A stretch of DNA of 64,000 bases from Burkholderiales bacterium (GTDB lineage Bacteria; Pseudomonadota; Gammaproteobacteria; Burkholderiales; Burkholderiaceae_C): assembly GCA_016213205.1 (NCBI GenBank), contig JACRAZ010000027.1, positions 62,001 to 126,000 on the forward strand, in the 5' to 3' direction. The notes below the pieces were generated by a model. It ran no database searches. It was not told the DNA's origin and was given only the letters and a program-made list of their open reading frames with translations. The position numbers and the translations under genes are program-made. Of this stretch, positions 1 to 64,000 are shown one piece after another (position 1 is the first letter of the stretch; each line of letters starts with the position of its first letter).

Positions 1-890
1 CGACCTGCAGCCGCGTGTTCATCTCGAGGAAGAAGGTGTCGCCGCTGGCTGCGTCGTGGATGAACTCCACCGTCCCGGCCGAGTGGTAGCCGATGGCGCG
101 GCCGACCGCCAGCGCGTGGCGGTACAGCGCCTCGCGGTGCCCGTCGCTCAGGTGGGCGGCCGGCGCCTCCTCGATCACCTTCTGGTGGTTGCGCTGGATC
201 GAGCATTCGCGCTCGAACAGGTGCACCAGGTGGCCATGTCGGTCGCCCAGCAGTTGCACTTCGAGGTGGCGCGGCTCGGCGAGGTAGCGCTCGAGCAGCA
301 CGCGTTCGTCGCCGAACGCAGCCCTGGCCTCGCGGCGCACGGTGGCCAGCGCGGCGGCAAAGTCGGCCGCGGCGCGCACCACGCGCATGCCCTTGCCACC
401 GCCGCCGGCCGAGGCCTTGATGAGCACCGGCCAGCCGATGCGCGCGGCGGCCTCGGCCAGCACGGCGTCGGCCTGGTCGTCTTCGTGGTAGCCCGGCACC
501 ACCGGCACGCCGTGTTCGATGGCGATGCGCTTGGACTCGATCTTCGAGCCCATGCGCCGGATCGCCTCGCGCGAGGGGCCGACGAAGGCGATGCCCGCCG
601 CCTCGCAGGCCTCGATCAGCGCCGGGCTCTCGGAGAGGAAGCCGTAGCCGGGGTGCACCGCCTGCGCGCCGCTGGCCTGGGCGGCGGCCACGATGGCGGC
701 CGCATCGAGGTAGCTGCGCGCAGCCTCGGCCGGGCCGATGCGCACCGCGGCATCGCACTCGGCCACATGGCGCGCGCCGCGGTCGGCGTCGGAGTACACG
801 GCCACGCTGCGCAGGCCCAGCCGGCGCGCGGTGCGCGCAATGCGGCAGGCGATCTCGCCGCGGTTGGCGATGAGCAGGGTGTCGAACATC
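1..890 (-). CDS. Biotin carboxylase subunit of an acyl-CoA carboxylase (partial, runs off window)
   Basis: Carboxylates the biotin carrier with ATP and bicarbonate, as the alpha half of a two-subunit acyl-CoA carboxylase. The first 296 residues are visible. They start MFDTLLIANRGEIACR, the classical biotin carboxylase N-terminus; the ATP-grasp glycine loop KASAGGGGKGMRV is near residue 160, and the fragment ends in EMNTRLQV at the window edge. The biotinyl domain would lie beyond position 1. The start ATG (888-890) follows the upstream hydratase stop by 9 nt, making it the third gene of a carboxyltransferase-hydratase-carboxylase operon. That order matches leucine-type liuB-liuC-liuD clusters and also citronellol-type clusters. 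Substrate specificity (methylcrotonyl-, geranyl- or another acyl-CoA) cannot be decided here. Confidence 0.93.
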
Positions 891-899
891 GCCCCTCGC

Positions 900-1697
900 T
901 CAGCCCTGTCGCCAGGCGGGCGCCCGCCTGGCGAAGAAGGCTGCGATGCCCTCGCGGCCTTCTTCGGTCTCCCAGGCGTCGGCCAGCTTGTCGGCGGCGT
1001 AGATCATGCTCGTGGGCAGGTCGTGGCTGTCGACGTAGGACACGAGCTTCTTGGTCGCCGCCACCGCGCCCGGCGCACACTGCAGCAGGTCGGCCAGCTC
1101 GCGTTCGACGGCGGCGTCGAGCTGCTCGGCGCCCACCACCTCGGAAACGAGGCCGAGACGCTTGGCCTCGGCGGCATTCATGCGCTTGGCCGTGAGGAAG
1201 GTGCGGCGCGCGTTGGCCTCGCCCATGCGCGCAACGACATAGGGCGCGATGTTGGCCGGCAGCAGGCCCAGGCGCACCTCGGTCAGACAGTAGACGCCGG
1301 TGTCCACCGCCACAGACACGTCGCACACCGAGATCATGCCGACGCCGCCGCCATAGGCCGGCCCGTTGATGCGGCCGATCAGCGGCATCGGCAGTTCGTT
1401 CAGCGCGCGCAGCATCAGCGCCAGCTCGAAGCTCTCGGCCACGCGCTCGGCGCGCGACTTCTTCATGTTCTGCTGCATCCAGCCGAGGTCGCCACCGGCG
1501 CAGAAGCTGGCGCCGGCGCCGGTGAGCACCACGGCGCGCAGGCTGCTCTGGCCAGTCAGCCAGTCGGCCGCCCGCTTCAGCTCGGCGATGAGCGTGGCGT
1601 TCAGCGCGTTGTGCGTGGCGGGGCGGTTCAGCGTCAGCGTGGCGATGCCGCGCGCGTCGACGGAGAGCAGCAGGGTCTCGAAGGCGGGAACGTTCAT
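900..1697 (-). CDS. Enoyl-CoA hydratase/isomerase family protein (methylglutaconyl-CoA hydratase-like)
   Basis: A 265-residue crotonase-fold protein starting MNVPAFETLLLSVDARG. The first oxyanion-hole segment is AVVLTGAGASFCAGGDLGWM near residues 60-80 and the second is NGPAYGGGVGM near residue 113; the C-terminal helix ends FFARRAPAWRQG. The ATG at 1695-1697 is chosen because the longer open frame upstream runs back into the carboxyltransferase gene, whose stop is 10 nt away. Its position between carboxyltransferase and biotin carboxylase genes is the liuC position of leucine/isovalerate operons, so hydration of a 3-methylglutaconyl-CoA-like carboxylated product is the natural inference. A general enoyl-CoA hydratase role cannot be excluded. 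Confidence 0.88.
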   Translation of the reverse strand: MNVPAFETLLLSVDARGIATLTLNRPATHNALNATLIAELKRAADWLTGQSSLRAVVLTGAGASFCAGGDLGWMQQNMKKSRAERVAESFELALMLRALNELPMPLIGRINGPAYGGGVGMISVCDVSVAVDTGVYCLTEVRLGLLPANIAPYVVARMGEANARRTFLTAKRMNAAEAKRLGLVSEVVGAEQLDAAVERELADLLQCAPGAVAATKKLVSYVDSHDLPTSMIYAADKLADAWETEEGREGIAAFFARRAPAWRQG

Positions 1698-1707
1698 GCG
1701 TCTGAGC

Positions 1708-3303
1708 TCACATGCGGTAGACGGGGGTTGCGGTGCGCGGCAGCGGGCGCCGCGTGCACAAGGCCAGCGCCAGGCCCAGCACGTCGCGCGAGGACGAGGG
1801 CGCGATGAGACCGTCGTCCCACAGGCGCGAGGTGGCGTAGTAGGGGTCGGACTGGCGCTGGTACTGCTCGCGCACCGCACGCTCGGTCTCGGCCAGGCGC
1901 GCCTCGTCGGCCGGACCGCGCAGGTTGGAGCGTGCCAGCTCGAGCATCACGTTGCTGGCGATGTCGGCGCTCATTGTCGCCACCTGCGCGCTCGGCCAGG
2001 CGAACAGGAACTCGGGCTCGAAGCCGCGCCCGCACATGCCGTAGTTGCCGGCGCCGTAGGAGCCACCGACGATCAGCGTGAGCTTGGGCACGCGCGTGCA
2101 CGACACCGCGTAGACCATGTTCGCGCTGTGCTTGGCGATGCCGCCGCGCTCGGCCTCGCTGCCGACCATGAAGCCGGCGATGTTCTGCAGGAACAGCAGC
2201 GGCACGCCGCGCTGGTTGGCCAGCTCGATGAAGTGCGTGCCCTTGAGCGCCGCCTCGGCCACCAGGGCCCCGTTGTTGCCGAGGATGCCCACCGGATGGC
2301 CGTGGATGCTGGCGAAGCCGGTGACGAGCTGCGTGCCCCAGTCGGGCTTGAACTCGTGCCACTCGCTGCCGTCGACGAGCCGGGCGACGATCTCCCGCGC
2401 GTCGTAGGGCTGCTTGGGGTCGGTTGGCACCAGCGTGTCGAGTTCGGCCGGGTCGTGCAGCGGTGGCCGCGGCGGGTTCGGGGGCGCCGGCAGCGGCGCC
2501 GGCGGCAGGCTGGCGACGACCTCGCGCAGCCGCGCCAGTGCCTGCGGCTCGTCGTCGGCCAGGTGGTCGTTCACGCCGGACACGAAGGTGTGCATCTCGG
2601 CGCCGCCGAGCGTCTCGCCATCGACCGTCTCGTTGATCGCGATCTTCACGATCGACGGACCGCCGAGGTGGATGCGCGCGTTGCCGCGCACCATGATCGT
2701 TTCGTCGGACAGCGCCGGGATGTAGGCGCCGCCCGCCGTGCAGCCGCCGAACACGGCCGAGATCTGCGGCACGCCGTCCTGCGACATGCGGCACTGGTTG
2801 AAGAAGTTGTTGCCGAAGTGGTCGCGGTCGGGAAACACGCGGTCCTGCTCGGGCAGGAAGGCGCCGCCGCAGTCCACCAGGTACAGCACCGGCAGGCGCA
2901 GCCGCCAGGCGATCTCCTGCGCGCGGCGGTGCTTCTTCACCGTCTCGTGGAAGAACGAGCCGCCCTTCACCGTGGCGTCGTTGGCGATGAACATGCAGGG
3001 CTGGCCGGCGACGATGCCGATGCCGGTGACGATGCCGGCAGCCGGCACCTCGTTGCCGTACTGGCCCCAGGCAGCCAGCGGCGAGAGCTCGAGGAAGGCG
3101 GTGGCGTCGTCGCAGGCCAAGTCGATGCGCTCGCGCGCCAGCAGCTTGCCGCGCTCGCGGTGGCGCTGGATGTGGGCGTCGCGCCCGCCGGTGGCAACCC
3201 AGGTCAGGCGCTCGCGCAGCAAGGCCAGCTGCCGCTGCGAGTGGCCGGCCGCGCCAGGCTCCGCCGCCGGACCGAGGCGGCTCATGATCGCGGCCATGGG
3301 CAC
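1708..3303 (-). CDS. Acyl-CoA carboxylase, carboxyltransferase (beta) subunit
   Basis: Transfers the carboxyl group from biotin to an unsaturated acyl-CoA. The 531-residue product has both carboxyltransferase halves. The N half carries ANDATVKGGSFFHETVKKH and YLVDCGGAFLPEQDRVFPDR; the C half carries GILGNNGALVAEAALKG, FLQNIAGFMVGSEAE and VGGSYGAGNYGMCGRGF. It ends YYATSRLWDDGLIAP, typical of the methylcrotonyl/geranyl-CoA carboxylase branch. An unusual proline-rich linker (around residues 265-285) separates the halves. It is the first gene of the leftmost operon, with a palindromic operator candidate about 110 nt upstream (3410-3427). Methylcrotonyl-CoA and geranyl-CoA carboxylase subunits are close relatives, so I give no symbol. 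Confidence 0.93.
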   Translation of the reverse strand: MPMAAIMSRLGPAAEPGAAGHSQRQLALLRERLTWVATGGRDAHIQRHRERGKLLARERIDLACDDATAFLELSPLAAWGQYGNEVPAAGIVTGIGIVAGQPCMFIANDATVKGGSFFHETVKKHRRAQEIAWRLRLPVLYLVDCGGAFLPEQDRVFPDRDHFGNNFFNQCRMSQDGVPQISAVFGGCTAGGAYIPALSDETIMVRGNARIHLGGPSIVKIAINETVDGETLGGAEMHTFVSGVNDHLADDEPQALARLREVVASLPPAPLPAPPNPPRPPLHDPAELDTLVPTDPKQPYDAREIVARLVDGSEWHEFKPDWGTQLVTGFASIHGHPVGILGNNGALVAEAALKGTHFIELANQRGVPLLFLQNIAGFMVGSEAERGGIAKHSANMVYAVSCTRVPKLTLIVGGSYGAGNYGMCGRGFEPEFLFAWPSAQVATMSADIASNVMLELARSNLRGPADEARLAETERAVREQYQRQSDPYYATSRLWDDGLIAPSSSRDVLGLALALCTRRPLPRTATPVYRM

Positions 3304-3409
3304 GCGGCGGCGCAGCGCCGCATCTTCGGGTTGCTGGGAACAGGCACATTCACAGTGGCGGGCGCCCTCGCGGGCAAAGCAGGCCGGGCATGCAGTGTAT
3401 CCAATTGAT

Positions 3410-3427
3410 CGAACAGACGTTAGTTAG
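3410..3427. promoter_or_regulatory. Operator candidate, site A of a shared 18-bp palindrome
   Basis: CGAACAGACGTTAGTTAG, read on the plus strand, is an imperfect dyad centred between 3418 and 3419. It lies about 110 nt upstream of the carboxyltransferase start (3303) and overlaps the last codon of the MFS gene. The same 18 bp occur unchanged at 7773-7790, with extra shared flanking bases. Related palindromes lie before other acyl-CoA operons in the window. A TetR-family repressor such as the one at 7870-8493 is the likely ligand (inference). Confidence 0.7.
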
Positions 3428-4676
3428 CCGTTCGAGAACGCAGCGGCCACAGCGCCGCGCCGGTCAACCCGGCGATCAGCACAAAGGCCAGGCGGTAGCC
3501 ACCGCCGGCCGCCAGGACCAGCCCGAACAGCACCGGGGCGACGACATAGGCGGCCAGCAGCAGCAGCGTCGCGCCGGCCATCGCCTCGCCCAGCGAGTCG
3601 CGCGGCGCCAGGCGGGCCACCTCTGCGAATTGGATGCCGTTCCAGCTGGCCACCGTCAGGCCGGCCAGCACCGCGAGCGCGACCACCACCCAGGCTGGCC
3701 AGGCCGGCGTGCAGAAGGCAAACGCCAGCGTCGTGGCGGCCGAGCCGGCCGCCATCCATCGCAGCACGCGAAGGCCGTCGCCGAGCCGGTCGGACAGGAA
3801 GCCCGCCAGCGGGCGGCCGAGCGCACTGAGCACCTGCATCAGCGCGAACAGCGCGCCGGCCGCCACCAGCGACCAGCCCAGCCGCGACACGAGGTAGGTG
3901 ACGAGGAAGGCGAACCAGGCGCTTTGCCCCGTTGCGAGGCACGCACCCGCGACGCCCATGCGGCGCATCGCCGGCATCGCGGCCAGCACCGCCAGCGGCC
4001 GGCGCACGGCGTCGATCGAACCGAACTGCCGCCAGTGCAGGCGCAATGACCGGTCGCGCAGCGCATCCACCCGCTCGCGCCAGGGCTGCACCACCCACAT
4101 GGCCACAGCACCCAGCGCGGCGGCGGCCACGAACGCCCCCTCCAGCCCCAGCCCCTGCACCGCGCCCGGCAGCAGCAGCCCGGCAGCCACGCCGCCCAGC
4201 GGCACGCCGGCCTGCTTCACCGAGAACAGCAGGTTGCGGTGGCGCATGGGCGCGTAGCGTTGCAGCACGTCCATGCCGGCCGTGGACGGCGGGCCGATCG
4301 CCAGGCCGATGAGCAGCGAGCCGGCCACCAGCGCCAGCGCCGACGGCAGCGCACTGAGCAGGGTGCCGGCGACGCCCAGCGCCACGCCGATCTGCAGCGT
4401 GCGCATCGAGCCGGCCCGGCGCTGCACAGGCGCGGCCAGCAGCAGCACGACGATGGAGCCGCCGGTGATCAACGACGACAGGTAGCCCACGCTCTCGGCC
4501 GGCCAGCCCACGCGCGGCGCCAAGGTCGGCGCCAGCGTGGGCGGAATGCGCGACAGGAAGGAGACTGCCGTCTGCACTACCAGCATCGCGAGCAGCGGCC
4601 CCAGCCACGGCTCGGCTGGCTCGGACCGCGGGCCCGGCGGCGGGCGCGATCCGCTGGCGGGCCCGCTGTGCACCAT
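3420..4676 (-). CDS. Major facilitator superfamily transporter
   Basis: A 418-residue integral inner-membrane protein with about twelve hydrophobic segments, beginning around residue 27 (LAMLVVQTAVSFLS) and ending near FVLIAGLTGAALWPL. An MFS-like cytoplasmic loop motif (RPLAGFLSDRLGDGLR) occurs after the sixth or seventh segment. It begins 13 nt after the HMG-CoA-lyase-like gene and reads the same way, so it probably belongs to the dehydrogenase/hydratase/lyase operon and may import or export the pathway substrate or an intermediate. The N-terminal 25 residues are Pro/Ser-rich and there is no clear ribosome-binding site, so the true start may be slightly downstream. Substrate unknown. Confidence 0.85.
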   Translation of the reverse strand: MVHSGPASGSRPPPGPRSEPAEPWLGPLLAMLVVQTAVSFLSRIPPTLAPTLAPRVGWPAESVGYLSSLITGGSIVVLLLAAPVQRRAGSMRTLQIGVALGVAGTLLSALPSALALVAGSLLIGLAIGPPSTAGMDVLQRYAPMRHRNLLFSVKQAGVPLGGVAAGLLLPGAVQGLGLEGAFVAAAALGAVAMWVVQPWRERVDALRDRSLRLHWRQFGSIDAVRRPLAVLAAMPAMRRMGVAGACLATGQSAWFAFLVTYLVSRLGWSLVAAGALFALMQVLSALGRPLAGFLSDRLGDGLRVLRWMAAGSAATTLAFAFCTPAWPAWVVVALAVLAGLTVASWNGIQFAEVARLAPRDSLGEAMAGATLLLLAAYVVAPVLFGLVLAAGGGYRLAFVLIAGLTGAALWPLRSRTAN

Positions 4677-4689
4677 CGGGTGGCGTGGC

Positions 4690-5667
4690 TCAGCTGCGCA
4701 TCGCGGCCGGCGCGCCGCTGCGCATGGCGGTCAGTGTGCCGCTGCGCATCAGGCGGCCATTCAGCGGGCGGCCGATGATGCGCTCGGCCAGACGCGCGGC
4801 CTCGACGAGCTGTTCGAGGTCGAGCCCGGTCTCGATGCCCATCTCCTCGCACATGAAGGCCATGTCCTCGGTGCAGATGTTGCCGGCCGCGCCGCCATGC
4901 TTGTGGCCCGCGAAAGGACAGCCGCCGAGACCCGCCACCGAGCTGTCGAACAGCTCCACGCCCATCTGCAGCGCGGCGTACACGTTGGCACCGCCCACGC
5001 CGCGAGTGTCGTGCAGGTGCAGGCCGATGCGCGCCTCGGGCACCAGCTCGCGCACGGCGCCGACGCGGCGCTTGATCTCCTCGGGGTTGGCCCAGCCCAT
5101 CGTGTCGGCCAGGTAGAAGGCCGGGAACGGGATGCGGCGGTCGGCGCAGGCGTCCTTCAGCCAGCGCACCACCTCGGTCACGGCCGACGCCGGCACCGGC
5201 CCGCCGAGGTTGCAGCCGAAGGCGGTGACGACGTAGGCCTGCTCGACGGGGATGCCGAGTGCGATGTAGCGGTCGATCCACGCCAGCTGGCGCTCGCGGT
5301 TCTCCGCCACGCTGCAGTTGTTGTTGCGCTGGGAGAAGGGCTCGGTGACGTAGAACACCACCTTGCCGTCGATGTCGACGTTGTCACAGGCGCGCGCGCG
5401 CTCGAAACCGTTCTCGTTGAGCCACAGCGCCGTGTAGCGCGTGCCGGGTCGCTTCTTCAGGCTGGCGAAGAGTTCCGGCGAATCGGCCATCTGCGGCACC
5501 GCGCGCGGGCTGACGAACGAGGCGCACTGCACCTGCTTCAGGCCGGAAGCGGCCAGGGCGTCGATCAGCGCGAGCCGATCGTGCAGCGGAAAACGCCCCT
5601 GCTCCATCTGGAAGCCCTCGCGTGGCCCCTCTTCGTGGAACTCGACGCGTCGCGGCAGGTCGGACAT
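4690..5667 (-). CDS. Hydroxymethylglutaryl-CoA lyase-like enzyme (divergent)
   Basis: A 325-residue TIM-barrel lyase of the HMG-CoA lyase family, which splits 3-hydroxy-3-methylglutaryl-CoA into acetyl-CoA and acetoacetate. Visible features are VEFHEEGPREGFQ (residues 8-20), LHLHDTRG (the HxH metal ligands, near residue 222) and the catalytic-cysteine loop VAGLGGCPFAGHKHGG (near residue 254). Two oddities stand out. The usual GPRDG metal-binding segment reads GPREG, and the loop after the catalytic Cys is His/Gly-rich compared with the textbook GCPYAKGASGN. It may therefore act on a related 3-hydroxy-3-methylacyl-CoA. The start is supported by an AGGAG-like site 9-12 nt upstream. The gene sits 16 nt after an enoyl-CoA hydratase. 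Confidence 0.85.
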   Translation of the reverse strand: MSDLPRRVEFHEEGPREGFQMEQGRFPLHDRLALIDALAASGLKQVQCASFVSPRAVPQMADSPELFASLKKRPGTRYTALWLNENGFERARACDNVDIDGKVVFYVTEPFSQRNNNCSVAENRERQLAWIDRYIALGIPVEQAYVVTAFGCNLGGPVPASAVTEVVRWLKDACADRRIPFPAFYLADTMGWANPEEIKRRVGAVRELVPEARIGLHLHDTRGVGGANVYAALQMGVELFDSSVAGLGGCPFAGHKHGGAAGNICTEDMAFMCEEMGIETGLDLEQLVEAARLAERIIGRPLNGRLMRSGTLTAMRSGAPAAMRS

Positions 5668-5683
5668 GGGTGAGGCTCCTGGT

Positions 5684-6472
5684 TCAGGCCTTGAAGACCG
5701 GCGGCCGGCGCGCCTCGAAGGCAGCCAGTCCCTCGGAGACGTCGTCGTTGAGCAGTTCGCGCGAGATCTGCACCTGTTCCATTTCGAGGCCTTCGTTCAG
5801 TGGCCGATCAAGACCCTGGCGTGCCAGGCGCTTCATCGTCGCCAGGCCGATGCGGCTGCGCGCGGCGAGCTGGGTGCAGTAGGCCATCGAGGCGTCGGCC
5901 AGCTTGTCGGGCTCGACGACGTAGCTCACCAGGCCCCAGGCCAGCGCCGTGGGCGCATCGATCCAGCGTGCGCTGTAGAAGAGGTCGAGCGCGCGTCGCA
6001 GGCCCACGATGCGTGGCAGCCGCTGCGAGCCGCCCCAGCCCGGCACCAGGCCGTATTGCGCGTGCTGGTCGCCGATCTTGAAGTCGCTCGATGCGAAGAC
6101 CACGTCGCAGGCCAGTATCAGCTCGCTGCCGCCGGCCAGTGCCAGGCCCTGGCAGGCGGCCACCACCGGCAACGGGCTTTCCTCCAGGCGCTGCAACACG
6201 ATGTGACCGTAGCGGATGAAGTGCTCGATATCGGCGGGGTGGCTTCGCAGGCGCTTCACCTCATCGAGGTCGGCGCCAGTGCAGAAGTGCTTGCCCTGGG
6301 CGCGAATGAGCACCGCCCGGACCCCCGACCCCGGCGCCTCGAACTCGTCGAGCGCCGCCGCAATCGCGCCATGAACCGAAAGCGACAGACAGTTGAACTT
6401 GTCCGGCCGCGCCAGCTCGATGACGCCCACCGCGCCGTCGCGGCCTACCCATACCGGGCTGGCGCCGCTCAC
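5684..6472 (-). CDS. Enoyl-CoA hydratase/isomerase family protein
   Basis: A 262-residue crotonase-fold protein. Oxyanion-hole segments are AVLIRAQGKHFCTGADLDEV near residue 55 and CQGLALAGGSELIL near residue 105. The GTG start (6470-6472) overlaps the stop of the upstream acyl-CoA dehydrogenase by 4 nt (GTGA), indicating translational coupling; a longer frame exists upstream but reads through the dehydrogenase gene out of phase. Residues GDQHAQYGLVPGWGGSQRLPRIVG follow the usual hydratase pattern, including a candidate second catalytic acidic/amide position. It probably hydrates the enoyl-CoA made by the coupled dehydrogenase before the lyase step. Confidence 0.88.
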   Translation of the reverse strand: MSGASPVWVGRDGAVGVIELARPDKFNCLSLSVHGAIAAALDEFEAPGSGVRAVLIRAQGKHFCTGADLDEVKRLRSHPADIEHFIRYGHIVLQRLEESPLPVVAACQGLALAGGSELILACDVVFASSDFKIGDQHAQYGLVPGWGGSQRLPRIVGLRRALDLFYSARWIDAPTALAWGLVSYVVEPDKLADASMAYCTQLAARSRIGLATMKRLARQGLDRPLNEGLEMEQVQISRELLNDDVSEGLAAFEARRPPVFKA

Positions 6473-7635
6473 TTGCGGTTCTCCGCCGCGTACTGCACCG
6501 CCATGCGCCCAGCGCGCTCGCGCGCGACGATGAGCTTCATCACCTGCGCGGTGCCGTCGCCGATCTCCAGGCCCATCACGTCGCGCAGGCGCTGCTGGTG
6601 CGGCAGGTCCATGCTCCAGCCGTAGTGGCCGAAGGTCAGGATGCACTGGTGGATGGCGTCGAACGAGGTCTTGGGGCCCATCCACTTGACCATCGCCGCC
6701 TCGGCGGTGTGCGGCTGCCCGGCATCGCGCAGCGCCAGCGCGTGATAGCTCAGCTGGCGACACGCCGCGATCAGGGTCTCGAACTCGACAATCGGGAAGG
6801 ACACGCCCTGGTACTGCACCAGCGGCGCACCCATGGCCTGGCGCTCCTTGACGTACTCCCAGGTCTCGTCGATCGAGGCCTGCGCCGCGCCCAGGCACTG
6901 CAGTGCGATCAGGATGCGGCTGAAGTCAAAGCCCTGCATCACCTGCGTGAAGCCCTTGCCCTCGGCGCCCATCATGTTCTCGGCCGGGACGCGCACCTCG
7001 TCGAAGAACACCGAGCCGCGGCCGATGATCTTGCTGCCCACGTCGTTGAAGCGCGTGCGTTGGATGCCGGGCAGGTCCATCGGCACCAGGAAGGCGCTGA
7101 TGCCGCGTGCGCCCGCGTCGGCGGCGCCGGTGCGGGCGAACAGGATCATCGCGTCGCACTGGTCGGAGAAGGTGATCGAGGTCTTCTCGCCCGAAAGCAC
7201 GAAGTGCTTGCCGTCGCGCTTGGCCTTGAGTTGCAGGTTGGCGGCGTCGGAGCCGCCGCGTGGTTCCGTCAGCCCGAGTCCGATGATGGCCTCCCCGGCA
7301 ACGAGCCTGGAGTTCCAGTGGCGCGCCAGCTCGGGGTTGGCGTTGCGGTGGACGATGGCGCCCATCAGCGAGCCGAGCAGTTGCAGGTAACTGATGTTGA
7401 AGTCGCCGTACGCCATCTCCTCGGTGATGACGCCCGACGTGACACCGCTCAACCCAAGGCCGCCGTACTCCTCCGGCAGGTCCACACCGATCAATCCGAG
7501 CGCGCCGATCTCCTTCATCAGCGTGCGGTCGAAGCCGGGCTCGGCTTCGCGCGCCTGGTAGCGAGGCTTGAGCTTCTCGCGGGCAAAGCGGCGGGCGACG
7601 TCGCGCAGCGCGATCTGGTCTTCGTTGAGCAGCAT
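6469..7635 (-). CDS. Acyl-CoA dehydrogenase
   Basis: An FAD-dependent alpha,beta-dehydrogenase of 388 residues. The N-terminal helical domain contains EEYGGLGLSGVTSGVITEEM, the flavin/substrate segment is LGLTEPRGGSDAANLQLKA (near residue 122), and the C-terminal domain ends in EIGDGTAQVMKLIVARE, the usual GTxQ segment. The ATG at 7633-7635 is preceded by an AGGAG site 8 nt upstream; the longer frame has none. It heads the operon of dehydrogenase, hydratase, lyase-like and transporter genes and is divergent from the TetR gene. The shared promoter region contains operator candidate site B. Electrons would pass to ETF and the ETF-quinone oxidoreductase at 9040-10719. Confidence 0.92.
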   Translation of the reverse strand: MLLNEDQIALRDVARRFAREKLKPRYQAREAEPGFDRTLMKEIGALGLIGVDLPEEYGGLGLSGVTSGVITEEMAYGDFNISYLQLLGSLMGAIVHRNANPELARHWNSRLVAGEAIIGLGLTEPRGGSDAANLQLKAKRDGKHFVLSGEKTSITFSDQCDAMILFARTGAADAGARGISAFLVPMDLPGIQRTRFNDVGSKIIGRGSVFFDEVRVPAENMMGAEGKGFTQVMQGFDFSRILIALQCLGAAQASIDETWEYVKERQAMGAPLVQYQGVSFPIVEFETLIAACRQLSYHALALRDAGQPHTAEAAMVKWMGPKTSFDAIHQCILTFGHYGWSMDLPHQQRLRDVMGLEIGDGTAQVMKLIVARERAGRMAVQYAAENRK

Positions 7636-7772
7636 GCGGAACTCCTGAGGGCTGTGATCGATGGACTGGCGCCGACCTGCCGCCAAGGGACGCAGGCGCC
7701 GCGCACTTACGCGCCGGCGTGTGCCTCCTTGCACCCCCGATTGGCAGGACTCAAGGACCATGATAGCATTAT

Positions 7773-7790
7773 CGAACAGACGTTAGTTAG
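7773..7790. promoter_or_regulatory. Operator candidate, site B of the shared palindrome
   Basis: CGAACAGACGTTAGTTAG, identical to the site at 3410-3427 and sharing further flanking bases on both sides. It lies in the 234-nt divergent promoter region between the acyl-CoA dehydrogenase (start 7635, minus) and the TetR gene (start 7870, plus). Its location beside a TetR gene fits an autoregulated repressor; assignment of this TetR to the site is inference. Confidence 0.75.
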
Positions 7791-7869
7791 CCGCGAGCCC
7801 AGAGAGAAGCGTTGTCGCTTGTGCCACTAGAATGCTTGCTTCGTTTGTAACCTGTCAAACTTTCGAATC

Positions 7870-8493
7870 ATGGCCACCAAGACTCGTGGGGGCACCGCAA
7901 GCGCGGAGGTCGACACCGCCACGCGCGAGCGCATCTTGCTCGAGGCATCGCGGCTGTTTCGCCACCACGGCTACGCGGCGACGACGCTCCGCGAGGTGGC
8001 CGACGCAGCGGGCATCAAGGCCGGCAGCATCTACTACCACTTCGAATCGAAGGAACAGATCCTCGGCGAGGTTCTGGACAAGGGCATTCTCGCGGTGGCC
8101 ACGGCTGTGCGCGAGCGGGTCGAGGCCCTGCCCAAGGACGCCACCGCACGCAAGAAGGTGGCAGCGGCCATCGAGGGGCATCTCTGGGGGCTGCTGCACC
8201 ACGGCGACTTCACGTCGGCCAACATCCGCATCTACGGCCAGATTCCACCGGCGGCGAAGAACCGCCACCGCAAGGTGCGGCGCGAGTACGCCGACTACTG
8301 GGACGCACTGCTTGACGAAGCGATGCAGCGCGGCGAGTTGCGCCGCGACATCGGCGCCACCATTGCCCGCCTGTTCGTGATCGGCGCGCTGAACTGGACG
8401 GTCGAGTGGTACAACCCCCAGAAGGGCTCCTTCGATGACTTCGTCGAGCAGATCACGACGATCGTGTTCGACGGCACCTTCGTGAAAGAGTAG
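7870..8493 (+). CDS. TetR/AcrR family transcriptional regulator
   Basis: A 207-residue regulator. The N-terminal helix-turn-helix spans roughly residues 20-66, with LFRHHGYAATTLREVADAAG followed by IKAGSIYYHFESKEQILGEV, the hallmark TetR recognition segment. The C-terminal ligand domain is all-helical. It is the first gene of an operon with a MaoC hydratase, ETF-QO, two SDRs and a CoA transferase, and is divergent from the acyl-CoA dehydrogenase operon. TetR proteins in such settings commonly sense an acyl-CoA. The repeated palindromes at six or more promoters in the window are its most plausible targets, though no binding evidence is available. Confidence 0.93.
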   Translation: MATKTRGGTASAEVDTATRERILLEASRLFRHHGYAATTLREVADAAGIKAGSIYYHFESKEQILGEVLDKGILAVATAVRERVEALPKDATARKKVAAAIEGHLWGLLHHGDFTSANIRIYGQIPPAAKNRHRKVRREYADYWDALLDEAMQRGELRRDIGATIARLFVIGALNWTVEWYNPQKGSFDDFVEQITTIVFDGTFVKE

Positions 8494-8499
8494 CCCGCG

Positions 8500-9006
8500 G
8501 TGAGCGTGAAGGCGGGTTGGCAGGGGCGCTTCTTCGAGGACTTCGAGGTTGGCGACGAATATCGCCATCCGCTGGGCCGCACCGTCACCCAGCACGACAA
8601 CATCTGGTTCACGCTGCTGACGCAGAACGTGGCCAACGTCCACTTCGACGCGCACTACGCCGCCAAGACCGAGTTCGGCAAGCCGCTGGTGAACTCGTGC
8701 TTCACGTTGGCCTTGGTCACCGGCCAGTCGGTCATCGACGTCTCGTACAACGTCTTCGCCAATCTCGGCTGGGACGAGGTGCGCCTGCCGAACCCGGTGT
8801 TCGAAGGCGACACGATCTATGCACGCTCCACGGTGCTGGAGGTGCGCGAATCGAAGTCGCGCCCGAACCTCGGCGTGGTGACCGTGGCGACCGAAGGCTT
8901 CAACCAGGACGGCGTGGTCGTGTGCACGTTCAAGCGCACGCTGCTGGTCTACCGGCGCGGCATGGCGCCCGACCGCGCGCCGCCCGTCCCCCCATCCACA
9001 AGCTGA
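8500..9006 (+). CDS. MaoC-like (hotdog-fold) hydratase/dehydratase
   Basis: A 168-residue hotdog protein starting at a GTG (8500-8502), 6 nt after the TetR stop. It opens with WQGRFFEDFEVGDEYRHPLGRTV, the usual MaoC beginning, and the hydratase-like segment is NVANVHFDAHYAAKTEFG near residue 50. The hydratase-2 Asp-x4-His pattern is only partly kept (Asn in the Asp position by my alignment), so activity may differ from (R)-specific enoyl-CoA hydratases. Relatives of this length include mesaconyl/itaconyl-type hydratases. The operon suggests hydration of an unsaturated acyl-CoA. Confidence 0.85.
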   Translation: MSVKAGWQGRFFEDFEVGDEYRHPLGRTVTQHDNIWFTLLTQNVANVHFDAHYAAKTEFGKPLVNSCFTLALVTGQSVIDVSYNVFANLGWDEVRLPNPVFEGDTIYARSTVLEVRESKSRPNLGVVTVATEGFNQDGVVVCTFKRTLLVYRRGMAPDRAPPVPPSTS

Positions 9007-9039
9007 ACGAAAGCGCGCGCGCAGCGGCGTGCGCGGGCC

Positions 9040-10719
9040 ATGCAAGTGAACACACAGGAACTCATCGAGCGTTACGGCCCGCGCGAGGCCATGGAATACG
9101 ACGTCGTCGTGGTCGGCGCCGGCCCCGCCGGGCTGGCCGCGGCGATCCGGCTCAAGCAGCTACAGCCCGAGGCATCGGTCGTCGTCATCGAGAAGGGCTC
9201 GGAACCCGGCGCGCACATCCTGTCCGGTGCGGTGATGGACCCGCGCGCCATCACCGAGCTGCTGCCCGACTGGAAGGAGCGCGGCGCCCCGCTGCTGCAG
9301 CCGGTGACCGGCGACGACGTGCTGTTCCTGTCACCCACCGGGAGCCGGCGCACGCCCGACTGGCTGGTGCCGCGCAACTTCCACAACCATGGCTGCTACG
9401 TTGTCTCGCTGGGCAATGTGGTGCGCTGGCTGGCCCAGCAGGCCGAGGCCCTGGGCGTGGAGATCTTCCCTGGCTTCGCCGCCGCGGAGGTGCTCCACGA
9501 CGAGCAGGGCGCGGTGCGCGGCGTGGCCACCGGCAACATGGGCATTGGCAAGAACGGCGAGCCCGGCGATGCGTTCCAGCTCGGCATGGAACTGGTGGGC
9601 AAGTACACGGTGTTCGCCGAGGGCGCGCGCGGGCACCTGGGCAAGCAGCTCATCGCGCGTTACCGCCTCGACGAAGGCCGCGATCCGCAGAGCTTCGCCA
9701 TCGGCATCAAGGAACTGTGGGAAATCGATCCGCAGCGCGCCCAGCCCGGCCGCGTGCTGCACACCGCCGGCTGGCCGATGACCGACGACACCTTTGGCGG
9801 CGGCTTCCTCTACCACCTGTCGGACAACAAGGTGACGCTGGGCTTCGTGATCGGGCTCGATTACCGCAACCCGCACCTGAACCCGTTCGAGGAGATGCAG
9901 CGCTGGAAGACCCATCCGGCGATCCGCGCCCACATCGAAGGCGGCAAGCGCCTGGCCTACGGCGCCCGCGCCATCAACAACGGCACGCCGCAGGCGCTGC
10001 CCAAGACCGTGTTCCCGGGCGGCGCGCTGGTGGGCTGCGATGCCGGCTACCTGAATGCGGCGCGCATCAAGGGCAGCCACGCCGCCATCAAGAGCGGCAT
10101 GCTGTGCGCCGAGGCCCTGGCCCCGGCACTGGCCGCCGGGCGCCAGCGCGACGAGCTGACGGCCTACCCCGAAGCCTTCGCCGTCAGCTGGCTGCACGAC
10201 GAGCTGAAGCAGTCGCGCAACTTCAAGCTGTGGTTCAAGAAGGGCAAGCTCACTGGGCAGTTGATGACGGGCATCGAGCAGTGGCTGCTGCCGAAGCTCG
10301 GCATCGCCAGCCCGCCGTGGACCCTGCATGCGACCAAGCGCGACCACGAAACGCTGCTGCCGGCCGACCAGGCCACACCGATCGCCTACCCCAAGCCCGA
10401 CGGCGTGATCAGCTTTGACCGTCTGGGTTCGGTGTTCCTGAGCAACACCAACCACGAAGAGAACCAGCCCGCGCACCTGACACTGAAAGACGCCTCGGTG
10501 CCCGTGGCGGTGAACCTGAAGCGCTTCGCGGGGCCCGAGGCGCGCTACTGCCCGGCCGGGGTGTACGAGTTCGTCGAAGAGACGGGCGGCCCGCCGCGGC
10601 TGCAGATCAACGCGCAGAACTGCGTGCACTGCAAGACCTGCGACATCAAGGACCCGACCCAGAACATCGTCTGGGTCACGCCCGAGGGCGGCGGCGGCCC
10701 GGTCTATGCCGGCATGTGA
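9040..10719 (+). CDS. Electron transfer flavoprotein-ubiquinone oxidoreductase
   Basis: A membrane-associated FAD/4Fe-4S enzyme that passes electrons from acyl-CoA dehydrogenases via ETF to ubiquinone. The 559-residue length is normal. The FAD dinucleotide fold YDVVVVGAGPAGLAAAIRL begins near residue 19; GAHILSGAVMDPRA and the quinone-site region follow. The C-terminal cluster ligands are ARYCPAGVYEF and NCVHCKTCDIKDP near residues 500-545. Placing it with the island's many dehydrogenases gives them a private electron outlet. No etfAB genes are in the window, so ETF itself must come from elsewhere. The 3' end overlaps an alternative upstream start of the next SDR gene. Confidence 0.97.
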   Translation: MQVNTQELIERYGPREAMEYDVVVVGAGPAGLAAAIRLKQLQPEASVVVIEKGSEPGAHILSGAVMDPRAITELLPDWKERGAPLLQPVTGDDVLFLSPTGSRRTPDWLVPRNFHNHGCYVVSLGNVVRWLAQQAEALGVEIFPGFAAAEVLHDEQGAVRGVATGNMGIGKNGEPGDAFQLGMELVGKYTVFAEGARGHLGKQLIARYRLDEGRDPQSFAIGIKELWEIDPQRAQPGRVLHTAGWPMTDDTFGGGFLYHLSDNKVTLGFVIGLDYRNPHLNPFEEMQRWKTHPAIRAHIEGGKRLAYGARAINNGTPQALPKTVFPGGALVGCDAGYLNAARIKGSHAAIKSGMLCAEALAPALAAGRQRDELTAYPEAFAVSWLHDELKQSRNFKLWFKKGKLTGQLMTGIEQWLLPKLGIASPPWTLHATKRDHETLLPADQATPIAYPKPDGVISFDRLGSVFLSNTNHEENQPAHLTLKDASVPVAVNLKRFAGPEARYCPAGVYEFVEETGGPPRLQINAQNCVHCKTCDIKDPTQNIVWVTPEGGGGPVYAGM

Positions 10720-10735
10720 CGACGAGGATGAAGCC

Positions 10736-11608
10736 GTGACTCAGGAAGAAGCCCCATCGTTCGGATTCGACGACGCTGCACTGGCCGCGTTGCCGCTCGT
10801 CTACCAGCCCGGCCTCTGCGACGGCCAGGTGGTGATGGTCTCGGGCGCCGGCAGCGGCATCGGCAAGGCCATCGCTTTCCTCTACGCGCGGCTGGGCGCA
10901 AGGCTCGTCATCTGCGGCCGCGACCGGGCCAAGCTCGACGCCTGCGAACCCTGGCTGCGCCGCCTGGGCAGCCCCGACGTGCTAGTGCAGCCCACCGACA
11001 TCCGCCGCACCGAGGCCATCGCCGCGCTGTTCGACGCCACCTACCAGCGTTTCGGCCGCCTGGACGTGCAGGTCAACAACGCCGGCGGGCAGTTCCCGAA
11101 GGCCGCGCTGGACATCAGCCCCAAGGGCTGGAAGGCAGTGGTCGACAACAACCTCAACGGCACCTGGTACATGATGCACGAGGCCGCCAGGCGCTGGCGC
11201 GATGCCGGCCGGCCCGGCAGCATCGTCAACATCGTGCTCACCTTCCAGCGCGGCTTTCCGGGCGTGGCGCACAGCTGCGCGGCGCGCGCCGCTGTCACCT
11301 ACCTGTCCAAGACGGTGGCGGTGGAGTGGGCGCAATTCGGCATCCGCGTCAACTGCGTGGCGCCGGGCGTCATCGAGAGCAGCGGCTTCGCGCACTACGC
11401 GCCCGAGGCGCGGGCCAAGTTCTCGCGCGGCAACCCGATGCTGCGCCACGGCAGCGTGCAGGACATCGCCAACGCGGTGCTCTACCTCACGGGCCCGAGC
11501 GGCGAGTTCGTCAATGGCGAACTGCTGAACGTCGATGGCGGCGGCATCCTCTGGGGCGAGCTGTGGACCATTCCCAAGCCGGCCTACTTCAACGCGGAGC
11601 AGTCGTGA
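10736..11608 (+). CDS. SDR of the peroxisomal trans-2-enoyl-CoA reductase / 2,4-dienoyl-CoA reductase type (copy 1)
   Basis: About 290 residues with an intact NAD(P)-binding motif VSGAGSGIGKAIAFLYARLG and NNAGGQFPKAALDISPKGW. The usual YxxxK catalytic pair is absent: the aligned region reads AHSCAARAAVTYLSKTVAVE, with Ser and Arg at those positions. This is the pattern of mammalian PECR/DECR-like reductases (HSGAARAGV in PECR), so reduction of a 2-enoyl- or 2,4-dienoyl-CoA is likelier than alcohol oxidation. I prefer the GTG at 10736, which has GAGG upstream, over an in-frame ATG at 10706 that overlaps the ETF-QO gene and lacks a ribosome site. Its stop overlaps the next start (TGATG). Confidence 0.85.
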   Translation: MTQEEAPSFGFDDAALAALPLVYQPGLCDGQVVMVSGAGSGIGKAIAFLYARLGARLVICGRDRAKLDACEPWLRRLGSPDVLVQPTDIRRTEAIAALFDATYQRFGRLDVQVNNAGGQFPKAALDISPKGWKAVVDNNLNGTWYMMHEAARRWRDAGRPGSIVNIVLTFQRGFPGVAHSCAARAAVTYLSKTVAVEWAQFGIRVNCVAPGVIESSGFAHYAPEARAKFSRGNPMLRHGSVQDIANAVLYLTGPSGEFVNGELLNVDGGGILWGELWTIPKPAYFNAEQS

Positions 11609-12498
11609 TGAACACCCTCGACGACCAGCCCCGCTTCGGCCCCGGCGACCGTGCGCTGGCCGAGCTGCCCACCGTCTACCGCAGCGATCTCTTCGCCAGC
11701 AAGGTGGTGCTCGTGTCCGGCGCCGGCAGCGGCATCGGCAAGGCCATTGCCTTTCTCTACGCCCGCCTGGGCGCCACGCTGGCGATCTGCGGCCGCAAGG
11801 CCGACGCGCTGGAACGCTGCGCCGAGCAGTTGCGCAGCCTCGGCGGCGGCCGCGAGGTCCTCGCCTTCCCGATGAGCATCCGCGACCCCGAGCAGGTCGA
11901 AGCGCTGTTCGAAGCCCTATGGCAGCGCTTCGGCGGCCTGGACGTGCTGGTCAACAACGCCGGCGGCCAGTTCGCGGCGCACGCGATGGATTTCACCGAC
12001 AAGGGCTGGAACGCGGTCATCGACACCAACCTCAACGGCACCTGGTACATGATGCAGGCCGCCGCCAAGCGCTGGGTGCGGGACGGCAAGCGCGGCGGCA
12101 ACATCGTCACCATCGCAGCGGCCGTGGACCGCGGCCTGCCCGGCATGGCGCACACCGCGGCCTCGCGGGCCGGCGTCATCGCGCTGTCGAAGACGCTGGC
12201 GGTGGAGTGGGCCGAGCACGACATCCGCGTCAACTGCATTGGCGCCGGTGCCATCGAGAGCAACGGCTTCAACAACTACAAGGAAGAGCATGTCGGCGGG
12301 CTCTTCCGCACCAACCCCATGAAGCGCGCCGGCGACGTGCAGGACGTGGCCGAAGCGGTGGTCTACCTCACCGCGCCGTCGGGCAAGTACATCACCGGCG
12401 AAACGATCAACATCGACGGCGGCATGGTGCTGTGGGGCGAGTTCTGGCCCGCCGGCATGCCCGACCACTTCCGGCCGCCCCGGCCGCCCGCTGCATGA
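11608..12498 (+). CDS. SDR of the PECR/DECR enoyl-CoA reductase type (copy 2)
   Basis: A 296-residue tandem paralogue of the preceding gene. It contains VSGAGSGIGKAIAFLYARLG, LVNNAGGQFAAHAMDFTDKG, TNLNGTWYMMQAAAKRWV and AHTAASRAGVIALSKTLAVE, and ends FITGE-like YITGETINIDGGMVLWGEFW. As in copy 1, the canonical YxxxK is replaced (Thr and Arg at the aligned positions), which fits the PECR/DECR subfamily. The ATG shares one base with the previous stop, and its own stop overlaps the CoA-transferase start as ATGA, so the three genes are translationally coupled. The two copies are roughly half identical by eye, suggesting an old duplication with possible division of substrates. Confidence 0.88.
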   Translation: MNTLDDQPRFGPGDRALAELPTVYRSDLFASKVVLVSGAGSGIGKAIAFLYARLGATLAICGRKADALERCAEQLRSLGGGREVLAFPMSIRDPEQVEALFEALWQRFGGLDVLVNNAGGQFAAHAMDFTDKGWNAVIDTNLNGTWYMMQAAAKRWVRDGKRGGNIVTIAAAVDRGLPGMAHTAASRAGVIALSKTLAVEWAEHDIRVNCIGAGAIESNGFNNYKEEHVGGLFRTNPMKRAGDVQDVAEAVVYLTAPSGKYITGETINIDGGMVLWGEFWPAGMPDHFRPPRPPAA

Positions 12499-13733
12499 CC
12501 CCACGAGACCCCTCCCACCCGCTGCCCGCGGGACCGCTTGCCGGCGTGCGCATCGTCGACCTCACAGGCGTCGTGATGGGGCCTTTTGCCTCGCAGATCC
12601 TGGCCGACTTCGGCGCCGACGTGATCAAGGTCGAGTCGCCCGAAGGCGACACGGTGCGCCACATCGGGCCCAGCCGCAGCAAGGGCATGGGGCCGATGTA
12701 CCTGGCGCTCAACCGCAACAAGCGCAGCGTCGCGCTCGACCTGCGCCACCCCGATGCGCTGGCCGCGTTGCAGCGGCTGATCGAGGGTGCCGACGTGCTC
12801 CTGTTCAACCTTCGGCCGGCCTCGATGGCGCGCCTGGGGCTGAGCTATGACGACGTGGCGCGCCTGAACCCGCGCATCGTCTACTGCGGCTGCTACGGTT
12901 TCGGCGAACGCGGGCGCTATGCCGGCAAACCGGCCCTCGACGACCTGATCCAGGGCTCGGTGGCGCTGCCGTCGCTGGTGGGCCGCGTCACCGGCGAGCC
13001 GCGCTACCTGCCCACCAACCTGTGCGACCGCACGACGGGCCTGACCGCCGTCTACAGCGTGATCGCCGCGCTCTACGCACGCGAAAAGACCGGCCGCGGC
13101 CAGGCCATCGAAGTGCCGATGTTCGAGACCATGACGCAGTTCGTGCTCTCCGACCACATGTTCGGCAAGACCTTCGATCCGCCGCTGGCCGACGCCGGCT
13201 ACGTGCGACTGCTGGCCAAGGACCGCCGGCCGCTGCGCACGAGGGACGGCCACATCTGCGTGCTGATCTACATCGACCGCCACTGGAAGAGCTTCTGCGA
13301 GATGCTCGGCCGCCGCGACATGCTCGAAGACCCGCGCTTCCTGCGCATGTCCGACCGCACGCGCAACGTCGATGCCCTCTACGCCTTCGTGGCCGAGGTG
13401 ATTGCCACGCGCACCACGGCCGAGTGGATGGAGGCGCTGGCCCGGGCGGACATCCCGGTGGCGCCGATGCACACGCCCGACAGCCTGATGGACGACCCGC
13501 ACCTGGGCGACGTGGGGATGTTCGAGTGGATCGAGCACCCGAGCGAAGGCCGCATCCGGCAGATGAACGTGCCGGGGTCGTGGTCCGACACGCCACCGGC
13601 GGTGCGCCGCCATGCGCCGCTGCTGGGCGAGAACACGCGCGAGGTGCTGGCCGAGGCAGGCTGTGCGGCCGACGAGATCGAGCGGCTGCTGGCGGCCGGC
13701 GCGGCACGGGAGTCCGTGGCGCCAACGAGATGA
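12495..13733 (+). CDS. CaiB/BaiF family (family III) CoA transferase
   Basis: A 412-residue protein. It starts with a proline-rich leader, then LAGVRIVDLTGVVMGPFASQ, ILADFGADVIKVESPEGD and LNRNKRSVALDLRHPDA, all signature segments of family III CoA transferases. The catalytic Asp is expected near residue 170 (KPALDDLIQGSVALPS). It ends LLGENTREVLAEAGCAADEI. It is the last gene of the plus-strand operon that starts with the TetR gene and overlaps the second SDR by 4 nt (ATGA). It presumably moves CoA from a pathway intermediate to the incoming acid; the donor and acceptor are unknown. Confidence 0.9.
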   Translation: MTPRDPSHPLPAGPLAGVRIVDLTGVVMGPFASQILADFGADVIKVESPEGDTVRHIGPSRSKGMGPMYLALNRNKRSVALDLRHPDALAALQRLIEGADVLLFNLRPASMARLGLSYDDVARLNPRIVYCGCYGFGERGRYAGKPALDDLIQGSVALPSLVGRVTGEPRYLPTNLCDRTTGLTAVYSVIAALYAREKTGRGQAIEVPMFETMTQFVLSDHMFGKTFDPPLADAGYVRLLAKDRRPLRTRDGHICVLIYIDRHWKSFCEMLGRRDMLEDPRFLRMSDRTRNVDALYAFVAEVIATRTTAEWMEALARADIPVAPMHTPDSLMDDPHLGDVGMFEWIEHPSEGRIRQMNVPGSWSDTPPAVRRHAPLLGENTREVLAEAGCAADEIERLLAAGAARESVAPTR

Positions 13734-13809
13734 GTGTGCGGCAATCTCTTGTCGGGCCGCGCATTTGCAGGCCCGTTTGAACACAAGCGCGACGGGTACG
13801 TCATCCGCT

Positions 13810-14985
13810 TCACCTCTTTGCCGCTCGCAGCGGCGCACCGGCGCGCAGCCAGCCGCCGGCGTGCAGCGCCTCGATCTCGGTGGCGTCGATGCCCCAGCGG
13901 CGCAGTTGCTCGAAGGCCGCCGCATCGTCGCTGTGCGGTGGCCTCGGCAGCGCCGCGGGCGTTCCTTCGAAGCGTGGCGCGGGCGCCGGCTGGCGCACGC
14001 CGCCTATCTCGACGAAGATGTCGCGCTCGCGGTTGTGCGGGTGCAGGTGCGCCTCCTGCGGTGCCAGCACCGGCGCGAAGCAGGCATCGCTGCCTTCCAG
14101 CAGCTCGCACCACTGAGCGCGCGTGCGCGTGGCGAAGATCGCCGCCAGCCGCGCCTTGTTCTCGCGCCAGCGCGACGCATCGTCGAAGTCCATCGTGTCG
14201 GCGGGCAGGCCCAGGCGCTCGAACAGCACGGTCCGGAACTTGACCTCGATCGGCGCCACGCTCACGTAGGCGCCGTCGGCGCAGCGGTAGACCTCGTAGT
14301 GCGGCGCGCCGGAGTCGAGCAGGTTGGTGCCGCGTTCGGCCATGTGGGTGCCGGCGCCGAACAGGCCGAACATCGAGGTCATCAGCATCGCTGCGCCGTC
14401 GACCATCGCGGCGTCGACCACCTGGCCCTCGCCGCCGCGCTGCACCCGCCACAGCGCGGCCAGCATGCCGTAGGCCAGCAGCAGCCCGCCACCGCCGAAA
14501 TCGCCCACCAGGTTCAGCGGCGGCGTCGGCGCCGCGCCCTCGCGGCCGATGGCATGCAAGGCGCCCGACAGCGCGATGTAGTTCAGGTCATGCCCGGCAG
14601 CCTGGGCCAGCGGACCCTTCTGACCGAAGCCGGTGACGCGGCCGTAGACGAGCTTCCGATGCCCGGCCCGGCAGACGTCGGGCCCCAGTCCCAGGCGCTC
14701 CATCGTGCCGGGCCGGAAGCCCTCGATCAGTGCATCGCTGGCGGCCACGACGCGGCGCGCGAAGGCAATGCCCTCGGCGGCCTTCAGATCCAGCGACACC
14801 GTGCGCTTGCCGCGGTTGAGCAGGTCGAACTGCGGCGCGCGCTCGATGCCCAGCCCGCTGGCCACCAGGCGGTCCAGCCGCAGCACCTCGGCGCCGAGGT
14901 CGGCCAGCAGCATGCCGCACATCGGCCCGGGGCCGATGCCCGCGAACTCCACCACCTTCATGCCGGCCAGCGGTCCCTTGCCCAT
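13810..14985 (-). CDS. Alpha-methylacyl-CoA racemase
   Basis: Interconverts (R)- and (S)-2-methylacyl-CoA so that branched chains can enter beta-oxidation. The 391-residue protein starts MGKGPLAGMKVVEFAGIGPG and has PMCGMLLADLGAEVLRLDR, the racemase-specific version of the CaiB fold. Further segments are VTGFGQKGPLAQAAGHDLNY (which should contain the His/Asp catalytic pair) and GDFGGGGLLLAYG. I chose the ATG at 14983-14985 because a GGAG site precedes it by about 9 nt; a longer frame to 15051 has none. It is divergent from the MaoC/dehydrogenase operon at 15218, with operator candidate site C between them. It strongly suggests that the pathway handles methyl-branched acids. Confidence 0.92.
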   Translation of the reverse strand: MGKGPLAGMKVVEFAGIGPGPMCGMLLADLGAEVLRLDRLVASGLGIERAPQFDLLNRGKRTVSLDLKAAEGIAFARRVVAASDALIEGFRPGTMERLGLGPDVCRAGHRKLVYGRVTGFGQKGPLAQAAGHDLNYIALSGALHAIGREGAAPTPPLNLVGDFGGGGLLLAYGMLAALWRVQRGGEGQVVDAAMVDGAAMLMTSMFGLFGAGTHMAERGTNLLDSGAPHYEVYRCADGAYVSVAPIEVKFRTVLFERLGLPADTMDFDDASRWRENKARLAAIFATRTRAQWCELLEGSDACFAPVLAPQEAHLHPHNRERDIFVEIGGVRQPAPAPRFEGTPAALPRPPHSDDAAAFEQLRRWGIDATEIEALHAGGWLRAGAPLRAAKR

Positions 14986-15097
14986 CGATGCACGCTCCTG
15001 TGCCAGTAAGATCACAGCCGCAGCGACCAGGCACGTCCCCGGTTCTGCCATGGCGGTTCAAAGTCCGAAATTGGTTAGCATACCGCCAATGGCTCAC

Positions 15098-15115
15098 CTA
15101 ACGGTCAACCGTTCG
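15098..15115. promoter_or_regulatory. Operator candidate, site C (diverged spacer)
   Basis: CTAACGGTCAACCGTTCG keeps both half-sites (CTAAC and GTTCG) at the same 8-bp spacing as sites A and B, but the central 8 bp differ. It lies between the divergent racemase (start 14985, minus) and MaoC (start 15218, plus) genes. The location and half-site match support it; the changed centre lowers confidence. Confidence 0.5.
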
Positions 15116-15217
15116 ATCAATTCGCCGTACTGCCCGACCCCGCTTGGGCGTGACAGGCGGCACCGCGCCCCGCCGCCCTGCGCCACGCCGCGGCGTCGTT
15201 TCCATCAGGAGTGACCG

Positions 15218-15682
15218 ATGCGCGCCACCCACGCCCTCTGGCTCGACGATGTCCGCCCCGGCATGCGCCTCGATCTGCCGGCCTTCGACTGCAGCGCCGA
15301 GCTCGTCGCGGGCTACGCCGAGCTGCTCGATGCCCGCCATCCGATCCATGTCGACGCCGAATACGCCAAGACCACCCGCTACGGCCGCCTCATCGCCCAT
15401 GGCCCGCTGGTCGTCGCCAAACTGCTGGCGATGCTCGGCGGCGTTTTCGGCGACGGGCTCCAGGTGCTGCTGGGCGTGGGGGGCTGGCGCTTCTACGCGC
15501 CCGTGTTCGTCGGTGACCACGTCGCCGTCGAGTGCGCGGTGCTCGATGTGAGCGCCGCCAAGGGCAGCAGCGCCGGTGCGGTGGAACTGGAGTTCCGCGT
15601 GCTTGCTGCCGACGGCTCGCTCACGCAGCGCGGCACCGCCAGCGTGCTCGTTGCCCGCGCGCCGTCTGCCAGCCCGGCCTGA
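15218..15682 (+). CDS. MaoC-like (hotdog-fold) dehydratase
   Basis: A 154-residue hotdog protein. Its central segment AELLDARHPIHVDAEYAKTT and RYGRLIAHGPLVVAKLLAML is the hydratase-2 pattern with Asp and His in the expected order (residues about 44-65). The start ATG has GGAGTGACC upstream. It heads a plus-strand operon followed by two acyl-CoA dehydrogenases and a nitronate-monooxygenase-like gene, with gaps of 24, 54 and 29 nt. It probably hydrates the enoyl-CoA formed by one of these dehydrogenases. Confidence 0.85.
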   Translation: MRATHALWLDDVRPGMRLDLPAFDCSAELVAGYAELLDARHPIHVDAEYAKTTRYGRLIAHGPLVVAKLLAMLGGVFGDGLQVLLGVGGWRFYAPVFVGDHVAVECAVLDVSAAKGSSAGAVELEFRVLAADGSLTQRGTASVLVARAPSASPA

Positions 15683-15706
15683 ATCACCTCTGCCTCCTCG
15701 CATCGA

Positions 15707-16864
15707 ATGAGCAACACCGACCGCCGCACCCCTGCGAACAGCGTCGATCGCGATGCCTTCCGCGACATGGCCCGCAAGTTCGCCGAGCGCGAGATCAAGC
15801 CGCGCTGGCAGCAGGCCGACCGTGACGCAAAGTTCCCGCGCGAGTTCTACGTCGCCGCGGCGAAGGCCGGCCTGATCGGCCTGCACATCCCCGAGTCGCT
15901 TGGCGGCGCCGACCTCGGCGTCACCGAGGAGGCGATCTCGATCGAGGAGCAGGCCAAGGCCAACCCCAACCTGGCGATCGTCGCGCTGATCCAGGGCGTG
16001 GCCGGCTCGCTGCTGGCCGACCACGGCCACGAGCTGCACCACACGATGGTGCGGGAGAACATTGCCGGCGAGCGCCTGCTCGCCCTGGCCGTCACCGAGC
16101 CCGAGGCGGGCAGCGACGTCCAGAATCTCAAGACCACCGCGCGGCGCGACGGCGACGACTGGGTGCTCGACGGCATCAAGTCCTTCATCACGCTGGGCGG
16201 CGACTGTGACACGATGGCCGTGCTGGCGCGCACCGACCCGGCCAAGGGCCGCCACGGCATGCACTTCTTCGCCGTCGACCGCAACACGCCGGGGCTCGAG
16301 ACCTCGCAGATCAAGACCTACGCGAACCGGCCGGTGCCGACCTACCGCGTGATGCTCAACGAGGTGCGCGTGCCCGAGTCGCGGCGGCTGACGGCCGGTT
16401 TCGGCGCGATCATGGAAGGCTTCAACCGCGAGCGCGTGATGGTGGCCGCGCGCTGGCTCGGCCACATGCAGACCGCGCTGGCCTGGGCGATGGACTACGC
16501 CCGGGTGCGCCAGCAGTTCGGCAAGCCGATCGGCGCCAACCAGAGCATCGCCTTCAAGCTGGCGCAGGGCCATGTCGACGTGGAGGCCTCGCGCCACCTC
16601 ACCTACCACGCCGCCGCGCGCTGGGACAGCGGCGCGCCGGTGAAGGACATCATCCTCGACGTGTCCTCGGCCAAGCTGTTCGTCACGCAGGCCGTCTACC
16701 GCGTGACGCAGGACGCGCTGCACATCGGCGGCGGCTGGGGCATCACCGAGGAGCTGCCGGCGATGCGCATGGCGCTGGACGCGCTCGTCGCACCGGTCAC
16801 GGTGGGCTCCTACGAAATCCAGCTGCGCGTGATCGCCAAGCGGCTAGGACTGCCGTGCGACTGA
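15707..16864 (+). CDS. Acyl-CoA dehydrogenase
   Basis: A 385-residue FAD enzyme of the dehydrogenase family. It has FAEREIKPRWQQADRDAKFP (N-terminal domain), HIPESLGGADLGVTEEA, LAVTEPEAGSDVQNLKTTA (near residue 128) and KSFITLGGDCDTMAVLART. The C-terminal segment reads IGGGWGITEELPAMRMALDA and GSYEIQLRVIAKRLGLP. It is followed 54 nt later by a second dehydrogenase of the same length, and the two are only distantly similar. In branched-chain and steroid pathways, adjacent dehydrogenase genes sometimes encode heteromeric enzymes; that is a possibility, not a conclusion. Confidence 0.93.
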   Translation: MSNTDRRTPANSVDRDAFRDMARKFAEREIKPRWQQADRDAKFPREFYVAAAKAGLIGLHIPESLGGADLGVTEEAISIEEQAKANPNLAIVALIQGVAGSLLADHGHELHHTMVRENIAGERLLALAVTEPEAGSDVQNLKTTARRDGDDWVLDGIKSFITLGGDCDTMAVLARTDPAKGRHGMHFFAVDRNTPGLETSQIKTYANRPVPTYRVMLNEVRVPESRRLTAGFGAIMEGFNRERVMVAARWLGHMQTALAWAMDYARVRQQFGKPIGANQSIAFKLAQGHVDVEASRHLTYHAAARWDSGAPVKDIILDVSSAKLFVTQAVYRVTQDALHIGGGWGITEELPAMRMALDALVAPVTVGSYEIQLRVIAKRLGLPCD

Positions 16865-16918
16865 TCGACTCCCGCTGACACCCCAACTTTCACCTCGACC
16901 TGCTGGAGAACCCCCGAC

Positions 16919-18076
16919 ATGGACTTCGAACCGAGCCCCGAGCAGCGCGCCATCGCCGAGACGACGCGCCGTTTCGTCGAGAAGGAGATGCCGCGCCACA
17001 AGGTGCTGCAATGGGCACGCGACAAGGTCGAGCCGCCGCAGGAGCTGTTCATGAAGCTCGGCGCGCTCGGCTACTACGGCTTCCTGCTGCCCGAGGCCTA
17101 CAGTGGCCTTGAAAAGCCCGATCCGATGGGCATGCTGGCCTTCGTCGAGCAGTTCGCACGGGCGTCGTCGGCCATCACCACCGCCTGGGGCCGCGCGGCG
17201 GTGATCCTGGCCCCGCTGGTCGCCCGCTTCGGCACCCAGGCGCAGAAGGACCTGGTGCTGCCGCGCGTGATGCGCGGCGAGGTCTTCATGGCCCTGGGCC
17301 TCACGGAGCCCGGCTCGGGCAGCGACGCCGCGTCGCTGCGCACCACCGCCGTGCGCCGCGCCGACGGCCACTGGGTGATCAACGGCGAGAAGCTGTACTG
17401 CTCGCAGGTGAAGTCCGCCGGCTTCCTGATCCTGGCTGCGCGCACCGACCCGAGCGCCGTCAAGCAGGAAGGCATCACCACCTTCCTGATCCCCGACCCG
17501 GGCCGCAACCCGGCCATCAAGCTGACGCGCATCGAGACCATGGGCCTCGGCCCGGTGCCGACCTTTGCCGCGCACTTCGACGAACTGGTGCTGCCGCCCG
17601 ATGCGGTGATCGGCCAGGTCAACAAGGGCTGGCAGTGTGTGCTGGGCGGGCTGGACAACGAGCGCCTGTACCACGGCGCCATCGGTGTGGGCGCCTCGCA
17701 GGCCATCATCGACGAGGTCAGCGCCTACCTGAAGCAGCGCGTGCAGTTCGGCAAGCCGTTGTCCAAGCTGCAGTCGGTGCGGCACAAGATCGTCGACATG
17801 CAGCTGCGCGTGGAGGCGGCGCGGCTGCTCGTCTACCGCGGCGGCAGCGTGCTCGAAAGGACGGGCGCCTGCCACAACGAGGCCTCGTTCGCCAAGGTGG
17901 CCGGCGCCGAGTGCTACATGCACTGCGCCACCACCGGGCTGCACCTGCTGGGCGGCTACGGCTACACCGTGGACTCGGGCATGCCGATGCACTTCCAGGA
18001 CGCCAAGCTGTTCGAGATCGGCGGCGGCGCGATGGAAGTGCAGCGCGACATCATTGCCCGCGGGCTCGGCCTGTAG
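16919..18076 (+). CDS. Acyl-CoA dehydrogenase
   Basis: A 385-residue protein starting MDFEPSPEQRAIAETTRRFV. It contains PEAYSGLEKPDPMGMLAFVE, LGLTEPGSGSDAASLRTTAV (near residue 125), HLLGGYGYTVDSGMPMHFQD and FEIGGGAMEVQRDIIARGLG. The GYGYT...MPMHFQDAK stretch is where members keep their catalytic-base and FAD-dimer contacts. It lies between another dehydrogenase and a nitronate-monooxygenase-like gene, all on the plus strand and apparently co-transcribed. Its substrate is unknown. Confidence 0.93.
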   Translation: MDFEPSPEQRAIAETTRRFVEKEMPRHKVLQWARDKVEPPQELFMKLGALGYYGFLLPEAYSGLEKPDPMGMLAFVEQFARASSAITTAWGRAAVILAPLVARFGTQAQKDLVLPRVMRGEVFMALGLTEPGSGSDAASLRTTAVRRADGHWVINGEKLYCSQVKSAGFLILAARTDPSAVKQEGITTFLIPDPGRNPAIKLTRIETMGLGPVPTFAAHFDELVLPPDAVIGQVNKGWQCVLGGLDNERLYHGAIGVGASQAIIDEVSAYLKQRVQFGKPLSKLQSVRHKIVDMQLRVEAARLLVYRGGSVLERTGACHNEASFAKVAGAECYMHCATTGLHLLGGYGYTVDSGMPMHFQDAKLFEIGGGAMEVQRDIIARGLGL

Positions 18077-18105
18077 CGTGGTGCCGCGCTGACCGGGGGC
18101 CGTGC

Positions 18106-19092
18106 ATGACACTGCCGGCCTCGCTGGCGCAGGGCCTGCGCCTGCCGCTGATCGCCGCGCCGATGCTGCGCGTCTCGGGCGTGGAACTGGTGTCGGCGGC
18201 CTGCTGTGCCGGCGTGATCGGCGCCTTCCCCACCGTCAACGCGCGTTCGTCACAGGGGTTGGACGCGTGGCTGGCACGCATCGCTGCCGACCGCGACCGC
18301 GTGGAACGGCCGACCGCCCCGCCCTGCCCCAACCTCATCATGCGGCGCGACCCCGACGCCATCGCCGAGGACCTGCGCGTGCTGGTGCGCCACCGTGTGG
18401 CCATGGCGATCGTCAGCGTCGGCTCGCCAGCGGCGGTGGTGGGGCCGCTGCACGACGCCGGCTGCCGCGTGTTCGCCGACGTGGCCTCGCTGCGCCACGC
18501 CGAGAAGGCGCTCGCGGCCGGGGTCGACGGCCTGGTGCTGCTGAGCGCGGGTGCAGGCGGCCAGACCGGCTGGGTCAACGGCATGTCCTTCGTGCGCGCG
18601 GTGCGTGGCATCCATGACGGGCCGCTGGTGCTGGCTGGCGGCATCCACGACGGCGCAGCACTGTGGGCGGCGCGCGTGCTCGGCTGCGATCTCGGGATGA
18701 TGGGCACCCGCTTCATCGCCACGCCGGAGAGCCTGGCGAGCGACGCCTACCGCCGCATGCTGGTGGACAGCCGGCTCGATGACGTGTTGCTGACGCGCGC
18801 CTTCACCGGCCTGGACACCAACATGCTGCGGCCTTCCATCGCTGCCGCCGGGCTCGACCCTGCCGCGCTGCCGACCCCTTCATCTGACGAAGCGCGCCAG
18901 GTCTTCGGCTCCGAGGGCTCGGCGCACGTTCGGCGCTGGGTCGACGTGTGGAGCGCGGGGCACACCGTGTCTGGGGTCGACGCGGTGCGGCCGGTGGCCG
19001 AACTCGTCGAGCGCATCGATGGCGAGTACACCGCGGCGCAGCGCGAGACGGCAGCCCTGCTGGCCAGCGCACCCCCACGGCCACCGCCGTGA
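18106..19092 (+). CDS. Nitronate monooxygenase (2-nitropropane dioxygenase) family flavoprotein
   Basis: A 328-residue TIM-barrel FMN protein. LRLPLIAAPMLRVSGVELVS is the N-terminal segment; GVIGAFPTVNARSS, VDGLVLLSAGAGGQTGWVNG (near residue 140) and VLAGGIHDGAALWAARVLGC, GMMGTRFIATPES are the FMN phosphate-binding segments. These enzymes oxidise alkyl nitronates, but many homologues in acyl-CoA islands have no proven substrate and may act as flavin-dependent enoyl-CoA modifying enzymes. It is the last gene of the operon starting at 15218. A second, internally deleted family member lies at 31704-31946. Confidence 0.85.
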   Translation: MTLPASLAQGLRLPLIAAPMLRVSGVELVSAACCAGVIGAFPTVNARSSQGLDAWLARIAADRDRVERPTAPPCPNLIMRRDPDAIAEDLRVLVRHRVAMAIVSVGSPAAVVGPLHDAGCRVFADVASLRHAEKALAAGVDGLVLLSAGAGGQTGWVNGMSFVRAVRGIHDGPLVLAGGIHDGAALWAARVLGCDLGMMGTRFIATPESLASDAYRRMLVDSRLDDVLLTRAFTGLDTNMLRPSIAAAGLDPAALPTPSSDEARQVFGSEGSAHVRRWVDVWSAGHTVSGVDAVRPVAELVERIDGEYTAAQRETAALLASAPPRPPP

Positions 19093-19180
19093 TGCGCGCC
19101 CGGGCACGTCACACCACCGTCTGCAACGGGACGCCGGCAACGTCGCCGGAGGTCGACGCCGGCAGCGTGGCGCCCGCTTT

Positions 19181-19198
19181 TCGTCTAACGTTTGTTTG
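19181..19198. promoter_or_regulatory. Operator candidate, site D (one good half)
   Basis: TCGTCTAACGTTTGTTTG matches the shared palindrome well in its right half (AACGTTTGTTTG) but poorly in its left half. It lies 315 nt upstream of the importer operon, so it may be a degenerate or auxiliary site. Confidence 0.35.
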
Positions 19199-19349
19199 GT
19201 TTGTGGAATGCGTGCACCACATCGACCGATCACCTGTGCGAGCAACACCGGCCGTAAGCGGCGACTCTCTTAGAGGGGTCAGTGGGCGCTTCTCCCCAGA
19301 GGGTCAGGCGCGCATGGGCGCCCTCGGGTGGGTTTTCCGCATTGACGCC

Positions 19350-19367
19350 TCATCGAACGCTTGTTAG
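19350..19367. promoter_or_regulatory. Operator candidate, site E
   Basis: On the minus strand this reads CTAACAAGCGTTCGATGA, matching the first 14 positions of site G (CTAACAAGCGTTCGTTTG). It lies about 146 nt before the start of the ABC importer operon at 19513. The outer part of one half-site is lost. Confidence 0.55.
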
Positions 19368-19512
19368 AAACACGCTCCGGCTTGTCTTGTATCCGAAACC
19401 CTGAGCGGCGCCTCCGCGCGCAACCCGCCCGAATCACCGAAGCCGCCCCAAACCGCAGCCGACCGTACCGCATGCAACAGAACCACTGCAACGCCGAACC
19501 TTGGGCGCCCCG

Positions 19513-20304
19513 ATGAACGCCACTGCCGTGCCCATCCTGGAGTGCAGCGGCCTCGAGCGCCGTTTCGGCGGCCTGGTGGCGGTCACCGGCGTGGACCTGC
19601 GCATCGATCGCGGTGAGATCTTCGGCCTCGTCGGCCCCAATGGCAGCGGCAAGACCACGCTGGTGAACGCGATCACCGGCTTCTACCCGCCGCAGAAGGG
19701 GCGCATCGTCCTCGAAGGCGCCGACATCACCGCGATGAAGCCGCATCTGGTGGCCAAGCGCAAGGTCGCGCGCACCTTCCAGAACCTGGCGCTGTTCAAC
19801 GGCATGTCGGTGCTGGACAACATCCTGCTCGGCCGACACGTGCACTTGAAGCCCAGCGTGGCCAAGACGGCGCTGTACTGGTGGCTGGGGCAGCCGCAGG
19901 AAATCGCCCACCGCCGCGTGTGCGAGGAGATCATCGAGTTCCTCCAACTTCAGGGCGTGCGCGACGAGCCGGTGGAATCGCTGTCGATCGGCCTGAAGAA
20001 GCGCGTCGAGCTGGCGCGCGCGCTGGTCGCCGAACCCACCTTCCTGATCCTCGACGAACCGATGGCGGGCATGAACCAGGAGGAGAAGGAGTACATGGCG
20101 CGATTCGTTCTCGACGCGCGCGACGAGCGCGGCATCACGGTGCTGCTGATCGAACATCACATGGACATCGTCACCGGCATCTGCGATCGCATCATGGCGC
20201 TCAACTACGGCGAGGTCATCGGCACCGGGCTGCCGCGCGAGGTGGTGGCCAACCCGCGCGTGGTCGAGGCCTATCTCGGAAAGGGCCATCAGCATGCAGC
20301 GTGA
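19513..20304 (+). CDS. Branched-chain-type ABC transporter ATP-binding protein (LivG-like)
   Basis: A 263-residue ATPase. Walker A is VGPNGSGKTTLVN (near residue 40), the signature is LSIGLKKRVELARALV, and Walker B is FLILDEPMAGMNQEEKEYM; LIEHHMDIV supplies the switch His. The C-terminal GTGLPREVVANPRVVEAYLG is typical of LivG-type subunits. The ATG at 19513 is preferred; an in-frame TTG sits 12 nt upstream. It is the first gene of an eight-kilobase importer operon (ATPase, ligase, two permeases, two binding proteins, second ATPase). Its 3' end overlaps the acyl-CoA ligase by 11 nt. Confidence 0.93.
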   Translation: MNATAVPILECSGLERRFGGLVAVTGVDLRIDRGEIFGLVGPNGSGKTTLVNAITGFYPPQKGRIVLEGADITAMKPHLVAKRKVARTFQNLALFNGMSVLDNILLGRHVHLKPSVAKTALYWWLGQPQEIAHRRVCEEIIEFLQLQGVRDEPVESLSIGLKKRVELARALVAEPTFLILDEPMAGMNQEEKEYMARFVLDARDERGITVLLIEHHMDIVTGICDRIMALNYGEVIGTGLPREVVANPRVVEAYLGKGHQHAA

Positions 20305-22267
20305 AGACCGCGCGCTGGCGGCGTCTCCGGCCTCACCGGCGCCCACCGGCGCTGACGCGGCCGGCCAGTGGGATCTCGATCCGAACACCACGCTGACCCG
20401 GCTGCTGGCGCTGAACGCGCGCAACCACGGGCCGCGGGTGGCGCTGCGCGAGAAGGCGCTGGGCATCTGGCAGGAGTTCACCTGGACCCAGGTGCTCGAC
20501 GAGGTGCTGGCCGTGGCGGCGGGGCTCGAGCACTTGGGCTTCACGGCCGGCGATTCGCTGCTGGTCCTGGGCGACAACCGGGCACGGCTGTACATGGGCA
20601 TGCTGGCCGCCGGCGCGCTCGGCGGCTACGCGATGCCGGTGTACCCGGACGCCACGCCCGCGGAGGTGCTGCATTTCGCCAGCGAGGCACAGGCACGTTT
20701 CGCTTTGGCCGAGGACCAGGAGCAGGTCGACAAGGTGCTCGAGCTGCGCGAGAAGGCGCCGGGCCTGGCCCACGTGGTGTTCGACGATCCGCGCGGGCTG
20801 AACCACTACGAGGTCCCGGGCCTGATCGGCTGGGACAAGCTGCGCGACTCCGGGGCCGTGCGGCTGCGCGAGCAGCCGGGCCTGCGCGACGAGATCATCC
20901 AGCGCTCGCGGCCCGACGGCCCCGCGGTGTTCGTGCACTCCTCCGGCACCACCGGCAAACCCAAGGGGGTGGTGCTGCTGCAGCGCAACGTGCTGGCCGG
21001 CGTGAGCAACGCCTTCAAGGGCAAGGTCTTCGGCTTCGAGGAAACCATTCTCGCCTACCTGCCGATGGCCTGGATCGGCGACTTCGCGGTGAGCATGGCC
21101 GCCGGCGTCGCGCTTCGCTTCACCATCAACATCCCCGAGCGCTCGGAGACGGTGCTGCGCAACCTGCGCGAGATCGCCCCCACGCTGTACCTGGCCGCAC
21201 CGCGCAGCTGGGACAACATGCTGACGACGATCCGCGTGCGCATGGAAGATTCCACGCCGCTGAAGAAGCGCGTCTTCGATCGCTTCGTCGCGCTGGGCAT
21301 CGCGGCCGAGCGCCTGAAGCTCGAAGGCAGGGCGCCTTCAACCGCGCAGCGGCTGCTGCTGCGCCTGGGCGAGTGGATGGTGTTCGGCCCGGTGAAGGAC
21401 CAGCTCGGCCTGAGCCGCATGCGCGTGGCGCTGACCGGTGGCGAGGCCATGGGCGAGGACACCTTCCTCTTCTACCGTGCGCTGGGCATCAACCTGCGCC
21501 AGCTCTACGGCCAGACCGAGAGCAGCGCCTTCAACGCCGTGCAGGCGGCCGACGAGGTGCGCCTGCACACCGTGGGCCGTCCGTTGCCCGGCGTGGACTG
21601 CCGCATCGCCGACGACGGCGAAATCCTGCTGCGCTCGGGCAGCATCTTCAGCGGCTACTTCCAGAACGAGGAAGCGACCAGCAAGACGCTGGTCGACGGC
21701 TGGCTGCACACCGGCGACGCCGGCTACGTCGAAAAAGACGGGCATCTGGTGGTGCTGGGCCGCGTGTCCGAGGTCGTGCACACGGCCAAGGGCGAGCGCT
21801 ACATTCCCGGCTACATCGAGAACCGCATCAAGTTCAGCCCCTACGTTCGCGACGTAGCCGTGTTGGGCACCGGCCGCGACCACCTCTGTGCGATGGTCTG
21901 CATCGACAGCGAAGCGGTCGGGCACTGGGCCGAGGTGCGCGGCATTCCCTACATCTCGTATGCCGACCTGTCGCAGAAGCCCGAGGTCATCGAACTCGTG
22001 GCCGGCGTGATCCGGCACGTCAACCAGGCCCAGCCGGAGGGCTTGCGCATCCGGCGTTTCGTCAACCTGCACAAGGAGTTCGATGCCGACGATGGCGAGA
22101 TCACCCGCACGCGAAAGCTGCGGCGCAGCGTGATCGACGAGCACTACGCGGCCGTCATCCAGGCGCTCTATTCCGACGCCCGTTCCGTGCGGATGAAGGC
22201 GCAGATCACCTACGACACCGGGGAAACCGGCGTCATCGAGCGTGAGCTCGCGCTGAAGGATCTCTGA
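20294..22267 (+). CDS. AMP-forming long-chain acyl-CoA synthetase-like ligase embedded in the importer operon
   Basis: A 657-residue ANL-superfamily enzyme that activates a carboxylic acid to acyl-CoA through an acyl-AMP. The P-loop is VFVHSSGTTGKPKGVVLLQR (near residue 215). Other motifs are YLPMAWIGDF, LYGQTESSAFNAVQ and DGWLHTGDAGYVEKDGHLVV. The C-terminal lysine region follows VSEVVHTAKGERYIPGYIEN. It overlaps the upstream ATPase gene and sits 2 nt before the LivH-like permease, so it is co-translated with the importer. This implies that the imported solute is an acid converted to its CoA thioester on entry. The chain type is unknown. Confidence 0.9.
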   Translation: MQREDRALAASPASPAPTGADAAGQWDLDPNTTLTRLLALNARNHGPRVALREKALGIWQEFTWTQVLDEVLAVAAGLEHLGFTAGDSLLVLGDNRARLYMGMLAAGALGGYAMPVYPDATPAEVLHFASEAQARFALAEDQEQVDKVLELREKAPGLAHVVFDDPRGLNHYEVPGLIGWDKLRDSGAVRLREQPGLRDEIIQRSRPDGPAVFVHSSGTTGKPKGVVLLQRNVLAGVSNAFKGKVFGFEETILAYLPMAWIGDFAVSMAAGVALRFTINIPERSETVLRNLREIAPTLYLAAPRSWDNMLTTIRVRMEDSTPLKKRVFDRFVALGIAAERLKLEGRAPSTAQRLLLRLGEWMVFGPVKDQLGLSRMRVALTGGEAMGEDTFLFYRALGINLRQLYGQTESSAFNAVQAADEVRLHTVGRPLPGVDCRIADDGEILLRSGSIFSGYFQNEEATSKTLVDGWLHTGDAGYVEKDGHLVVLGRVSEVVHTAKGERYIPGYIENRIKFSPYVRDVAVLGTGRDHLCAMVCIDSEAVGHWAEVRGIPYISYADLSQKPEVIELVAGVIRHVNQAQPEGLRIRRFVNLHKEFDADDGEITRTRKLRRSVIDEHYAAVIQALYSDARSVRMKAQITYDTGETGVIERELALKDL

Positions 22268-22269
22268 AC

Positions 22270-23157
22270 ATGGATTGGCCCTTTTTCCTCGAACTGGCGA
22301 TCAATGGCGCGCTGTCCGGGCTGATGTATTCGCTGGTGGCGCTGGGCATCGTGCTGATCTACAAGTCCTCGTCGGTGCCCAACCTGGCGCAGGGTGCGCT
22401 CGCGATGCTGGGCGCCTACGTGGTGCTGGCGCTGTTCGAGACCCTGAAGCTGCCCATCTGGGCGGCGCTGCCCGTGGGCATGCTGGTCATGTTCGGCATC
22501 GGGATGGGCATCGAGCGCGTGGCATTGCGTCGCCTGGCGGGCCGCCCGTTGATCATGATCCTCATGATGACGCTGGCGCTAGACATCTTCGTGCGCGCAG
22601 CGGCGCTCGTCGCCTGGGGCGGCACGAACCGCCCGCTGCCGCTGCCGATCTCGTCGGACCCGCTGTTCATCGGGCCGGTGCTCATCAACCGCAGCTACGT
22701 CGCCGGCGGCGCGGTGGCGATCGGCCTGTTCGGCTTCTTCCTGCTGTTCTTCCGCACGCGCATGGGCATCGTGCTGCGCGCCATCTCGGACGACTACACC
22801 GCCTCGTGGTCGGTGGGCATCTCGGTGGAGCGCGGCGTGGCGCTGTCGTGGGCGATGTCGGCCGTGGTGGCCACGCTCGCCGGCGCGCTGTGGGGCTCGA
22901 TCCAGGGCGTGGACCAGTCGCTGTCGCTGCTGCTGCTGATGGGCATCACCGTCGCGGTGCTGGGCGGCCTGGACAGCATCGGCGGCACCATCGTCGCGGG
23001 CCTGCTGCTGGGCATGTTCCAGGGCGTCGCCTCGGGCTACCTCGACCGCCTGGTCGGCGGCGGCAGCCGCGAGCTGGTGGTGGCCGCCACGCTCGTGCTC
23101 ACCATCCTGATCCGCCCCCACGGCCTGTTCGGCCGCGAAGACATCCAGAGGATCTGA
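22270..23157 (+). CDS. Branched-chain-type ABC transporter permease (LivH-like)
   Basis: A 295-residue inner-membrane protein with about eight hydrophobic segments. INGALSGLMYSLVALGIVLI and SSSVPNLAQGALAMLGAYVV are the characteristic opening of LivH permeases. The later segments MGITVAVLGGLDSIGGTIVA and GLLLGMFQGVASGYLD carry the EAA-like coupling loop. It lies directly after the acyl-CoA ligase (2-nt gap) and 5 nt before the LivM-like gene. Confidence 0.93.
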   Translation: MDWPFFLELAINGALSGLMYSLVALGIVLIYKSSSVPNLAQGALAMLGAYVVLALFETLKLPIWAALPVGMLVMFGIGMGIERVALRRLAGRPLIMILMMTLALDIFVRAAALVAWGGTNRPLPLPISSDPLFIGPVLINRSYVAGGAVAIGLFGFFLLFFRTRMGIVLRAISDDYTASWSVGISVERGVALSWAMSAVVATLAGALWGSIQGVDQSLSLLLLMGITVAVLGGLDSIGGTIVAGLLLGMFQGVASGYLDRLVGGGSRELVVAATLVLTILIRPHGLFGREDIQRI

Positions 23158-23162
23158 TCACC

Positions 23163-24236
23163 ATGTTTTTTCGTCAGGCCGGCATCCACCACAGCACCTA
23201 CCGCGGCGACCGGCAGCTGTTTCCCATTCCCTTCGACCGCTGGCAGATCGCCGTGCTGATGGTGCTGGCGGTCGCTGCGCCGGTCCTGCTGAGCCCGCTG
23301 TACATGAAGAGCTACATGCTGCCATGGCTCATCTGGACGGCCGCCGCGCTGGGCCTGAATCTGATCCTCGGCTGGGCCGGGCAGTTCCACTTCGGCTACG
23401 CCGCCATCATGGGCATCGGCGCCTACACCGCGGTGCATGCCACGCTGAAGGGAATTCCGTTCGAGATCGCGCTGCTGCTGGCCGGTGCCGTGTCCACCCT
23501 CATCGGCAGCGCGTTCGCGATCACCGCGCTGCGCGTGAGAGGTCTGTATCTCGCGCTGAGCACGCTGGCGCTGCAATTCGTGATGGACTGGGTGATCAAC
23601 AAGGTGCCGGCCGTCAGCGGCGGCACGCAGGCCACGATTCAGGCGCCGCCGCTGCGGCTGCTGGGCATGGAGGTGGCTTCCGATGCCTGGCTCTACTACG
23701 TGGCGCTGGTGTGGTGCGTATTGGTCACCGTGTTCATGCTCAACCTGCGCCGCTCCGGGCTGGGCCGCGCGCTGGTGGCCGTGCGCGAGAAGGACTTCGC
23801 CGCCGCGGTCATTGGGGTCAACAGCTTCTACTACAAGCTGGTGGCCTTCGCGATGTCGTCGTTCATCGGCGGCGTCACGGGCGCGATCCTCATCTTCACC
23901 TTCTACCGCGCGGTCACGCCCGAGCAGTTCGCCGTGAACGTGTCGATCCAGGTGCTGGCGATGGTGATCGTCGGCGGCCTGGGCAGCATCATCGGCTGCT
24001 ACTTCGGCGTCGCCTTCATCCTGCTGCTGCCGGGCATCGTGGCCAACCTGATCTTCGCCGCCGCCCAGGCTGCCGACTTGAAGATCGGCATCGAGCTGCT
24101 GGCGCACATCCCGGCGTTCCTCTACGGCGTGCTCATCATCGGGTTTCTCCTGTTCGAGCCACTGGGCCTGGCCAAGATCTACAGCAACCTGCGCAACTAC
24201 TTCATCTTCTGGCCTTTCGGCTATGCCCGCCGGTAG
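23163..24236 (+). CDS. Branched-chain-type ABC transporter permease (LivM-like)
   Basis: A 357-residue inner-membrane protein with about nine hydrophobic segments. Key stretches are GLNLILGWAGQFHFGYAAIM, GIGAYTAVHATLKGIP, RGLYLALSTLALQFVMDWVI and VIVGGLGSIIGCYFGVAFIL. The usual GlnMet GQ(V/L)SLGHAAF opening of LivM is modified to GQFHFGYAAIM. It pairs with the LivH-like permease to form the channel. The ATG at 23163 follows the previous stop by 5 nt. Confidence 0.92.
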   Translation: MFFRQAGIHHSTYRGDRQLFPIPFDRWQIAVLMVLAVAAPVLLSPLYMKSYMLPWLIWTAAALGLNLILGWAGQFHFGYAAIMGIGAYTAVHATLKGIPFEIALLLAGAVSTLIGSAFAITALRVRGLYLALSTLALQFVMDWVINKVPAVSGGTQATIQAPPLRLLGMEVASDAWLYYVALVWCVLVTVFMLNLRRSGLGRALVAVREKDFAAAVIGVNSFYYKLVAFAMSSFIGGVTGAILIFTFYRAVTPEQFAVNVSIQVLAMVIVGGLGSIIGCYFGVAFILLLPGIVANLIFAAAQAADLKIGIELLAHIPAFLYGVLIIGFLLFEPLGLAKIYSNLRNYFIFWPFGYARR

Positions 24237-24277
24237 ATGCGCCTCACCCCACCACAACCCTGACGAGGAGTGTCCCC

Positions 24278-25522
24278 ATGATCCGACGACTCAAACTGCT
24301 GATCGGCGCCGCCGCGTTCGCGGTGGGGGCGCAAGCCTCGTTCGCCGCCGAGCCGATCCGCTTCGCGCTGTGCTACGACCTGACCAAGGCATACACCTTC
24401 GTCACCCCCCAGTTCGCCCAGGCTGCCAAGGACTACGCGGCGCTGACCAATCTGCGGGGTGGCATCGAAGGCAATCCGGTCGAGATCATCGTGCAGGACC
24501 ACGGCAACGAGCCGCAGCGCGGCATCGAGTGCTACGAGCGGGTGAAGGGCCAGGCGCTCACGGTTGACCTGTTGTCCACACCGGTGTCGCGTGCCGTCCT
24601 TCCGCGCGCCATGAAGGACGGCGAGGTCATGATCCAGGCCATGGTCGGCCGTGGCGACGCCGTTGACGGCGAAGTCTTCAAGTGGGTCTTCCCCTTGGGC
24701 CCGACCTACTGGGGCCAGGCGGCCAACATCGTCGGTCACTTCAAGAAGCAGTCCGGCGGCAATCTGAAGGGCAAGAAGATCGCCTTCCTGTACATCGACT
24801 ACCCGTTCGGCCAGGAGCCCATTCCCGTCATGCAGGAACTGCAGAAGCGGGAAGGCTTCGAACTCCAGTTGTTCCCCTACCCGCTTCCCGGCAACGACCA
24901 GACTTCGGCATGGTCGCAGCTGCGGCGGTTCCAGCCGGACCTGATCGTGCACTGGGCCTTCTCGGCCATGCACGTGGTGGCGGCCAAGGAAGCCAAGCGC
25001 AACGGCATCCCGCTGGACCGGGTGGTCAGCGTGAACTGGCTGAACGATGTGGACATCGCCAATATCGGCGCTGAGGCGGCCAAGGGAATCCGGCGCGCCA
25101 CGCCGGTGGTCAGTGGCACCGATCACCCCACCATCAAGGCCATCCTCCAGGAGCTCTACGACAAGGGCAAGGGCAATGGCGATCGAAAGCTCGTGTCTGA
25201 CATCTACTACGGGCTGGGATTGGCGACCTATGCCACGATCTTCGAAGGCGCCCGTCTGGCCCTGAAGAGCGAAAAAGCCCCGCTGACGGCGGAGAAGATG
25301 CGCAAGGGGCTCGAGAGCATTCGCAACTTCGACGCCGGCGGGCTGCAACCCGCCCTGACCGTGACAGCCAAGGATCATGGCGGTGGCGGCAAGACGCGCA
25401 TCGAGATGTGGGACGGCGCCAAGTGGGTCCCGCAGAGCGACTGGTCTGCCGACTACGCCGACCTCGTCTGGAGTACCGTGAAGCAGCATTCTGGCGAGTT
25501 CGCCAAGTCGGCCGGCAAGTGA
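24278..25522 (+). CDS. Periplasmic ABC substrate-binding protein (copy 1)
   Basis: A 414-residue periplasmic binding protein of the branched-chain-type (type I) fold. A cleavable signal peptide spans about residues 1-23 (MIRRLKLLIGAAAFAVGAQ, then ASFAAEP). The mature part begins IRFALCYDLTKAYTFVTPQF and contains FLYIDYPFGQEPIPV and NWLNDVDIANIGAEAAKGI. An AGGAG site precedes the ATG. It is followed 69 nt later by a close paralogue. The conserved CYDLTK...DYAALTNLRGG opening differs from classical LivJ/LivK and suggests a non-amino-acid ligand, in line with the ligase gene in the same operon. Confidence 0.92.
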   Translation: MIRRLKLLIGAAAFAVGAQASFAAEPIRFALCYDLTKAYTFVTPQFAQAAKDYAALTNLRGGIEGNPVEIIVQDHGNEPQRGIECYERVKGQALTVDLLSTPVSRAVLPRAMKDGEVMIQAMVGRGDAVDGEVFKWVFPLGPTYWGQAANIVGHFKKQSGGNLKGKKIAFLYIDYPFGQEPIPVMQELQKREGFELQLFPYPLPGNDQTSAWSQLRRFQPDLIVHWAFSAMHVVAAKEAKRNGIPLDRVVSVNWLNDVDIANIGAEAAKGIRRATPVVSGTDHPTIKAILQELYDKGKGNGDRKLVSDIYYGLGLATYATIFEGARLALKSEKAPLTAEKMRKGLESIRNFDAGGLQPALTVTAKDHGGGGKTRIEMWDGAKWVPQSDWSADYADLVWSTVKQHSGEFAKSAGK

Positions 25523-25591
25523 GCCTACACGGCGAGCCTGGATGACAGCACCCAGTCGGGTGGCGGAGCCCACTTTGAAGGAGACTACGAC

Positions 25592-26836
25592 ATGCGATCC
25601 AAACTGATTCACTTCATCGGCAGCGTTGCACTCGTCGTTGCCTCGACATTCGCGCAAGCAGCTGATCCAGTTCGCTTCGGCCTGTGCTACGACCTCACCA
25701 AGATCTACGTCGCCGCTGTGCCGCAGGTGGCACAGGCCGCCAAGGACTATGCCGATTTGGTCAACCTACGTGGGGGGCTGGAGGGGCATCCGATCCAGGT
25801 GACGGTACAGGACCACGGCAACGAACCCCAGCGCGGCATCGATTGCTACGAACGCCTCAAGCGCGAAGGCGTCATGCTCTTTGATTTCTTCTCCACGCCG
25901 GTGTCGCGAGCCGTCCTGCCTCGTATCATGCAGGACGGCAATCTCCTGCTGCAGCCACTGGTCGGCCGGGGCGATGCCGTGGATGGCGAGGTCTTCAAGA
26001 ACGTGTTCGTGCTGGCACCCACCTATTGGGGCCAAGCCGCAAACATCGTCGGCTATTTCAAGAGACAGGCCGGCGGTGACTTGGCGGGCAAAAAGGTCGC
26101 CTTCCTGTACCTGGATACACCGTTCGGCCGCGAGCCAATTCCGGTCTTCGAGGCGCTCAAGCGCCTCGAACGCTTCGACTTCCAGACCTTCCCGTTTCCG
26201 GTCCCTGGGAACGATCAGAGTGCGGCCTTCGCGCAGATCCGTCGCTATCAGCCGGACTGGGTGGTGCTGTGGTCCTTCTCGCCACTGAACCCGATCTCGT
26301 TCCGAGAGATGCAACGCAACGGCATCCCGATCGACCGCATGGTGACCGGCAACTGGATCAACGAGGTCGACCTCAACAACTTCGGCGCCGCAGCGGCCAA
26401 GGGCCTGAAGCGCTCTGCCGTGGTGAGCGGCGGCGCCGAGCACCCGCTGGTGCAGGACATCCTGCGCGAGTTGTACGACAAAGGCAAAGGCAATGGCGAC
26501 CGCAAACTGGTGGCCGACTCTTACTACAACACCGGCCTTGCGGTCTACTCTTCGGCCTTCGAGGGGGTACGCTTGGCCATCAAGACGCAGGGCTGGCCCC
26601 TCACACCCGAAAAGATCCGACAAGGCATGTACGGTCTGAAGAAGTTTGACGCCAAGGGCTTCATGGCACCGATCACTGTGACGCCGCAGGACCACGGCGG
26701 CGGCGGCATGACCCGCATCGACATGTGGGACGGCACGAAGTGGGTGCCGCAGACGAAATGGTTTGCCGACTACACGGGTCTTGTGAACACGCTCATCAAG
26801 GCCAATTCGGCCGACTTCGCCAAAGCGAACAAGTGA
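25592..26836 (+). CDS. Periplasmic ABC substrate-binding protein (copy 2)
   Basis: A 414-residue paralogue of the preceding gene, of identical length and clearly more than half identical by eye. The signal peptide is roughly residues 1-24 (SVALVVASTFAQAADP). The mature start VRFGLCYDLTKIYVAAVPQV parallels copy 1; shared landmarks are VQDHGNEPQRGI, STPVSRAVLPR and GAEHPLVQDILRELYDKGKG. GAAGGAGACTACGACATG gives a strong ribosome site. Codon usage looks slightly less G/C-biased than its neighbour. Two receptors feeding one permease pair probably widen the ligand range. Confidence 0.92.
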   Translation: MRSKLIHFIGSVALVVASTFAQAADPVRFGLCYDLTKIYVAAVPQVAQAAKDYADLVNLRGGLEGHPIQVTVQDHGNEPQRGIDCYERLKREGVMLFDFFSTPVSRAVLPRIMQDGNLLLQPLVGRGDAVDGEVFKNVFVLAPTYWGQAANIVGYFKRQAGGDLAGKKVAFLYLDTPFGREPIPVFEALKRLERFDFQTFPFPVPGNDQSAAFAQIRRYQPDWVVLWSFSPLNPISFREMQRNGIPIDRMVTGNWINEVDLNNFGAAAAKGLKRSAVVSGGAEHPLVQDILRELYDKGKGNGDRKLVADSYYNTGLAVYSSAFEGVRLAIKTQGWPLTPEKIRQGMYGLKKFDAKGFMAPITVTPQDHGGGGMTRIDMWDGTKWVPQTKWFADYTGLVNTLIKANSADFAKANK

Positions 26837-26864
26837 TCGCAACCTCTACCCGCCCGAGCCTCCG

Positions 26865-27659
<795 letters not shown>

Positions 27660-27699
27660 CTCCAACGAGGTCCGTCCGAGCCCTGCCGGCCGCCGGGGG

Positions 27700-28098
27700 T
27701 CACACCGGCACGAACACCGGCAGCGGCGGTCCGCCTTCGCTCGGCTGGAAGCGCACCGCGACGCGCTGGCCGATGCGGATGGCGTCGGCATCGGCGTCAA
27801 CGATGTTGGTCATCATCGACGGGCCTTCGTCCAGCGTCACGTAGGCGACGATGTAGGGCACGTCGGCGCGGCGCATGACGCTGAAGCTGTAGATCGTGCC
27901 CTGCCCGCCGGCCTGTCGCCACTCGGTGTTCAGGCTGCCGCAGAACGGGCAGCCGTCGCGCGGATAGTGGTGGTGCTCGCCGCAGTCGCCGCAGCGCTTG
28001 ACGAGCAGCCTGCCTTCGGCGGCGGCATCCCAGAACGGCTTGGCGTCGGGGTAGACGGTGGGCGCCGGCATCTTGCGCCGGCCGATGGTCAGACTCAT
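27700..28098 (-). CDS. DUF35 / OB-fold zinc-ribbon protein, partner of thiolase (pair 1)
   Basis: A 132-residue protein with an N-terminal rubredoxin-like zinc ribbon (KRCGDCGEHHHYPRDGCPFCG, residues 34-54) followed by an OB-fold that begins QGTIYSFSVMRRADVPYIVA. Such proteins bind acyl-CoA and form complexes with SCP2-like thiolases or retro-aldolases (for example ChsH2 DUF35 with Ltp2). The ATG overlaps the stop of the thiolase gene by 4 nt (ATGA), which strongly implies a stoichiometric complex. It is the last gene of the minus-strand operon that starts at 32718. Confidence 0.9.
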   Translation of the reverse strand: MSLTIGRRKMPAPTVYPDAKPFWDAAAEGRLLVKRCGDCGEHHHYPRDGCPFCGSLNTEWRQAGGQGTIYSFSVMRRADVPYIVAYVTLDEGPSMMTNIVDADADAIRIGQRVAVRFQPSEGGPPLPVFVPV

Positions 28099-29261
28099 GC
28101 GCGCTCCAGGATCAGGGTGGCACTGCCGTGCCGGGTGCCGAGCGAGCCGCCGGTGCCGTGCGCCAGCGCGAGCCGGCAGTTCGGCACCTGCACCTTGGGG
28201 TGGGCCTCGCCGCGCAGCTGGCGCACGGCCTCGATCACCTTGGTCATGCCGCCGCGGTTGCCCGGGTGGTTGTTGCACAGACCGCCGCCGTCGGTGTTGA
28301 ACGGCAGCTTGCCGGTGCCGGCGATCAGGTTGCCGTCGCTGACGAAGCGGCCGCCCTGCCCCTTGGCGCAGAAGCCCAGGTCCTCCAGGGTCAGCAGCAC
28401 GGTGATCGTGAAGCTGTCGTAGATCGACGCATACTGGATGTTCGCAGGCTTCACGCCGGCCTCGGCGAACGCGGCCTTGCCGGTCCACGCCGCGCCGGTG
28501 GTCAGCAGGTCGACCTTGCCGCCGCTCTGCGCGCGCTGGTATTCGCCGGTGCCGATGATGTTGACGACCGGCCGCTTCAGGCTGCGCGCGATCTCGGGCC
28601 GCACCACCACCAGCGCACCGCCGCCGTCGCTGATGACGCAGCAGTCCAGCCGGTGCAGCGGGTCGGCGATCATCGGCGAGCCGACCACCTCCTTCACCGT
28701 GACCACGTCGCGCACCATCGCGTGCGGGTTGTGCTGCGCGTGATGCGAGGCCGCGACGCGGATCCACGCCAGCTGCTCGCTCGTCGTGCCGTGCTCGTGC
28801 ATGTGGCGCATCGCGGCCATCGCGTACATGTTCACCGTGGTCGGCGCGTACGGCAGCTCGAACGGCACGTCGGGCGCGGGGCCGTAGTTGCGCGGCGCGG
28901 TGCCGGTGGCCATGCCCTCGGCCTTGGGCCGACCGGCCAGCGTGATCAGCGCGACGTTGCAGCGCCCGGCGGCGATGGCCGCGGCGGCGTGCGCCACGTG
29001 CACCAAGTACGACGAACCGCCAGTCTCGGAGGTGTCCACGTGCCGGACGCTCATGCCGAGGTAGTCCACCATCGACAGCGCCCCCAGCCCCGGCGCGTCG
29101 CCGGCGCAGAAGTAGCCGTCGACGTCCTTGAGCGTCAGCCCGGCATCGGCCAGCGCGCCGCGCGCGACCTCGGCATGTAACTGGGCCACCGACTTGTCGT
29201 CGGCACGACGTGTCGGGTGTTCCCAGGCGCCGGCAATGCAGGCGGTGTTCTTCAGGCTCAT
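28095..29261 (-). CDS. Thiolase-fold SCP2/Ltp-like protein, probable aldolase or thiolase (pair 1)
   Basis: A 388-residue thiolase-superfamily protein. ALADAGLTLKDVDGYFCAGD opens the fold, and SIYDSFTITVLLTLEDLGFC and NTDGGGLCNNHPGNRGGM are typical of the lipid-transfer-protein branch. The nucleophilic Cys of true thiolases is not visible: the aligned stretch reads VDTSETGGSSYLVHVAHA, and the second Cys motif near the C-terminus is HGTGGSLGTRHGSATLI. This is the pattern of Ltp2-type retro-aldolases that release a side-chain unit. It overlaps the downstream DUF35 gene and the upstream MaoC gene by 4 nt each. Confidence 0.85.
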   Translation of the reverse strand: MSLKNTACIAGAWEHPTRRADDKSVAQLHAEVARGALADAGLTLKDVDGYFCAGDAPGLGALSMVDYLGMSVRHVDTSETGGSSYLVHVAHAAAAIAAGRCNVALITLAGRPKAEGMATGTAPRNYGPAPDVPFELPYAPTTVNMYAMAAMRHMHEHGTTSEQLAWIRVAASHHAQHNPHAMVRDVVTVKEVVGSPMIADPLHRLDCCVISDGGGALVVVRPEIARSLKRPVVNIIGTGEYQRAQSGGKVDLLTTGAAWTGKAAFAEAGVKPANIQYASIYDSFTITVLLTLEDLGFCAKGQGGRFVSDGNLIAGTGKLPFNTDGGGLCNNHPGNRGGMTKVIEAVRQLRGEAHPKVQVPNCRLALAHGTGGSLGTRHGSATLILERA

Positions 29262-29653
29262 GCCGATGCTCCTGCGGGCTTCAGCGTCGCCGTGCCCTTA
29301 ATGACGTCCTGCCCCTTGGCGTTGCGCACCCACACGTCGTAGGCGGGCGGCTCGCTGCCGGGGCGCAGCTCGCCGCCGCCGGTCACGTCGTCGTCGATGC
29401 GCACCGGCTGCACGAACTTGATCTCCAGGTGGATGCGGTTCAGGGCCTGCACGCCGAGCGTGTTCTTCAGCGCCTGCCAGATCAGCGCTACCGACATCGT
29501 GCCGTGGGCGATGATGCCGCCCATCGGGCTCTTGGCGGCGAATTCCTTGTCGACGTGGATCGGGTTGTAGTCGTTCGTCACCGCCGCGTACTTCATGATG
29601 ATGTCGAAGTCGACGTGCTTGGTCGACGGTGTCAGCTGCGCCTGCACGGGCAC
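29258..29653 (-). CDS. MaoC-like hydratase, catalytic-type hotdog subunit
   Basis: A 131-residue hotdog protein with the hydratase-2 signature YAAVTNDYNPIHVDKEFAAK and SPMGGIIAHGTMSVALIWQA (residues 23-62), keeping the catalytic Asp and His. It lies 7 nt after a second hotdog gene (29661-30062) that lacks this motif, the arrangement of heteromeric enoyl-CoA hydratases such as ChsH1/ChsH2. Its stop overlaps the thiolase-fold gene as ATGA. The likely job is hydration of an unsaturated acyl-CoA just before retro-aldol or thiolytic cleavage. Confidence 0.87.
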   Translation of the reverse strand: MPVQAQLTPSTKHVDFDIIMKYAAVTNDYNPIHVDKEFAAKSPMGGIIAHGTMSVALIWQALKNTLGVQALNRIHLEIKFVQPVRIDDDVTGGGELRPGSEPPAYDVWVRNAKGQDVIKGTATLKPAGASA

Positions 29654-29660
29654 TCCTCCT

Positions 29661-30062
29661 CTACTGCGCCACCAGCGTCGTCATGACGCCGGTGAACAGC
29701 AGTTCGTTCGATCCGACGGCACGCGTCTCGCTGCGCACGCGCACCCACTTGCGCTCCTTCTTGATCTCCTTGTCGAGGCACCACACGTCGGTGCGGAGCG
29801 TCTCGCCGATGCGCGGCATGCGCCGGACGTCGAAGGTCTGCCCGCCGTGCACGCCGCCGGGCGGGCGCGGCGCGTTGAGCGTGAGCACCGCGTCGATGAC
29901 GATCATCGCCAGCATGCCGGCCGGCATCACGCCCGGGTCGTCGTCGTGCGGGTAGACGCTGCGCCACTTCGACACGGTCGTCTCGTCGACGGCGAAGTCG
30001 CGCGCGCCGTAGTGCTCGCCCGGCTCGTAGTGGGCGTAGTTGAAGATCGGCTTCTCGCTCAT
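29661..30062 (-). CDS. MaoC N-terminal-domain-like hotdog protein, probable non-catalytic hydratase partner
   Basis: A 133-residue protein beginning MSEKPIFNYAHYEPGEHYGA, with VMPAGMLAMIVIDAVLTLNA, VHGGQTFDVRRMPRIGETLR and KKERKWVRVRSETRAVGSNE. This matches the N-terminal (MaoC_dehydrat_N) half of double-hotdog hydratases, which binds substrate but carries no catalytic Asp/His. The adjacent catalytic-type hotdog gene supplies the other half. The pair resembles the split hydratases of steroid side-chain degradation; that function is inference. Confidence 0.75.
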   Translation of the reverse strand: MSEKPIFNYAHYEPGEHYGARDFAVDETTVSKWRSVYPHDDDPGVMPAGMLAMIVIDAVLTLNAPRPPGGVHGGQTFDVRRMPRIGETLRTDVWCLDKEIKKERKWVRVRSETRAVGSNELLFTGVMTTLVAQ

Positions 30063-30120
30063 TTCCTAACCTCCGCGCTGCGCGCTGCGGTGCGAGCCCC
30101 TTCGGGCGGCCGGGCGGGCC

Positions 30121-30528
30121 TCATGCCGGTTCCACTTGAGGAATCTTCTGCTCGCTGCCGTGGCGCGATTCGAAACACACGCGCACCGCCATGCCGATGC
30201 GCACCTGCGCCGGGTCGCAGCGCAGCACGTTGCACATGAAGCGGAAGCCCTCATCCAGGTCCACCAGCGCCAGCACGTAGGGAACATCGCTCGCGAACGA
30301 GGCGATCGGCGCGCGGTGGATGACCGAGAAGCTGGCGATTCGCCCACCGCCGCCGGCCTTTTGCCAGGCCAGGTCGGTGGCATGGCAGTGCACGCAGGCG
30401 TTGCGCGCATAGAACTGCGCCTTGCCGCAGGCGCCGCAGCGCTGGTAGCGGAACTCGCCCAGATTGGCGCCTTCCCAGTAGGTGCGGCTGATGCCGTCGG
30501 GCACCGGCTTGGCTTGCGTGTTGGCCAT
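30121..30528 (-). CDS. DUF35 / OB-fold zinc-ribbon protein (pair 2)
   Basis: A 135-residue protein. The zinc ribbon is YQRCGACGKAQFYARNACVH followed by C (residues 27-48). The OB-fold begins GGRIASFSVIHRAPIASFAS. The start ATG lies 2 nt after the stop of the adjacent thiolase-fold gene, so the two products are likely partners. The 58-nt gap to the next gene contains no obvious signal. Confidence 0.88.
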   Translation of the reverse strand: MANTQAKPVPDGISRTYWEGANLGEFRYQRCGACGKAQFYARNACVHCHATDLAWQKAGGGGRIASFSVIHRAPIASFASDVPYVLALVDLDEGFRFMCNVLRCDPAQVRIGMAVRVCFESRHGSEQKIPQVEPA

Positions 30529-30530
30529 CG

Positions 30531-31682
30531 TCAGGCCCTCCCCAGCAGGATCGAGCAGTGGCCCGAGAAGATCCCGCCCAGCGTGTGCGCGAGCGCGACT
30601 TCGGCGTCCTTCACCTGGCGCGGCCCGCACTCGCCGCGCAGCTGACGCACCGCCTCGACGACGTGGAACATGCCGCCGGCCGGTCCCGATGAGCCGTACG
30701 ACAGCAACCCGCCGTTGGTGTTGAGCGGGAACCTGCCGCCGATGGCGAACTCGCCGGCCAGCGCCGCCGGGCCCGCCGCGCCGCGCTCGTAGAAGCCCAT
30801 CGATTCGAGCTGGATCAGCAGCGTGCTGGTAAAGCAGTCGTAGATGTGCGCACTGTCGACGTCGGCGTGCGTCAGCCCCGCGCGGCCGAGCGCTTCGGCC
30901 ACCGACTCGCGGCACCCGAAGTCGATCAGCGAAGGCGCGGCGAAGATGTGTTCGTGCGTGTGGCCCTCGCCGGTGGCGAGCAGCTCGACCGGGCGCTTGG
31001 GCCTGTCGCGCCCGATCTCGGAGGCGCTGACGATCACCGCCGCGCCGCCGTCGGAGACGGGGCAGCAGTCGAGCATGCGCAGCGGCGAGGCGATCACCTT
31101 GGACCTGCGCACGTCGTCCATCGTGATCGGCTTCTTCATGTGCGCCTGCGGGTGCAGCGCCGCGTTGGCGCGCTGGTTCACCGCCACCGCGGCGAGGTGG
31201 TCGCCGTTGAGCCAGCCTTCGTGGAAGTAGACCTGCGCGGCCATCGCGAACGCCGCCGGCACGCTCATGCCATAGGGCTGCTCGTACTGCGCGTGGCCCA
31301 CGTCGGCAAGCGCGGCCTGCACCTTCTCGCCCATGCCGGTGAGGCGGTTGTCGCCGGTCACGCACAGCACGTGGCGGCACAGGCCCGAGCGCACCAGCGA
31401 TTCGGCGTGCCGCACCAGCAGCCCGCCGGTCATGCCGCCCATGCAGATGGAGGCATTGACCTTGGGCCGGAAACCCAGGTACTCGGCGAGCACGCCGCCG
31501 AGCATCAGCTGCGGCGAGGCGAACGAATACGCGGTGAGCAGGCCGTCGATGTCCGACAGCTTCAGGCCCGCGTCGGCCAGCGCGCCGAGGCTGGCCTCGG
31601 CGTGCAGCGACATGCAGGTGCTCTCCGGCAGCGAGCCGACCTGCGTGTCGAACACGCCGCTGACGATGGCTTTGCTGGCCAT
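30531..31682 (-). CDS. Thiolase-fold SCP2/Ltp-like protein (pair 2)
   Basis: A 383-residue thiolase-superfamily protein with GALADAGLKLSDIDGLLTAY, HIYDCFTSTLLIQLESMGFY and FPLNTNGGLLSYGSSGPAGG. A Cys lies where the nucleophile is expected (ASICMGGMTGGLLVRHAE). However, the His of the GHP motif seen in the other two copies is replaced (SYGSSGPAGG), and the C-terminal segment reads HTLGGIFSGHCSILL. Its catalytic set thus differs from both pair 1 and pair 3. An AAGGA site precedes the ATG. It follows the nitronate-monooxygenase remnant by 21 nt. Confidence 0.83.
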   Translation of the reverse strand: MASKAIVSGVFDTQVGSLPESTCMSLHAEASLGALADAGLKLSDIDGLLTAYSFASPQLMLGGVLAEYLGFRPKVNASICMGGMTGGLLVRHAESLVRSGLCRHVLCVTGDNRLTGMGEKVQAALADVGHAQYEQPYGMSVPAAFAMAAQVYFHEGWLNGDHLAAVAVNQRANAALHPQAHMKKPITMDDVRRSKVIASPLRMLDCCPVSDGGAAVIVSASEIGRDRPKRPVELLATGEGHTHEHIFAAPSLIDFGCRESVAEALGRAGLTHADVDSAHIYDCFTSTLLIQLESMGFYERGAAGPAALAGEFAIGGRFPLNTNGGLLSYGSSGPAGGMFHVVEAVRQLRGECGPRQVKDAEVALAHTLGGIFSGHCSILLGRA

Positions 31683-31703
31683 GGTTTTCCTTCGGTGATG
31701 CGG

Positions 31704-31946
31704 TCAGGGCAGGCTGACGACGAGGTCGCGCTGCAGGCGGCGCAACTGCTCCACCGCGCCATCGACCAGCTCGGCCATGATGTCCTTCGCCGGCCGGCGG
31801 CCCTTGACGAGCCCGCCTGCCTGCGACACCGCCGCCACCAGCGCCGGCGGCGTGGCGCGGCCGCCCACGCCCATGCCGGCCAGGAAGATCGGCACCTCGA
31901 TGCCCCAGGCATCGCAGAAGGAGTTGTGCAGCACGGCGCGGCTCAT
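31704..31946 (-). pseudogene. Nitronate monooxygenase remnant with an in-frame internal deletion
   Basis: An 80-codon open frame whose first part (WGIEVPIFLAGMGVGGRATP, PALVAAVSQAGG) is the N-terminus of a nitronate-monooxygenase-type flavoprotein. Its second part (LVKGRRPAKDIMAELVDGAV, EQLRRLQRDLV) is the C-terminal helix of the same family. Around 230 residues are missing between them without loss of frame (junction near 31812). The FMN-binding centre is gone, so it cannot be an active oxidase. Compare the full-length relative at 18106-19092. It sits between the enoyl-CoA hydratase (gap 10 nt) and thiolase genes of the same operon. Confidence 0.75.
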
Positions 31947-31956
31947 CGCGGCGCCG

Positions 31957-32718
31957 TCACTTGAACGTCGGCTTGCGCTTGGCGCGGAAGGCCGCCACGC
32001 CTTCCTTCACGTCGTCGGTCTGGAACAGGAACGGGAACGCGTCGATCGCGTAGCGCATGTCGTCGCCGCCGATGCCCTTGTTGTAGAACGACTTGGCCAT
32101 CTGCAGCGCCATTTGCGGCTTGGCGGCCAGCTTCTCGGCGAAGGCCATCGCCTCGTCTATCAGCTTCTCGGGCGCCACCGTGCGCAGCGCGATGCCCAGC
32201 GCCACCGCCTCGGCGGCGGAGATCGGGTCGCCGAGCATGCTCATCTCCTTGGCCTTCGGCCGCCCGACGATCTGGTGCAGCCGCAGCAGCGCGAAGCCGG
32301 GCAGCAGGCCGAGCTGGATCTCGGGCACGCCGAATTTGGCGCGCTCCGAGGCGAGGATGAAGTCGCAGGCGATCGCCAGCTCGAAGCCGCCGCCGAAGGC
32401 GATGCCGTTGACCGCCGCGATCAGCGGCTTGCGGCAGCGCTCGGGCATCTCGAGCACCGGCAGCACGCCGGCGATGAAATCGCGCGCCTGCTCGGGCGTC
32501 TCGGGGAAGCTGCTGATGTCGGCGCCAGCGCAGAAGGCCTTGTCGCCGCGGCCGGTGAGGATGCCGACGCGAACATCGGGGTCGGCGTCGATCCTCGCCA
32601 GCCCCTCGGTCACGCCCTGGCGGATGCCCAGCGAGATGGCGTTGAGCTTGGTCGGCTCGTCCAGGGTGAGGACCGCGATGCGGCCCACTTTCTCGAATTC
32701 GACGCTGCCGATGCGCAT
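31957..32718 (-). CDS. Enoyl-CoA hydratase/isomerase family protein
   Basis: A 253-residue crotonase-fold protein. GILTGRGDKAFCAGADISSF (near residue 52) and VNGIAFGGGFELAIACDFIL (near residue 103) are the oxyanion-hole segments. FGVPEIQLGLLPGFALLRLH shows Glu at one hydratase acid position; the second expected Glu is replaced (GLLPGFALLRL instead of GLxPGxGGTQRL). It is the first gene of the minus-strand operon running to 27700, and operator candidate site F lies about 115 nt upstream. Confidence 0.9.
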   Translation of the reverse strand: MRIGSVEFEKVGRIAVLTLDEPTKLNAISLGIRQGVTEGLARIDADPDVRVGILTGRGDKAFCAGADISSFPETPEQARDFIAGVLPVLEMPERCRKPLIAAVNGIAFGGGFELAIACDFILASERAKFGVPEIQLGLLPGFALLRLHQIVGRPKAKEMSMLGDPISAAEAVALGIALRTVAPEKLIDEAMAFAEKLAAKPQMALQMAKSFYNKGIGGDDMRYAIDAFPFLFQTDDVKEGVAAFRAKRKPTFK

Positions 32719-32832
32719 GCGATGCTCCCGCGTGGGCGGCGACGCTTGCGCCGCCTGACAGGCTGGCGCTGTACTCCATCGCCTTGGGACAAGAACGTGC
32801 CGCGCGGATGGTGCAGCACCCGGAATCGCAGG

Positions 32833-32850
32833 CTAACAAACGTTTGGTTG
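32833..32850. promoter_or_regulatory. Operator candidate, site F (best palindrome)
   Basis: CTAACAAACGTTTGGTTG is a near-perfect dyad centred between 32841 and 32842, the clearest example of the shared motif. It lies about 115 nt upstream of the enoyl-CoA hydratase that starts the 32718-27700 operon, in the 202-nt gap after the halohydrin-dehalogenase-like gene. Confidence 0.72.
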
Positions 32851-32920
32851 TTGGTCAATCCGCATCTGGCCTACGGCATCTGCACCACCCAACGGGTGGC
32901 GAGCGAGATGGCCGGTGCCG

Positions 32921-33613
32921 CTAACGCGCGACCCAGCCGCCGCTGACCGGGAACACCTGGCCGACGAAGCAGTTCGCAGCGTCGCTGCACAGGTGCGCGG
33001 CGAACCCGGCCGCCTCGCGCGCGCCGACCAGCCGGCCCAGCGGCACTTCGCGCTTCAGGCGCTCCTGGAAGCGCGGGTTGGCCTTCACGTCGGGCGGGAA
33101 GTAGGTGGGCGTGTCGACGAAGTTGAACGCCAGCGCATTGACCTGCACGCCGTGGCGCGCAACTTCGACGCCCACGGCCTGCGCCCAGGCGAGCTGCGCG
33201 CCCCGTGCGGCGCTGTAGGACGACGCGCGGTTCTGCCCGCGCAGGGCGGCCGCGCTGCCGAGCAGCACGATCTTGCCCGAGCGGCGCGCGATCATCTGCG
33301 GCAGCACCGCGCGCGCCAGCCTCGGCAGCGGGTCCACCATCGCGGCGAAGGCCTCGCGCCACTCGGCGTCGCTGACCTCGGCGGCCAGCGTGCTGGCGGC
33401 CGGAATGCCCAGGTTGATCAGCAGCGCGTCGATGGTGCCGGCGTCGCACACGACGCGCTCGGCCACATCGGGGGCGTCCAGCCGTTCGTCGTTGGCGACA
33501 ACTTCGGCGCCGCGCGCGGCCAGCACCTCGCACAGCACAGGGCCGACGAAGACTGTCGACTGGGTGACCAGCACGCGCCGGCCCTTCAGGCTTTCGGGTT
33601 CCACGGCATTCAT
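32921..33613 (-). CDS. Halohydrin dehalogenase-like protein (SDR-derived)
   Basis: A 230-residue protein of SDR fold that has lost the nucleotide-binding glycine motif. It carries both published halohydrin dehalogenase fingerprints: T-x4-F-x-G (Thr17, Phe22, Gly24 in VTQSTVFVGP) and S-x12-Y-x3-R (Ser120, Tyr133, Arg137). The C-terminal part (TPTYFPPDVKANPRFQERLK, REVPLGRLVGAREAAG, VGQVFPVSGGW) also matches HheC-type enzymes. Such enzymes release halide from vicinal haloalcohols to form epoxides and open epoxides with anions. The start is uncertain: GAGGAG abuts the ATG at 33611-33613 directly, and another in-frame ATG lies at about 33663. It follows a truncated acyl-CoA ligase. Confidence 0.82.
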   Translation of the reverse strand: MNAVEPESLKGRRVLVTQSTVFVGPVLCEVLAARGAEVVANDERLDAPDVAERVVCDAGTIDALLINLGIPAASTLAAEVSDAEWREAFAAMVDPLPRLARAVLPQMIARRSGKIVLLGSAAALRGQNRASSYSAARGAQLAWAQAVGVEVARHGVQVNALAFNFVDTPTYFPPDVKANPRFQERLKREVPLGRLVGAREAAGFAAHLCSDAANCFVGQVFPVSGGWVAR

Positions 33614-33679
33614 CTCCTCGTTCGATCGGACACGGCAGTGGCTCGCGCTGCCTGATCGCATCTTCGCATTGTGCGACCG

Positions 33680-34449
33680 GCCGCCGGCACGGCCGCACCC
33701 GTGATGGTCTTGCCGACGAAGTCGCGGCAGGCCATTGCGGCGGGCGGCAAATCGTTGCCGCCGCCGCAAGCAGCGAGAAGGCCGCCCATCTGGAGCACCG
33801 CGAGGCCGGGCAGGTCGAACGCGCCGACGTGGTACAGCGGCCCGACGACGAGCAGTCGCTCGGCACCGTGCAGGCCGAGCACCGCGATGTGGTCGAGGCA
33901 CTTCCAGTGGTAGTTGGCGTAGCTGTGGATCACGCCCTTGGGCCGGTCGGTGGTGCCCGACGTGTACATCAGCCGGAACAGATCCTCGGGCCGGCGCACG
34001 CAAGGCTCGACAACAGCCTCGGCGGACGGCCCGATGCGGCGGCTGTCGGACTGCGCCGCCTCGTCGACGACGGCAATGTTGCCGAAGACGCCCGCCAGCG
34101 CGCGCAGTTGGTCGTCGACCAGCAGCAGCTTCACGCCCGCATGGCCGACGATGTACGCCACCTCGTCGGCGCCCAGCCGGCAGTTGATCGGCAGTAGCAC
34201 CGCGCCGAGGTGGCTCACCGCGAGCGAGATCTCGATGAAGGCGGCGCTGTTCTTCATCAGCAGCGCGACAATGTCACCTTCGCCGATGCCGCGTGCGCGC
34301 AGGCTGCCCGCTGTGGCCGCGACGCGCGCTGCGAGCTCGCCGTAGCTCACGCGCCGGTCGCGGTAAAGCAGCGCCAAGCGTCCGGGCTCGGCACGCGCCC
34401 AGCGGAGCACGGCGGCACTCAGATGACCAGCGTTTTCTCCGGTGCGCAA
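33680..34449 (-). pseudogene. Truncated AMP-forming acyl-CoA ligase
   Basis: The open frame (33610-34449, TTG start beside the IS110 element) encodes the N-terminal half of an ANL ligase: RVSYGELAARVAATAGSLRA, VSHLGAVLLPINCRLGADEV, and the P-loop LMYTSGTTDRPKGVIHSYAN near residue 170, then VGPLYHVGAFDLPGLAVLQM. Homology fades near 33690, after about 240 residues, and the C-terminal domain with the catalytic lysine is missing. The frame then runs antisense-like residues into the 5' side of the halohydrin-dehalogenase-like gene. It can neither adenylate nor thioesterify normally. A deletion between this gene and its downstream neighbour is the simplest explanation. Confidence 0.8.
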
Positions 34450-35827
34450 CTCTCAAGAAACAAATCTGAAGACGCGGCTCGTGCGGCCACCGTCGTCGGG
34501 TCGAGTTGGAAGCCCAGTGCGGCAGCGCGGCGCTTGAGTGCGGCGATGCTGCGCTGGCGCTGCTGATCTTCGTATCGCTGCTGGCCCTGATCGACGAACT
34601 GCTCGCCGCGGGTGAGCATGAAGTACACCATCCGCGCCAGCTTGTGTGCGGTGGCGGTGTTGGCGCGCGGCTTGTCCATGCGCCCGCTCAAGCGGCGGTA
34701 GAACGCACCGAGCGCAGAGTCGCTGCGCGACAGGCTCATCGCGGCCATCTTCAGCGCCTGGCGCGCACGGTTGGCCGAACGCTTCGTGCCCGAGGACGGT
34801 ACCTTGCCGCCACTGATCTTCGTGCCCGGGCAAAACCCCAGCCAGGAACAGAAGTGCTTGACGGTGGCGGAGCGGCTCACGTCCGGCCGATCTCCGTCAG
34901 CAGCTTCATCACCACCGTGACCCCGATCCCGTTGATGCGCGTGAGGTCCACACCCGCCCAGTTGGCCAGCGACTGGCGAACGTCGAACTCCACGCGCAAT
35001 TTGCTGCCCGCCTTGGGCGCACGGCCCAGATCGACCTGGGCCCTGCTGCGCTCGCACAGCAGCGCCTGCAGCTTGGCGTCGCACTCGTGCAGGCGCCGGG
35101 CAATGTCGTCGTACATCGCCAGCGCCTGCCCGAGCACGAACAGATGTTCGTCGCGCCAGTTGCCCGTCAGCGCCTTGGTGACATCGTCCGCGCTGGCCTT
35201 GACGCGGTTGGTACGGTGTCGCGCCAGCACCTTGGGGTCGCGCTCGCCAGCCACGATGGCGCGGATGATGGCTTGCCCTCTGGCGCCCATGACGTCACCC
35301 AGCACCTCGATGAGCTGGATATTCATCTGCACCAGCGCCTTCTGCATGCGCTGCACCCAGGTCGCCTGGTCCGTGATCTGCACCTCGCGCTGGCGCGCCA
35401 CCGCACGCACCACGCAGACCTCGCCGTCCGGGCGCCAGGCCGCGCGCAGCAGCCCCAGGCTCATGAGCTTCTGCAGCCACTGACAGTCCTGCACGTCGCT
35501 CTTGCAGCCGGGCACGTACTTCATCTGCCGCGCGTCCACCAGCCAGACCTTCAGCCCGCGCTGCTCCAGCACCTCGTACACCGGGATCCAGTACACCCCG
35601 GTGGACTCCAGCGCCACCGTGTCCACGCCCAGCGCGAGCAGCCAGTCGGCCAGCGCGTTCAGGTCATCGGTCATGGCGCCAGTCTCGCGCACCGGATCGC
35701 AGCCAGCCTGTTCGGCCAGATGCCGCGGCACCGCCACCCAGTGGCTCGATGCCCCGATGTCGATCCCCGCCGCGTTCGGGAACACCTCGTCGTCTCGCTT
35801 GCGCATTGCCATGGCTTGCTCCACCAT
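34419..35827 (-). pseudogene. IS110-family transposase, frameshifted
   Basis: The first frame starts MVEQAMAMRKRDDEVFPNAA and GIDIGASSHWVAVPRHL (first DEDD Asp) and continues VDTVALESTGVYWIPVYEVL, then VPGCKSDVQDCQWLQKLMSL. It stops at 34877 after VVMKLLTEIGRT. The adjacent frame resumes DVSRSATVKHFCSWLGFCPG, with SGTKRSANRARQALKMAAMS (the C-terminal domain with the catalytic Ser region) and HKLARMVYFMLTRGEQFVDQ, to 34419. A single missing base near 34885 would restore a protein of about 470 residues. Either the element is dead or this is a sequencing error; programmed frameshifting is not usual in this family. Confidence 0.8.
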
Positions 35828-36055
35828 CGTTGATGAACGGCAGCGCCATGGGAAGCGTCGAATTCGACTCGATCTCTCAAACGGGATGCGGCTCGCGCCG
35901 CTCGCCACTGTCGCCGACGATTCCCGGACCATGCTCAGCAATGGGCTCACCACGCGGCGTCCGACAACGTCGCGGGCTCGAACCAATGACGTGTCGGTCA
36001 TCTCGGCGCTGCCGTTCGCCTTGTAGCGCATGGCCGTTTCTTCCCGAACGCCGGG
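34419..36055 (-). mobile_element. IS110-family insertion sequence (ends approximate)
   Basis: A DEDD-type (RuvC-like) transposase gene plus about 220 nt of non-coding sequence on its 5' side (35828-36055). It sits between the truncated acyl-CoA ligase and the decayed acyl-CoA dehydrogenase, which are both on the minus strand and were probably neighbours before insertion. I see no terminal inverted repeats, as expected for IS110. The outer boundaries are estimated from where host-gene homology stops. The 5' non-coding stretch is where IS110-group elements are known to encode their bridge (guide) RNA. Confidence 0.7.
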
Positions 36056-36875
36056 CACATTCATGGGCTTGGGATGCTCGGTGGCGCGCGCCACCGCCTG
36101 CGCGGCCAAGAGCTTGCGGCGTTGGCCTCGCTGCCGTAGGGCAGGCCCATGTCGCAGTTCGTCGCCGCTTTGTGGTTGAGAAGCCGCGCCGCCTCGACCT
36201 CGACGTGGCACTGCGCGAGCGGGAGCTGCAGGCCCTGGTAGCTGGAGACGGGTTTGTCGCCGAACACCTTGCGCTCGTTGGCGTAGTTCACCGCGAGCCG
36301 GATCGCCAGCTCACCGGTGCCGGCCAGCGCCGCCGTCGTGACCATGCGCTCGGTGTTGAGCACGTCCAGCAGTTCGTGCCAGCCGCGGTGCAGTGTGGAA
36401 ACGAGTTCGTCCGCGCGCTCGGACACGTCGTCGAAATGGATGCTGCTCGACGCGAGCGTGCGGGTGCCCGCCTTGTCGATCGTGGCGTGCGTCACCCCCC
36501 CTTGCGCTCCACCTCGATCATGAACATCGACAGGCCATCACTGCGCGACTTGCATTCCGAGAGCTTCTTCGTGCGCGCGACGACGAGCATCTTGGCCGCA
36601 TCGGGAACGCCGGTAATCCAGATCTTGCGACCGTTGAGCCGCCAACCGTCGCCGTCGGTCTCGGCGAAGCTGCGCACCTCGAGCGTGTTGGTGTCGGCAT
36701 CGGGCTCGGTCAGCGTCATGCAGCAGTTGATCTCGCCGGAGACAATCTTCGGCAGCAGCTCGGCCTTCACCGCCGGCGTGCCGAACTTCGAGAGCGCGAC
36801 GCCGCCGAAGATCGGGTTGATCATGAACAGTTGGCCTGCGGTGGCGCCGCCCCCGCAGGCCGCCAGCGTCTCGAT
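36056..36875 (-). pseudogene. Decayed acyl-CoA dehydrogenase
   Basis: The minus strand carries AGQLFMINPIFGGVALSKFG, then CMTLTEPDADTNTLEVRSFA and GWRLNGRKIWITGVPDAAKM, up to MFMIEVERKGG and a stop. A length change in the C7 tract at 36495-36501 breaks the frame, and homology resumes as VTHATIDKAGTRTLASSSIH, NTERMVTTAALAGTGELAIR and VEVEAARLLNHKAAT. A second 1-nt loss near 36114 splits EANAA from KLLAAQAVARATEH, where the IS110 element begins. About 95 N-terminal residues and the C-terminal segment are missing. The gene is non-functional and was originally in line with the ligase and dehalogenase-like genes downstream. Confidence 0.85.
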
Positions 36876-37113
36876 TCGTCGAGCTGCTGTCGGCCATGCC
36901 GCACGTCAAGGCCGGCAAGCTGCGCGCGCTCGCCGCTGCTGGCCTTCAGCGCTCGGCGGCAGCACCGGAGTACCCGACGCTGCACGAGTCCGGTGTGGCC
37001 GGATTCAACGGAAACTCCTGGCTTAGCCTCGTTGGCCGCGCCGGCACCCCGAGGCCCATCTTGGACAAGTTGGCCCAGGCCGTCACGCGCAGCCTGCAGG
37101 CCGACAGCATGTG
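36876..37113 (+). pseudogene. Fragment of a Bug/TctC-type tricarboxylate receptor
   Basis: About 75 plus-strand codons read VELLSAMPHVKAGKLRALAA, then QRSAAAPEYPTLHESGVAGF, NGNSWLSLVGRAGTPRPILD and KLAQAVTRSLQADSM, ending in a stop. This is the C-terminal-middle part of Bug-family periplasmic receptors (compare HIKAGKLRALAV...PTVAESGVPGY...GTP..IV.KL). The N-terminal ~180 residues and the last ~50 are missing. It abuts the decayed dehydrogenase on its 5' side and the porin fragment on its 3' side. Confidence 0.8.
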
Positions 37114-38117
37114 ACATCGCGCCTGCGGTGGTCAGTCGCACCAACACAGCCGACGACCGTCTGTTCCGGCTGAACTCGGATTCGGGCAGTTCGTCGCGCT
37201 TCGGCGTCATAGGCACGGAAGACCTCGGCGGCGGCCTGGCAGCCATCTTCAACTTGGAAGCTCCGCTCGACGCGAAGAACGGTTCGGTCCCTGGCGGCGC
37301 AGCGTCGGGGGCGTGTAACGTGGCTGCAGGCTGCGCTTCCGCCACCACGCCCGCGTTTTGGCGGCGCAACGCGTATGTCGGTCTCCGCGGAGGCTTCGGT
37401 GAAGTCACCTTCGGGCGCAACTACACCGCCGCGATCATCAAGCAGGCCGCGACGTTGAGCGCGACGCCCTCCGGCATCAACACCGGCATGGCGACAAACC
37501 TGGCGGCGCAGGGCCTCAGCAACGACTTCTGGAACAGCAACCAGATCCGCTACGACAGCCCGAAGTTCGGCCCGATCGACTTCTCCGCACACGTCGCGCT
37601 CGGGGAAGGCGTGACGGGGCGCAATGTCGGCGGCAATATCGGCTACAACGACGGACCGCTGGCCATCTCGCTGAGCTACCAGCGCGACGAGAACCTCGCC
37701 GGCAATGCGGTAAAGTGGATGATCCTGTCGGGCTCCTACAACTTCGGTTCGTTCAAGGTCCATGTCGCGTTCGACGATGTCAACAACGACGAACGCGTCG
37801 TAGGCTTCCGAGACTCGAAGTTCTGGACCGTCGGCGCGAGTTTCAAGGCAACGCCGCTGCTGACTGTCGCTGCGCAGTACTGGAACCTCAAGGATTCCGC
37901 CTCTTCGAATTCGTCCAAGCAGGTGGTGCTGAACGCCGACTACCTGCTGTCTCGCCGGACGGCGCTGTTCGCGATGCTCGGTCACGTGAACAACAAGGAC
38001 ATCGCGGTGCTGCCGCTCTGGAGTTCCGGCGTCACGGTCGCGAATGACAAGGTGTACGGCCTGGCGGCAGGGGTGCGCCACTCCTTCAAGGCCATCACGA
38101 ACGATTTCCTAGGTTGA
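37114..38117 (+). pseudogene. Gram-negative porin lacking its N-terminus
   Basis: About 325 codons of a Burkholderiales-type trimeric porin. GVIGTEDLGGGLAAIFNLEA, RRNAYVGLRGGFGEVTFGRN, NQIRYDSPKFGPIDFSAHVA and LNADYLLSRRTALFAMLGHV are all characteristic, ending GLAAGVRHSF. The signal peptide and first beta-strand (about 40 residues) are absent, replaced by the receptor fragment. Past the expected terminal Phe (residues GVRHSF) the frame continues for nine extra codons, so the native stop is lost. The protein could not be exported or inserted. A good terminator follows at 38145. Confidence 0.85.
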
Positions 38118-38144
38118 TGGTCTCTTGACCGGCAACCCTTTCGG

Positions 38145-38174
38145 CGGCGGGACTCGCTCCCGCCGTCTTTCTTT
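38145..38174 (+). terminator. Rho-independent terminator after the porin
   Basis: A hairpin with arms CGGCGGG and CCCGCCG (extended by an A-T pair) and a short loop is followed by a T-rich run (TCTTTCTTTT). It lies 28 nt past the porin stop, the normal place for a porin terminator. This supports the porin fragment having once been a complete gene. Confidence 0.8.
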
Positions 38175-38200
38175 TCATCGCTCGACGCGTGCGGTTCGAG

Positions 38201-38476
38201 TCAAGACAGGGAACGCATCGACGTGTCGCCTACGATCCGGCTGTAGGCGCGCCCTAGCCTCTCGAGGATGCGCGCGAAGAGATAGTCCTGCCGGCACACA
38301 TCGTCCAGCGCGTCGAGCTCGACTCGTCCATCGGGACCACACGGAATTTGCAGCGCTCGATCCGGAAATGGCACGTCAATACGAAAGCGAATTTCCAGCA
38401 ACTGCCGCGCGGGCTCGGTGACCCCGGACTGGAGTCCCGAAGCGTCGCCGCACATGCCGAGTGCACCAAGAGTCAT
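38201..38476 (-). CDS. Small uncharacterised protein coupled to DUF35 (pair 3)
   Basis: A 91-residue open frame whose ATG overlaps the stop of the DUF35 gene by 4 nt (ATGA), in the same direction. It starts MTLGALGMCGDASGLQSGVT; the later part is acidic and arginine-rich (DVPFPDRALQIPCGPDGRVE, DALDDVCRQDYLFARILERL). No signal peptide or membrane segment is evident. I do not recognise a family. The overlap and the coding-like third-position bias argue for a real gene; a role in the thiolase/DUF35 complex is only a guess. Confidence 0.5.
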   Translation of the reverse strand: MTLGALGMCGDASGLQSGVTEPARQLLEIRFRIDVPFPDRALQIPCGPDGRVELDALDDVCRQDYLFARILERLGRAYSRIVGDTSMRSLS

Positions 38477-38904
38477 CGGTTCGCCCGCCGGAACCGCGGT
38501 AGTACGGTGCCCGAGCCGGCTGGTTCGCAGACCAGTTCGACGGATGCGTCGAAGTCGATCGACATCGGGTCCGCATCGACCAGCGAACTGATCATGCGCG
38601 GCCCTTCTTCGAGCTCGACCAGCAGCACTGCATAGGGCGTTTCCTGCTTAAATGCCGGGCCCGGGGCCCGGTGCACCACGCTGAACGAGTGGACTTTTCC
38701 GCGACCGCTCGCGGGCTTGTGAACCAGCTGCGCGCCGAGGCACCGCCGGCAGACCGCCTGCTGGTACAACTGCACATGCCCGCAGCTACCGCAGTGCTGC
38801 AGCAGCAGCCGGCCTTCCTTCAAGGCGTCCCAGTAGGCTTGTGAGTCGGCGTCCGGCGTGGGCAGAGGCTTGATGTGGGCCTCACTAGGGTCAATGCGTC
38901 TCAC
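38473..38904 (-). CDS. DUF35 / OB-fold zinc-ribbon protein (pair 3)
   Basis: A 143-residue protein with the zinc ribbon LQHCGSCGHVQLYQQAVCRR followed by C (residues 36-57) and an OB-fold starting GKVHSFSVVHRAPGPAFKQE. The GTG start (38902-38904) overlaps the thiolase-fold stop by 4 nt (GTGA). This is the third thiolase/DUF35 couple of the window, and the only one followed by a coupled small ORF. Confidence 0.88.
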   Translation of the reverse strand: MRRIDPSEAHIKPLPTPDADSQAYWDALKEGRLLLQHCGSCGHVQLYQQAVCRRCLGAQLVHKPASGRGKVHSFSVVHRAPGPAFKQETPYAVLLVELEEGPRMISSLVDADPMSIDFDASVELVCEPAGSGTVLPRFRRANR

Positions 38905-40100
38905 AGCGTGGCCTCCGTGCCGAGGATGGTGGTGGCCTGAGTGGCGAAGCCGGCGCCCAGGCTGTGCACAAGGCCGAGTTCGGCACCCGCCACCTGTCGC
39001 TCCCCGCAATGCCCGCGCAATTGCTCGACCACTTCCAGGAAGTGCAACAGGGAACCCGGCATGCCCGGGTGGGCAAACGACAGCAGACCGCCATGCGTAT
39101 TGATCGGGATGCTCCCGCCGTAGGTGATCTGGCGGTCGTCGACGAAGCGGCCGCCCTCACCCTTCGGACAGAACCCCAGGTCCTCGAGCATCATCACCAC
39201 TGTGCCGGTGAAGCAGTCGTACACACCGGCCACGTCGATGTCGCGCGGGGCCACGCCTGCCATCGCGTACGCCCGCGCGCTGGACTGAACGGCGCCGGTC
39301 GTCGTCAACGACGGCATCAGGAAGATGTGCTCATGGGTGTAGCACTCGCCGCCGCCGAGGATGTAGACCGGCTTGCTTCGGCCCGCGGCAGCGCGGTCGG
39401 CGGCACTTACGACGAACGCCGCGGCGCCGTCGGAGATCAGCGAGCAATCGAGCTTGTGGTACGGCGTGGTCACCCAACCAGAGTTCAGCACGTCCTCGAC
39501 CGTGATCGGCGTGGTCATCTGCGCGCCGGGCGTGCGCATCGCATGCTCGCGGTGGATGACGGCGACCTTCGCGAACTGCTCGGACGTGGTGCCGAACTCC
39601 TTCATGTGACGGTGCGCCGTCATCGCGAAGGTGTTCGCGACCGGGATTCCGAACGGCATCTCGTACTGCTGGTCGCGGCTCTCGGTCATCGAGCGCAGCG
39701 CCAAGTCGGGCGACAGCCCCGTCAGCAGGCTGTCGGCGCCGAGCACAAGTACGTTGTCGGCGAGGCCCGCTGCGATCGCCGCTGCGGCCATGTTGAACAT
39801 CGTGGCCGCCGTCGCGCCCGACACCTGCAGCGTGTTCGAGAACGTCGGGGCGATGCCGAAGTACTCGCTAAAGGCCACGCTGAAGCGGTGGAACGGAGCC
39901 GCGAACGCGACGCTCGTCAGCACACCGTCGATGGCGCCGCGATCGAGGCCCGCATCGGCCAGTGCCGCCTGCGCGGCATCGGTCGCCAGTGCCATGACGC
40001 TGCGGCCCTCGACGCGGCCCACTGCCGATCGCCCCGCCCCCGTGATCGCGGCTCGTCCGCGCAAGCTTCGCATTGCTGACTTTGACTCACTTGAAGCCAT
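38901..40100 (-). CDS. Thiolase-fold SCP2/Ltp-like protein (pair 3)
   Basis: A 399-residue thiolase-superfamily protein. ALADAGLDRGAIDGVLTSVA, VYDCFTGTVVMMLEDLGFCP and PINTHGGLLSFAHPGMPGSL are characteristic. The nucleophile region reads SNTLQVSGATAATMFNMA with no Cys, and the C-terminal motif is HSLGAGFATQATTILG, also without Cys, suggesting a non-thiolase (aldolase-like) reaction. I chose the ATG at 40098-40100 because GGAGG lies 9 nt upstream; a GTG 27 nt further up is in frame. Operator candidate site G is about 53 nt upstream of this start. Confidence 0.85.
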   Translation of the reverse strand: MASSESKSAMRSLRGRAAITGAGRSAVGRVEGRSVMALATDAAQAALADAGLDRGAIDGVLTSVAFAAPFHRFSVAFSEYFGIAPTFSNTLQVSGATAATMFNMAAAAIAAGLADNVLVLGADSLLTGLSPDLALRSMTESRDQQYEMPFGIPVANTFAMTAHRHMKEFGTTSEQFAKVAVIHREHAMRTPGAQMTTPITVEDVLNSGWVTTPYHKLDCSLISDGAAAFVVSAADRAAAGRSKPVYILGGGECYTHEHIFLMPSLTTTGAVQSSARAYAMAGVAPRDIDVAGVYDCFTGTVVMMLEDLGFCPKGEGGRFVDDRQITYGGSIPINTHGGLLSFAHPGMPGSLLHFLEVVEQLRGHCGERQVAGAELGLVHSLGAGFATQATTILGTEATL

Positions 40101-40152
40101 GGCCGTCGACCTCCGTGCCTCCTGCACTGCCCGTTCGAAGGTATTCTAATAC

Positions 40153-40170
40153 CTAACAAGCGTTCGTTTG
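40153..40170. promoter_or_regulatory. Operator candidate, site G
   Basis: CTAACAAGCGTTCGTTTG is a strong dyad of the shared motif, centred between 40161 and 40162. It lies about 53 nt upstream of the thiolase-fold gene at 40100, where a repressor would block transcription initiation. Confidence 0.72.
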
Positions 40171-40527
40171 TGTTTCTTGCGGGGACGAGGTGTCACGCCG
40201 TTCGCACGGCGCTCCGGGCCGAACGTCGATGGCCGACCGGCCTGCGATCCGGATGCTGGACACGGCGGGATGAGTGAGCCCGTCATCACCAACGTCGGCA
40301 TCCGCAGCACGCTGCCGCTCAGGATCTGTCTGATCTGCATCACGCCGATGCGGCTGGAGGCGGCGCTCGGCGTCTGCGTCGGCTGTGAGTTCCACGGTTT
40401 CATGGTCCGTCGCGGGGGGGCCGGAAAGGATTCCGCATACGAGGTCTGCGCGCATGGGGCACGCGGCGTCACGCCCCGATCCTGAGCGCCTCTATCCCCT
40501 CACCCTCCACGGGGAACTCCGAAGGAC
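40171..40527. other. Gene-poor stretch with one doubtful small zinc-ribbon-like ORF
   Basis: The only notable frame is 40270-40485 (plus, 71 codons, MSEPVITNVGIRSTLPLRIC). It has two CxxC pairs (CLIC and CVGC, 13 residues apart) that could hold a zinc ion. It has no convincing ribosome site and no recognisable family, and overlapping frames on the other strand are equally open. I would not call it a gene without homologues. The rest of the stretch shows nothing. Confidence 0.25.
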
Positions 40528-41320
40528 ATGCTCGAGGAGCAAGGGCCCGAAATCGCCGGCCGTGCGCTGCGGATCGTCGGTGCGGAGCAACGCGTGCCCG
40601 TTCGCGACGGCACGCTGCGCCGGTACATCAACCTGGAGAATGCGGCGCGTACGACCACCGTGCGCGAAGTGATGGAGACCGTCGGCGAGTTCATGCATTG
40701 GTACTCGTCGGTGCATCGCAGTGCCGGCTTCAAGAGCCGTGTGGTGACGCAGGCCTGCGAAGACGCGCCGCATCGCGCTCGAGTTCGTCGGCGCCGCCCG
40801 TGACACGCACATCGCGGTCTTCGGCAAGAACACGACAGAGACGATCAACAAACTCGCCGCCCGCCTCGACGTCGGGCAATCGACGTCGTCCTGGTCTCGC
40901 AACTCGAGCATCACGGCAATGATCTGCCTTGGCGGGCCCACGCACGCGTCGAGCACATTCAGGCCGGCGCGCACGGGCGTCTGGACGAAGCGCGACTCGA
41001 CCAGCTGCTTGAGCGACGCCGGGCGAGTGCGACTGGTCGCAGTCACCAGCGGATCGAAGGTTACCGGTCACACGCCCGACATCCACCGCATCGCCGTCAA
41101 AGCGCACGCGGCGGGACCGAGTTCGCGATTGGAGTACGCAACGGTTGCTTCTGCGCCCATCCGTACTTGGTTCACCGGCTGGGTCTGAGCACGGCCGAGA
41201 TCATCCGGAAGCGTGCCGAGATCACAGGCGGGGACAGCCGCGCCACGCCGGGCATCGTCCGGATCAGCTTTGGCTTCTACTAGACGCTCGCCGACGTCGA
41301 TGCCTGCGGATGACGCGAGC
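40528..41320 (+). pseudogene. Decayed class V aminotransferase (cysteine desulfurase-like)
   Basis: Pieces of one protein are scattered over shifting frames: YINLENAARTTTVREVMETV, FMHWYSSVHRSAGFKSRVV, then LEFVGAARDTHIAVFGKNTT with ETINKLAARLD, then a VVLVSQLEHHGNDLPWRAH-type stretch, RVRLVAVTSGSKVTGHTPDI with HRIAVKAHA, and finally IGVRNGCFCAHPYLVHRLGL and TPGIVRISFGFY before an in-frame stop at 41281-41283. These match a class V aminotransferase in order. The middle, including the PLP lysine and roughly 150-200 residues, is missing. At least three frameshifts and one nonsense change make it clearly dead. Confidence 0.78.
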
Positions 41321-41478
41321 AACTGGGCCGCACGGACCGCCGCCAAGGGGGCCGGCGATCACAGGCGATCAGGCCTGCGACTGAGGTCTCGGCAGCGGCT
41401 CGCGCACACTGAAGGTCGAAGATGACGCAAGACCGCACACTTCGGTCACTTCTCAGCGAGAGTGCCGCTGCGCCGGGC

Positions 41479-41916
41479 TCAAGGCCTCACGTAGGCATAG
41501 CCTTCCTTCTGGCGTTGCATCAGTTGCACCACGCCGGCGGGCACGTAGCCGATGCCCGCAAGCATGTCCTCGCGCCCGACCTTGCGGCTCTTCATGGTGT
41601 TCTCGCAGGCCACCATCGCCACGCCGTTGCTCATCGCCTCGGCGACGCGTGCGCCGGCCGCGGATTCGAGCTTGAGCATGTCGATGCCCGGGCCGTAGGC
41701 CACCACCTCGATGGCCACCTTGTCCGCGCCCAGGCTCTGCTGGACATTGCGCGCGTTGTTCAGCGTCAGGTTCCACTTCGCCGGGTCGGCCTCGCTGACC
41801 TGGAACACCACCTTGTTCGGGCGCTCAGCCGCAGGCGTCTGCGCGCGCGAAGCGGCGGGTTGAAGGATCAGCAGCGCTGCCAGCGCGGCAGCGATCGGGA
41901 GGGCTCGTCGAACCAT
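41479..41916 (-). CDS. Exported DsrE-family protein
   Basis: A 145-residue protein with a signal peptide (MVRRALPIAAALAALLILQP, cleavage near residue 25) and a DsrE/DsrF-like sulfur-relay fold. NKVVFQVSEADPAKWNLTLN, NARNVQQSLGADKVAIEVVA, YGPGIDMLKLES and GVAMVACENTMKSRKV are the typical strands and loops, ending RQKEGYAYVRP. A conserved Cys (ACENTM) lies where DsrE proteins carry their sulfur-acceptor Cys. It would act in the periplasm, possibly in oxidant or sulfur sensing. A GGAAT/CGTCT promoter candidate lies upstream and resembles that of the sigma operon at 42841. Confidence 0.88.
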   Translation of the reverse strand: MVRRALPIAAALAALLILQPAASRAQTPAAERPNKVVFQVSEADPAKWNLTLNNARNVQQSLGADKVAIEVVAYGPGIDMLKLESAAGARVAEAMSNGVAMVACENTMKSRKVGREDMLAGIGYVPAGVVQLMQRQKEGYAYVRP

Positions 41917-41969
41917 GGTCGTGTCTCCGGTAGTGGGTGGCACGGGTCGAATCGCCCGTGTGCTACATG

Positions 41970-41996
41970 AGACGCGAGGCACGCCGCGCTTATTCC
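41970..41996 (-). promoter_or_regulatory. ECF-type promoter candidate for the DsrE gene
   Basis: Read on the minus strand, GGAAT (41996-41992) and CGTCT (41974-41970) are separated by 17 bp. The transcript would begin about 45 nt before the DsrE start. The same elements at 16-bp spacing lie before the sigma-factor gene, suggesting that both are read by the sigma factor encoded at 42841-43389. Confidence 0.6.
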
Positions 41997-42054
41997 ATCC
42001 CTGCGGCGCCGGAAGACTTGGACTGGGCCTTCTTGCTCGCTTTCGCGCTGCCGC

Positions 42055-42429
42055 TCAGTGGCTGCAGATGCCGAATACGGCATCAAAGCGCTTCAAGGCC
42101 GCAGTCAGCAGCTTGGAGTGGCCGGTTCCCCATGGGTGCGGGCGTGCCTGGCGCTCACGCCAATCGAAGGACTTGGGTTGATGCGTCAGGAGGTAGCCCT
42201 TCTCGCCCTTGGCGCCCGGCGCCGCGATGGCGAACGGGTTGTCGGCGTGCCGCTCGGCATGCGTCATCGGGAAGCCGACAACGATGCCCGTGCGCTCGGC
42301 AAATGCCTTGGTCGAGGCGACCAGCATCGGATGGTCGTCGGGCATCTCTTCGCCTACCGCGGGACTGTACTGAATGAAGATGATCTCGCCCCGATCGGGC
42401 ACCCACAGCGCGGGCTTACGCGTCGCCAT
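42055..42429 (-). CDS. mazF: MazF/PemK-type endoribonuclease toxin
   Basis: A 124-residue protein with the MazF opening VPDRGEIIFIQYSPAVGEEM and DDHPMLVASTKAFAERTGIV, then VVGFPMTHAERHADNPFAIA. It would cleave mRNA when free of antitoxin. It ends LTAALKRFDAVFGICSH. The ATG lies inside the last codons of the antitoxin gene (14-nt overlap), the normal antitoxin-first order. The pair sits divergently upstream of the ECF sigma operon. Confidence 0.85.
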   Translation of the reverse strand: MATRKPALWVPDRGEIIFIQYSPAVGEEMPDDHPMLVASTKAFAERTGIVVGFPMTHAERHADNPFAIAAPGAKGEKGYLLTHQPKSFDWRERQARPHPWGTGHSKLLTAALKRFDAVFGICSH

Positions 42430-42676
42430 TGGCAAACGCCTCCACGCCCACCGCGCCGCCAGCCACCGCCTCTCCCCCGTGCTTCTTCGGATCAAACGCC
42501 GCGAGCATCTGCTCCAACGTCGGGGCCATTTCGGTTTCGATCACGATGCGGCCGGGCTTGACGGTAATGCGCACGGGCGAACCCGCGGTCACGCCTGCGG
42601 TCTTGGCCATCGGCTTGGTGAGCCGGAGCGCGAGGCCATTGCCCCAAGCGTTGATCTGGCTGGTGGAAGTGCCCAT
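42416..42676 (-). CDS. mazE: MazE-type AbrB-fold antitoxin
   Basis: An 86-residue protein. NAWGNGLALRLTKPMAKTAG and VTAGSPVRITVKPGRIVIET form the swapped-hairpin DNA-binding domain of MazE/AbrB proteins, and the C-terminal tail (LEQMLAAFDPKKHGGEAVAG) is the expected toxin-binding segment. It should neutralise the overlapping MazF product and repress its own promoter. An AGGAG-like site (GGAGCTTGCTC) lies upstream of the ATG at 42676. Confidence 0.85.
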   Translation of the reverse strand: MGTSTSQINAWGNGLALRLTKPMAKTAGVTAGSPVRITVKPGRIVIETEMAPTLEQMLAAFDPKKHGGEAVAGGAVGVEAFANGDA

Positions 42677-42804
42677 GAGCAAGCTCCTGTTCGTTGGCAC
42701 GAATGTATCAACTGTCCTGTTGCGTGTCAACCTTCGTGTACAGATGGATGAGATGGCCTGGGCGACGATGCGGCCTGGGGACGCACACTCGAGTCCGGAT
42801 CGCT

Positions 42805-42830
42805 GGAATGAACCGCAGCGCTACGCGTCT
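42805..42830 (+). promoter_or_regulatory. ECF-type promoter candidate for the sigma/anti-sigma operon
   Basis: GGAAT (42805-42809) and CGTCT (42826-42830) with a 16-bp spacer, the classic form of an ECF sigma -35/-10 pair. Transcription would start within a few bases of the ATG at 42841, so the message would be nearly leaderless. The same pair is found before the DsrE gene (41970-41996). Confidence 0.6.
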
Positions 42831-42840
42831 ATGCTTCCAT

Positions 42841-43389
42841 ATGGGCTTGCTGTCCTTCCTTGGCCACCAGCCGCCGCTGGGTGAGCGGCTCGCCGCCAAC
42901 CGCGCGGCGCTGTACCGCTTGGCCGTGATGTGGTGCCATGATCGCGCCCTGGCCGATGACTTGGCCCAGGAGGCGCTGACCAAGGCGTTGGCGCGGTCGG
43001 CACAGTTGCGCGACCCCGATAAGCTGCGCCCGTGGCTTTACGGCATTCTCGTGAACTGCTGGCGCGACCACCTGCGCGCCAGCCGCCCGACCCAGGACAT
43101 CGATGCCATCGAGGAAGACTTGCTGGTGGAATCGGTCACTCCCGAACTGGTATGCAGCCAGCGGCAACTTGCCGCCTGCGTGCGCAGCGCGGTCGCCAGC
43201 CTGCCGGTTGGTCAGCGCGAGGTACTCGGTCTGGTCGACTTGGAGGGTTGCAGTTATGCCGATGTGGCCCAGATCCTGTCGTTGCCAATCGGGACGGTGA
43301 TGAGCCGGCTGTGCCGGGCACGCGCCGCATTGCGCGAGAAACTTGCCGAGGTGGAACCGGAGCGCACACGGCTCAGGAGCATCAAGTGA
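42841..43389 (+). CDS. ECF-type RNA polymerase sigma factor
   Basis: A 182-residue sigma-70-family protein. Region 2 is LYRLAVMWCHDRALADDLAQ and EALTKALARSAQL (residues 25-57). Region 4 is LPVGQREVLGLVDLEGCSYA and DVAQILSLPIGTVMSRLCRA (residues 122-163). It would direct RNA polymerase to GGAAT/CGTCT-type promoters such as its own. There is no clear ribosome site before the ATG, which fits a near-leaderless transcript from the candidate promoter. Its stop overlaps the anti-sigma start as GTGA, the typical co-translation of sigma and anti-sigma. Confidence 0.9.
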   Translation: MGLLSFLGHQPPLGERLAANRAALYRLAVMWCHDRALADDLAQEALTKALARSAQLRDPDKLRPWLYGILVNCWRDHLRASRPTQDIDAIEEDLLVESVTPELVCSQRQLAACVRSAVASLPVGQREVLGLVDLEGCSYADVAQILSLPIGTVMSRLCRARAALREKLAEVEPERTRLRSIK

Positions 43390-44114
43390 CAACGAACGAA
43401 ATCTCCGAGGAAACCCTCAGTGCGCTCGTCGACGGCGAGTTGCTGCCCGCCGATGCCGCACCCCTGCTGACGCGCATGCGGCAGGATGCCGTGCTGCGCG
43501 AGCGCGTGGCCCAGTTGTGGCTGCACAAGAGTCTGCTGACCCAGGCCTACCGCCGGCTGCCCGTGCCCGCTGACCGGGTACGTCGCGCGGGTCCGGCGCC
43601 TACCCACCGCAGGCATGCCGCCGCAGCAGCGCTGGCCGTGGCCGTGGCCGTCTTGTGCGGGTCCGTGATGGGTTGGGAAGCCAATGAAGTGCGATTGACC
43701 ATGACCGGAACCGAGGCGCGTGGCGTTACGCCCGCACCAGCGAGCGCCGACGCCTCGCGAATCGTGCTGCACCTGAACTCGGAGTCACCCCAGGATGCGG
43801 TGGCGACGCTGACGCGGGCCGAATCCTTGCTCGAAGCGGCGCGCGTCGGCGGACGCCTAGTGCTGGTAGAGATCGTGGCGAACAGCGGAGGCCTGGATCT
43901 GCTTCGCGCCGACGTCTCCACCCAGGCGCCTCGCATTGCCCGGCTGCGCGCCGCTTATCCAGAATTGTCTCTGGTGGCCTGCGGGCAGAGTGCCGAACGC
44001 TTGCGAGAGCGTGGCATCGCTCTGCAGTTGCTGCCTGGCGCATCGCTGGCCAGTTCGGCCTTGGACCAGATCGTCCTGCGCATGCGGCAGGGCTGGACCT
44101 ACGTGAAGATCTGA
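43386..44114 (+). CDS. Membrane anti-sigma factor with a periplasmic DsrE-like domain
   Basis: A 242-residue protein starting at GTG. Residues 1-55 (EISEETLSALVDGELLPADA, MRQDAVLRERVAQLWLHKSL) resemble the cytoplasmic sigma-binding domain of RseA-type anti-sigma factors. One membrane segment is at about 78-96 (AAALAVAVAVLCGSVMGW). Residues 121-242 look like a DsrE fold: RIVLHLNSESPQDAVATLTR, VLVEIVANSGGLDLLRADVS, LSLVACGQSAERLRERGIAL and VLRMRQGWTYVKI. The Cys in VACGQS aligns with the ACENTM Cys of the exported DsrE protein at 41479. A redox or sulfur-sensing DsrE domain wired to sigma release is the inference. Confidence 0.75.
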   Translation: MTTNEISEETLSALVDGELLPADAAPLLTRMRQDAVLRERVAQLWLHKSLLTQAYRRLPVPADRVRRAGPAPTHRRHAAAAALAVAVAVLCGSVMGWEANEVRLTMTGTEARGVTPAPASADASRIVLHLNSESPQDAVATLTRAESLLEAARVGGRLVLVEIVANSGGLDLLRADVSTQAPRIARLRAAYPELSLVACGQSAERLRERGIALQLLPGASLASSALDQIVLRMRQGWTYVKI

Positions 44115-44964
44115 TCACGCGCAGTGTTCGTGCCCCTGCGAACCACAACGACCTCGACGAAGCCGTGGGCGGGCCCTCCTGCCCAGCCGCCGCAAGAGGG
44201 TCGTGCCTCGTCAGCTCTTGACGCCTTTTCGCCTCAAGTCTTCGGCTTGGTTGCCGCAATTCATCGATAAGCGCAGACATCGTGCCGGCGCTGCAAACCA
44301 CCGACGACAAACGAATCATGCGCAAGTCGCTTCACGCCCCACTGATTGCCGCGATCACGTTTGTCGCACTGGCCGGCCCGATCGCGAGTCCAGCGGCAAC
44401 TTTCGAGGCCGTGTCGCCGCCGCGGACAGCCTCAAGAACCAGGCCGTGTCGCTGGTCGAGGCGGCGTCGATCTTCAAGGTGATCGGGACCGATGTCACGC
44501 CGCACCCTGAGGACACATCGAACATCGACCGCCAGTGCGACTCCGCCAGACCGTGATTCAGGCCGTCGCCGCCGCGAGGGTGCTGCCCGGACCGTTTGAT
44601 CGCCGGCGACCGACTTCGATGCACGCGGTCCCGCTCACGACGAAGGTCCAGGCTGCGGGTGCGACGGATTGGGCGAGTTTCCGATTCAGCATTCCCATCG
44701 GCCGGCTTTGGATGGCGAGGCGATCCGCGCGCAAGCTATCGAATCGCCATCGCGCGAGACCGGCGCAGGTTCTCCGTGCGGAACAGCGAGCGCGGATGCT
44801 GCGCGGCGCGCAGCAAGTGGAAGACCCCTACACCTCATTGCACGGCTCCTGGCACCGCGACTTGCGTGTAACGCTGTGCCGACCGCTGTGCGGTCGTGCG
44901 CACTTCGTGCGGCACGCAGCACTCCCAGGGCTGAAATAATCCGAATACATGCGGAGGGTCTGCC
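44115..44964. other. 850-nt stretch without a recognisable gene
   Basis: Several short open frames occur on both strands, but none shows a family. One (44319 on) begins with a signal-peptide-like run (MRKSLHAPLIAAITFVALAG) and loses coding character after about 30 codons, so it may be a decayed exported protein. The 44535-44939 frame is open but arginine-rich and overlaps equally open frames. I see no terminator, repeat or RNA structure that I can support. Confidence 0.4.
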
Positions 44965-45789
44965 ATGCATTGGATGATTCGGTCACTACTCCTCGTTGCA
45001 TCGCTGTCAGGCATGGCGCCCGCAGCCGCGCAGGCCACCAACGAACTGATCCTCGGCGTGAGCGAGGGTACCTCCGGGGGCCTGGACCATGCCCGGGTGA
45101 TCGCCAAGTACGGCGGCCTCGCCGAAGCGATCGGACGGGCTGCCAAGCGCAAAGTGCAGGTCGTCTTCGTGCGCGAATTCGCTTCACTTGACGAAGGCAT
45201 CCGCAGTGGCCGCTTCGACCTGATCATGGCTAGGCCGAGCGATTACCCGGCGCGCGCCATGCGCGATCACGGTTACCAGTTCGTCGCCAGCGCCAAGCCG
45301 GACGGCCAGTGCCTGATCATCACGGCCAAGGACTCGCCTCTGCAGACCCTCGAACAGGCGCGCGGCGCGCGCTGGGTGCTGCCGGAGCAGGTGTCCTACA
45401 TGTCGAAGTTCTGCACTGCTGAACTGCGTGATCGCGGCATCCACGTCACCACCGAGAAGGTGCAATTCGTGCGCGAGCAAGGCGCCGTCCCCTTCTACCT
45501 GGACAATAGGTTCGCTGACGTGGGTGGCATCGCATCCTACTCGGGACCCGCCAAGTCGCTAGAGAAAACCGGCCACCGCATCCTCCACAAGAGTGGCATC
45601 CAGCCGTACTTCCCCATGGTTGCCGGCAAGCGCGTGACCGCCGAGCAGGTACGCGCAGTACAGGCAGAGCTCAACACGTTGCCACAGACGGAGACCGGAA
45701 GAGATGTCCTCAAGTCGGTCGGCATCCACGCTTTCGACACGGGAAGCGGCGAACAGATGCGCAGCCTGCTCGACTGGATCGAGCGCTGA
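44965..45789 (+). CDS. PhnD-like periplasmic phosphate/phosphonate-type binding protein (orphan)
   Basis: A 274-residue protein with a signal peptide (MHWMIRSLLLVASLSGMAPA, cleavage around residue 24) and a periplasmic-binding-protein type II fold. LILGVSEGTSGGLDHARVIA, IRSGRFDLIMARPSDYPARA, LEQARGARWVLPEQVSYMSK and VPFYLDNRFADVGGIASY resemble PhnD/PtxB-like receptors. No permease or ATPase gene is adjacent. It could serve a remote transporter or a sensor; orphan PhnD-like proteins are common in betaproteobacteria. A purine-rich patch (GCGGAGGGTC) precedes the ATG. Confidence 0.8.
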   Translation: MHWMIRSLLLVASLSGMAPAAAQATNELILGVSEGTSGGLDHARVIAKYGGLAEAIGRAAKRKVQVVFVREFASLDEGIRSGRFDLIMARPSDYPARAMRDHGYQFVASAKPDGQCLIITAKDSPLQTLEQARGARWVLPEQVSYMSKFCTAELRDRGIHVTTEKVQFVREQGAVPFYLDNRFADVGGIASYSGPAKSLEKTGHRILHKSGIQPYFPMVAGKRVTAEQVRAVQAELNTLPQTETGRDVLKSVGIHAFDTGSGEQMRSLLDWIER

Positions 45790-45996
45790 GACTCGGGCGT
45801 GGACAACGTTGCGGTTTCGACGAACCCAGGGGCATGACCGCCTCGGGATCATGCGCAGGCTGAGTTTCCCCAGGCACTCCAGCATCAGAGCTGGGTTGTC
45901 GAACATGTCGGCACGTGATTAGCGACCAACCTGAACTGGCGCACGCGGTGAGCCACCGAGGGTAGAAGATGGATTCACCGCCACAGGAGGTGAATC

Positions 45997-46630
45997 ATGA
46001 AGACGAACCGAGTGCAGTTTCGGCCTGGACTTTCGATGGCCGAATTCATGGAGAGGTACCCCAGTAACGAGGAGTGCGAGGCAGTGCTGATCGAGTCGCG
46101 CTGGCCGTGTGGCATTGCCTGTCCGGCGTGGGGTCGCGGCCAGAACAGCATGTTTCGCCGCGAGGGCCGGTTGTACGTCCAGTGACCCGCCTGCCGCCAC
46201 CAATGCAGCGTGATCAGCGGCACGATCTTCGAGTCAACAGGCTGGGGCTGTCGCTCAGGTCCCTGGCCATGCACCTGCTGAGTCAGTCCAAGAACAACAT
46301 CGCCGCGCTCGAGCTGATGCGTCACCCGGGTGTTTGCTACAAGACCGCTTGGCTACGTCAAGTACAAGCTCATGAACATCATGCGCGTGCGGCAGGAGTA
46401 CCTCCAACTCGACGGTCGGGTGGAACGGTGGAACTCGACGACGCCTACCTGGGCGGCGAGCGCTCGGGCGGCAAGGCCGGGCGGGGTTTGGAGAACAAGG
46501 CGCCGTTCGTCGCCGCGGTGCAGACCACGCCGGACGGCCAGGCTCAGTTCGTTTGCTCGCGCCATCAGCCGTTCACACGCGAGGAGGTGGCGGTGTTTGC
46601 CGAGCACTCGATCGTCCCGTCGACCGCTGA
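45997..46630 (+). pseudogene. IS1595-type transposase remnant
   Basis: Frame-broken pieces of an IS1595-family transposase occur in order: FRPGLSMAEFMERYPSNEEC, IESRWPCGIACPAWGRGQNS and FRREGRLYVQ (N-terminal zinc-ribbon domain, with the second CxxC damaged); then LAMHLLSQSKNNIAALELMR, YLQLDGRVE, DDAYLGGERSGGKAGRGLEN, VAAVQTTPDGQAQF and QPFTREEVAVFAEHSIVPS. Several frameshifts are present, and the C-terminal part is missing after about 46630. Terminal inverted repeats were not found. It lies just upstream of the cobalamin riboswitch. Confidence 0.78.
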
Positions 46631-46850
46631 AAGACGCTTCCTTCTCCACTCGTCGAGAAGGAGGCCACATAGCTCGTCTGTCCTGTGTTCGGCCAACCAG
46701 ACCTCTCTCATCGTTCGCTCAAGGTTTCGCGGAAGAGCTTTCACGACGGGGGGTACAAGCCCAAGGATTTGCTAGAACCTAAGTCTCGACACCAACGGCC
46801 AGCCTGAGCAACGTGAAGGAGCACCAAGTCACACGGTGTATCATCTGTTG

Positions 46851-47089
46851 CGTTGGTGCTCGTCGAGGCGCTCCGCCAAGACAGTTCAACGGGAATCAGG
46901 GAGGTCGAGGTCGGACGGACCGACACCTAACCTGAGCTGCCCCCGCAACGGTAAGCGGACGGCAAGGCCAGATCGGCCTGCCGGCTCGTGACAACAGGCC
47001 ACTGGGATGCATCGCCGGTCAAAGGACCGGGCGATGACGACTGGGAAGGCGTCACGGGTAGTCTCCGTCAGCCCGGATACCGGCCAACG
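46851..47089 (+). promoter_or_regulatory. Cobalamin (adenosylcobalamin) riboswitch
   Basis: A 239-nt element with the conserved cobalamin-aptamer blocks in order: ACGGGAATCAGGG (about 46889), CTGAGCTGCCCCCGCAACGG (about 46931), CAGGCCACTGGG (about 46994), a GGGAAGG block and the B12 box GTCAGCCCGGATACCGGCC (47067-47085). A 6-bp P1 stem is visible: CGTTGG (46851-46856) pairs with CCAACG (47084-47089). It lies 84 nt upstream of btuB and presumably lowers btuB, and perhaps whole-operon, expression when adenosylcobalamin is plentiful. The gap to the start codon probably holds the expression platform. Confidence 0.93.
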
Positions 47090-47172
47090 AGGTGGCGAAC
47101 GGCTCAGGCGGTTCGCTGTAGGGCGCATGGCTGCGGGGAAGCGGCCGAGCGCGTTTGGTCCGTGTCTCCGTC

Positions 47173-49017
47173 ATGACTTCCTCGCCCTTCGGCTGCGCGC
47201 AGCGTGTCGCTGCCGCTCTCGTTCCCTTTGCCCTTTGCCCCGTTGCCATGGCCCAGTCGGCACCGCCGGCAGCGCTCGAACGGGTGGTCATCACCGCCAA
47301 CCGAACGCCGCAGCCGCTGCCCACGGTGCTGGCTGACCTCACCGTCATCGACCGCGACGAGATCGAGCGCGCAGGCGTTACCGGCTTGGCTGATCTGCTG
47401 GCGCGGCAGCCCGGCATCGAGATCACGCGCAACGGCGGCCCCGGCACCTCGACGAGCGTGTTCATCCGCGGCAGCGAAACGCGCCACACGGCCGTCTACA
47501 TCGACGGCGTCCGCGTGGACTCGCAATCCACCGGCGGCGCCGTGTGGGAGCAGATCCCGCTGGACCAGATCGAACGCATCGAGATCCTGCGCGGACCAGC
47601 CGCGGCCATCTATGGCTCGGACGCGGTCGCGGGCGTGGTCCAGCTCTTCACCAAGCGCGGCCAGGGGCCTGCCCGCCCGGCGGCCTCGCTGACCGCCGGC
47701 TCGTACAACACGGTGCAAGGCCAGGCCGGCATCAGCGGCTCGACCGATGCACTGAACTACTCGCTGTCGACGGCCCATGGCCGCAGCGACGGCTTCGACG
47801 CGACGAAGCCCGGCGCCTTCGGGCACAACCCTGACAAGGACGGCTGGGAGCGAAGTTCGGTACAGGGACGCGTCGGCTATCAGATCAACAACGAACACCG
47901 TGTCGATGCCTCGTTGCTGGCCAGTAACCTGGAGTCGGGTTACGACGGCTCGGCCACCACCGACGACCAGAACCACCACACGCTGCGCACAGGCAATGCC
48001 GCCTGGCAAGGCCGCTGGAACGCCGATGCGGCGACCCGCCTGCAAGTCGGTCAGACCCGCAGCACCTACGAGACCAAGCCAAGTTTCTATCGCACCGAGA
48101 CCACGCTGAACGACTACACCTTGCTGCACGAGCAGAAGGTCGGCGGCAATGTGTTCACCGGCACGCTGGAGCGTCGTGAGGACAAGCTCTTCAACCCCGC
48201 AACCGCGTTCGGCGCGGCTTTCGGCGGCAAGCGCCACCAGGACGCGATCGGCCTGGGCTGGCGCGGCGACTTCGGCGACCACGGCCTGCAGGCCCATGTA
48301 CGCCGCGATGACGACAGCGAGTTCGGCGGCAAGAGCACCGGCAGCCTCGCCTGGGGCTGGAAGTTCCTGCCCGACTGGCGCGTAACGGCCGCGGCCGCCA
48401 CGTCCTTCCGCGCGCCGACCCTGTACCAGCGCTTCAGCGAGTACGGCGTGGCCAGCCTCGTGCCCGAGTCCGGTCGCAATGTCGAACTGGGCTTGCGTTG
48501 GGCTGCCGCGGGCAGCGAAGCGAGCCTGACGGCGTGGCGCAACAAGGTCACCAACCTGATTGCATTCGGGCCGCCGGGCGCTTGCGTGAGCACCTTCGGC
48601 TGCTACGAGAACGTCGGGCGCGCACAGCTGGAAGGCGTGACGCTCGCCGGCCGCACCGCACTGGGCGGCGTCGTGTTGCGCGGTTCGCTGGACTGGCATG
48701 ACCCGCGCAACCTCGACACCGACAAGGTGCTGCGGCGCCGCGCCAAGCGGCTGGCGAGCTTCGGCGCAGAAACGGTGCTGGCAGGCTGGACGGTGGGCGC
48801 GGAAGTGCAGGCTGCGGGCCTGCGCTACGAAAACACCGCCAACACGCAGGTGCTCGGCGGCTACGGCCTCTTGAACCTCTACGTCAGCAAGCAGCTGATG
48901 AAGGGGCTGTCGCTGGACGGGCGCATCGACAACCTCGGCGACAAGTCCTACGAACTGGCGCGCAACTACGCGACCGCCAGCCGCAACGGCCAGGTCTCGC
49001 TGCGTTGGTCGCTCTGA
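47173..49017 (+). CDS. btuB: TonB-dependent cobalamin receptor BtuB
   Basis: A 614-residue outer-membrane receptor. The signal peptide spans about residues 1-29, ending PVAMAQSAPP. A TonB-box-like ERVVITANRT follows, then the plug domain (SVFIRGSETRHTAVYIDGVR, LDQIERIEILRGPAAAIYGS, DAVAGVVQLFTKRG) and a 22-strand-type barrel ending VSLRWSL. It binds cobalamin at the cell surface and passes it to BtuF. The ATG at 47173 is preferred over a TTG 18 nt upstream. It lies 84 nt after the riboswitch, which identifies the ligand. It is the first gene of the cobalamin operon. Confidence 0.95.
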   Translation: MTSSPFGCAQRVAAALVPFALCPVAMAQSAPPAALERVVITANRTPQPLPTVLADLTVIDRDEIERAGVTGLADLLARQPGIEITRNGGPGTSTSVFIRGSETRHTAVYIDGVRVDSQSTGGAVWEQIPLDQIERIEILRGPAAAIYGSDAVAGVVQLFTKRGQGPARPAASLTAGSYNTVQGQAGISGSTDALNYSLSTAHGRSDGFDATKPGAFGHNPDKDGWERSSVQGRVGYQINNEHRVDASLLASNLESGYDGSATTDDQNHHTLRTGNAAWQGRWNADAATRLQVGQTRSTYETKPSFYRTETTLNDYTLLHEQKVGGNVFTGTLERREDKLFNPATAFGAAFGGKRHQDAIGLGWRGDFGDHGLQAHVRRDDDSEFGGKSTGSLAWGWKFLPDWRVTAAAATSFRAPTLYQRFSEYGVASLVPESGRNVELGLRWAAAGSEASLTAWRNKVTNLIAFGPPGACVSTFGCYENVGRAQLEGVTLAGRTALGGVVLRGSLDWHDPRNLDTDKVLRRRAKRLASFGAETVLAGWTVGAEVQAAGLRYENTANTQVLGGYGLLNLYVSKQLMKGLSLDGRIDNLGDKSYELARNYATASRNGQVSLRWSL

Positions 49018-49065
49018 TCCGTCGCGCCCCGCCCCCCCCGGCTGACCACCTTGTGAGCTGTTGCC

Positions 49066-50420
<1,355 letters not shown>

Positions 50421-50424
<4 letters not shown>

Positions 50425-51002
50425 CGCAGGCACGACATGAACTGATCCTGGGCGGCGCCAAGAGCGGCAAGTCGCGCACCGCGGAAAGCCGTGCCGCCAG
50501 ATGGCTGGGCGAAGGCGGCAACCGGCGCGCGGCGCTGGTAGCCACGGCGCTGCGCGGCAAGGTCACCGGCGACGCGGAGATGGACCGGCGCATCGCGAGG
50601 CATCGCGAGGACCGTGCGACCCGCGTCCCGCAACTGCAGACCGTCGAAGCGGCGGATGCCCTCGGCGGCACCCTGCAGGGTCTGTCGGACCCGCAACTCC
50701 TCATCGTGGTCGACTGCTTGACGCTTTGGCTGACCCAGATCCTGATGCCGCCGCCCGGACGGGTCGCGTCAGCCGCGCTCTGGCACCAGGAGCGGGAGGC
50801 CTTGCTGTCGGCCCTGCGCGAGAGCGCCTCTCCCATCGTGCTGGTGTCCAACGAGATCGGCCTGGGGGTACTGCCGATGTCGCGCGAGGCGCGCGACTTC
50901 ATCGACACGCTGGGTCTGCTGCACCAGGCCGTGGCCGGGCTCTGCGGCCGCGTGACCTTGATGGTGGCCGGCTGTGAACTGAGCGTGAAGGACGAAACTT
51001 GA
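50421..51002 (+). CDS. cobU: Adenosylcobinamide kinase / adenosylcobinamide-phosphate guanylyltransferase
   Basis: A 193-residue bifunctional enzyme that phosphorylates adenosylcobinamide and attaches GMP. It has the P-loop ILGGAKSGKSRTAESRAA (near residue 10), the guanylylated-His segment MDRRIARHREDRATR (near residue 55), LLIVVDCLTLWLTQIL and VSNEIGLGVLPMSREARDFI. It is 4-nt-overlapped (ATGA) with cobB. Its presence allows salvage of cobinamides as well as late synthesis. Confidence 0.95.
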
Positions 51003-51943
51003 TCCGCACTGAACCGCCCATTCGGTCCTCCACACGGTCCATCGGGAAGACGCCGCAGCCTCGCGCCGTGTTGCGTTTGCTGCTGTGGCTGCACTTGGCG
51101 TTGGTTCCCTCATGGACAGCGGCTCAGCCCATTCAGATTCGAGACGACCGCGGCACCGAGCACCGCCTCGCCGCGCCGCCACAGCGCATCGTGACCATGC
51201 TGCCGTCGCTCACCGAGACCGCCTGGGTGCTGGGCGTCGATTCGCGGCTGGTGGGCGTGGACCGGTACTCGAACTGGCCGGCCGAGATCGTGAAACTGCC
51301 GCACCTGGGCGGCCTGGACGATGCGCAGATCGAGGCCATCGCGGCGCTCAAGCCCGACCTCATCCTGGCCTCCACCTCGTCGCGTGCGATGGAGCGGCTC
51401 GAAGCGCTCGGCTTCACCGTCGTGCGTCTGAAGTCGGAGAGCCACGCCGACGTGCGCCGCACGCTCGACCTCGTCGCCCGCCTGCTCGGCAACCCCGACG
51501 AAGGGGCCCGGGTGTGGGCGCGCCTGGCGCGCGAGATCGATGCCGCGGCGGGTCGGGTACCGGCCTCGCTGCGCGGGCGGCGCGTCTACTTCGAGATCGG
51601 CGGCGGCCCCTATGCCGCCGGCACTACCTCGTTCATCGGCGAGACCCTGGCGCGGTTGGGGCTGGCGAACATCGCGCCGCCGGACCTCGGTCCCTTCCCG
51701 AAGCTGAACCCCGAGTACGTTGTGCGCGCCAAGCCCGACCTGATCATGGGCGTGCAGCGCGAGCAGTCGGCCTTGATGGCACGCCCCGGCTGGAATGCCC
51801 TGGCTGCCGTGCGTGAGCGGCGCTTGTGCGGCTTCGAGACGCCTCAGTACGAGATGCTGATCCGGCCCGGACCGCGCATGGGTGAAGCCGCCGGTCTGCT
51901 GGCGGACTGCCTGGCGCGGCTCGGGACGACGGCGACCCAATGA
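50999..51943 (+). CDS. btuF: Cobalamin-binding periplasmic protein BtuF
   Basis: A 314-residue cluster A-type binding protein. After a hydrophobic N-terminus (VLRLLLWLHLALVPSWTAAQ) it has IQIRDDRGTEHRLAAPPQRI and VTMLPSLTETAWVLGVDSRL, VGVDRYSNWP, LPHLGGLDDAQIEAIAALKP and DLILASTSSRAMERLEALG, typical of BtuF. The only upstream in-frame start that overlaps cobU is a TTG (50999-51001, TTGA overlap), so translation may begin there; a later start would cut into the signal peptide. It delivers cobalamin to BtuCD. Confidence 0.9.
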   Translation: MIRTEPPIRSSTRSIGKTPQPRAVLRLLLWLHLALVPSWTAAQPIQIRDDRGTEHRLAAPPQRIVTMLPSLTETAWVLGVDSRLVGVDRYSNWPAEIVKLPHLGGLDDAQIEAIAALKPDLILASTSSRAMERLEALGFTVVRLKSESHADVRRTLDLVARLLGNPDEGARVWARLAREIDAAAGRVPASLRGRRVYFEIGGGPYAAGTTSFIGETLARLGLANIAPPDLGPFPKLNPEYVVRAKPDLIMGVQREQSALMARPGWNALAAVRERRLCGFETPQYEMLIRPGPRMGEAAGLLADCLARLGTTATQ

Positions 51944-53001
51944 GCATGTCCTTTGTCTCGACGAACCAGCCGGCGTTCGACGCAGCGATGGGCGACGCAG
52001 AGGCACGCCGCCGGCTCGCGGCCGGGATCGCACTGGCCATCGTCGTGGGCCTCGCCTGCGGCCTGGCCACCGGCTCGACGGGCTTCGCGCCCAGGGACTT
52101 CTGGGCGGACCTCAACGGCAACGACGCCGCGCTCCTGCTCGGACAGATCCGCGCACCCCGGACGCTGGGTGCCGCGCTGGTGGGTGCGCTGCTAGGCCTG
52201 TCCGGCGCGATCGCGCAAGGCGTCTTCCGCAACCCGCTGGCCGACCCCTACCTTCTCGGCAGCGCGGCGGGCGCGGGGCTGGGGGTGGTGCTGGTGCTTG
52301 CCGCCGCCGCACTGGGCGGCGCCACCATCAGCCTAGCCACCGTGGCCTGGATCGAGCGCATAGGGATTGTCACCGCCGCGTTCGTCGGTGCGCTGGCGGG
52401 GGTGTCGCTCACGCTGACGCTGGCAAGCGGCGTCGTCCACACCCTGCGGCTGCTGCTGGCCGGCGTGGTGATCGGCGTGCTGCTGGGAGCCGTCAGCGAC
52501 CTCATCACGGTCGTCTCGCCGGACGCGCTGCGCGGCAAGCAGGCCTTCATGCTCGGCAGCACCGGCTTTCTCGGCTGGACAGCGCTGGCGCTGATGCTCG
52601 CCGGCCTGACGCTGCTGCTGGTGCTGGCACAGCGGCATGCCCGAGCGTTGGATGCGCTGACGCTCGGCGAGGACAGCGCCACCAGTCTCGGCCTGAACCT
52701 CGGGAAAGTGCGACTGGCCCTGGTGCTGATGCTCAGCCTCGGCACGGCGCTGGCGGTGTCGCAGGCCGGGCTGGTCGCCTTCGTCGGGCTGGTCGCCCCA
52801 CATCTTGTGCGGCGCCGCGCACCGGGCACGCACGCCTGGCTGCTGGTGGCCAGCGCCGGCATGGGCGCCGCAATCCTGCTGTGGGCCGACGTCATTTCGC
52901 GCGCTCTGATCGCCCCGGAAGAACTGCCCGTCGGGGTGGTCACCGCCGTGCTCGGCGGCAGCTATCTGGTCTGGCTGCTCAAGCAGAGGACCGCCTCATG
53001 A
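51940..53001 (+). CDS. btuC: Cobalamin ABC transporter permease BtuC
   Basis: A 353-residue inner-membrane protein of the FecCD/BtuC family with about ten hydrophobic segments. It contains QIRAPRTLGAALVGALLGLS, GAIAQGVFRNPLADPYLLGS and AAGAGLGVVLVL (the family hallmark). Further on are FMLGSTGFLGWTALALMLAG, GLVAFVGLVAPHLVRR and ELPVGVVTAVLGGSYLVWLL. ATGA overlaps join it to btuF and btuD. Confidence 0.95.
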   Translation: MSMSFVSTNQPAFDAAMGDAEARRRLAAGIALAIVVGLACGLATGSTGFAPRDFWADLNGNDAALLLGQIRAPRTLGAALVGALLGLSGAIAQGVFRNPLADPYLLGSAAGAGLGVVLVLAAAALGGATISLATVAWIERIGIVTAAFVGALAGVSLTLTLASGVVHTLRLLLAGVVIGVLLGAVSDLITVVSPDALRGKQAFMLGSTGFLGWTALALMLAGLTLLLVLAQRHARALDALTLGEDSATSLGLNLGKVRLALVLMLSLGTALAVSQAGLVAFVGLVAPHLVRRRAPGTHAWLLVASAGMGAAILLWADVISRALIAPEELPVGVVTAVLGGSYLVWLLKQRTAS

Positions 53002-53801
53002 ACCCGACGTTGCAGGCGCTGGGCGTGGGCGTCCGGTTGGGCCGCCGCGACGTGCTGCATGCCGTGAGTTTTGGGATCGGCGCCGGCTGGACCGCACTCG
53101 TCGGCCCGAACGGTGCCGGCAAGTCGACGCTGTTGCGGGCCCTCGCAGGACTACAGCCCTTGGCGGCGGGGCAGGTCTTCCTGAACCCGGGCGCGGCGGC
53201 CCAGCCGCTCGACATGCACCGGACCGCGCCCGCCGAGCGCGCCCGCGTGCTGGCCTGGCTCGCGCAGCAGGGCGAGGTCACCGGCGAGCTGACTGTGCGC
53301 GAGACAGTCGAGCTCGGCCGCATCGCCCGTCTCGGTCTGCTGGGCACGCCGGTCGCGGCCGACCGCAAGGCTGTCGACCGCGCGATGACCTTGACCGAGA
53401 GCTTGCCGTGGCAGCACCGGCGGCTGCACGAACTCTCCGGCGGAGAACGCCAACGTGTGCTGCTGGCGAGGGCAATGGCCACCGAGGCGCCGATGCTGCT
53501 GCTCGACGAGCCGACCACCCACCTCGATGCGCCACACCAGGTGGCTCTGGCCCGCCTGTTCAGGCGTCTGACACACGACCGCTCGGCGCCGCGCGCGGTG
53601 CTGAGCGTGCTGCACGACCTGCCCATCGCACTGCAGGCCGATCGCCTGCTGGTGCTGGATGCGGGCACGCTGCAGGCCGACGGCCCGCCCACTGATCCGG
53701 CCGTGCAGGCCGCGCTGGTGCGCGTCTTCGGCGGCGCCATCCGCATCGAGTCCGACGCCCAGGGCCGCCCGCGCGTCGCTCTGGCCTTGGACGCCACCTG
53801 A
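52998..53801 (+). CDS. btuD: Cobalamin ABC transporter ATP-binding protein BtuD
   Basis: A 267-residue ATPase. Walker A is [18 protein letters not shown] (near residue 36), the signature is [16 protein letters not shown], and Walker B is [18 protein letters not shown]; the switch His lies in [13 protein letters not shown]. It powers BtuC. A 20-nt gap to cobO follows the stop. Confidence 0.95.
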
Positions 53802-53821
53802 GTCGCCCGGATCACCCGCCC

Positions 53822-54388
53822 ATGGACATCGTCACGCCACCCACCGCACCCAGTCCGAAGGCCGAAGGCGAACGCCGCGGCCTGATCCTCGTGCACACCG
53901 GCCACGGCAAGGGCAAGAGCACGGCCGCCTTCGGCCTGGCGCTGCGAGCGCACGGCCGCGGTATGCCGGTGAAAATCTACCAGTTCATGAAGGTGCCCTC
54001 GGCCCGCTTCGGCGAGCACCGCATGTTCGAGCAGCTCGGCATCCCGATCGAGGGTCTGGGCGACGGCTTCAGCTGGAAGAGCCGTGACCTCGAACACAGC
54101 GCCCAGCTCGCCCGCGACGGCTGGGCACGCGCCGAGGAGACCATCCGTGCCGGCGAGCACTTCCTCGTCGTGCTCGACGAGATCACCTACCCGCTGCGCT
54201 ACGGCTGGCAGCCGCTGGAGCCCGTGCTGGCCTGCCTGCGCGAGCGGCCGGCCCATGTGCATGTGGTGCTCACCGGCCGCGATGCGCCGCAGGAGCTGAT
54301 CAATCTGGCCGACACCGTCACCGAGATGACGCTGGTCAAGCACCACCACCAGCAGGGCGTGCCGGCGCAGCGGGGCATCGAGGACTGA
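53822..54388 (+). CDS. cobO: Cob(I)yrinic acid a,c-diamide adenosyltransferase
   Basis: A 188-residue BtuR/CobO-type enzyme that transfers the adenosyl group of ATP to cob(I)alamin or corrinoid precursors. [20 protein letters not shown] contains the reversed-polarity P-loop [43 protein letters not shown] and [20 protein letters not shown] are standard segments. The ATG has no overlap with btuD; its stop shares one base with the cbiB start (TGATG). Confidence 0.95.
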
Positions 54389-55290
54389 TGGTCGCCGCAG
54401 CCGCGCTCGCCCTGGCCTGGTTGATCGACAGCCGCTTCGGCGAGCCTCGCTCGGCCTGGCACCCGGTGGCCTGGTTCGGCCGCATCGCCGCGCCTCTGGG
54501 TCGTCGTGTGCACTCCTGGGCTGCACCTGCCGCCTTCGCGGCCGGTGCGGTGTTGTGGTGCAGCCTCGTCGCCGCTGTCGCAGGAGCGGCCTTCGCCGTG
54601 GAGCAGGCCGCCGGGGCAGCGCCGGCCTGGATCGCGATCCCGCTGCTCGCCGCGGCGCTGAAGCCGACATTCGCGTGGCGGATGCTGAAGGACGAGGTGC
54701 GCGCCGTCGAAGTGGCGCTCGGGCAGGGGCTCGAACAAGGCCAAGCCCGCGTCGCCCGGCTGTGCAGCCGCGACGTCACCCAGCTCGACGCGGCTGCGGT
54801 GCGCGAGACGGCCATCGAAACGTTGGCCGAGAACTTCAACGATTCGCTGGTCGCGCCGCTGTTCTGGTTCCTGGTCGCCGGCCTGCCCGGTGCCTGGGCC
54901 TGGCGCGCCGCCAATACGCTCGATGCGATGTGGGGCCATCGCGGCCCCTGGGAATGGGCCGGCAAATGGGCGGCGCGGGCCGACGACGTGATGGGCTGTG
55001 TGCCCGCGCGCCTGGCGGCGTTGCTGCTGTGGCGGCCAAGCGTGGGCGTGGCTCGTCTCACGCGCGAGGCTCCGCTGACGCCGTCGCCCAACGGCGGCTG
55101 GCCGATGGCGGCGATGGCGTTTCGCATCGGGGTCCGGCTCGGCAAACCGGGCGCCTATGCCTTGAACGCGCAGGCCCCGGCGCCGGATGCCGCAGCACTG
55201 ACGAATGCCTTGACGGTCGGCGAGGGGGCGGCACGCGGTGCGATCGCGGCTGCGCTGCTGCTGGTCGTGCTCAAGGTGAACTTGTGGTGA
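54388..55290 (+). CDS. cbiB: Adenosylcobinamide-phosphate synthase
   Basis: A 300-residue membrane protein (CbiB/CobD) that attaches (R)-1-amino-2-propanol phosphate to adenosylcobyric acid. LIDSRFGEPRSAWHPVAWFG opens it, followed by AAALKPTFAWRMLKDEVRAV, LCSRDVTQLDAAAVRETAIE with TLAENFNDSLVAPLFWFLVA (signature), and AANTLDAMWGHRGPWEWAGK. It is one base overlapped with cobO and 4 nt with the aminotransferase-like gene. Confidence 0.94.
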   Translation: MVAAAALALAWLIDSRFGEPRSAWHPVAWFGRIAAPLGRRVHSWAAPAAFAAGAVLWCSLVAAVAGAAFAVEQAAGAAPAWIAIPLLAAALKPTFAWRMLKDEVRAVEVALGQGLEQGQARVARLCSRDVTQLDAAAVRETAIETLAENFNDSLVAPLFWFLVAGLPGAWAWRAANTLDAMWGHRGPWEWAGKWAARADDVMGCVPARLAALLLWRPSVGVARLTREAPLTPSPNGGWPMAAMAFRIGVRLGKPGAYALNAQAPAPDAAALTNALTVGEGAARGAIAAALLLVVLKVNLW

Positions 55291-56318
55291 GCCCCGGTAC
55301 GGCCGCCCGCGTCCACGGCGGTGCCGACGCACACGGTGCCGCGCGCTGGGACTTCTCCACCTGCGCCAACGCGGCGGGACCGTGCCCGGCCGCGCTCGAA
55401 GCCGTGCAGGCAGCCGACGCGACGCGCTACCCCGACCCGGCCGCCACGGCAGTCCGGCAGGCGCTGGGGGCACTGCACGACGTCGAGCCTTCGCGGGTCC
55501 TGCCCGCCGCCAGTGCGAGCGAATTCATCCAGCGTGTCACCGCGGTCACCGCTCGGCTTTGGCCCGGTGCCGTGCGGGTTCCCCGCTTCGCGTATGGCGA
55601 CTACGCGGCGGCCGCCGCGGCGTGGGGCCGCCCCTTTGTCCCCCAGGATGTCGAGGTCCCGGGCACGCCGTCGCAGTGCACGCTGCGCTGGCATGCCGAT
55701 CCGACGAGTCCGCTGGGCCAGGACGGCGCTGTCGCCCGTGACGACTCCTATTGCTGCCCCGCCGTGCTCGACGCGGTGTACGCGCCGCTACGGCTTCAGG
55801 GAGCGTCGGCGTGGACAGCATCCGCGCGCGATGCGGTCTTCGTGCTGCACAGCCCCAACAAGGCGCTGGGCCTGACCGGCGTGCGCGGCGCCTACGCGGT
55901 CGCGCCACGAGATCGCGGTGGCGCCGGCTACGACGTGCTGGCCTGCCGAGCCGCGCTGGAGGCTGCGGCGCCGTCGTGGCCTCTGTCGGCCCACGCCGAG
56001 GCCATGCTGCTGGCCTGGGCCACGCCCGACGTGCACCGCTGGGTGGCCGAATCACGCACCACCCTGGTGGCATGGAAGTCGGACCTGCTGCGGCGCCTGT
56101 CGGCACGCGGCTTCGAGGTGCGGCCGAGCGTGACGCCGTACGTCATCGTGCGCCCACCGCGCCCCGTGGCACCATCGCTGCTGCGCAGGCACCACGTCGC
56201 GGTACGCGACGCGACCTCGTTCGGCCTGCCGGGCTGGTGGCGCCTCTCGGCGCAAGCGCCCTCGGCACAGGACGCGTTGATGCACACACTGGACCTGCTC
56301 GACGGGGGCCTGCCATGA
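55287..56318 (+). CDS. cobD: L-threonine-O-3-phosphate decarboxylase
   Basis: A 343-residue PLP enzyme that makes the aminopropanol phosphate linker used by the neighbouring cbiB product (called CobC in Pseudomonas, CobD in Salmonella). HGAARWDFSTCANAAGPCPA is the substrate segment, TRYPDPAATAVRQALGALHD follows, and the lysine motif is VFVLHSPNKALGLTGVRGAY. The usual NxNP segment is altered to STCANAAGP. The GTG at 55287 overlaps cbiB as GTGA; an adjacent in-frame GTG lies 3 nt upstream. Confidence 0.9.
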   Translation: MSPGTAARVHGGADAHGAARWDFSTCANAAGPCPAALEAVQAADATRYPDPAATAVRQALGALHDVEPSRVLPAASASEFIQRVTAVTARLWPGAVRVPRFAYGDYAAAAAAWGRPFVPQDVEVPGTPSQCTLRWHADPTSPLGQDGAVARDDSYCCPAVLDAVYAPLRLQGASAWTASARDAVFVLHSPNKALGLTGVRGAYAVAPRDRGGAGYDVLACRAALEAAAPSWPLSAHAEAMLLAWATPDVHRWVAESRTTLVAWKSDLLRRLSARGFEVRPSVTPYVIVRPPRPVAPSLLRRHHVAVRDATSFGLPGWWRLSAQAPSAQDALMHTLDLLDGGLP

Positions 56319-57826
56319 AGACCGCCCTGATGGTCTGGGGTGCGAGCAGCGGCGCCGGCAAGAGTCTGCTCGCGACAGCACTGTGCCGCTGGGCCGCGCG
56401 CGAGGGCCTGGACGTGGCGCCGTTCAAGGCCCAGAACATGAGCAACAACGCCCGCGTCGTGCCGCTGGCCGCGCACGGATCGGACGCGGAAGTGGGCGAG
56501 ATCGGCTCGGCCCAGTACTTCCAGGCGCTGGCCGCCCGCGCGGCGCCGCAGGTGGACATGAACCCCGTGCTGCTCAAGCCCGAGCGCGACACGGCCAGCC
56601 AAGTGGTGGTGCAGGGCCGGGTCGACGCCGCGCTGTCGCGCATGCCCTGGCGCGAACGCAGCGCCCGGCTGGCACGGGCCGCGCGCGAGAGCTTCGATCG
56701 CCTGGCCGCGCGGCATGAGGTTCTGGTGATCGAGGGGGCCGGCTCACCGGCGGAGATCAACCTCGCGCCGCAGGACTACGTCAACCTCGGCACGGCGCGC
56801 TGGGCGCGCGAGATCGCCACCCTGCAGGCACTGCTGGTGGTGGACATCGACCGAGGCGGCGCTTTCGCCCACCTGTACGGCACCTGGGCGCTGCTGCCCG
56901 ACGACCTGCGCACCAGTCTTGCCGGGTTCGTGCTCAACAAGTTCCGCGGCGATGCGGCACTGCTGGCACCCGGGCCCGATCGCCTGCAGGCGCTGACCGG
57001 CGTGCCAGTGCTGGGCGTGCTGCCGATGAACCGCGACCATGGGCTGCCGGAGGAGGACGGGCTGTACGGCGCGGCGTCGGGCCCGGCCGGTGGCCTGCGC
57101 GTGGCCATCGTCGCCTGGCCGCAGCTGAGCAACCTCGACGAATTCCAGCCACTGGCCCCCGTGGCATCGGTGCGCTGGGTGCGCAGCGCGGGCGACCTGG
57201 ACGGTGCCGATTGGATCGTGCTGCCCGGCTCCAAGCAGATTAGCGGCGACCTCGCCTGGCTGAAGGCGCAGGGCCTGGACGCCGCCATCGTGCGGCACGC
57301 CCGCGCCGGGCGGCCGGTGCTGGGCATCTGCGGCGGCCTGCAGGCGCTGGGTGCCTTGCTCGACGACCCCGATGGCGTGGACGGAGAGGCCCATGGCCCG
57401 CTGCCGGGCCTGGGCCTGCTGCCGCTGGCCACGCGCTATGCCGCGCCCAAGCGGCTGCGGGCCGCGCCGGTGCAGTTCGCGCCTCTGGCCCACCCGTGGC
57501 AGGCGCTGTCGTCCCGGCGCTGGCCCGCCTACGAGATCCGCTGCGGACGCCCGCAGTCCATCGCAGGTGCCGCCTCCGCGGCCACGCTGGCGCTGCACGA
57601 TGCCGAGGGCCTGCCGATCGGCTGGTCGGCCGCCGCGGACCCGGGGCAACCGGACCGGCACAACGTGCTCGGCATCGCCACCCACGGGCTGTTCGAGGAC
57701 GCTGCGGTGCTGCGCGCCCTCTTCGGCCAGCAGGTGCGCACGCTGGACGCCACTTTCGACGGCCTGGCGGATTTTATCGACACCCATCTCGGCGCGGCCA
57801 CGCTGCGCGCACTCTTTCACTGCTGA
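56315..57826 (+). CDS. cobQ: Cobyric acid synthase
   Basis: A 503-residue amidotransferase that amidates side chains b, d, e and g. It has VWGASSGAGKSLLATALCRW (P-loop), VAPFKAQNMSNNARVVPLAA, NPVLLKPERDTASQVVVQGR, and a C-terminal glutamine amidotransferase domain (VLGICGGLQALGALLDDP with the Cys nucleophile; NVLGIATHGLFEDAAVLRAL). It overlaps the upstream gene by 4 nt (ATGA), and cobT starts 3 nt after the stop. Confidence 0.96.
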   Translation: MKTALMVWGASSGAGKSLLATALCRWAAREGLDVAPFKAQNMSNNARVVPLAAHGSDAEVGEIGSAQYFQALAARAAPQVDMNPVLLKPERDTASQVVVQGRVDAALSRMPWRERSARLARAARESFDRLAARHEVLVIEGAGSPAEINLAPQDYVNLGTARWAREIATLQALLVVDIDRGGAFAHLYGTWALLPDDLRTSLAGFVLNKFRGDAALLAPGPDRLQALTGVPVLGVLPMNRDHGLPEEDGLYGAASGPAGGLRVAIVAWPQLSNLDEFQPLAPVASVRWVRSAGDLDGADWIVLPGSKQISGDLAWLKAQGLDAAIVRHARAGRPVLGICGGLQALGALLDDPDGVDGEAHGPLPGLGLLPLATRYAAPKRLRAAPVQFAPLAHPWQALSSRRWPAYEIRCGRPQSIAGAASAATLALHDAEGLPIGWSAAADPGQPDRHNVLGIATHGLFEDAAVLRALFGQQVRTLDATFDGLADFIDTHLGAATLRALFHC

Positions 57827-57829
57827 CCC

Positions 57830-58888
57830 ATGGATTCCGATTTCGACACCACCCTGCCGCTGCCCACTCTTGACCACGCCGCCCGGCGTCAGCATGTCCA
57901 GGCGGCGCTCGATGCCAAGACCAAGCCGCTGGGCGCGCTGGGCCGGCTCGAATCGTTGGCCGTTCAGCTCGCGGTCGCGCTCGGCACCGACCAGCCCGCC
58001 TTGTTCGCACCGCAGCTGGTGGTGTTCGCCGCCGACCACGGCATCGCCGCGCGCGGCGTCTCGGCCTACCCGGCCGAGGTGACGCGGCAGATGGTGCTGA
58101 ACTTTTTGACCGGCGGCGCGGCCGTGTCGGTGCTGGCGCGCCAGCACGGCCTGGCCCTGACAGTGGCCGACTGCGGCGTTGCCGCCGAGTTCGAGGCTCA
58201 CCCGATGCTGGTGCGGCTGAAGGTGGCCGGCGTCGAGCGAGGCACCGCCGATGCAAGCCGCGGCCCGGCGATGAGCGAGGCGCAATGCCGCACCGCCATC
58301 CTGCAGGGCCGCCGCCTCGTCGCGGCGCTGCCCGGCAACGTGCTGCTGCTGGGCGAGATGGGCATTGGCAACACCTCGGCGGCCGCCTTGCTGATGGCCC
58401 GCCTGACCGGCGCGCCGCTGCAGGTGTGCACCGGCCGTGGCACGGGTCTCGACGATGCGTGCCTCGCCGCCAAGTGCGCGGTGCTGGCCGAGGCACTGGA
58501 GGCCAACGCCCAGGCGACGCGGCCGCTGCAGGCCCTGGCCGCACTCGGTGGCCTGGAGATCGCCACCATGGTCGGCGCGGTGCAGCAGGCCGCGGTGAGC
58601 GGGCGCGTGATCGTGGTCGACGGCTTCATCACGACAGCCGCCGTGGCGGTGGCGGCCGCGCTGCAGCCCGCCGTGCTCGCCCACTGCGTCTTCGCGCACC
58701 GTTCGCAGGAGACCGGGCACACGCACTGGCTGCAGCACCTGGGTGTGCAGCCGCTGCTGGACCTGGACCTGCGACTCGGCGAAGGCTCGGGCGCCGCGCT
58801 GGCATGGCCGCTGCTCGACTCCGCCTGCCGCGTGCTGGCCGAGATGGCCAGCTTCGCCTCGGCCGGGGTCAGCCAGCGCACGCCATGA
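57830..58888 (+). CDS. cobT: Nicotinate-nucleotide-dimethylbenzimidazole phosphoribosyltransferase
   Basis: A 352-residue enzyme that makes alpha-ribazole phosphate for the lower ligand. It has KTKPLGALGRLESLAVQLAV, VVFAADHGIAARGVSAYPAE with VTRQMVLNFLTGGAAVSVLA, and LLGEMGIGNTSAAALLMARL. Its C-terminal LDLDLRLGEGSGAALAWPLL contains the catalytic Glu. Its ATG is 3 nt after cobQ, and its stop overlaps cobS as ATGA. It implies a benzimidazole-type base is used, though no base-synthesis gene is in the window. Confidence 0.96.
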   Translation: MDSDFDTTLPLPTLDHAARRQHVQAALDAKTKPLGALGRLESLAVQLAVALGTDQPALFAPQLVVFAADHGIAARGVSAYPAEVTRQMVLNFLTGGAAVSVLARQHGLALTVADCGVAAEFEAHPMLVRLKVAGVERGTADASRGPAMSEAQCRTAILQGRRLVAALPGNVLLLGEMGIGNTSAAALLMARLTGAPLQVCTGRGTGLDDACLAAKCAVLAEALEANAQATRPLQALAALGGLEIATMVGAVQQAAVSGRVIVVDGFITTAAVAVAAALQPAVLAHCVFAHRSQETGHTHWLQHLGVQPLLDLDLRLGEGSGAALAWPLLDSACRVLAEMASFASAGVSQRTP

Positions 58889-59688
58889 CGATGCTGGTGC
58901 GAGAGCTGAGGCTCTTCATGCTGGCGCTGCAGTTCCTGACCCGCGTGCCTGTGCCGGCGTGGGTCGGCTTCGACCCCGCACAGATGCGCCGGGCCGTTCG
59001 GCACTTTCCGCTCGTGGGCGTGCTGATCGGGGCCTTCAGCGCCGGCATCGCGCTGGCGGCGAACCGGTTCTGGCCGCCGACCGTGGCGGCAGCGCTGGCG
59101 CTTGCCGGTACCGTGTGGCTCACCGCGGCCTTCCACGAGGACGGACTGGCCGACACCTTCGACGCGCTGCTGGGCGCCGCCCCGCGCGACAAGGCGCTGG
59201 CAATCATGAAGGATTCGCGCATCGGCACCTACGGCGCCGTGGCCCTGGTGCTGTCGCTGCTGTTGCGGGTGCTGCTGCTCGCCGAGCTGATGGCGCGTGA
59301 TCCCGCGGCCGCCGCTGCCATCCTGATCGCTGCCCACGCGAACAGCCGCAGCACTGCGGTGGCACTAATGGTGATCTTGCCCTACGCGCGCAGCGACGAG
59401 GGTGACGCACCGCAGGCCAAGGCGGGCAGCGTGGCGCGCGATGTGCCAGGCATCGACGCGGCATGGGCTGTCGCCGTCGGCATGCTCGCGCTGGCATTCG
59501 CGGCCTGGACACAGGCATCGCCGATCGCGGCGGGTGCCTCGCTGCTGACGCTGGTTGGCATGGTCTTCACGCTGCGCCGCTGGCTTCGACGGCGCCTGGG
59601 TGGCTACACGGGCGACACCCTGGGGGCTGCAGAGCAGATTGGCGAGATGGCCATCCTGATGGTATTCGCGGCGTCGGGGACGGGATGA
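58885..59688 (+). CDS. cobS: Adenosylcobinamide-GDP ribazoletransferase
   Basis: A 267-residue membrane enzyme (CobS/CobV) joining adenosylcobinamide-GDP and alpha-ribazole. LALQFLTRVPVPAWVGFDPA is the N-terminal segment; TAAFHEDGLADTFDALLGAA and KALAIMKDSRIGTYGAVALV are the Asp-rich signature. GGYTGDTLGAAEQIGEMAIL closes it. The start overlaps cobT by 4 nt, and a second in-frame ATG lies 6 nt downstream. Confidence 0.95.
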   Translation: MTMLVRELRLFMLALQFLTRVPVPAWVGFDPAQMRRAVRHFPLVGVLIGAFSAGIALAANRFWPPTVAAALALAGTVWLTAAFHEDGLADTFDALLGAAPRDKALAIMKDSRIGTYGAVALVLSLLLRVLLLAELMARDPAAAAAILIAAHANSRSTAVALMVILPYARSDEGDAPQAKAGSVARDVPGIDAAWAVAVGMLALAFAAWTQASPIAAGASLLTLVGMVFTLRRWLRRRLGGYTGDTLGAAEQIGEMAILMVFAASGTG

Positions 59689-60236
59689 GCGGGGTGCCGT
59701 TGCACGCCTGGCGACACCCCTCAGCGATCGGGGCGGAAGGCCGGTGCATCGGGCGGACGGACCTGCGCGTCGATGCCCGGCGTGCGAAGCGGCAGGCGCA
59801 CCGGATCCGCGCCTTCGCCCGCCGCCACGGCCTGCCCTGCATCGTCGTCACTTCGCCGCTGGAACGCTGCCGAGCGGTGGGGCGCTGGCTGTTGCGCTGG
59901 GGCTGGCGACACTGGATCGACCCCGCGCTCGTCGAAGCGAACTTCGGCGAGTGGGACGGACAACCCTGGACGGCCGTTGCGCCCAAGGCGATCGACGCCT
60001 GGTGCGCCGACTTCGTGGACCATGCCCCGGGCGGCGGCGAGCCCGTCGCATTGGTGCTGCGGAGAGTGCGGTCCTTCGATCCCGGCGAGGCACGGCTGCT
60101 GGTAACGCACGGCGGCTGGCTCTCCGCCGCGCTGTGGGTGCGCGATCAAGGCGGCGCGCGGCCGAAGAGCGAGCAGTGGCCGGCTCCACCGCGCCACGGG
60201 CAACGGATCGACCTTGAATGGCAGCGGATCGCATGA
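59685..60236 (+). CDS. cobC: Alpha-ribazole-phosphate phosphatase-like histidine phosphatase
   Basis: A 183-residue histidine-phosphatase-superfamily protein. The active-site opening reads HAWRHPSAIGAEGRCIGRTD rather than the usual RHG; the pattern RHP...GRCIGRTDL is common in CobC-like proteins of this group. Further motifs are VTSPLERCRAVGRWL (the Arg segment), VEANFGEWDGQPW and LLVTHGGWLSAALW (second catalytic His). It removes the phosphate of alpha-ribazole phosphate or of adenosylcobalamin phosphate. ATGA overlaps link it to cobS and to the following gene. Confidence 0.85.
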   Translation: MSGVPLHAWRHPSAIGAEGRCIGRTDLRVDARRAKRQAHRIRAFARRHGLPCIVVTSPLERCRAVGRWLLRWGWRHWIDPALVEANFGEWDGQPWTAVAPKAIDAWCADFVDHAPGGGEPVALVLRRVRSFDPGEARLLVTHGGWLSAALWVRDQGGARPKSEQWPAPPRHGQRIDLEWQRIA

Positions 60237-60973
60237 TGAGTCGCGCCGACCCGCAACCGGCCGTCACGGCACCAGAGTGCGACTGCACGATCGCGAGCCA
60301 GCAAAGAGACTTCTCCGAGTGGCACCTGGGCCGACCCCTTTTCGCTGTATGGGCCCTCGCGCTGGAGGATCCAGCCCTGGACGTGCGCCTCAGACATGTT
60401 CGAACCGCCCTCGACGGCCAGCTGCTGCGCGGCTACGAGCGGCAGCCGCACATCACCCTGCACGTGTGCGGCTTCCCCACGACAACGGCACGCCGGAACG
60501 ATGACTTCGGGGTCGACGAACTCAAGGTGCAGATCGGCGCTCTGATCCAGTCGGATATCGCCGCGTTCGACGTGCACGTCGGCGAGCCGTTCACGTTCAC
60601 GTCCGCCGCATGCCTCTCGGTCGAGGATGCTGTGGGCAGCCTGACCCGCATCCGATCCCTCTGGGAACGGGCCGCGCCGACCTGGGACAGGACACACTAT
60701 GTGCCGCACGTCACCGCCGGCCTCTATGCCGGCGCGTGGCCCTTGGCCGAGAGTGAGGCGCGCCTGCGTTCGACTCCCTGCCCATCCCCCCTTGCCCTGC
60801 GAGTCCGTTCGGTCGACTGGATGTGCTACGAGAGCGCCCGGATTGCCGGTCCCTTGCAAACCCTGATTCGATTCGATCTCGAACGTCGGAAGGCGCATGT
60901 CGTCGACGGCAAGCGGCTGCGACGACTGTTCGGACAGGGAGTAGATCAACTCGAGCAGGCATGTTCATCATGA
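60233..60973 (+). CDS. 2H-phosphoesterase (2',5'-RNA ligase-like) family protein
   Basis: A 246-residue protein with two HxT motifs, QPHITLHVCGF (near residue 76) and YVPHVTAGLYAG (near residue 160), the catalytic pair of 2H phosphoesterases. Between them lie LKVQIGALIQSDIAAFDVHV and FTFTSAACLSVEDAVGSLTR. The family includes RNA ligases, cyclic phosphodiesterases and many proteins of unknown substrate. It overlaps the cobC stop by 4 nt, so it is translated as part of the cobalamin operon. Its link to cobalamin, if any, is unexplained. The next gene overlaps its stop as ATGA. Confidence 0.8.
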   Translation: MMSRADPQPAVTAPECDCTIASQQRDFSEWHLGRPLFAVWALALEDPALDVRLRHVRTALDGQLLRGYERQPHITLHVCGFPTTTARRNDDFGVDELKVQIGALIQSDIAAFDVHVGEPFTFTSAACLSVEDAVGSLTRIRSLWERAAPTWDRTHYVPHVTAGLYAGAWPLAESEARLRSTPCPSPLALRVRSVDWMCYESARIAGPLQTLIRFDLERRKAHVVDGKRLRRLFGQGVDQLEQACSS

Positions 60974-61176
60974 TTTCCTTCAAGTCCATGCTGGACCAGG
61001 CCGGGCTGAACCGGCAGCACATCTTCGATCTCGCACGACTCCCGCCGGACCTGCTTGTGCCACTGGACCTTGGTGAGCACCAACGTCAACTCATCCTCAT
61101 CGGTGACTTCTGCAAGGCCGCGAGATCGGCCATCGAATACGGCGCGCGTGCGAGCGTGGCCTTGCCCAACGCATAG
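60970..61176 (+). pseudogene. Truncated last gene of the cobalamin operon
   Basis: A frame of 68 codons that starts with an ATGA overlap. Its first 45 residues (MISFKSMLDQAGLNRQHIFD, LARLPPDLLVPLDLGEHQRQ, LILIG) look like the N-terminus of a larger conserved protein, possibly ferredoxin/QueG-like (weak memory, not certain). After about 61104 the sequence is antisense to the 3' end of the minus-strand gene at 61086-61265, so the rest is not native. A deletion that removed the 3' ends of two convergent genes would explain this. Confidence 0.6.
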
Positions 61177-61265
61177 CCGGGCACGTTGGCGCGATCGGGC
61201 GCCGCCCCGGCATCCGCGACCACGCCGAGGGTGGTGGCTGCAAGCAGCAGTTTCAGCAACTTCAT
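61086..61265 (-). pseudogene. Truncated exported protein, possibly protoglobin-like
   Basis: The minus-strand frame begins MKLLKLLLAATTLGVVADAG (signal peptide), then APDRANVPGYALGKATLARA and PYSMADLAALQKS, before running into foreign codons and a stop at 61086. A good AGGAG site precedes the ATG. The PGYxxGxAxLxxxPxSxxDLxxLK pattern recalls the N-terminus of globin-coupled/protoglobin-like proteins; this is a tentative match. The gene is divergent from the AraC regulator at 61366, with a 100-nt shared promoter region, suggesting that it was its target. Confidence 0.55.
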
Positions 61266-61365
61266 GGACATCTCCTGGTGTCTGGGTGGAAAGGGGCCAA
61301 AAGACTCCGGTGTCGCCCCCGGTGTCGTTGCGCAACGAGTCCAGTGTGGCCAAAGCATCGGTACG

Positions 61366-62304
61366 ATGGATGCCGTGAAATACGCAAAACACCACTCATC
61401 GTTCAAACCCGAGGCGACCACTACACCCCCGACCGTCGATCGCCTGTCCGGTCTGCTGGACCGCTTCCGTGTCCGTGCCCACCTGTTCCATGCCGGCGCC
61501 CTGTGCGGCACCAGCGTCTTCGATGCCAGGCCGGGCCGCGCCTTCCTGCATGTGCTTCGCCGGGGCGAACTGGTGGTGACACACGACAGGGTCAAGGGCC
61601 TGAAACGCCGCATCGTCGTGCACGGGCCGGCGCTGCTGCTCTACCCGCGGCCGGTGGCGCACACCTTCCACAACCCGCCGCGCGACGGGTCGGACTTCAC
61701 CTGCGCCACGCTCGACTTCGATGGCGCGGAACACAACCCGCTGGTATCGGCACTGCCCGCACTCGTTCTGGTTCCCCTGGACCGCGTGGAAGGTCTTCAG
61801 CCCGCGCTGGACCTGCTGTTCGCCGAGACCGACCGCGTGCGCTGCGGCTCGCGGCTGCTGGCCGATCGACTGTTCGAGGTGGTGCTGATCCAGTTGCTGC
61901 GCTGGCTGATAGACCATCCCGACGCGTGTGGTGTCGACCGCGGCCTACTGGCCGGCCTGGCCGATCCCCGGCTGGCCAGGCTGCTCGTCGCGGTGCACGC
62001 AGCACCCGCGCAGGCCTGGTCGCTCGAGCGCATGGCCGCGCAAGCGGGCATGTCCCGCACGGCGTTCGCCGTGGCCTTCAAGCGCGCCACCGGCGCCACG
62101 CCGGCGGGCTATCTGGCCGACTGGCGCCTGACCCTGGCGATGTCCGAGCTGCGCGCCGGCGGACTTCTGAAGGGCGTGGCCGACGCGGTGGGATATGGCA
62201 GCGCGACGGCGTTGTCCAAGGCCTTCAAGCAGCGGTATGGCGTGGCGCCGCGAGACTGGCGCAGGGCCGACCTGGCGGCCGATCAACGGGCGCCGGAAAC
62301 CTGA
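61366..62304 (+). CDS. AraC-family transcriptional regulator
   Basis: A 312-residue regulator. The N-terminal cupin-like sensor (LFHAGALCGTSVFDARPGRA, FLHVLRRGELVVTHD, GPALLLYPRPVAHTFHN) is the AraC_binding type. The C-terminal DNA-binding domain has two helix-turn-helix motifs: SLERMAAQAGMSRTAFAVAF with KRATGATPAGYLADWRL, and LKGVADAVGYGSATALSKAF with KQRYGVAPRDWR. The ATG at 61366 is chosen; a longer frame upstream reads antisense to the truncated gene. It is divergent from the truncated exported-protein gene. Confidence 0.9.
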   Translation: MDAVKYAKHHSSFKPEATTTPPTVDRLSGLLDRFRVRAHLFHAGALCGTSVFDARPGRAFLHVLRRGELVVTHDRVKGLKRRIVVHGPALLLYPRPVAHTFHNPPRDGSDFTCATLDFDGAEHNPLVSALPALVLVPLDRVEGLQPALDLLFAETDRVRCGSRLLADRLFEVVLIQLLRWLIDHPDACGVDRGLLAGLADPRLARLLVAVHAAPAQAWSLERMAAQAGMSRTAFAVAFKRATGATPAGYLADWRLTLAMSELRAGGLLKGVADAVGYGSATALSKAFKQRYGVAPRDWRRADLAADQRAPET

Positions 62305-62344
62305 AACCTGGCCTGGGACGCGCAGTCAGCGGCAAGCCCCTGCC

Positions 62345-63211
62345 CTACAGCGCCCGCCCCACCCCGATGCACGCCAGACCGGCGCAAACCACGCCGGCCG
62401 CCACGGCCCGTTGCTGCCAGTGGGCTCGCTCCTGGAACACGAGCATCGACAGCACGGTCGCCAGCACGATGCCCGCATTGGTATAGGCCACGACCTCGGC
62501 CGCCGGCAGGGTTCGCATGGCGTAGATGACCAGGGCATAGGCCGTGCCCACGCACAGGCTGCCCACCAGCAGCGCCGATGCGCGCGGGCGGGCCCTGGGT
62601 GTCCAGCGCCCCGTGCTGCGCCGAAGCCGCCAGCTCATGGCCAGCCAGGCCGCGAGGTAGCCGACGCTGAGGTAGCCGAGGATGCCGCCGAAGCCGACGA
62701 TGTGCGCGGTGACGGCCTTGTCCGAGAGCGAATACACGCTGGTCGCCAGCATGGCCAACAAGGTCCAGGGCAGCGCCCGGCCCTCGTCGCTGCCGCGCGC
62801 CGTGCGGGCCATCAGCACCAGACCCAGGACGCTGATGGCGATGCCGATCCACGCCAGCGCCCCCAGCGACTCGCCGAAGAAGAGCAGGCTCCAGGCGGCG
62901 ATCAGCAGCGGCGAGCTGCGCACCAGCGGGTACACGTATGCCACCGGCGCGTGCTTGTAGGCCCGGTGCAGCCCGTGGAAATACAGTACGTTGGCCGCGG
63001 CCGAGGTCAGCAGCAGGCCCAGCAGGTGGACGCTCCACTGGGCATCGATGACGAACCGGACGACACCCCAGGGCGCGACCAGGACCAGATGGCCCAGCAG
63101 CACCCACCACAAGGGTTCGGCGTCACGCGGCTGATGGCGGGCGATCAGGTTCCAGGTCACGTGCATCAGCACGGACAGGCCGATGGCGACGACGGCGAAG
63201 CCGTCGGTCAT
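62345..63211 (-). CDS. EamA/DMT-superfamily transporter
   Basis: A 288-residue inner-membrane protein with about ten hydrophobic segments in two EamA-type repeats: VAIGLSVLMHVTWNLIARHQ to VLGLVLMARTARG, and LLAMLATSVYSLSDKAVTAH to RAVAAGVVCAGLACIGVGRA. The segment YVYPLVRSSPLLIAAWSLLF is typical of the first repeat end. It probably exports a small metabolite. The ATG overlaps the stop of the phnP-like gene by 4 nt; its 3' end faces the AraC gene with a 40-nt gap. Confidence 0.9.
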   Translation of the reverse strand: MTDGFAVVAIGLSVLMHVTWNLIARHQPRDAEPLWWVLLGHLVLVAPWGVVRFVIDAQWSVHLLGLLLTSAAANVLYFHGLHRAYKHAPVAYVYPLVRSSPLLIAAWSLLFFGESLGALAWIGIAISVLGLVLMARTARGSDEGRALPWTLLAMLATSVYSLSDKAVTAHIVGFGGILGYLSVGYLAAWLAMSWRLRRSTGRWTPRARPRASALLVGSLCVGTAYALVIYAMRTLPAAEVVAYTNAGIVLATVLSMLVFQERAHWQQRAVAAGVVCAGLACIGVGRAL

Positions 63212-63990
63212 GGGTGGCCGAGCGCCGGCCCGCGTACCAACTCGATCTGTTCCCCATCCCGCGCCACCGACACGTTCCCGGCCAGGGCCGGATTCGCCTG
63301 CATCATCCACGCATCGAGGGCATGGCCGATGTGCGTCAGCCAGGCCCGGCGCGGGGCCACGCGGTCGATCGTGTCCAGCGCCATCGGCCAGTCGTTGTGG
63401 CCGCGCGGCGGCGCATCCTGCGGCGGGTGGCTGCAATCGAGGGCCAGGCCGTCGGCTTGCCAGGCCTGAAGGAAGGCCTCGGTCTGGGGCGGCAGGCCCA
63501 GCGTGTCGGTCAGGTAGGCGAACCGGGTGCCGTCGTCGGCCTGGACGGCATAGCCGAAGGTTGGCTTGGAGTGCACCAGGGGCAAGGGCGTGAAGGTCAA
63601 AGCCCGGACGCGTTGTGGCTCGAACTTCGACAGGCGCCGGAAGTCCAGCAGGCCCGGATGCTTGTACAGGTCGGCGCAGCCTTCGGCGTCGGGCGGCGCG
63701 TGGACCGCGATCGGCGCACCGCGGCCCCAGCGCAGGTGAAACAGGCCCTGCACGTGATCGGGGTGAAAGTGGGTCAGCACGATGGCGTCGAGCGCGCCCG
63801 GCGCAAAGCGCTCGTGCAGGTCCGTCAGCCCGGCGTCGACCAGAACCCGGGTGCCCGCGTGCTCGATCAAGGCACTGCACGGTCGACGCATCCGGCTCGG
63901 GTCGCGGGCCGCCCGTTCGCAGGCCACGCAGGTGCAGCCGTACAGCGGCACGCCGCCGGCCGCGCCGGTACCCAGAAAGGTCACGCGCAC
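63208..63990 (-). CDS. phnP: PhnP-like metallo-beta-lactamase-fold phosphodiesterase
   Basis: A 260-residue protein that, in PhnP, hydrolyses 5-phosphoribosyl 1,2-cyclic phosphate. TFLGTGAAGGVPLYGCTCVA with CERAARDP (the structural-zinc Cys segment) opens it. ALDAIVLTHFHPDHVQGLFH supplies the HxHxDH metal ligands, and AYLTDTLGLPPQTEAFLQ and WLTHIGHALDAWMMQANPAL follow. The start is a GTG at 63988-63990 or one two codons later; an upstream start outside the window is possible. No other phosphonate (C-P lyase) genes are nearby. It is translationally coupled to the EamA transporter. Confidence 0.85.
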   Translation of the reverse strand: MRVTFLGTGAAGGVPLYGCTCVACERAARDPSRMRRPCSALIEHAGTRVLVDAGLTDLHERFAPGALDAIVLTHFHPDHVQGLFHLRWGRGAPIAVHAPPDAEGCADLYKHPGLLDFRRLSKFEPQRVRALTFTPLPLVHSKPTFGYAVQADDGTRFAYLTDTLGLPPQTEAFLQAWQADGLALDCSHPPQDAPPRGHNDWPMALDTIDRVAPRRAWLTHIGHALDAWMMQANPALAGNVSVARDGEQIELVRGPALGHP

Positions 63991-64000
63991 AGCGGCTGCC

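Follow-up and report, generated by a model that had tools for sequence, protein, structure and literature searches.

We found that a gene on the minus strand of the window (the whole 64,000 bp stretch of Burkholderiales DNA analyzed here) encodes, with a probability that we put at a little under 0.8, an intact D-type halohydrin dehalogenase that would need no NAD(P), would work by an HheC-like mechanism and may be tied to the pathway of its neighbours. The assignment to the D-type, together with the purifying selection on the gene, is the firm part of this reading. What appears to be new is a change of the nucleophile pocket that is specific to a small branch of D-type proteins and is coupled with the company of acyl-CoA genes.

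The Gene and Its Diagnostic Motifs

The gene and the two motifs that mark its product are located as follows:

32921..33613, minus strand: D-type halohydrin dehalogenase gene, 230 aa plus stop (assigned from translation, PDB phmmer, tree and AlphaFold2 model)
33542..33565, minus strand: motif 1, T17-x4-F22-x-G24 (T17-QSTV-F22-V-G24), read in the translation
33203..33256, minus strand: motif 2, S120-x12-Y133-x3-R137, the catalytic triad (translation and alignment)

A previous sequence-only reading of this DNA had ascribed T17/F22/G24 and S120/Y133/R137 to the 230-residue product, and exactly these residues were found in the translation. In the available text of two papers, motif 1 of halohydrin dehalogenases is defined as T-x4-F/Y-x-G (PMC4989007, PMC11976700); according to the second of them, it lines the nucleophile pocket, and its Thr and Gly can be replaced only by similar residues (PMC11976700). 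When all stop-to-stop ORFs of 100 aa or longer in the window were scanned (345), motif 1 was found in five and motif 2 in six, and this gene alone (1/345) contained both at the spacing of halohydrin dehalogenases. In 200,000 shuffled versions of the protein the two motifs never occurred together; thus, the pair exceeds chance.

The cofactor motif of classical short-chain dehydrogenases/reductases (SDRs), T-G/A-x3-G/A-x-G, is absent and its site is occupied by TQSTVFVG. The classical triad S-Y-x3-K is absent as well, since the protein has Y133-x3-R137, with Arg replacing Lys. S120, Y133 and R137 show no variation among the members of the four-protein branch described below or across the 114 further D-type rows compared, while T17, F22 and G24 are missing in one of these 114 rows each.

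It should be mentioned that the window contains two adjoining SDR genes matching PF13561 (10829–11542 and 11719–12426). By reading, both keep the glycine-rich GxGSGIG and have neither S-x12-Y-x3-R nor the usual Tyr-x3-Lys; we take them to resemble SDRs of the dienoyl-CoA reductase type.

Placement Among Halohydrin Dehalogenases

The best phmmer match of the protein in the PDB was 7b73 (E-value 1.8e-90), followed by 8xxb (5.8e-82), the HheB structure 4zd6 (6e-46), 5b12 and 6a41; according to their titles, 7b73 is HheD2 and 8xxb is a triple mutant of HheD8. FabG-type SDRs came after the halohydrin dehalogenases, at 4e-25 and about 1e-25. The C-terminal half had been described earlier as HheC-like, which did not hold: among solved structures the protein is closest to HheD2 and HheD8, and HheC was absent from the best 60 of 466 matches. 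Pfam assigned the protein only to adh_short_C2/adh_short, i.e., to the SDR superfamily, and in the best 25 of 185 NCBIfam models none reached its own cut-off.

The host genome contains 66 PF13561 matches, including two D-types. For comparison, seven SDRs from this genome were placed in a tree of 66 rows; they were kept from the best eight loci on the basis of a stop-free reading and the presence of Y-x3-K (L001 was dropped). The window protein was split from all seven with a support of 100/100 and fell inside a clade of 52 rows together with HheD2 and HheD8 (99/98). Within this clade it formed a group of four (100/99) with proteins from Schlegelella koreensis (L052), a Rubrivivax MAG (L053) and a proteobacterial MAG (L054). 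HheB likewise fell among these 52 rows, with a long branch, and the tree accordingly does not delimit the B types from the D types.

An AlphaFold2 model of the monomer, built from 37 sequences, had a mean pLDDT of 82.9 and a pTM of 0.84; it was weak at residues 1–3, 123–128 and 218–230, with pLDDT below 50 in the last two regions. When the model was compared with known structures (VIA-align), the top four rows were all halohydrin dehalogenases (Z 29.7, 28.9, 28.2 and 28.0) and the next had Z of at most 24.8. The closest folds were 7b73 (HheD2, Z 29.7), 8xxb, 5b12 and 4zd6. Identity was 60–62% to HheD2 and 61% to the HheD8 mutant by Foldseek, and 57% to each by VIA; these values of 57–62% lie within the 57–95% that HheD19–HheD38 have to verified D-types, as given in the available part of a review (PMC4989007).

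The tree supported the membership in the halohydrin dehalogenases proposed earlier. A phylogeny among ordinary SDRs or a model with an intact cofactor site had been named as grounds for giving it up; both phylogeny and model sided with the halohydrin dehalogenases, and the glycine-rich motif is absent. The window protein is to be classed with the D-types and not with HheC.

Distribution of D-Type Genes

D-type genes were found to be widespread and common in the genus of the host, so the supposed rarity of such enzymes has to be abandoned for this type. Sixteen of 20 congeners carry a D-type match at an E-value of 1e-40 or better, one of them (G019) being a fragment at a contig end. Across the order, 26 of 300 genomes, with the host included, have such a match, four of the 26 being a 37–39% identical outgroup. 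A pattern scan with one genome per species gave 142 confirmed stretches, and the best 80, which were kept, are 62–95% identical to the window protein. Among these best 80 of 142, only L052 (95%), L053 (94%) and L054 (77%) reach at least 75% identity. Such identity was found in 399 genomes of the family only in the host and in G849, whose gene has the same contig and coordinates as that in the genome of L052.

The host has a second D-type gene (L132; contig C88, 9571–10251), which begins 45 bp after an ABC transporter gene. Its product is 68% identical to the window protein and has standard motifs; it retains the standard Q163/N168 pocket, in contrast to F163/T168 of the window protein.

The four outgroup proteins (L048–L051) come from different genomes that all belong to a single family within the order. 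They have both motifs and form their own clade beside the B and D types, outside the 52 rows, possibly representing another halohydrin dehalogenase subtype. In addition, D-types with 63–71% identity were seen on contigs labelled as Anaerolineae, Cytophagales, Kapaibacterium and Klebsiella pneumoniae MAGs (L059, L088, L091, L116); these taxon labels may be binning errors.

An Altered Nucleophile Pocket in a Small Branch

To characterize the pocket, 145 distinct near-full-length D-type proteins from the loci collected were compared. M23, Q163 and N168 were present in 140 of them, and the same five proteins departed at all three positions: the window protein, L052 and L053 (V, F, T), L054 (I, C, T) and L031 (I, M, T). 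L161 is likewise common to these five proteins, whereas the remainder of the 145 carry I or V at this position. The four-member branch is further distinguished by A73 (P in 139/145) and by A or V at position 201. V23 of the window protein is the residue preceding G24 in motif 1; the other main sites are:

33110..33127, minus strand: loop F163-N-F-V-D-T168 (Q163/N168 in 140/145 D-types)
33011..33013, minus strand: A201 (D in 140/145 D-types), aligned with HheB Asp199

Near-invariant positions are also changed in L045 (eight) and L046 (seven), at other sites and in more divergent proteins. In terms of sequence, it is the place of the changes in the branch that is notable, not their number.

Position 163 aligns with Pro175 of HheC, while the alignment of position 168 to HheC crosses a gap. 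According to the available text of PMC11976700, a water molecule in HheC connects the reacting carbon with the Pro175 backbone carbonyl; since the contact named is a backbone carbonyl, the side chain at position 163 may matter less. HheC P175S alters enantioselectivity and HheB D199H belongs to a selectivity mutant, as reported in the part of PMC4989007 available to us, and the branch is thus a natural variant at sites that have been used to engineer selectivity. Because V23, L161, F163, T168, A73 and A201 are changed in or around the pocket, the anion and substrate preferences of the branch probably differ from those of HheD2. Moreover, given the differences from HheD2 and HheD8 at positions 163 and 168, activity could be reduced or different.

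The fifth pocket variant, L031, has the same loop as the identical proteins L080 and L147, and carries Ala in place of the motif-1 glycine. In a tree calculated without the pocket columns, L031 paired with L063 (100/88), apart from the window branch, so the pocket change may have arisen twice; but a single clade for L031 and the branch, and hence a single origin, was not rejected by the AU test (p-AU 0.283). The L031/L080/L147 gene sits downstream of GNAT, glyoxalase and GST genes, and the contig ends after it.

The Acyl-CoA Island

The dehalogenase gene lies in an island with the following features:

25592..27659, plus strand: periplasmic binding protein and ABC ATPase (PF13458, PF00005), presumably of the branched-chain amino-acid type
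27700..28098, minus strand: DUF35/ChsH2-type protein (PF01796, PF12172)
28095..29261, minus strand: SCP2-type thiolase-like protein (above cut-off for NF006010/PRK08142)
29258..29653, minus strand: MaoC-like dehydratase (PF01575)
29661..30062, minus strand: 133-aa protein beside the MaoC-like gene (MaoC-like by reading, unmatched in Pfam and NCBIfam; with conserved counterparts in L052 and L053)
30121..30534, minus strand: DUF35/ChsH2-type zinc-ribbon OB-fold protein (PF01796, PF12172)
30531..31682, minus strand: SCP2-type thiolase-like protein (PF22691; NCBIfam thiolase-domain models)
31683..31956, minus strand: remnant of a nitronate monooxygenase (NMO)/FabK-like gene (the L052 gene encodes 375 aa; the deletion here is of about 870 bp)
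31957..32718, minus strand: enoyl-CoA hydratase/isomerase (PF00378), 202 bp downstream of the dehalogenase
33610..34449, minus strand: truncated AMP-dependent acyl-CoA ligase (PF00501; PRK06145)
34880..35800, minus strand: IS110-type transposase, N-terminal part (PF01548), upstream of the dehalogenase
36061..36824, minus strand: two acyl-CoA dehydrogenase fragments in separate ORFs (PF00441, PF02770)
38901..40127, minus strand: third SCP2-type thiolase-like protein of the island (PF22691; 97% in L052)

The flanking acyl-CoA genes and the truncated ligase noticed in the sequence-only reading are therefore present, the former by Pfam and NCBIfam matches. Residues 10–226 of the 279-aa ligase match only positions 4–220 of the 499 positions of PRK06145; the family homology stops near 33772, and the DNA shared with L052 starts near 33800 (blastn). 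By reading, the apparent C-terminal part of the IS110-type transposase (34419–35800) is in another frame than its N-terminal domain.

Similar islands surround the closest relatives. In both L052 and L053 the dehalogenase is followed by enoyl-CoA hydratase, NMO/FabK-like protein, SCP2-type thiolase, DUF35, two small proteins (one MaoC-like), SCP2-type thiolase and DUF35, and the window has the same order minus about 870 bp of the NMO gene. The island genes are 85–98% identical to those of L052 and L053, except for one DUF35 gene with 82 and 49% (query partly misframed). The transporter genes are on the opposite strand in L052, as in the window, and no match to them was found in L053 within the stretch examined. 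A DDE transposase gene is located upstream in L052. In L053 the place of the ligase is taken by a DUF35 gene; thus, a ligase does not always belong to the island. The 77% relative, L054, belongs to a different operon (thiolase, acyl-CoA dehydrogenase, AMP ligase and PLP aldolase), in which the aldolase gene overlaps the start of the dehalogenase by 4 bp. Thus, all four branch members are found among acyl-CoA genes, and since three of them share one island, the independent contexts number two.

The dehalogenase gene is under purifying selection (dN/dS 0.177 against L052 and 0.218 against L053; 0.06–0.38 in six neighbours), while the island around it decays, as indicated by the mostly deleted NMO gene, the truncated ligase, the fragmented acyl-CoA dehydrogenase and the presence of IS110. 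The gap between dehalogenase and hydratase is 202 bp in the window and in L052 and 201 bp in L053; with such a gap, the dehalogenase may or may not be transcribed together with the island.

Neighbourhoods of Other D-Type Genes

We surveyed 98 loci (L052–L151 without L069 and L094) with five genes on each side. No general conserved neighbourhood of D-type genes was found in them: the most frequent neighbour family occurred in 12 of the 98, at mixed positions and strands. Exemplars of SCP2, DUF35 and MaoC matched L052 and L053 only. At least three acyl-CoA genes were found near the D-type gene only in L052, L053, L054 and four loci with a leucine-type operon (L055, at 4111–12664, L058, L071 and L127), where the dehalogenase lies between the methylcrotonyl-CoA carboxylase alpha subunit and an HMG-CoA-lyase-like gene. 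The D-types of these four loci keep the standard pocket. One or two acyl-CoA-type genes within about 10 kb were seen in L062, L076, L089, L099, L114, L132, L141, L148, L149 and L151.

A link of all D-types with acyl-CoA genes was considered and rejected, as it is confined to the window branch and the four leucine-type loci and most loci lack one. The acyl-CoA setting, previously called unusual, is accordingly not a general D-type trait, the neighbourhoods of D-types being mixed. That D-types occur in three separate acyl-CoA settings is suggestive.

The family to which L127 belongs gave 21 D-type hits in 150 genomes, and the leucine context was seen only at L127 (flanks of 1.5 kb). At this locus a single 949-aa frame (L127:7823–10669) runs directly from the methylcrotonyl-CoA carboxylase alpha subunit into the D-type dehalogenase. 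The locus comes from a MAG and contains 16 ambiguous bases, and no comparably long frame was seen at the 20 other family hits; the frame may thus reflect either misassembly or a genuine fusion.

A search of the host genome for EHN-type and limonene-type epoxide hydrolases gave no hit, and two type II haloacid dehalogenases above cut-off are encoded on other contigs. In the available part of a 2016 review, only two known halohydrin dehalogenase genes are said to share an operon with an epoxide hydrolase, and other physiological functions are considered possible (PMC4989007). Our literature search, with subscription papers mostly outside its scope, gave no paper combining "halohydrin dehalogenase" and "leucine degradation". 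Judged by titles and the beginnings of abstracts, no paper on acyl-CoA neighbourhoods of halohydrin dehalogenase genes was recognised.

Proposed Mechanism and Alternative Readings

From the sequence, motifs, clade, fold, gene order and purifying selection we infer the activity of the protein, its mechanism, the effect of the pocket changes and the link to a pathway. If it acts as established for HheC, Ser120 would position the substrate hydroxyl and Tyr133, its pKa lowered by Arg137, would accept the proton. The alkoxide would then expel the vicinal leaving group and close to the epoxide, the leaving anion being held in a pocket that would take the place of the cofactor site and be formed by the T17–G24 loop and other loops, including 163–168. 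In the reverse direction, the same site could open epoxides with small anions. The position of the branch gene among genes of acyl-CoA breakdown points to an enzyme whose substrate or product would enter a CoA pathway.

The location of the gene may of course be incidental, a reading to which we give serious weight, somewhat short of even odds, and which is compatible with dehalogenase activity. The enzyme would then be a general detoxifier of natural halohydrins or epoxides left beside acyl-CoA genes by rearrangement. This would agree with the varied neighbourhoods of the 98 D-type loci, with the IS110 element, the truncated ligase and the second transposase (in L052), which mark a site of active rearrangement, and with the distance of 202 bp to the hydratase gene. 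Yet the gene order from dehalogenase to DUF35 is retained in L052 and L053, and in L054 the dehalogenase has a 4 bp overlap with the gene that closes an acyl-CoA row including a ligase. A bolder proposal takes the opposite direction: a D-type offshoot that lost the otherwise near-invariant M23, Q163 and N168 in a coordinated way would have been drawn into CoA-thioester catabolism, with a CoA-bound or acid substrate and a non-halide leaving group or nucleophile. In a similar version, fold and triad were kept, the protein was recruited to another cofactor-free reaction on a CoA-bound substrate (e.g., opening or closing of epoxyacyl-CoA, or adding or removing another leaving group), and the pocket changes mark the switch. 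We regard the offshoot as a speculative idea and the recruitment, likewise, as rather unlikely. Near-invariant pocket positions are altered specifically in the branch, acyl-CoA genes surround all its four members in two different operons, and a separate D-type group lies within a leucine-type operon; but that group has a standard pocket, the triad and motif 1 of the branch are intact, L031/L080/L147 is outside an acyl-CoA context as far as seen, and three of the four members share one island, which makes two contexts and not four.

The state of the island could also raise the suspicion that the gene is itself a decaying remnant from which no functional enzyme is made, as the NMO gene is mostly deleted, the ligase truncated and the acyl-CoA dehydrogenase in fragments. 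Against this, the ORF is full-length, every catalytic residue is present and the dN/dS of about 0.2 against two relatives is inside the range of the intact neighbours, which makes this reading improbable. Hardly any room is left for an ordinary NAD(P)-dependent short-chain dehydrogenase: the Pfam assignment to adh_short_C2/adh_short and the failure of the best 25 of 185 NCBIfam models to reach their cut-offs would permit it, but the protein has no glycine-rich motif, carries Arg for Lys in the triad and sides with the halohydrin dehalogenases in both tree and fold. We therefore retain the reading as an intact D-type halohydrin dehalogenase. The branch, with its changed anion pocket and defined set of acyl-CoA genes, offers a testable lead on the natural role of these enzymes and a concrete place to seek it.

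Comparison With Known Halohydrin Dehalogenases

The window protein is most similar to HheD2 (7b73) and HheD8 (8xxb), with which it shares the motifs, triad, fold and clade; the identities of 57–62% extend over about 220 residues. It differs from both in and around the pocket, where M23, P73, Q163, N168 and D201 are replaced by V23, A73, F163, T168 and A201. Both motifs are also common to HheB (4zd6; 40–41% identity, Z 28.0), but HheB has Tyr in motif 1, gives a phmmer score of 160 bits as compared with 306 for HheD2 and, unlike the window protein, has the usual D-type residues at position 163 (Q), position 168 (N) and position 201 (D). HheC (1pwx) and HheA2 (1zmo), whose type of mechanism is described as cofactor-free in the available text of PMC4989007, have the motifs and the triad in common with the window protein, while they are distant from it and located in a separate clade; the C-terminal extension present in HheC is lacking in the window protein.
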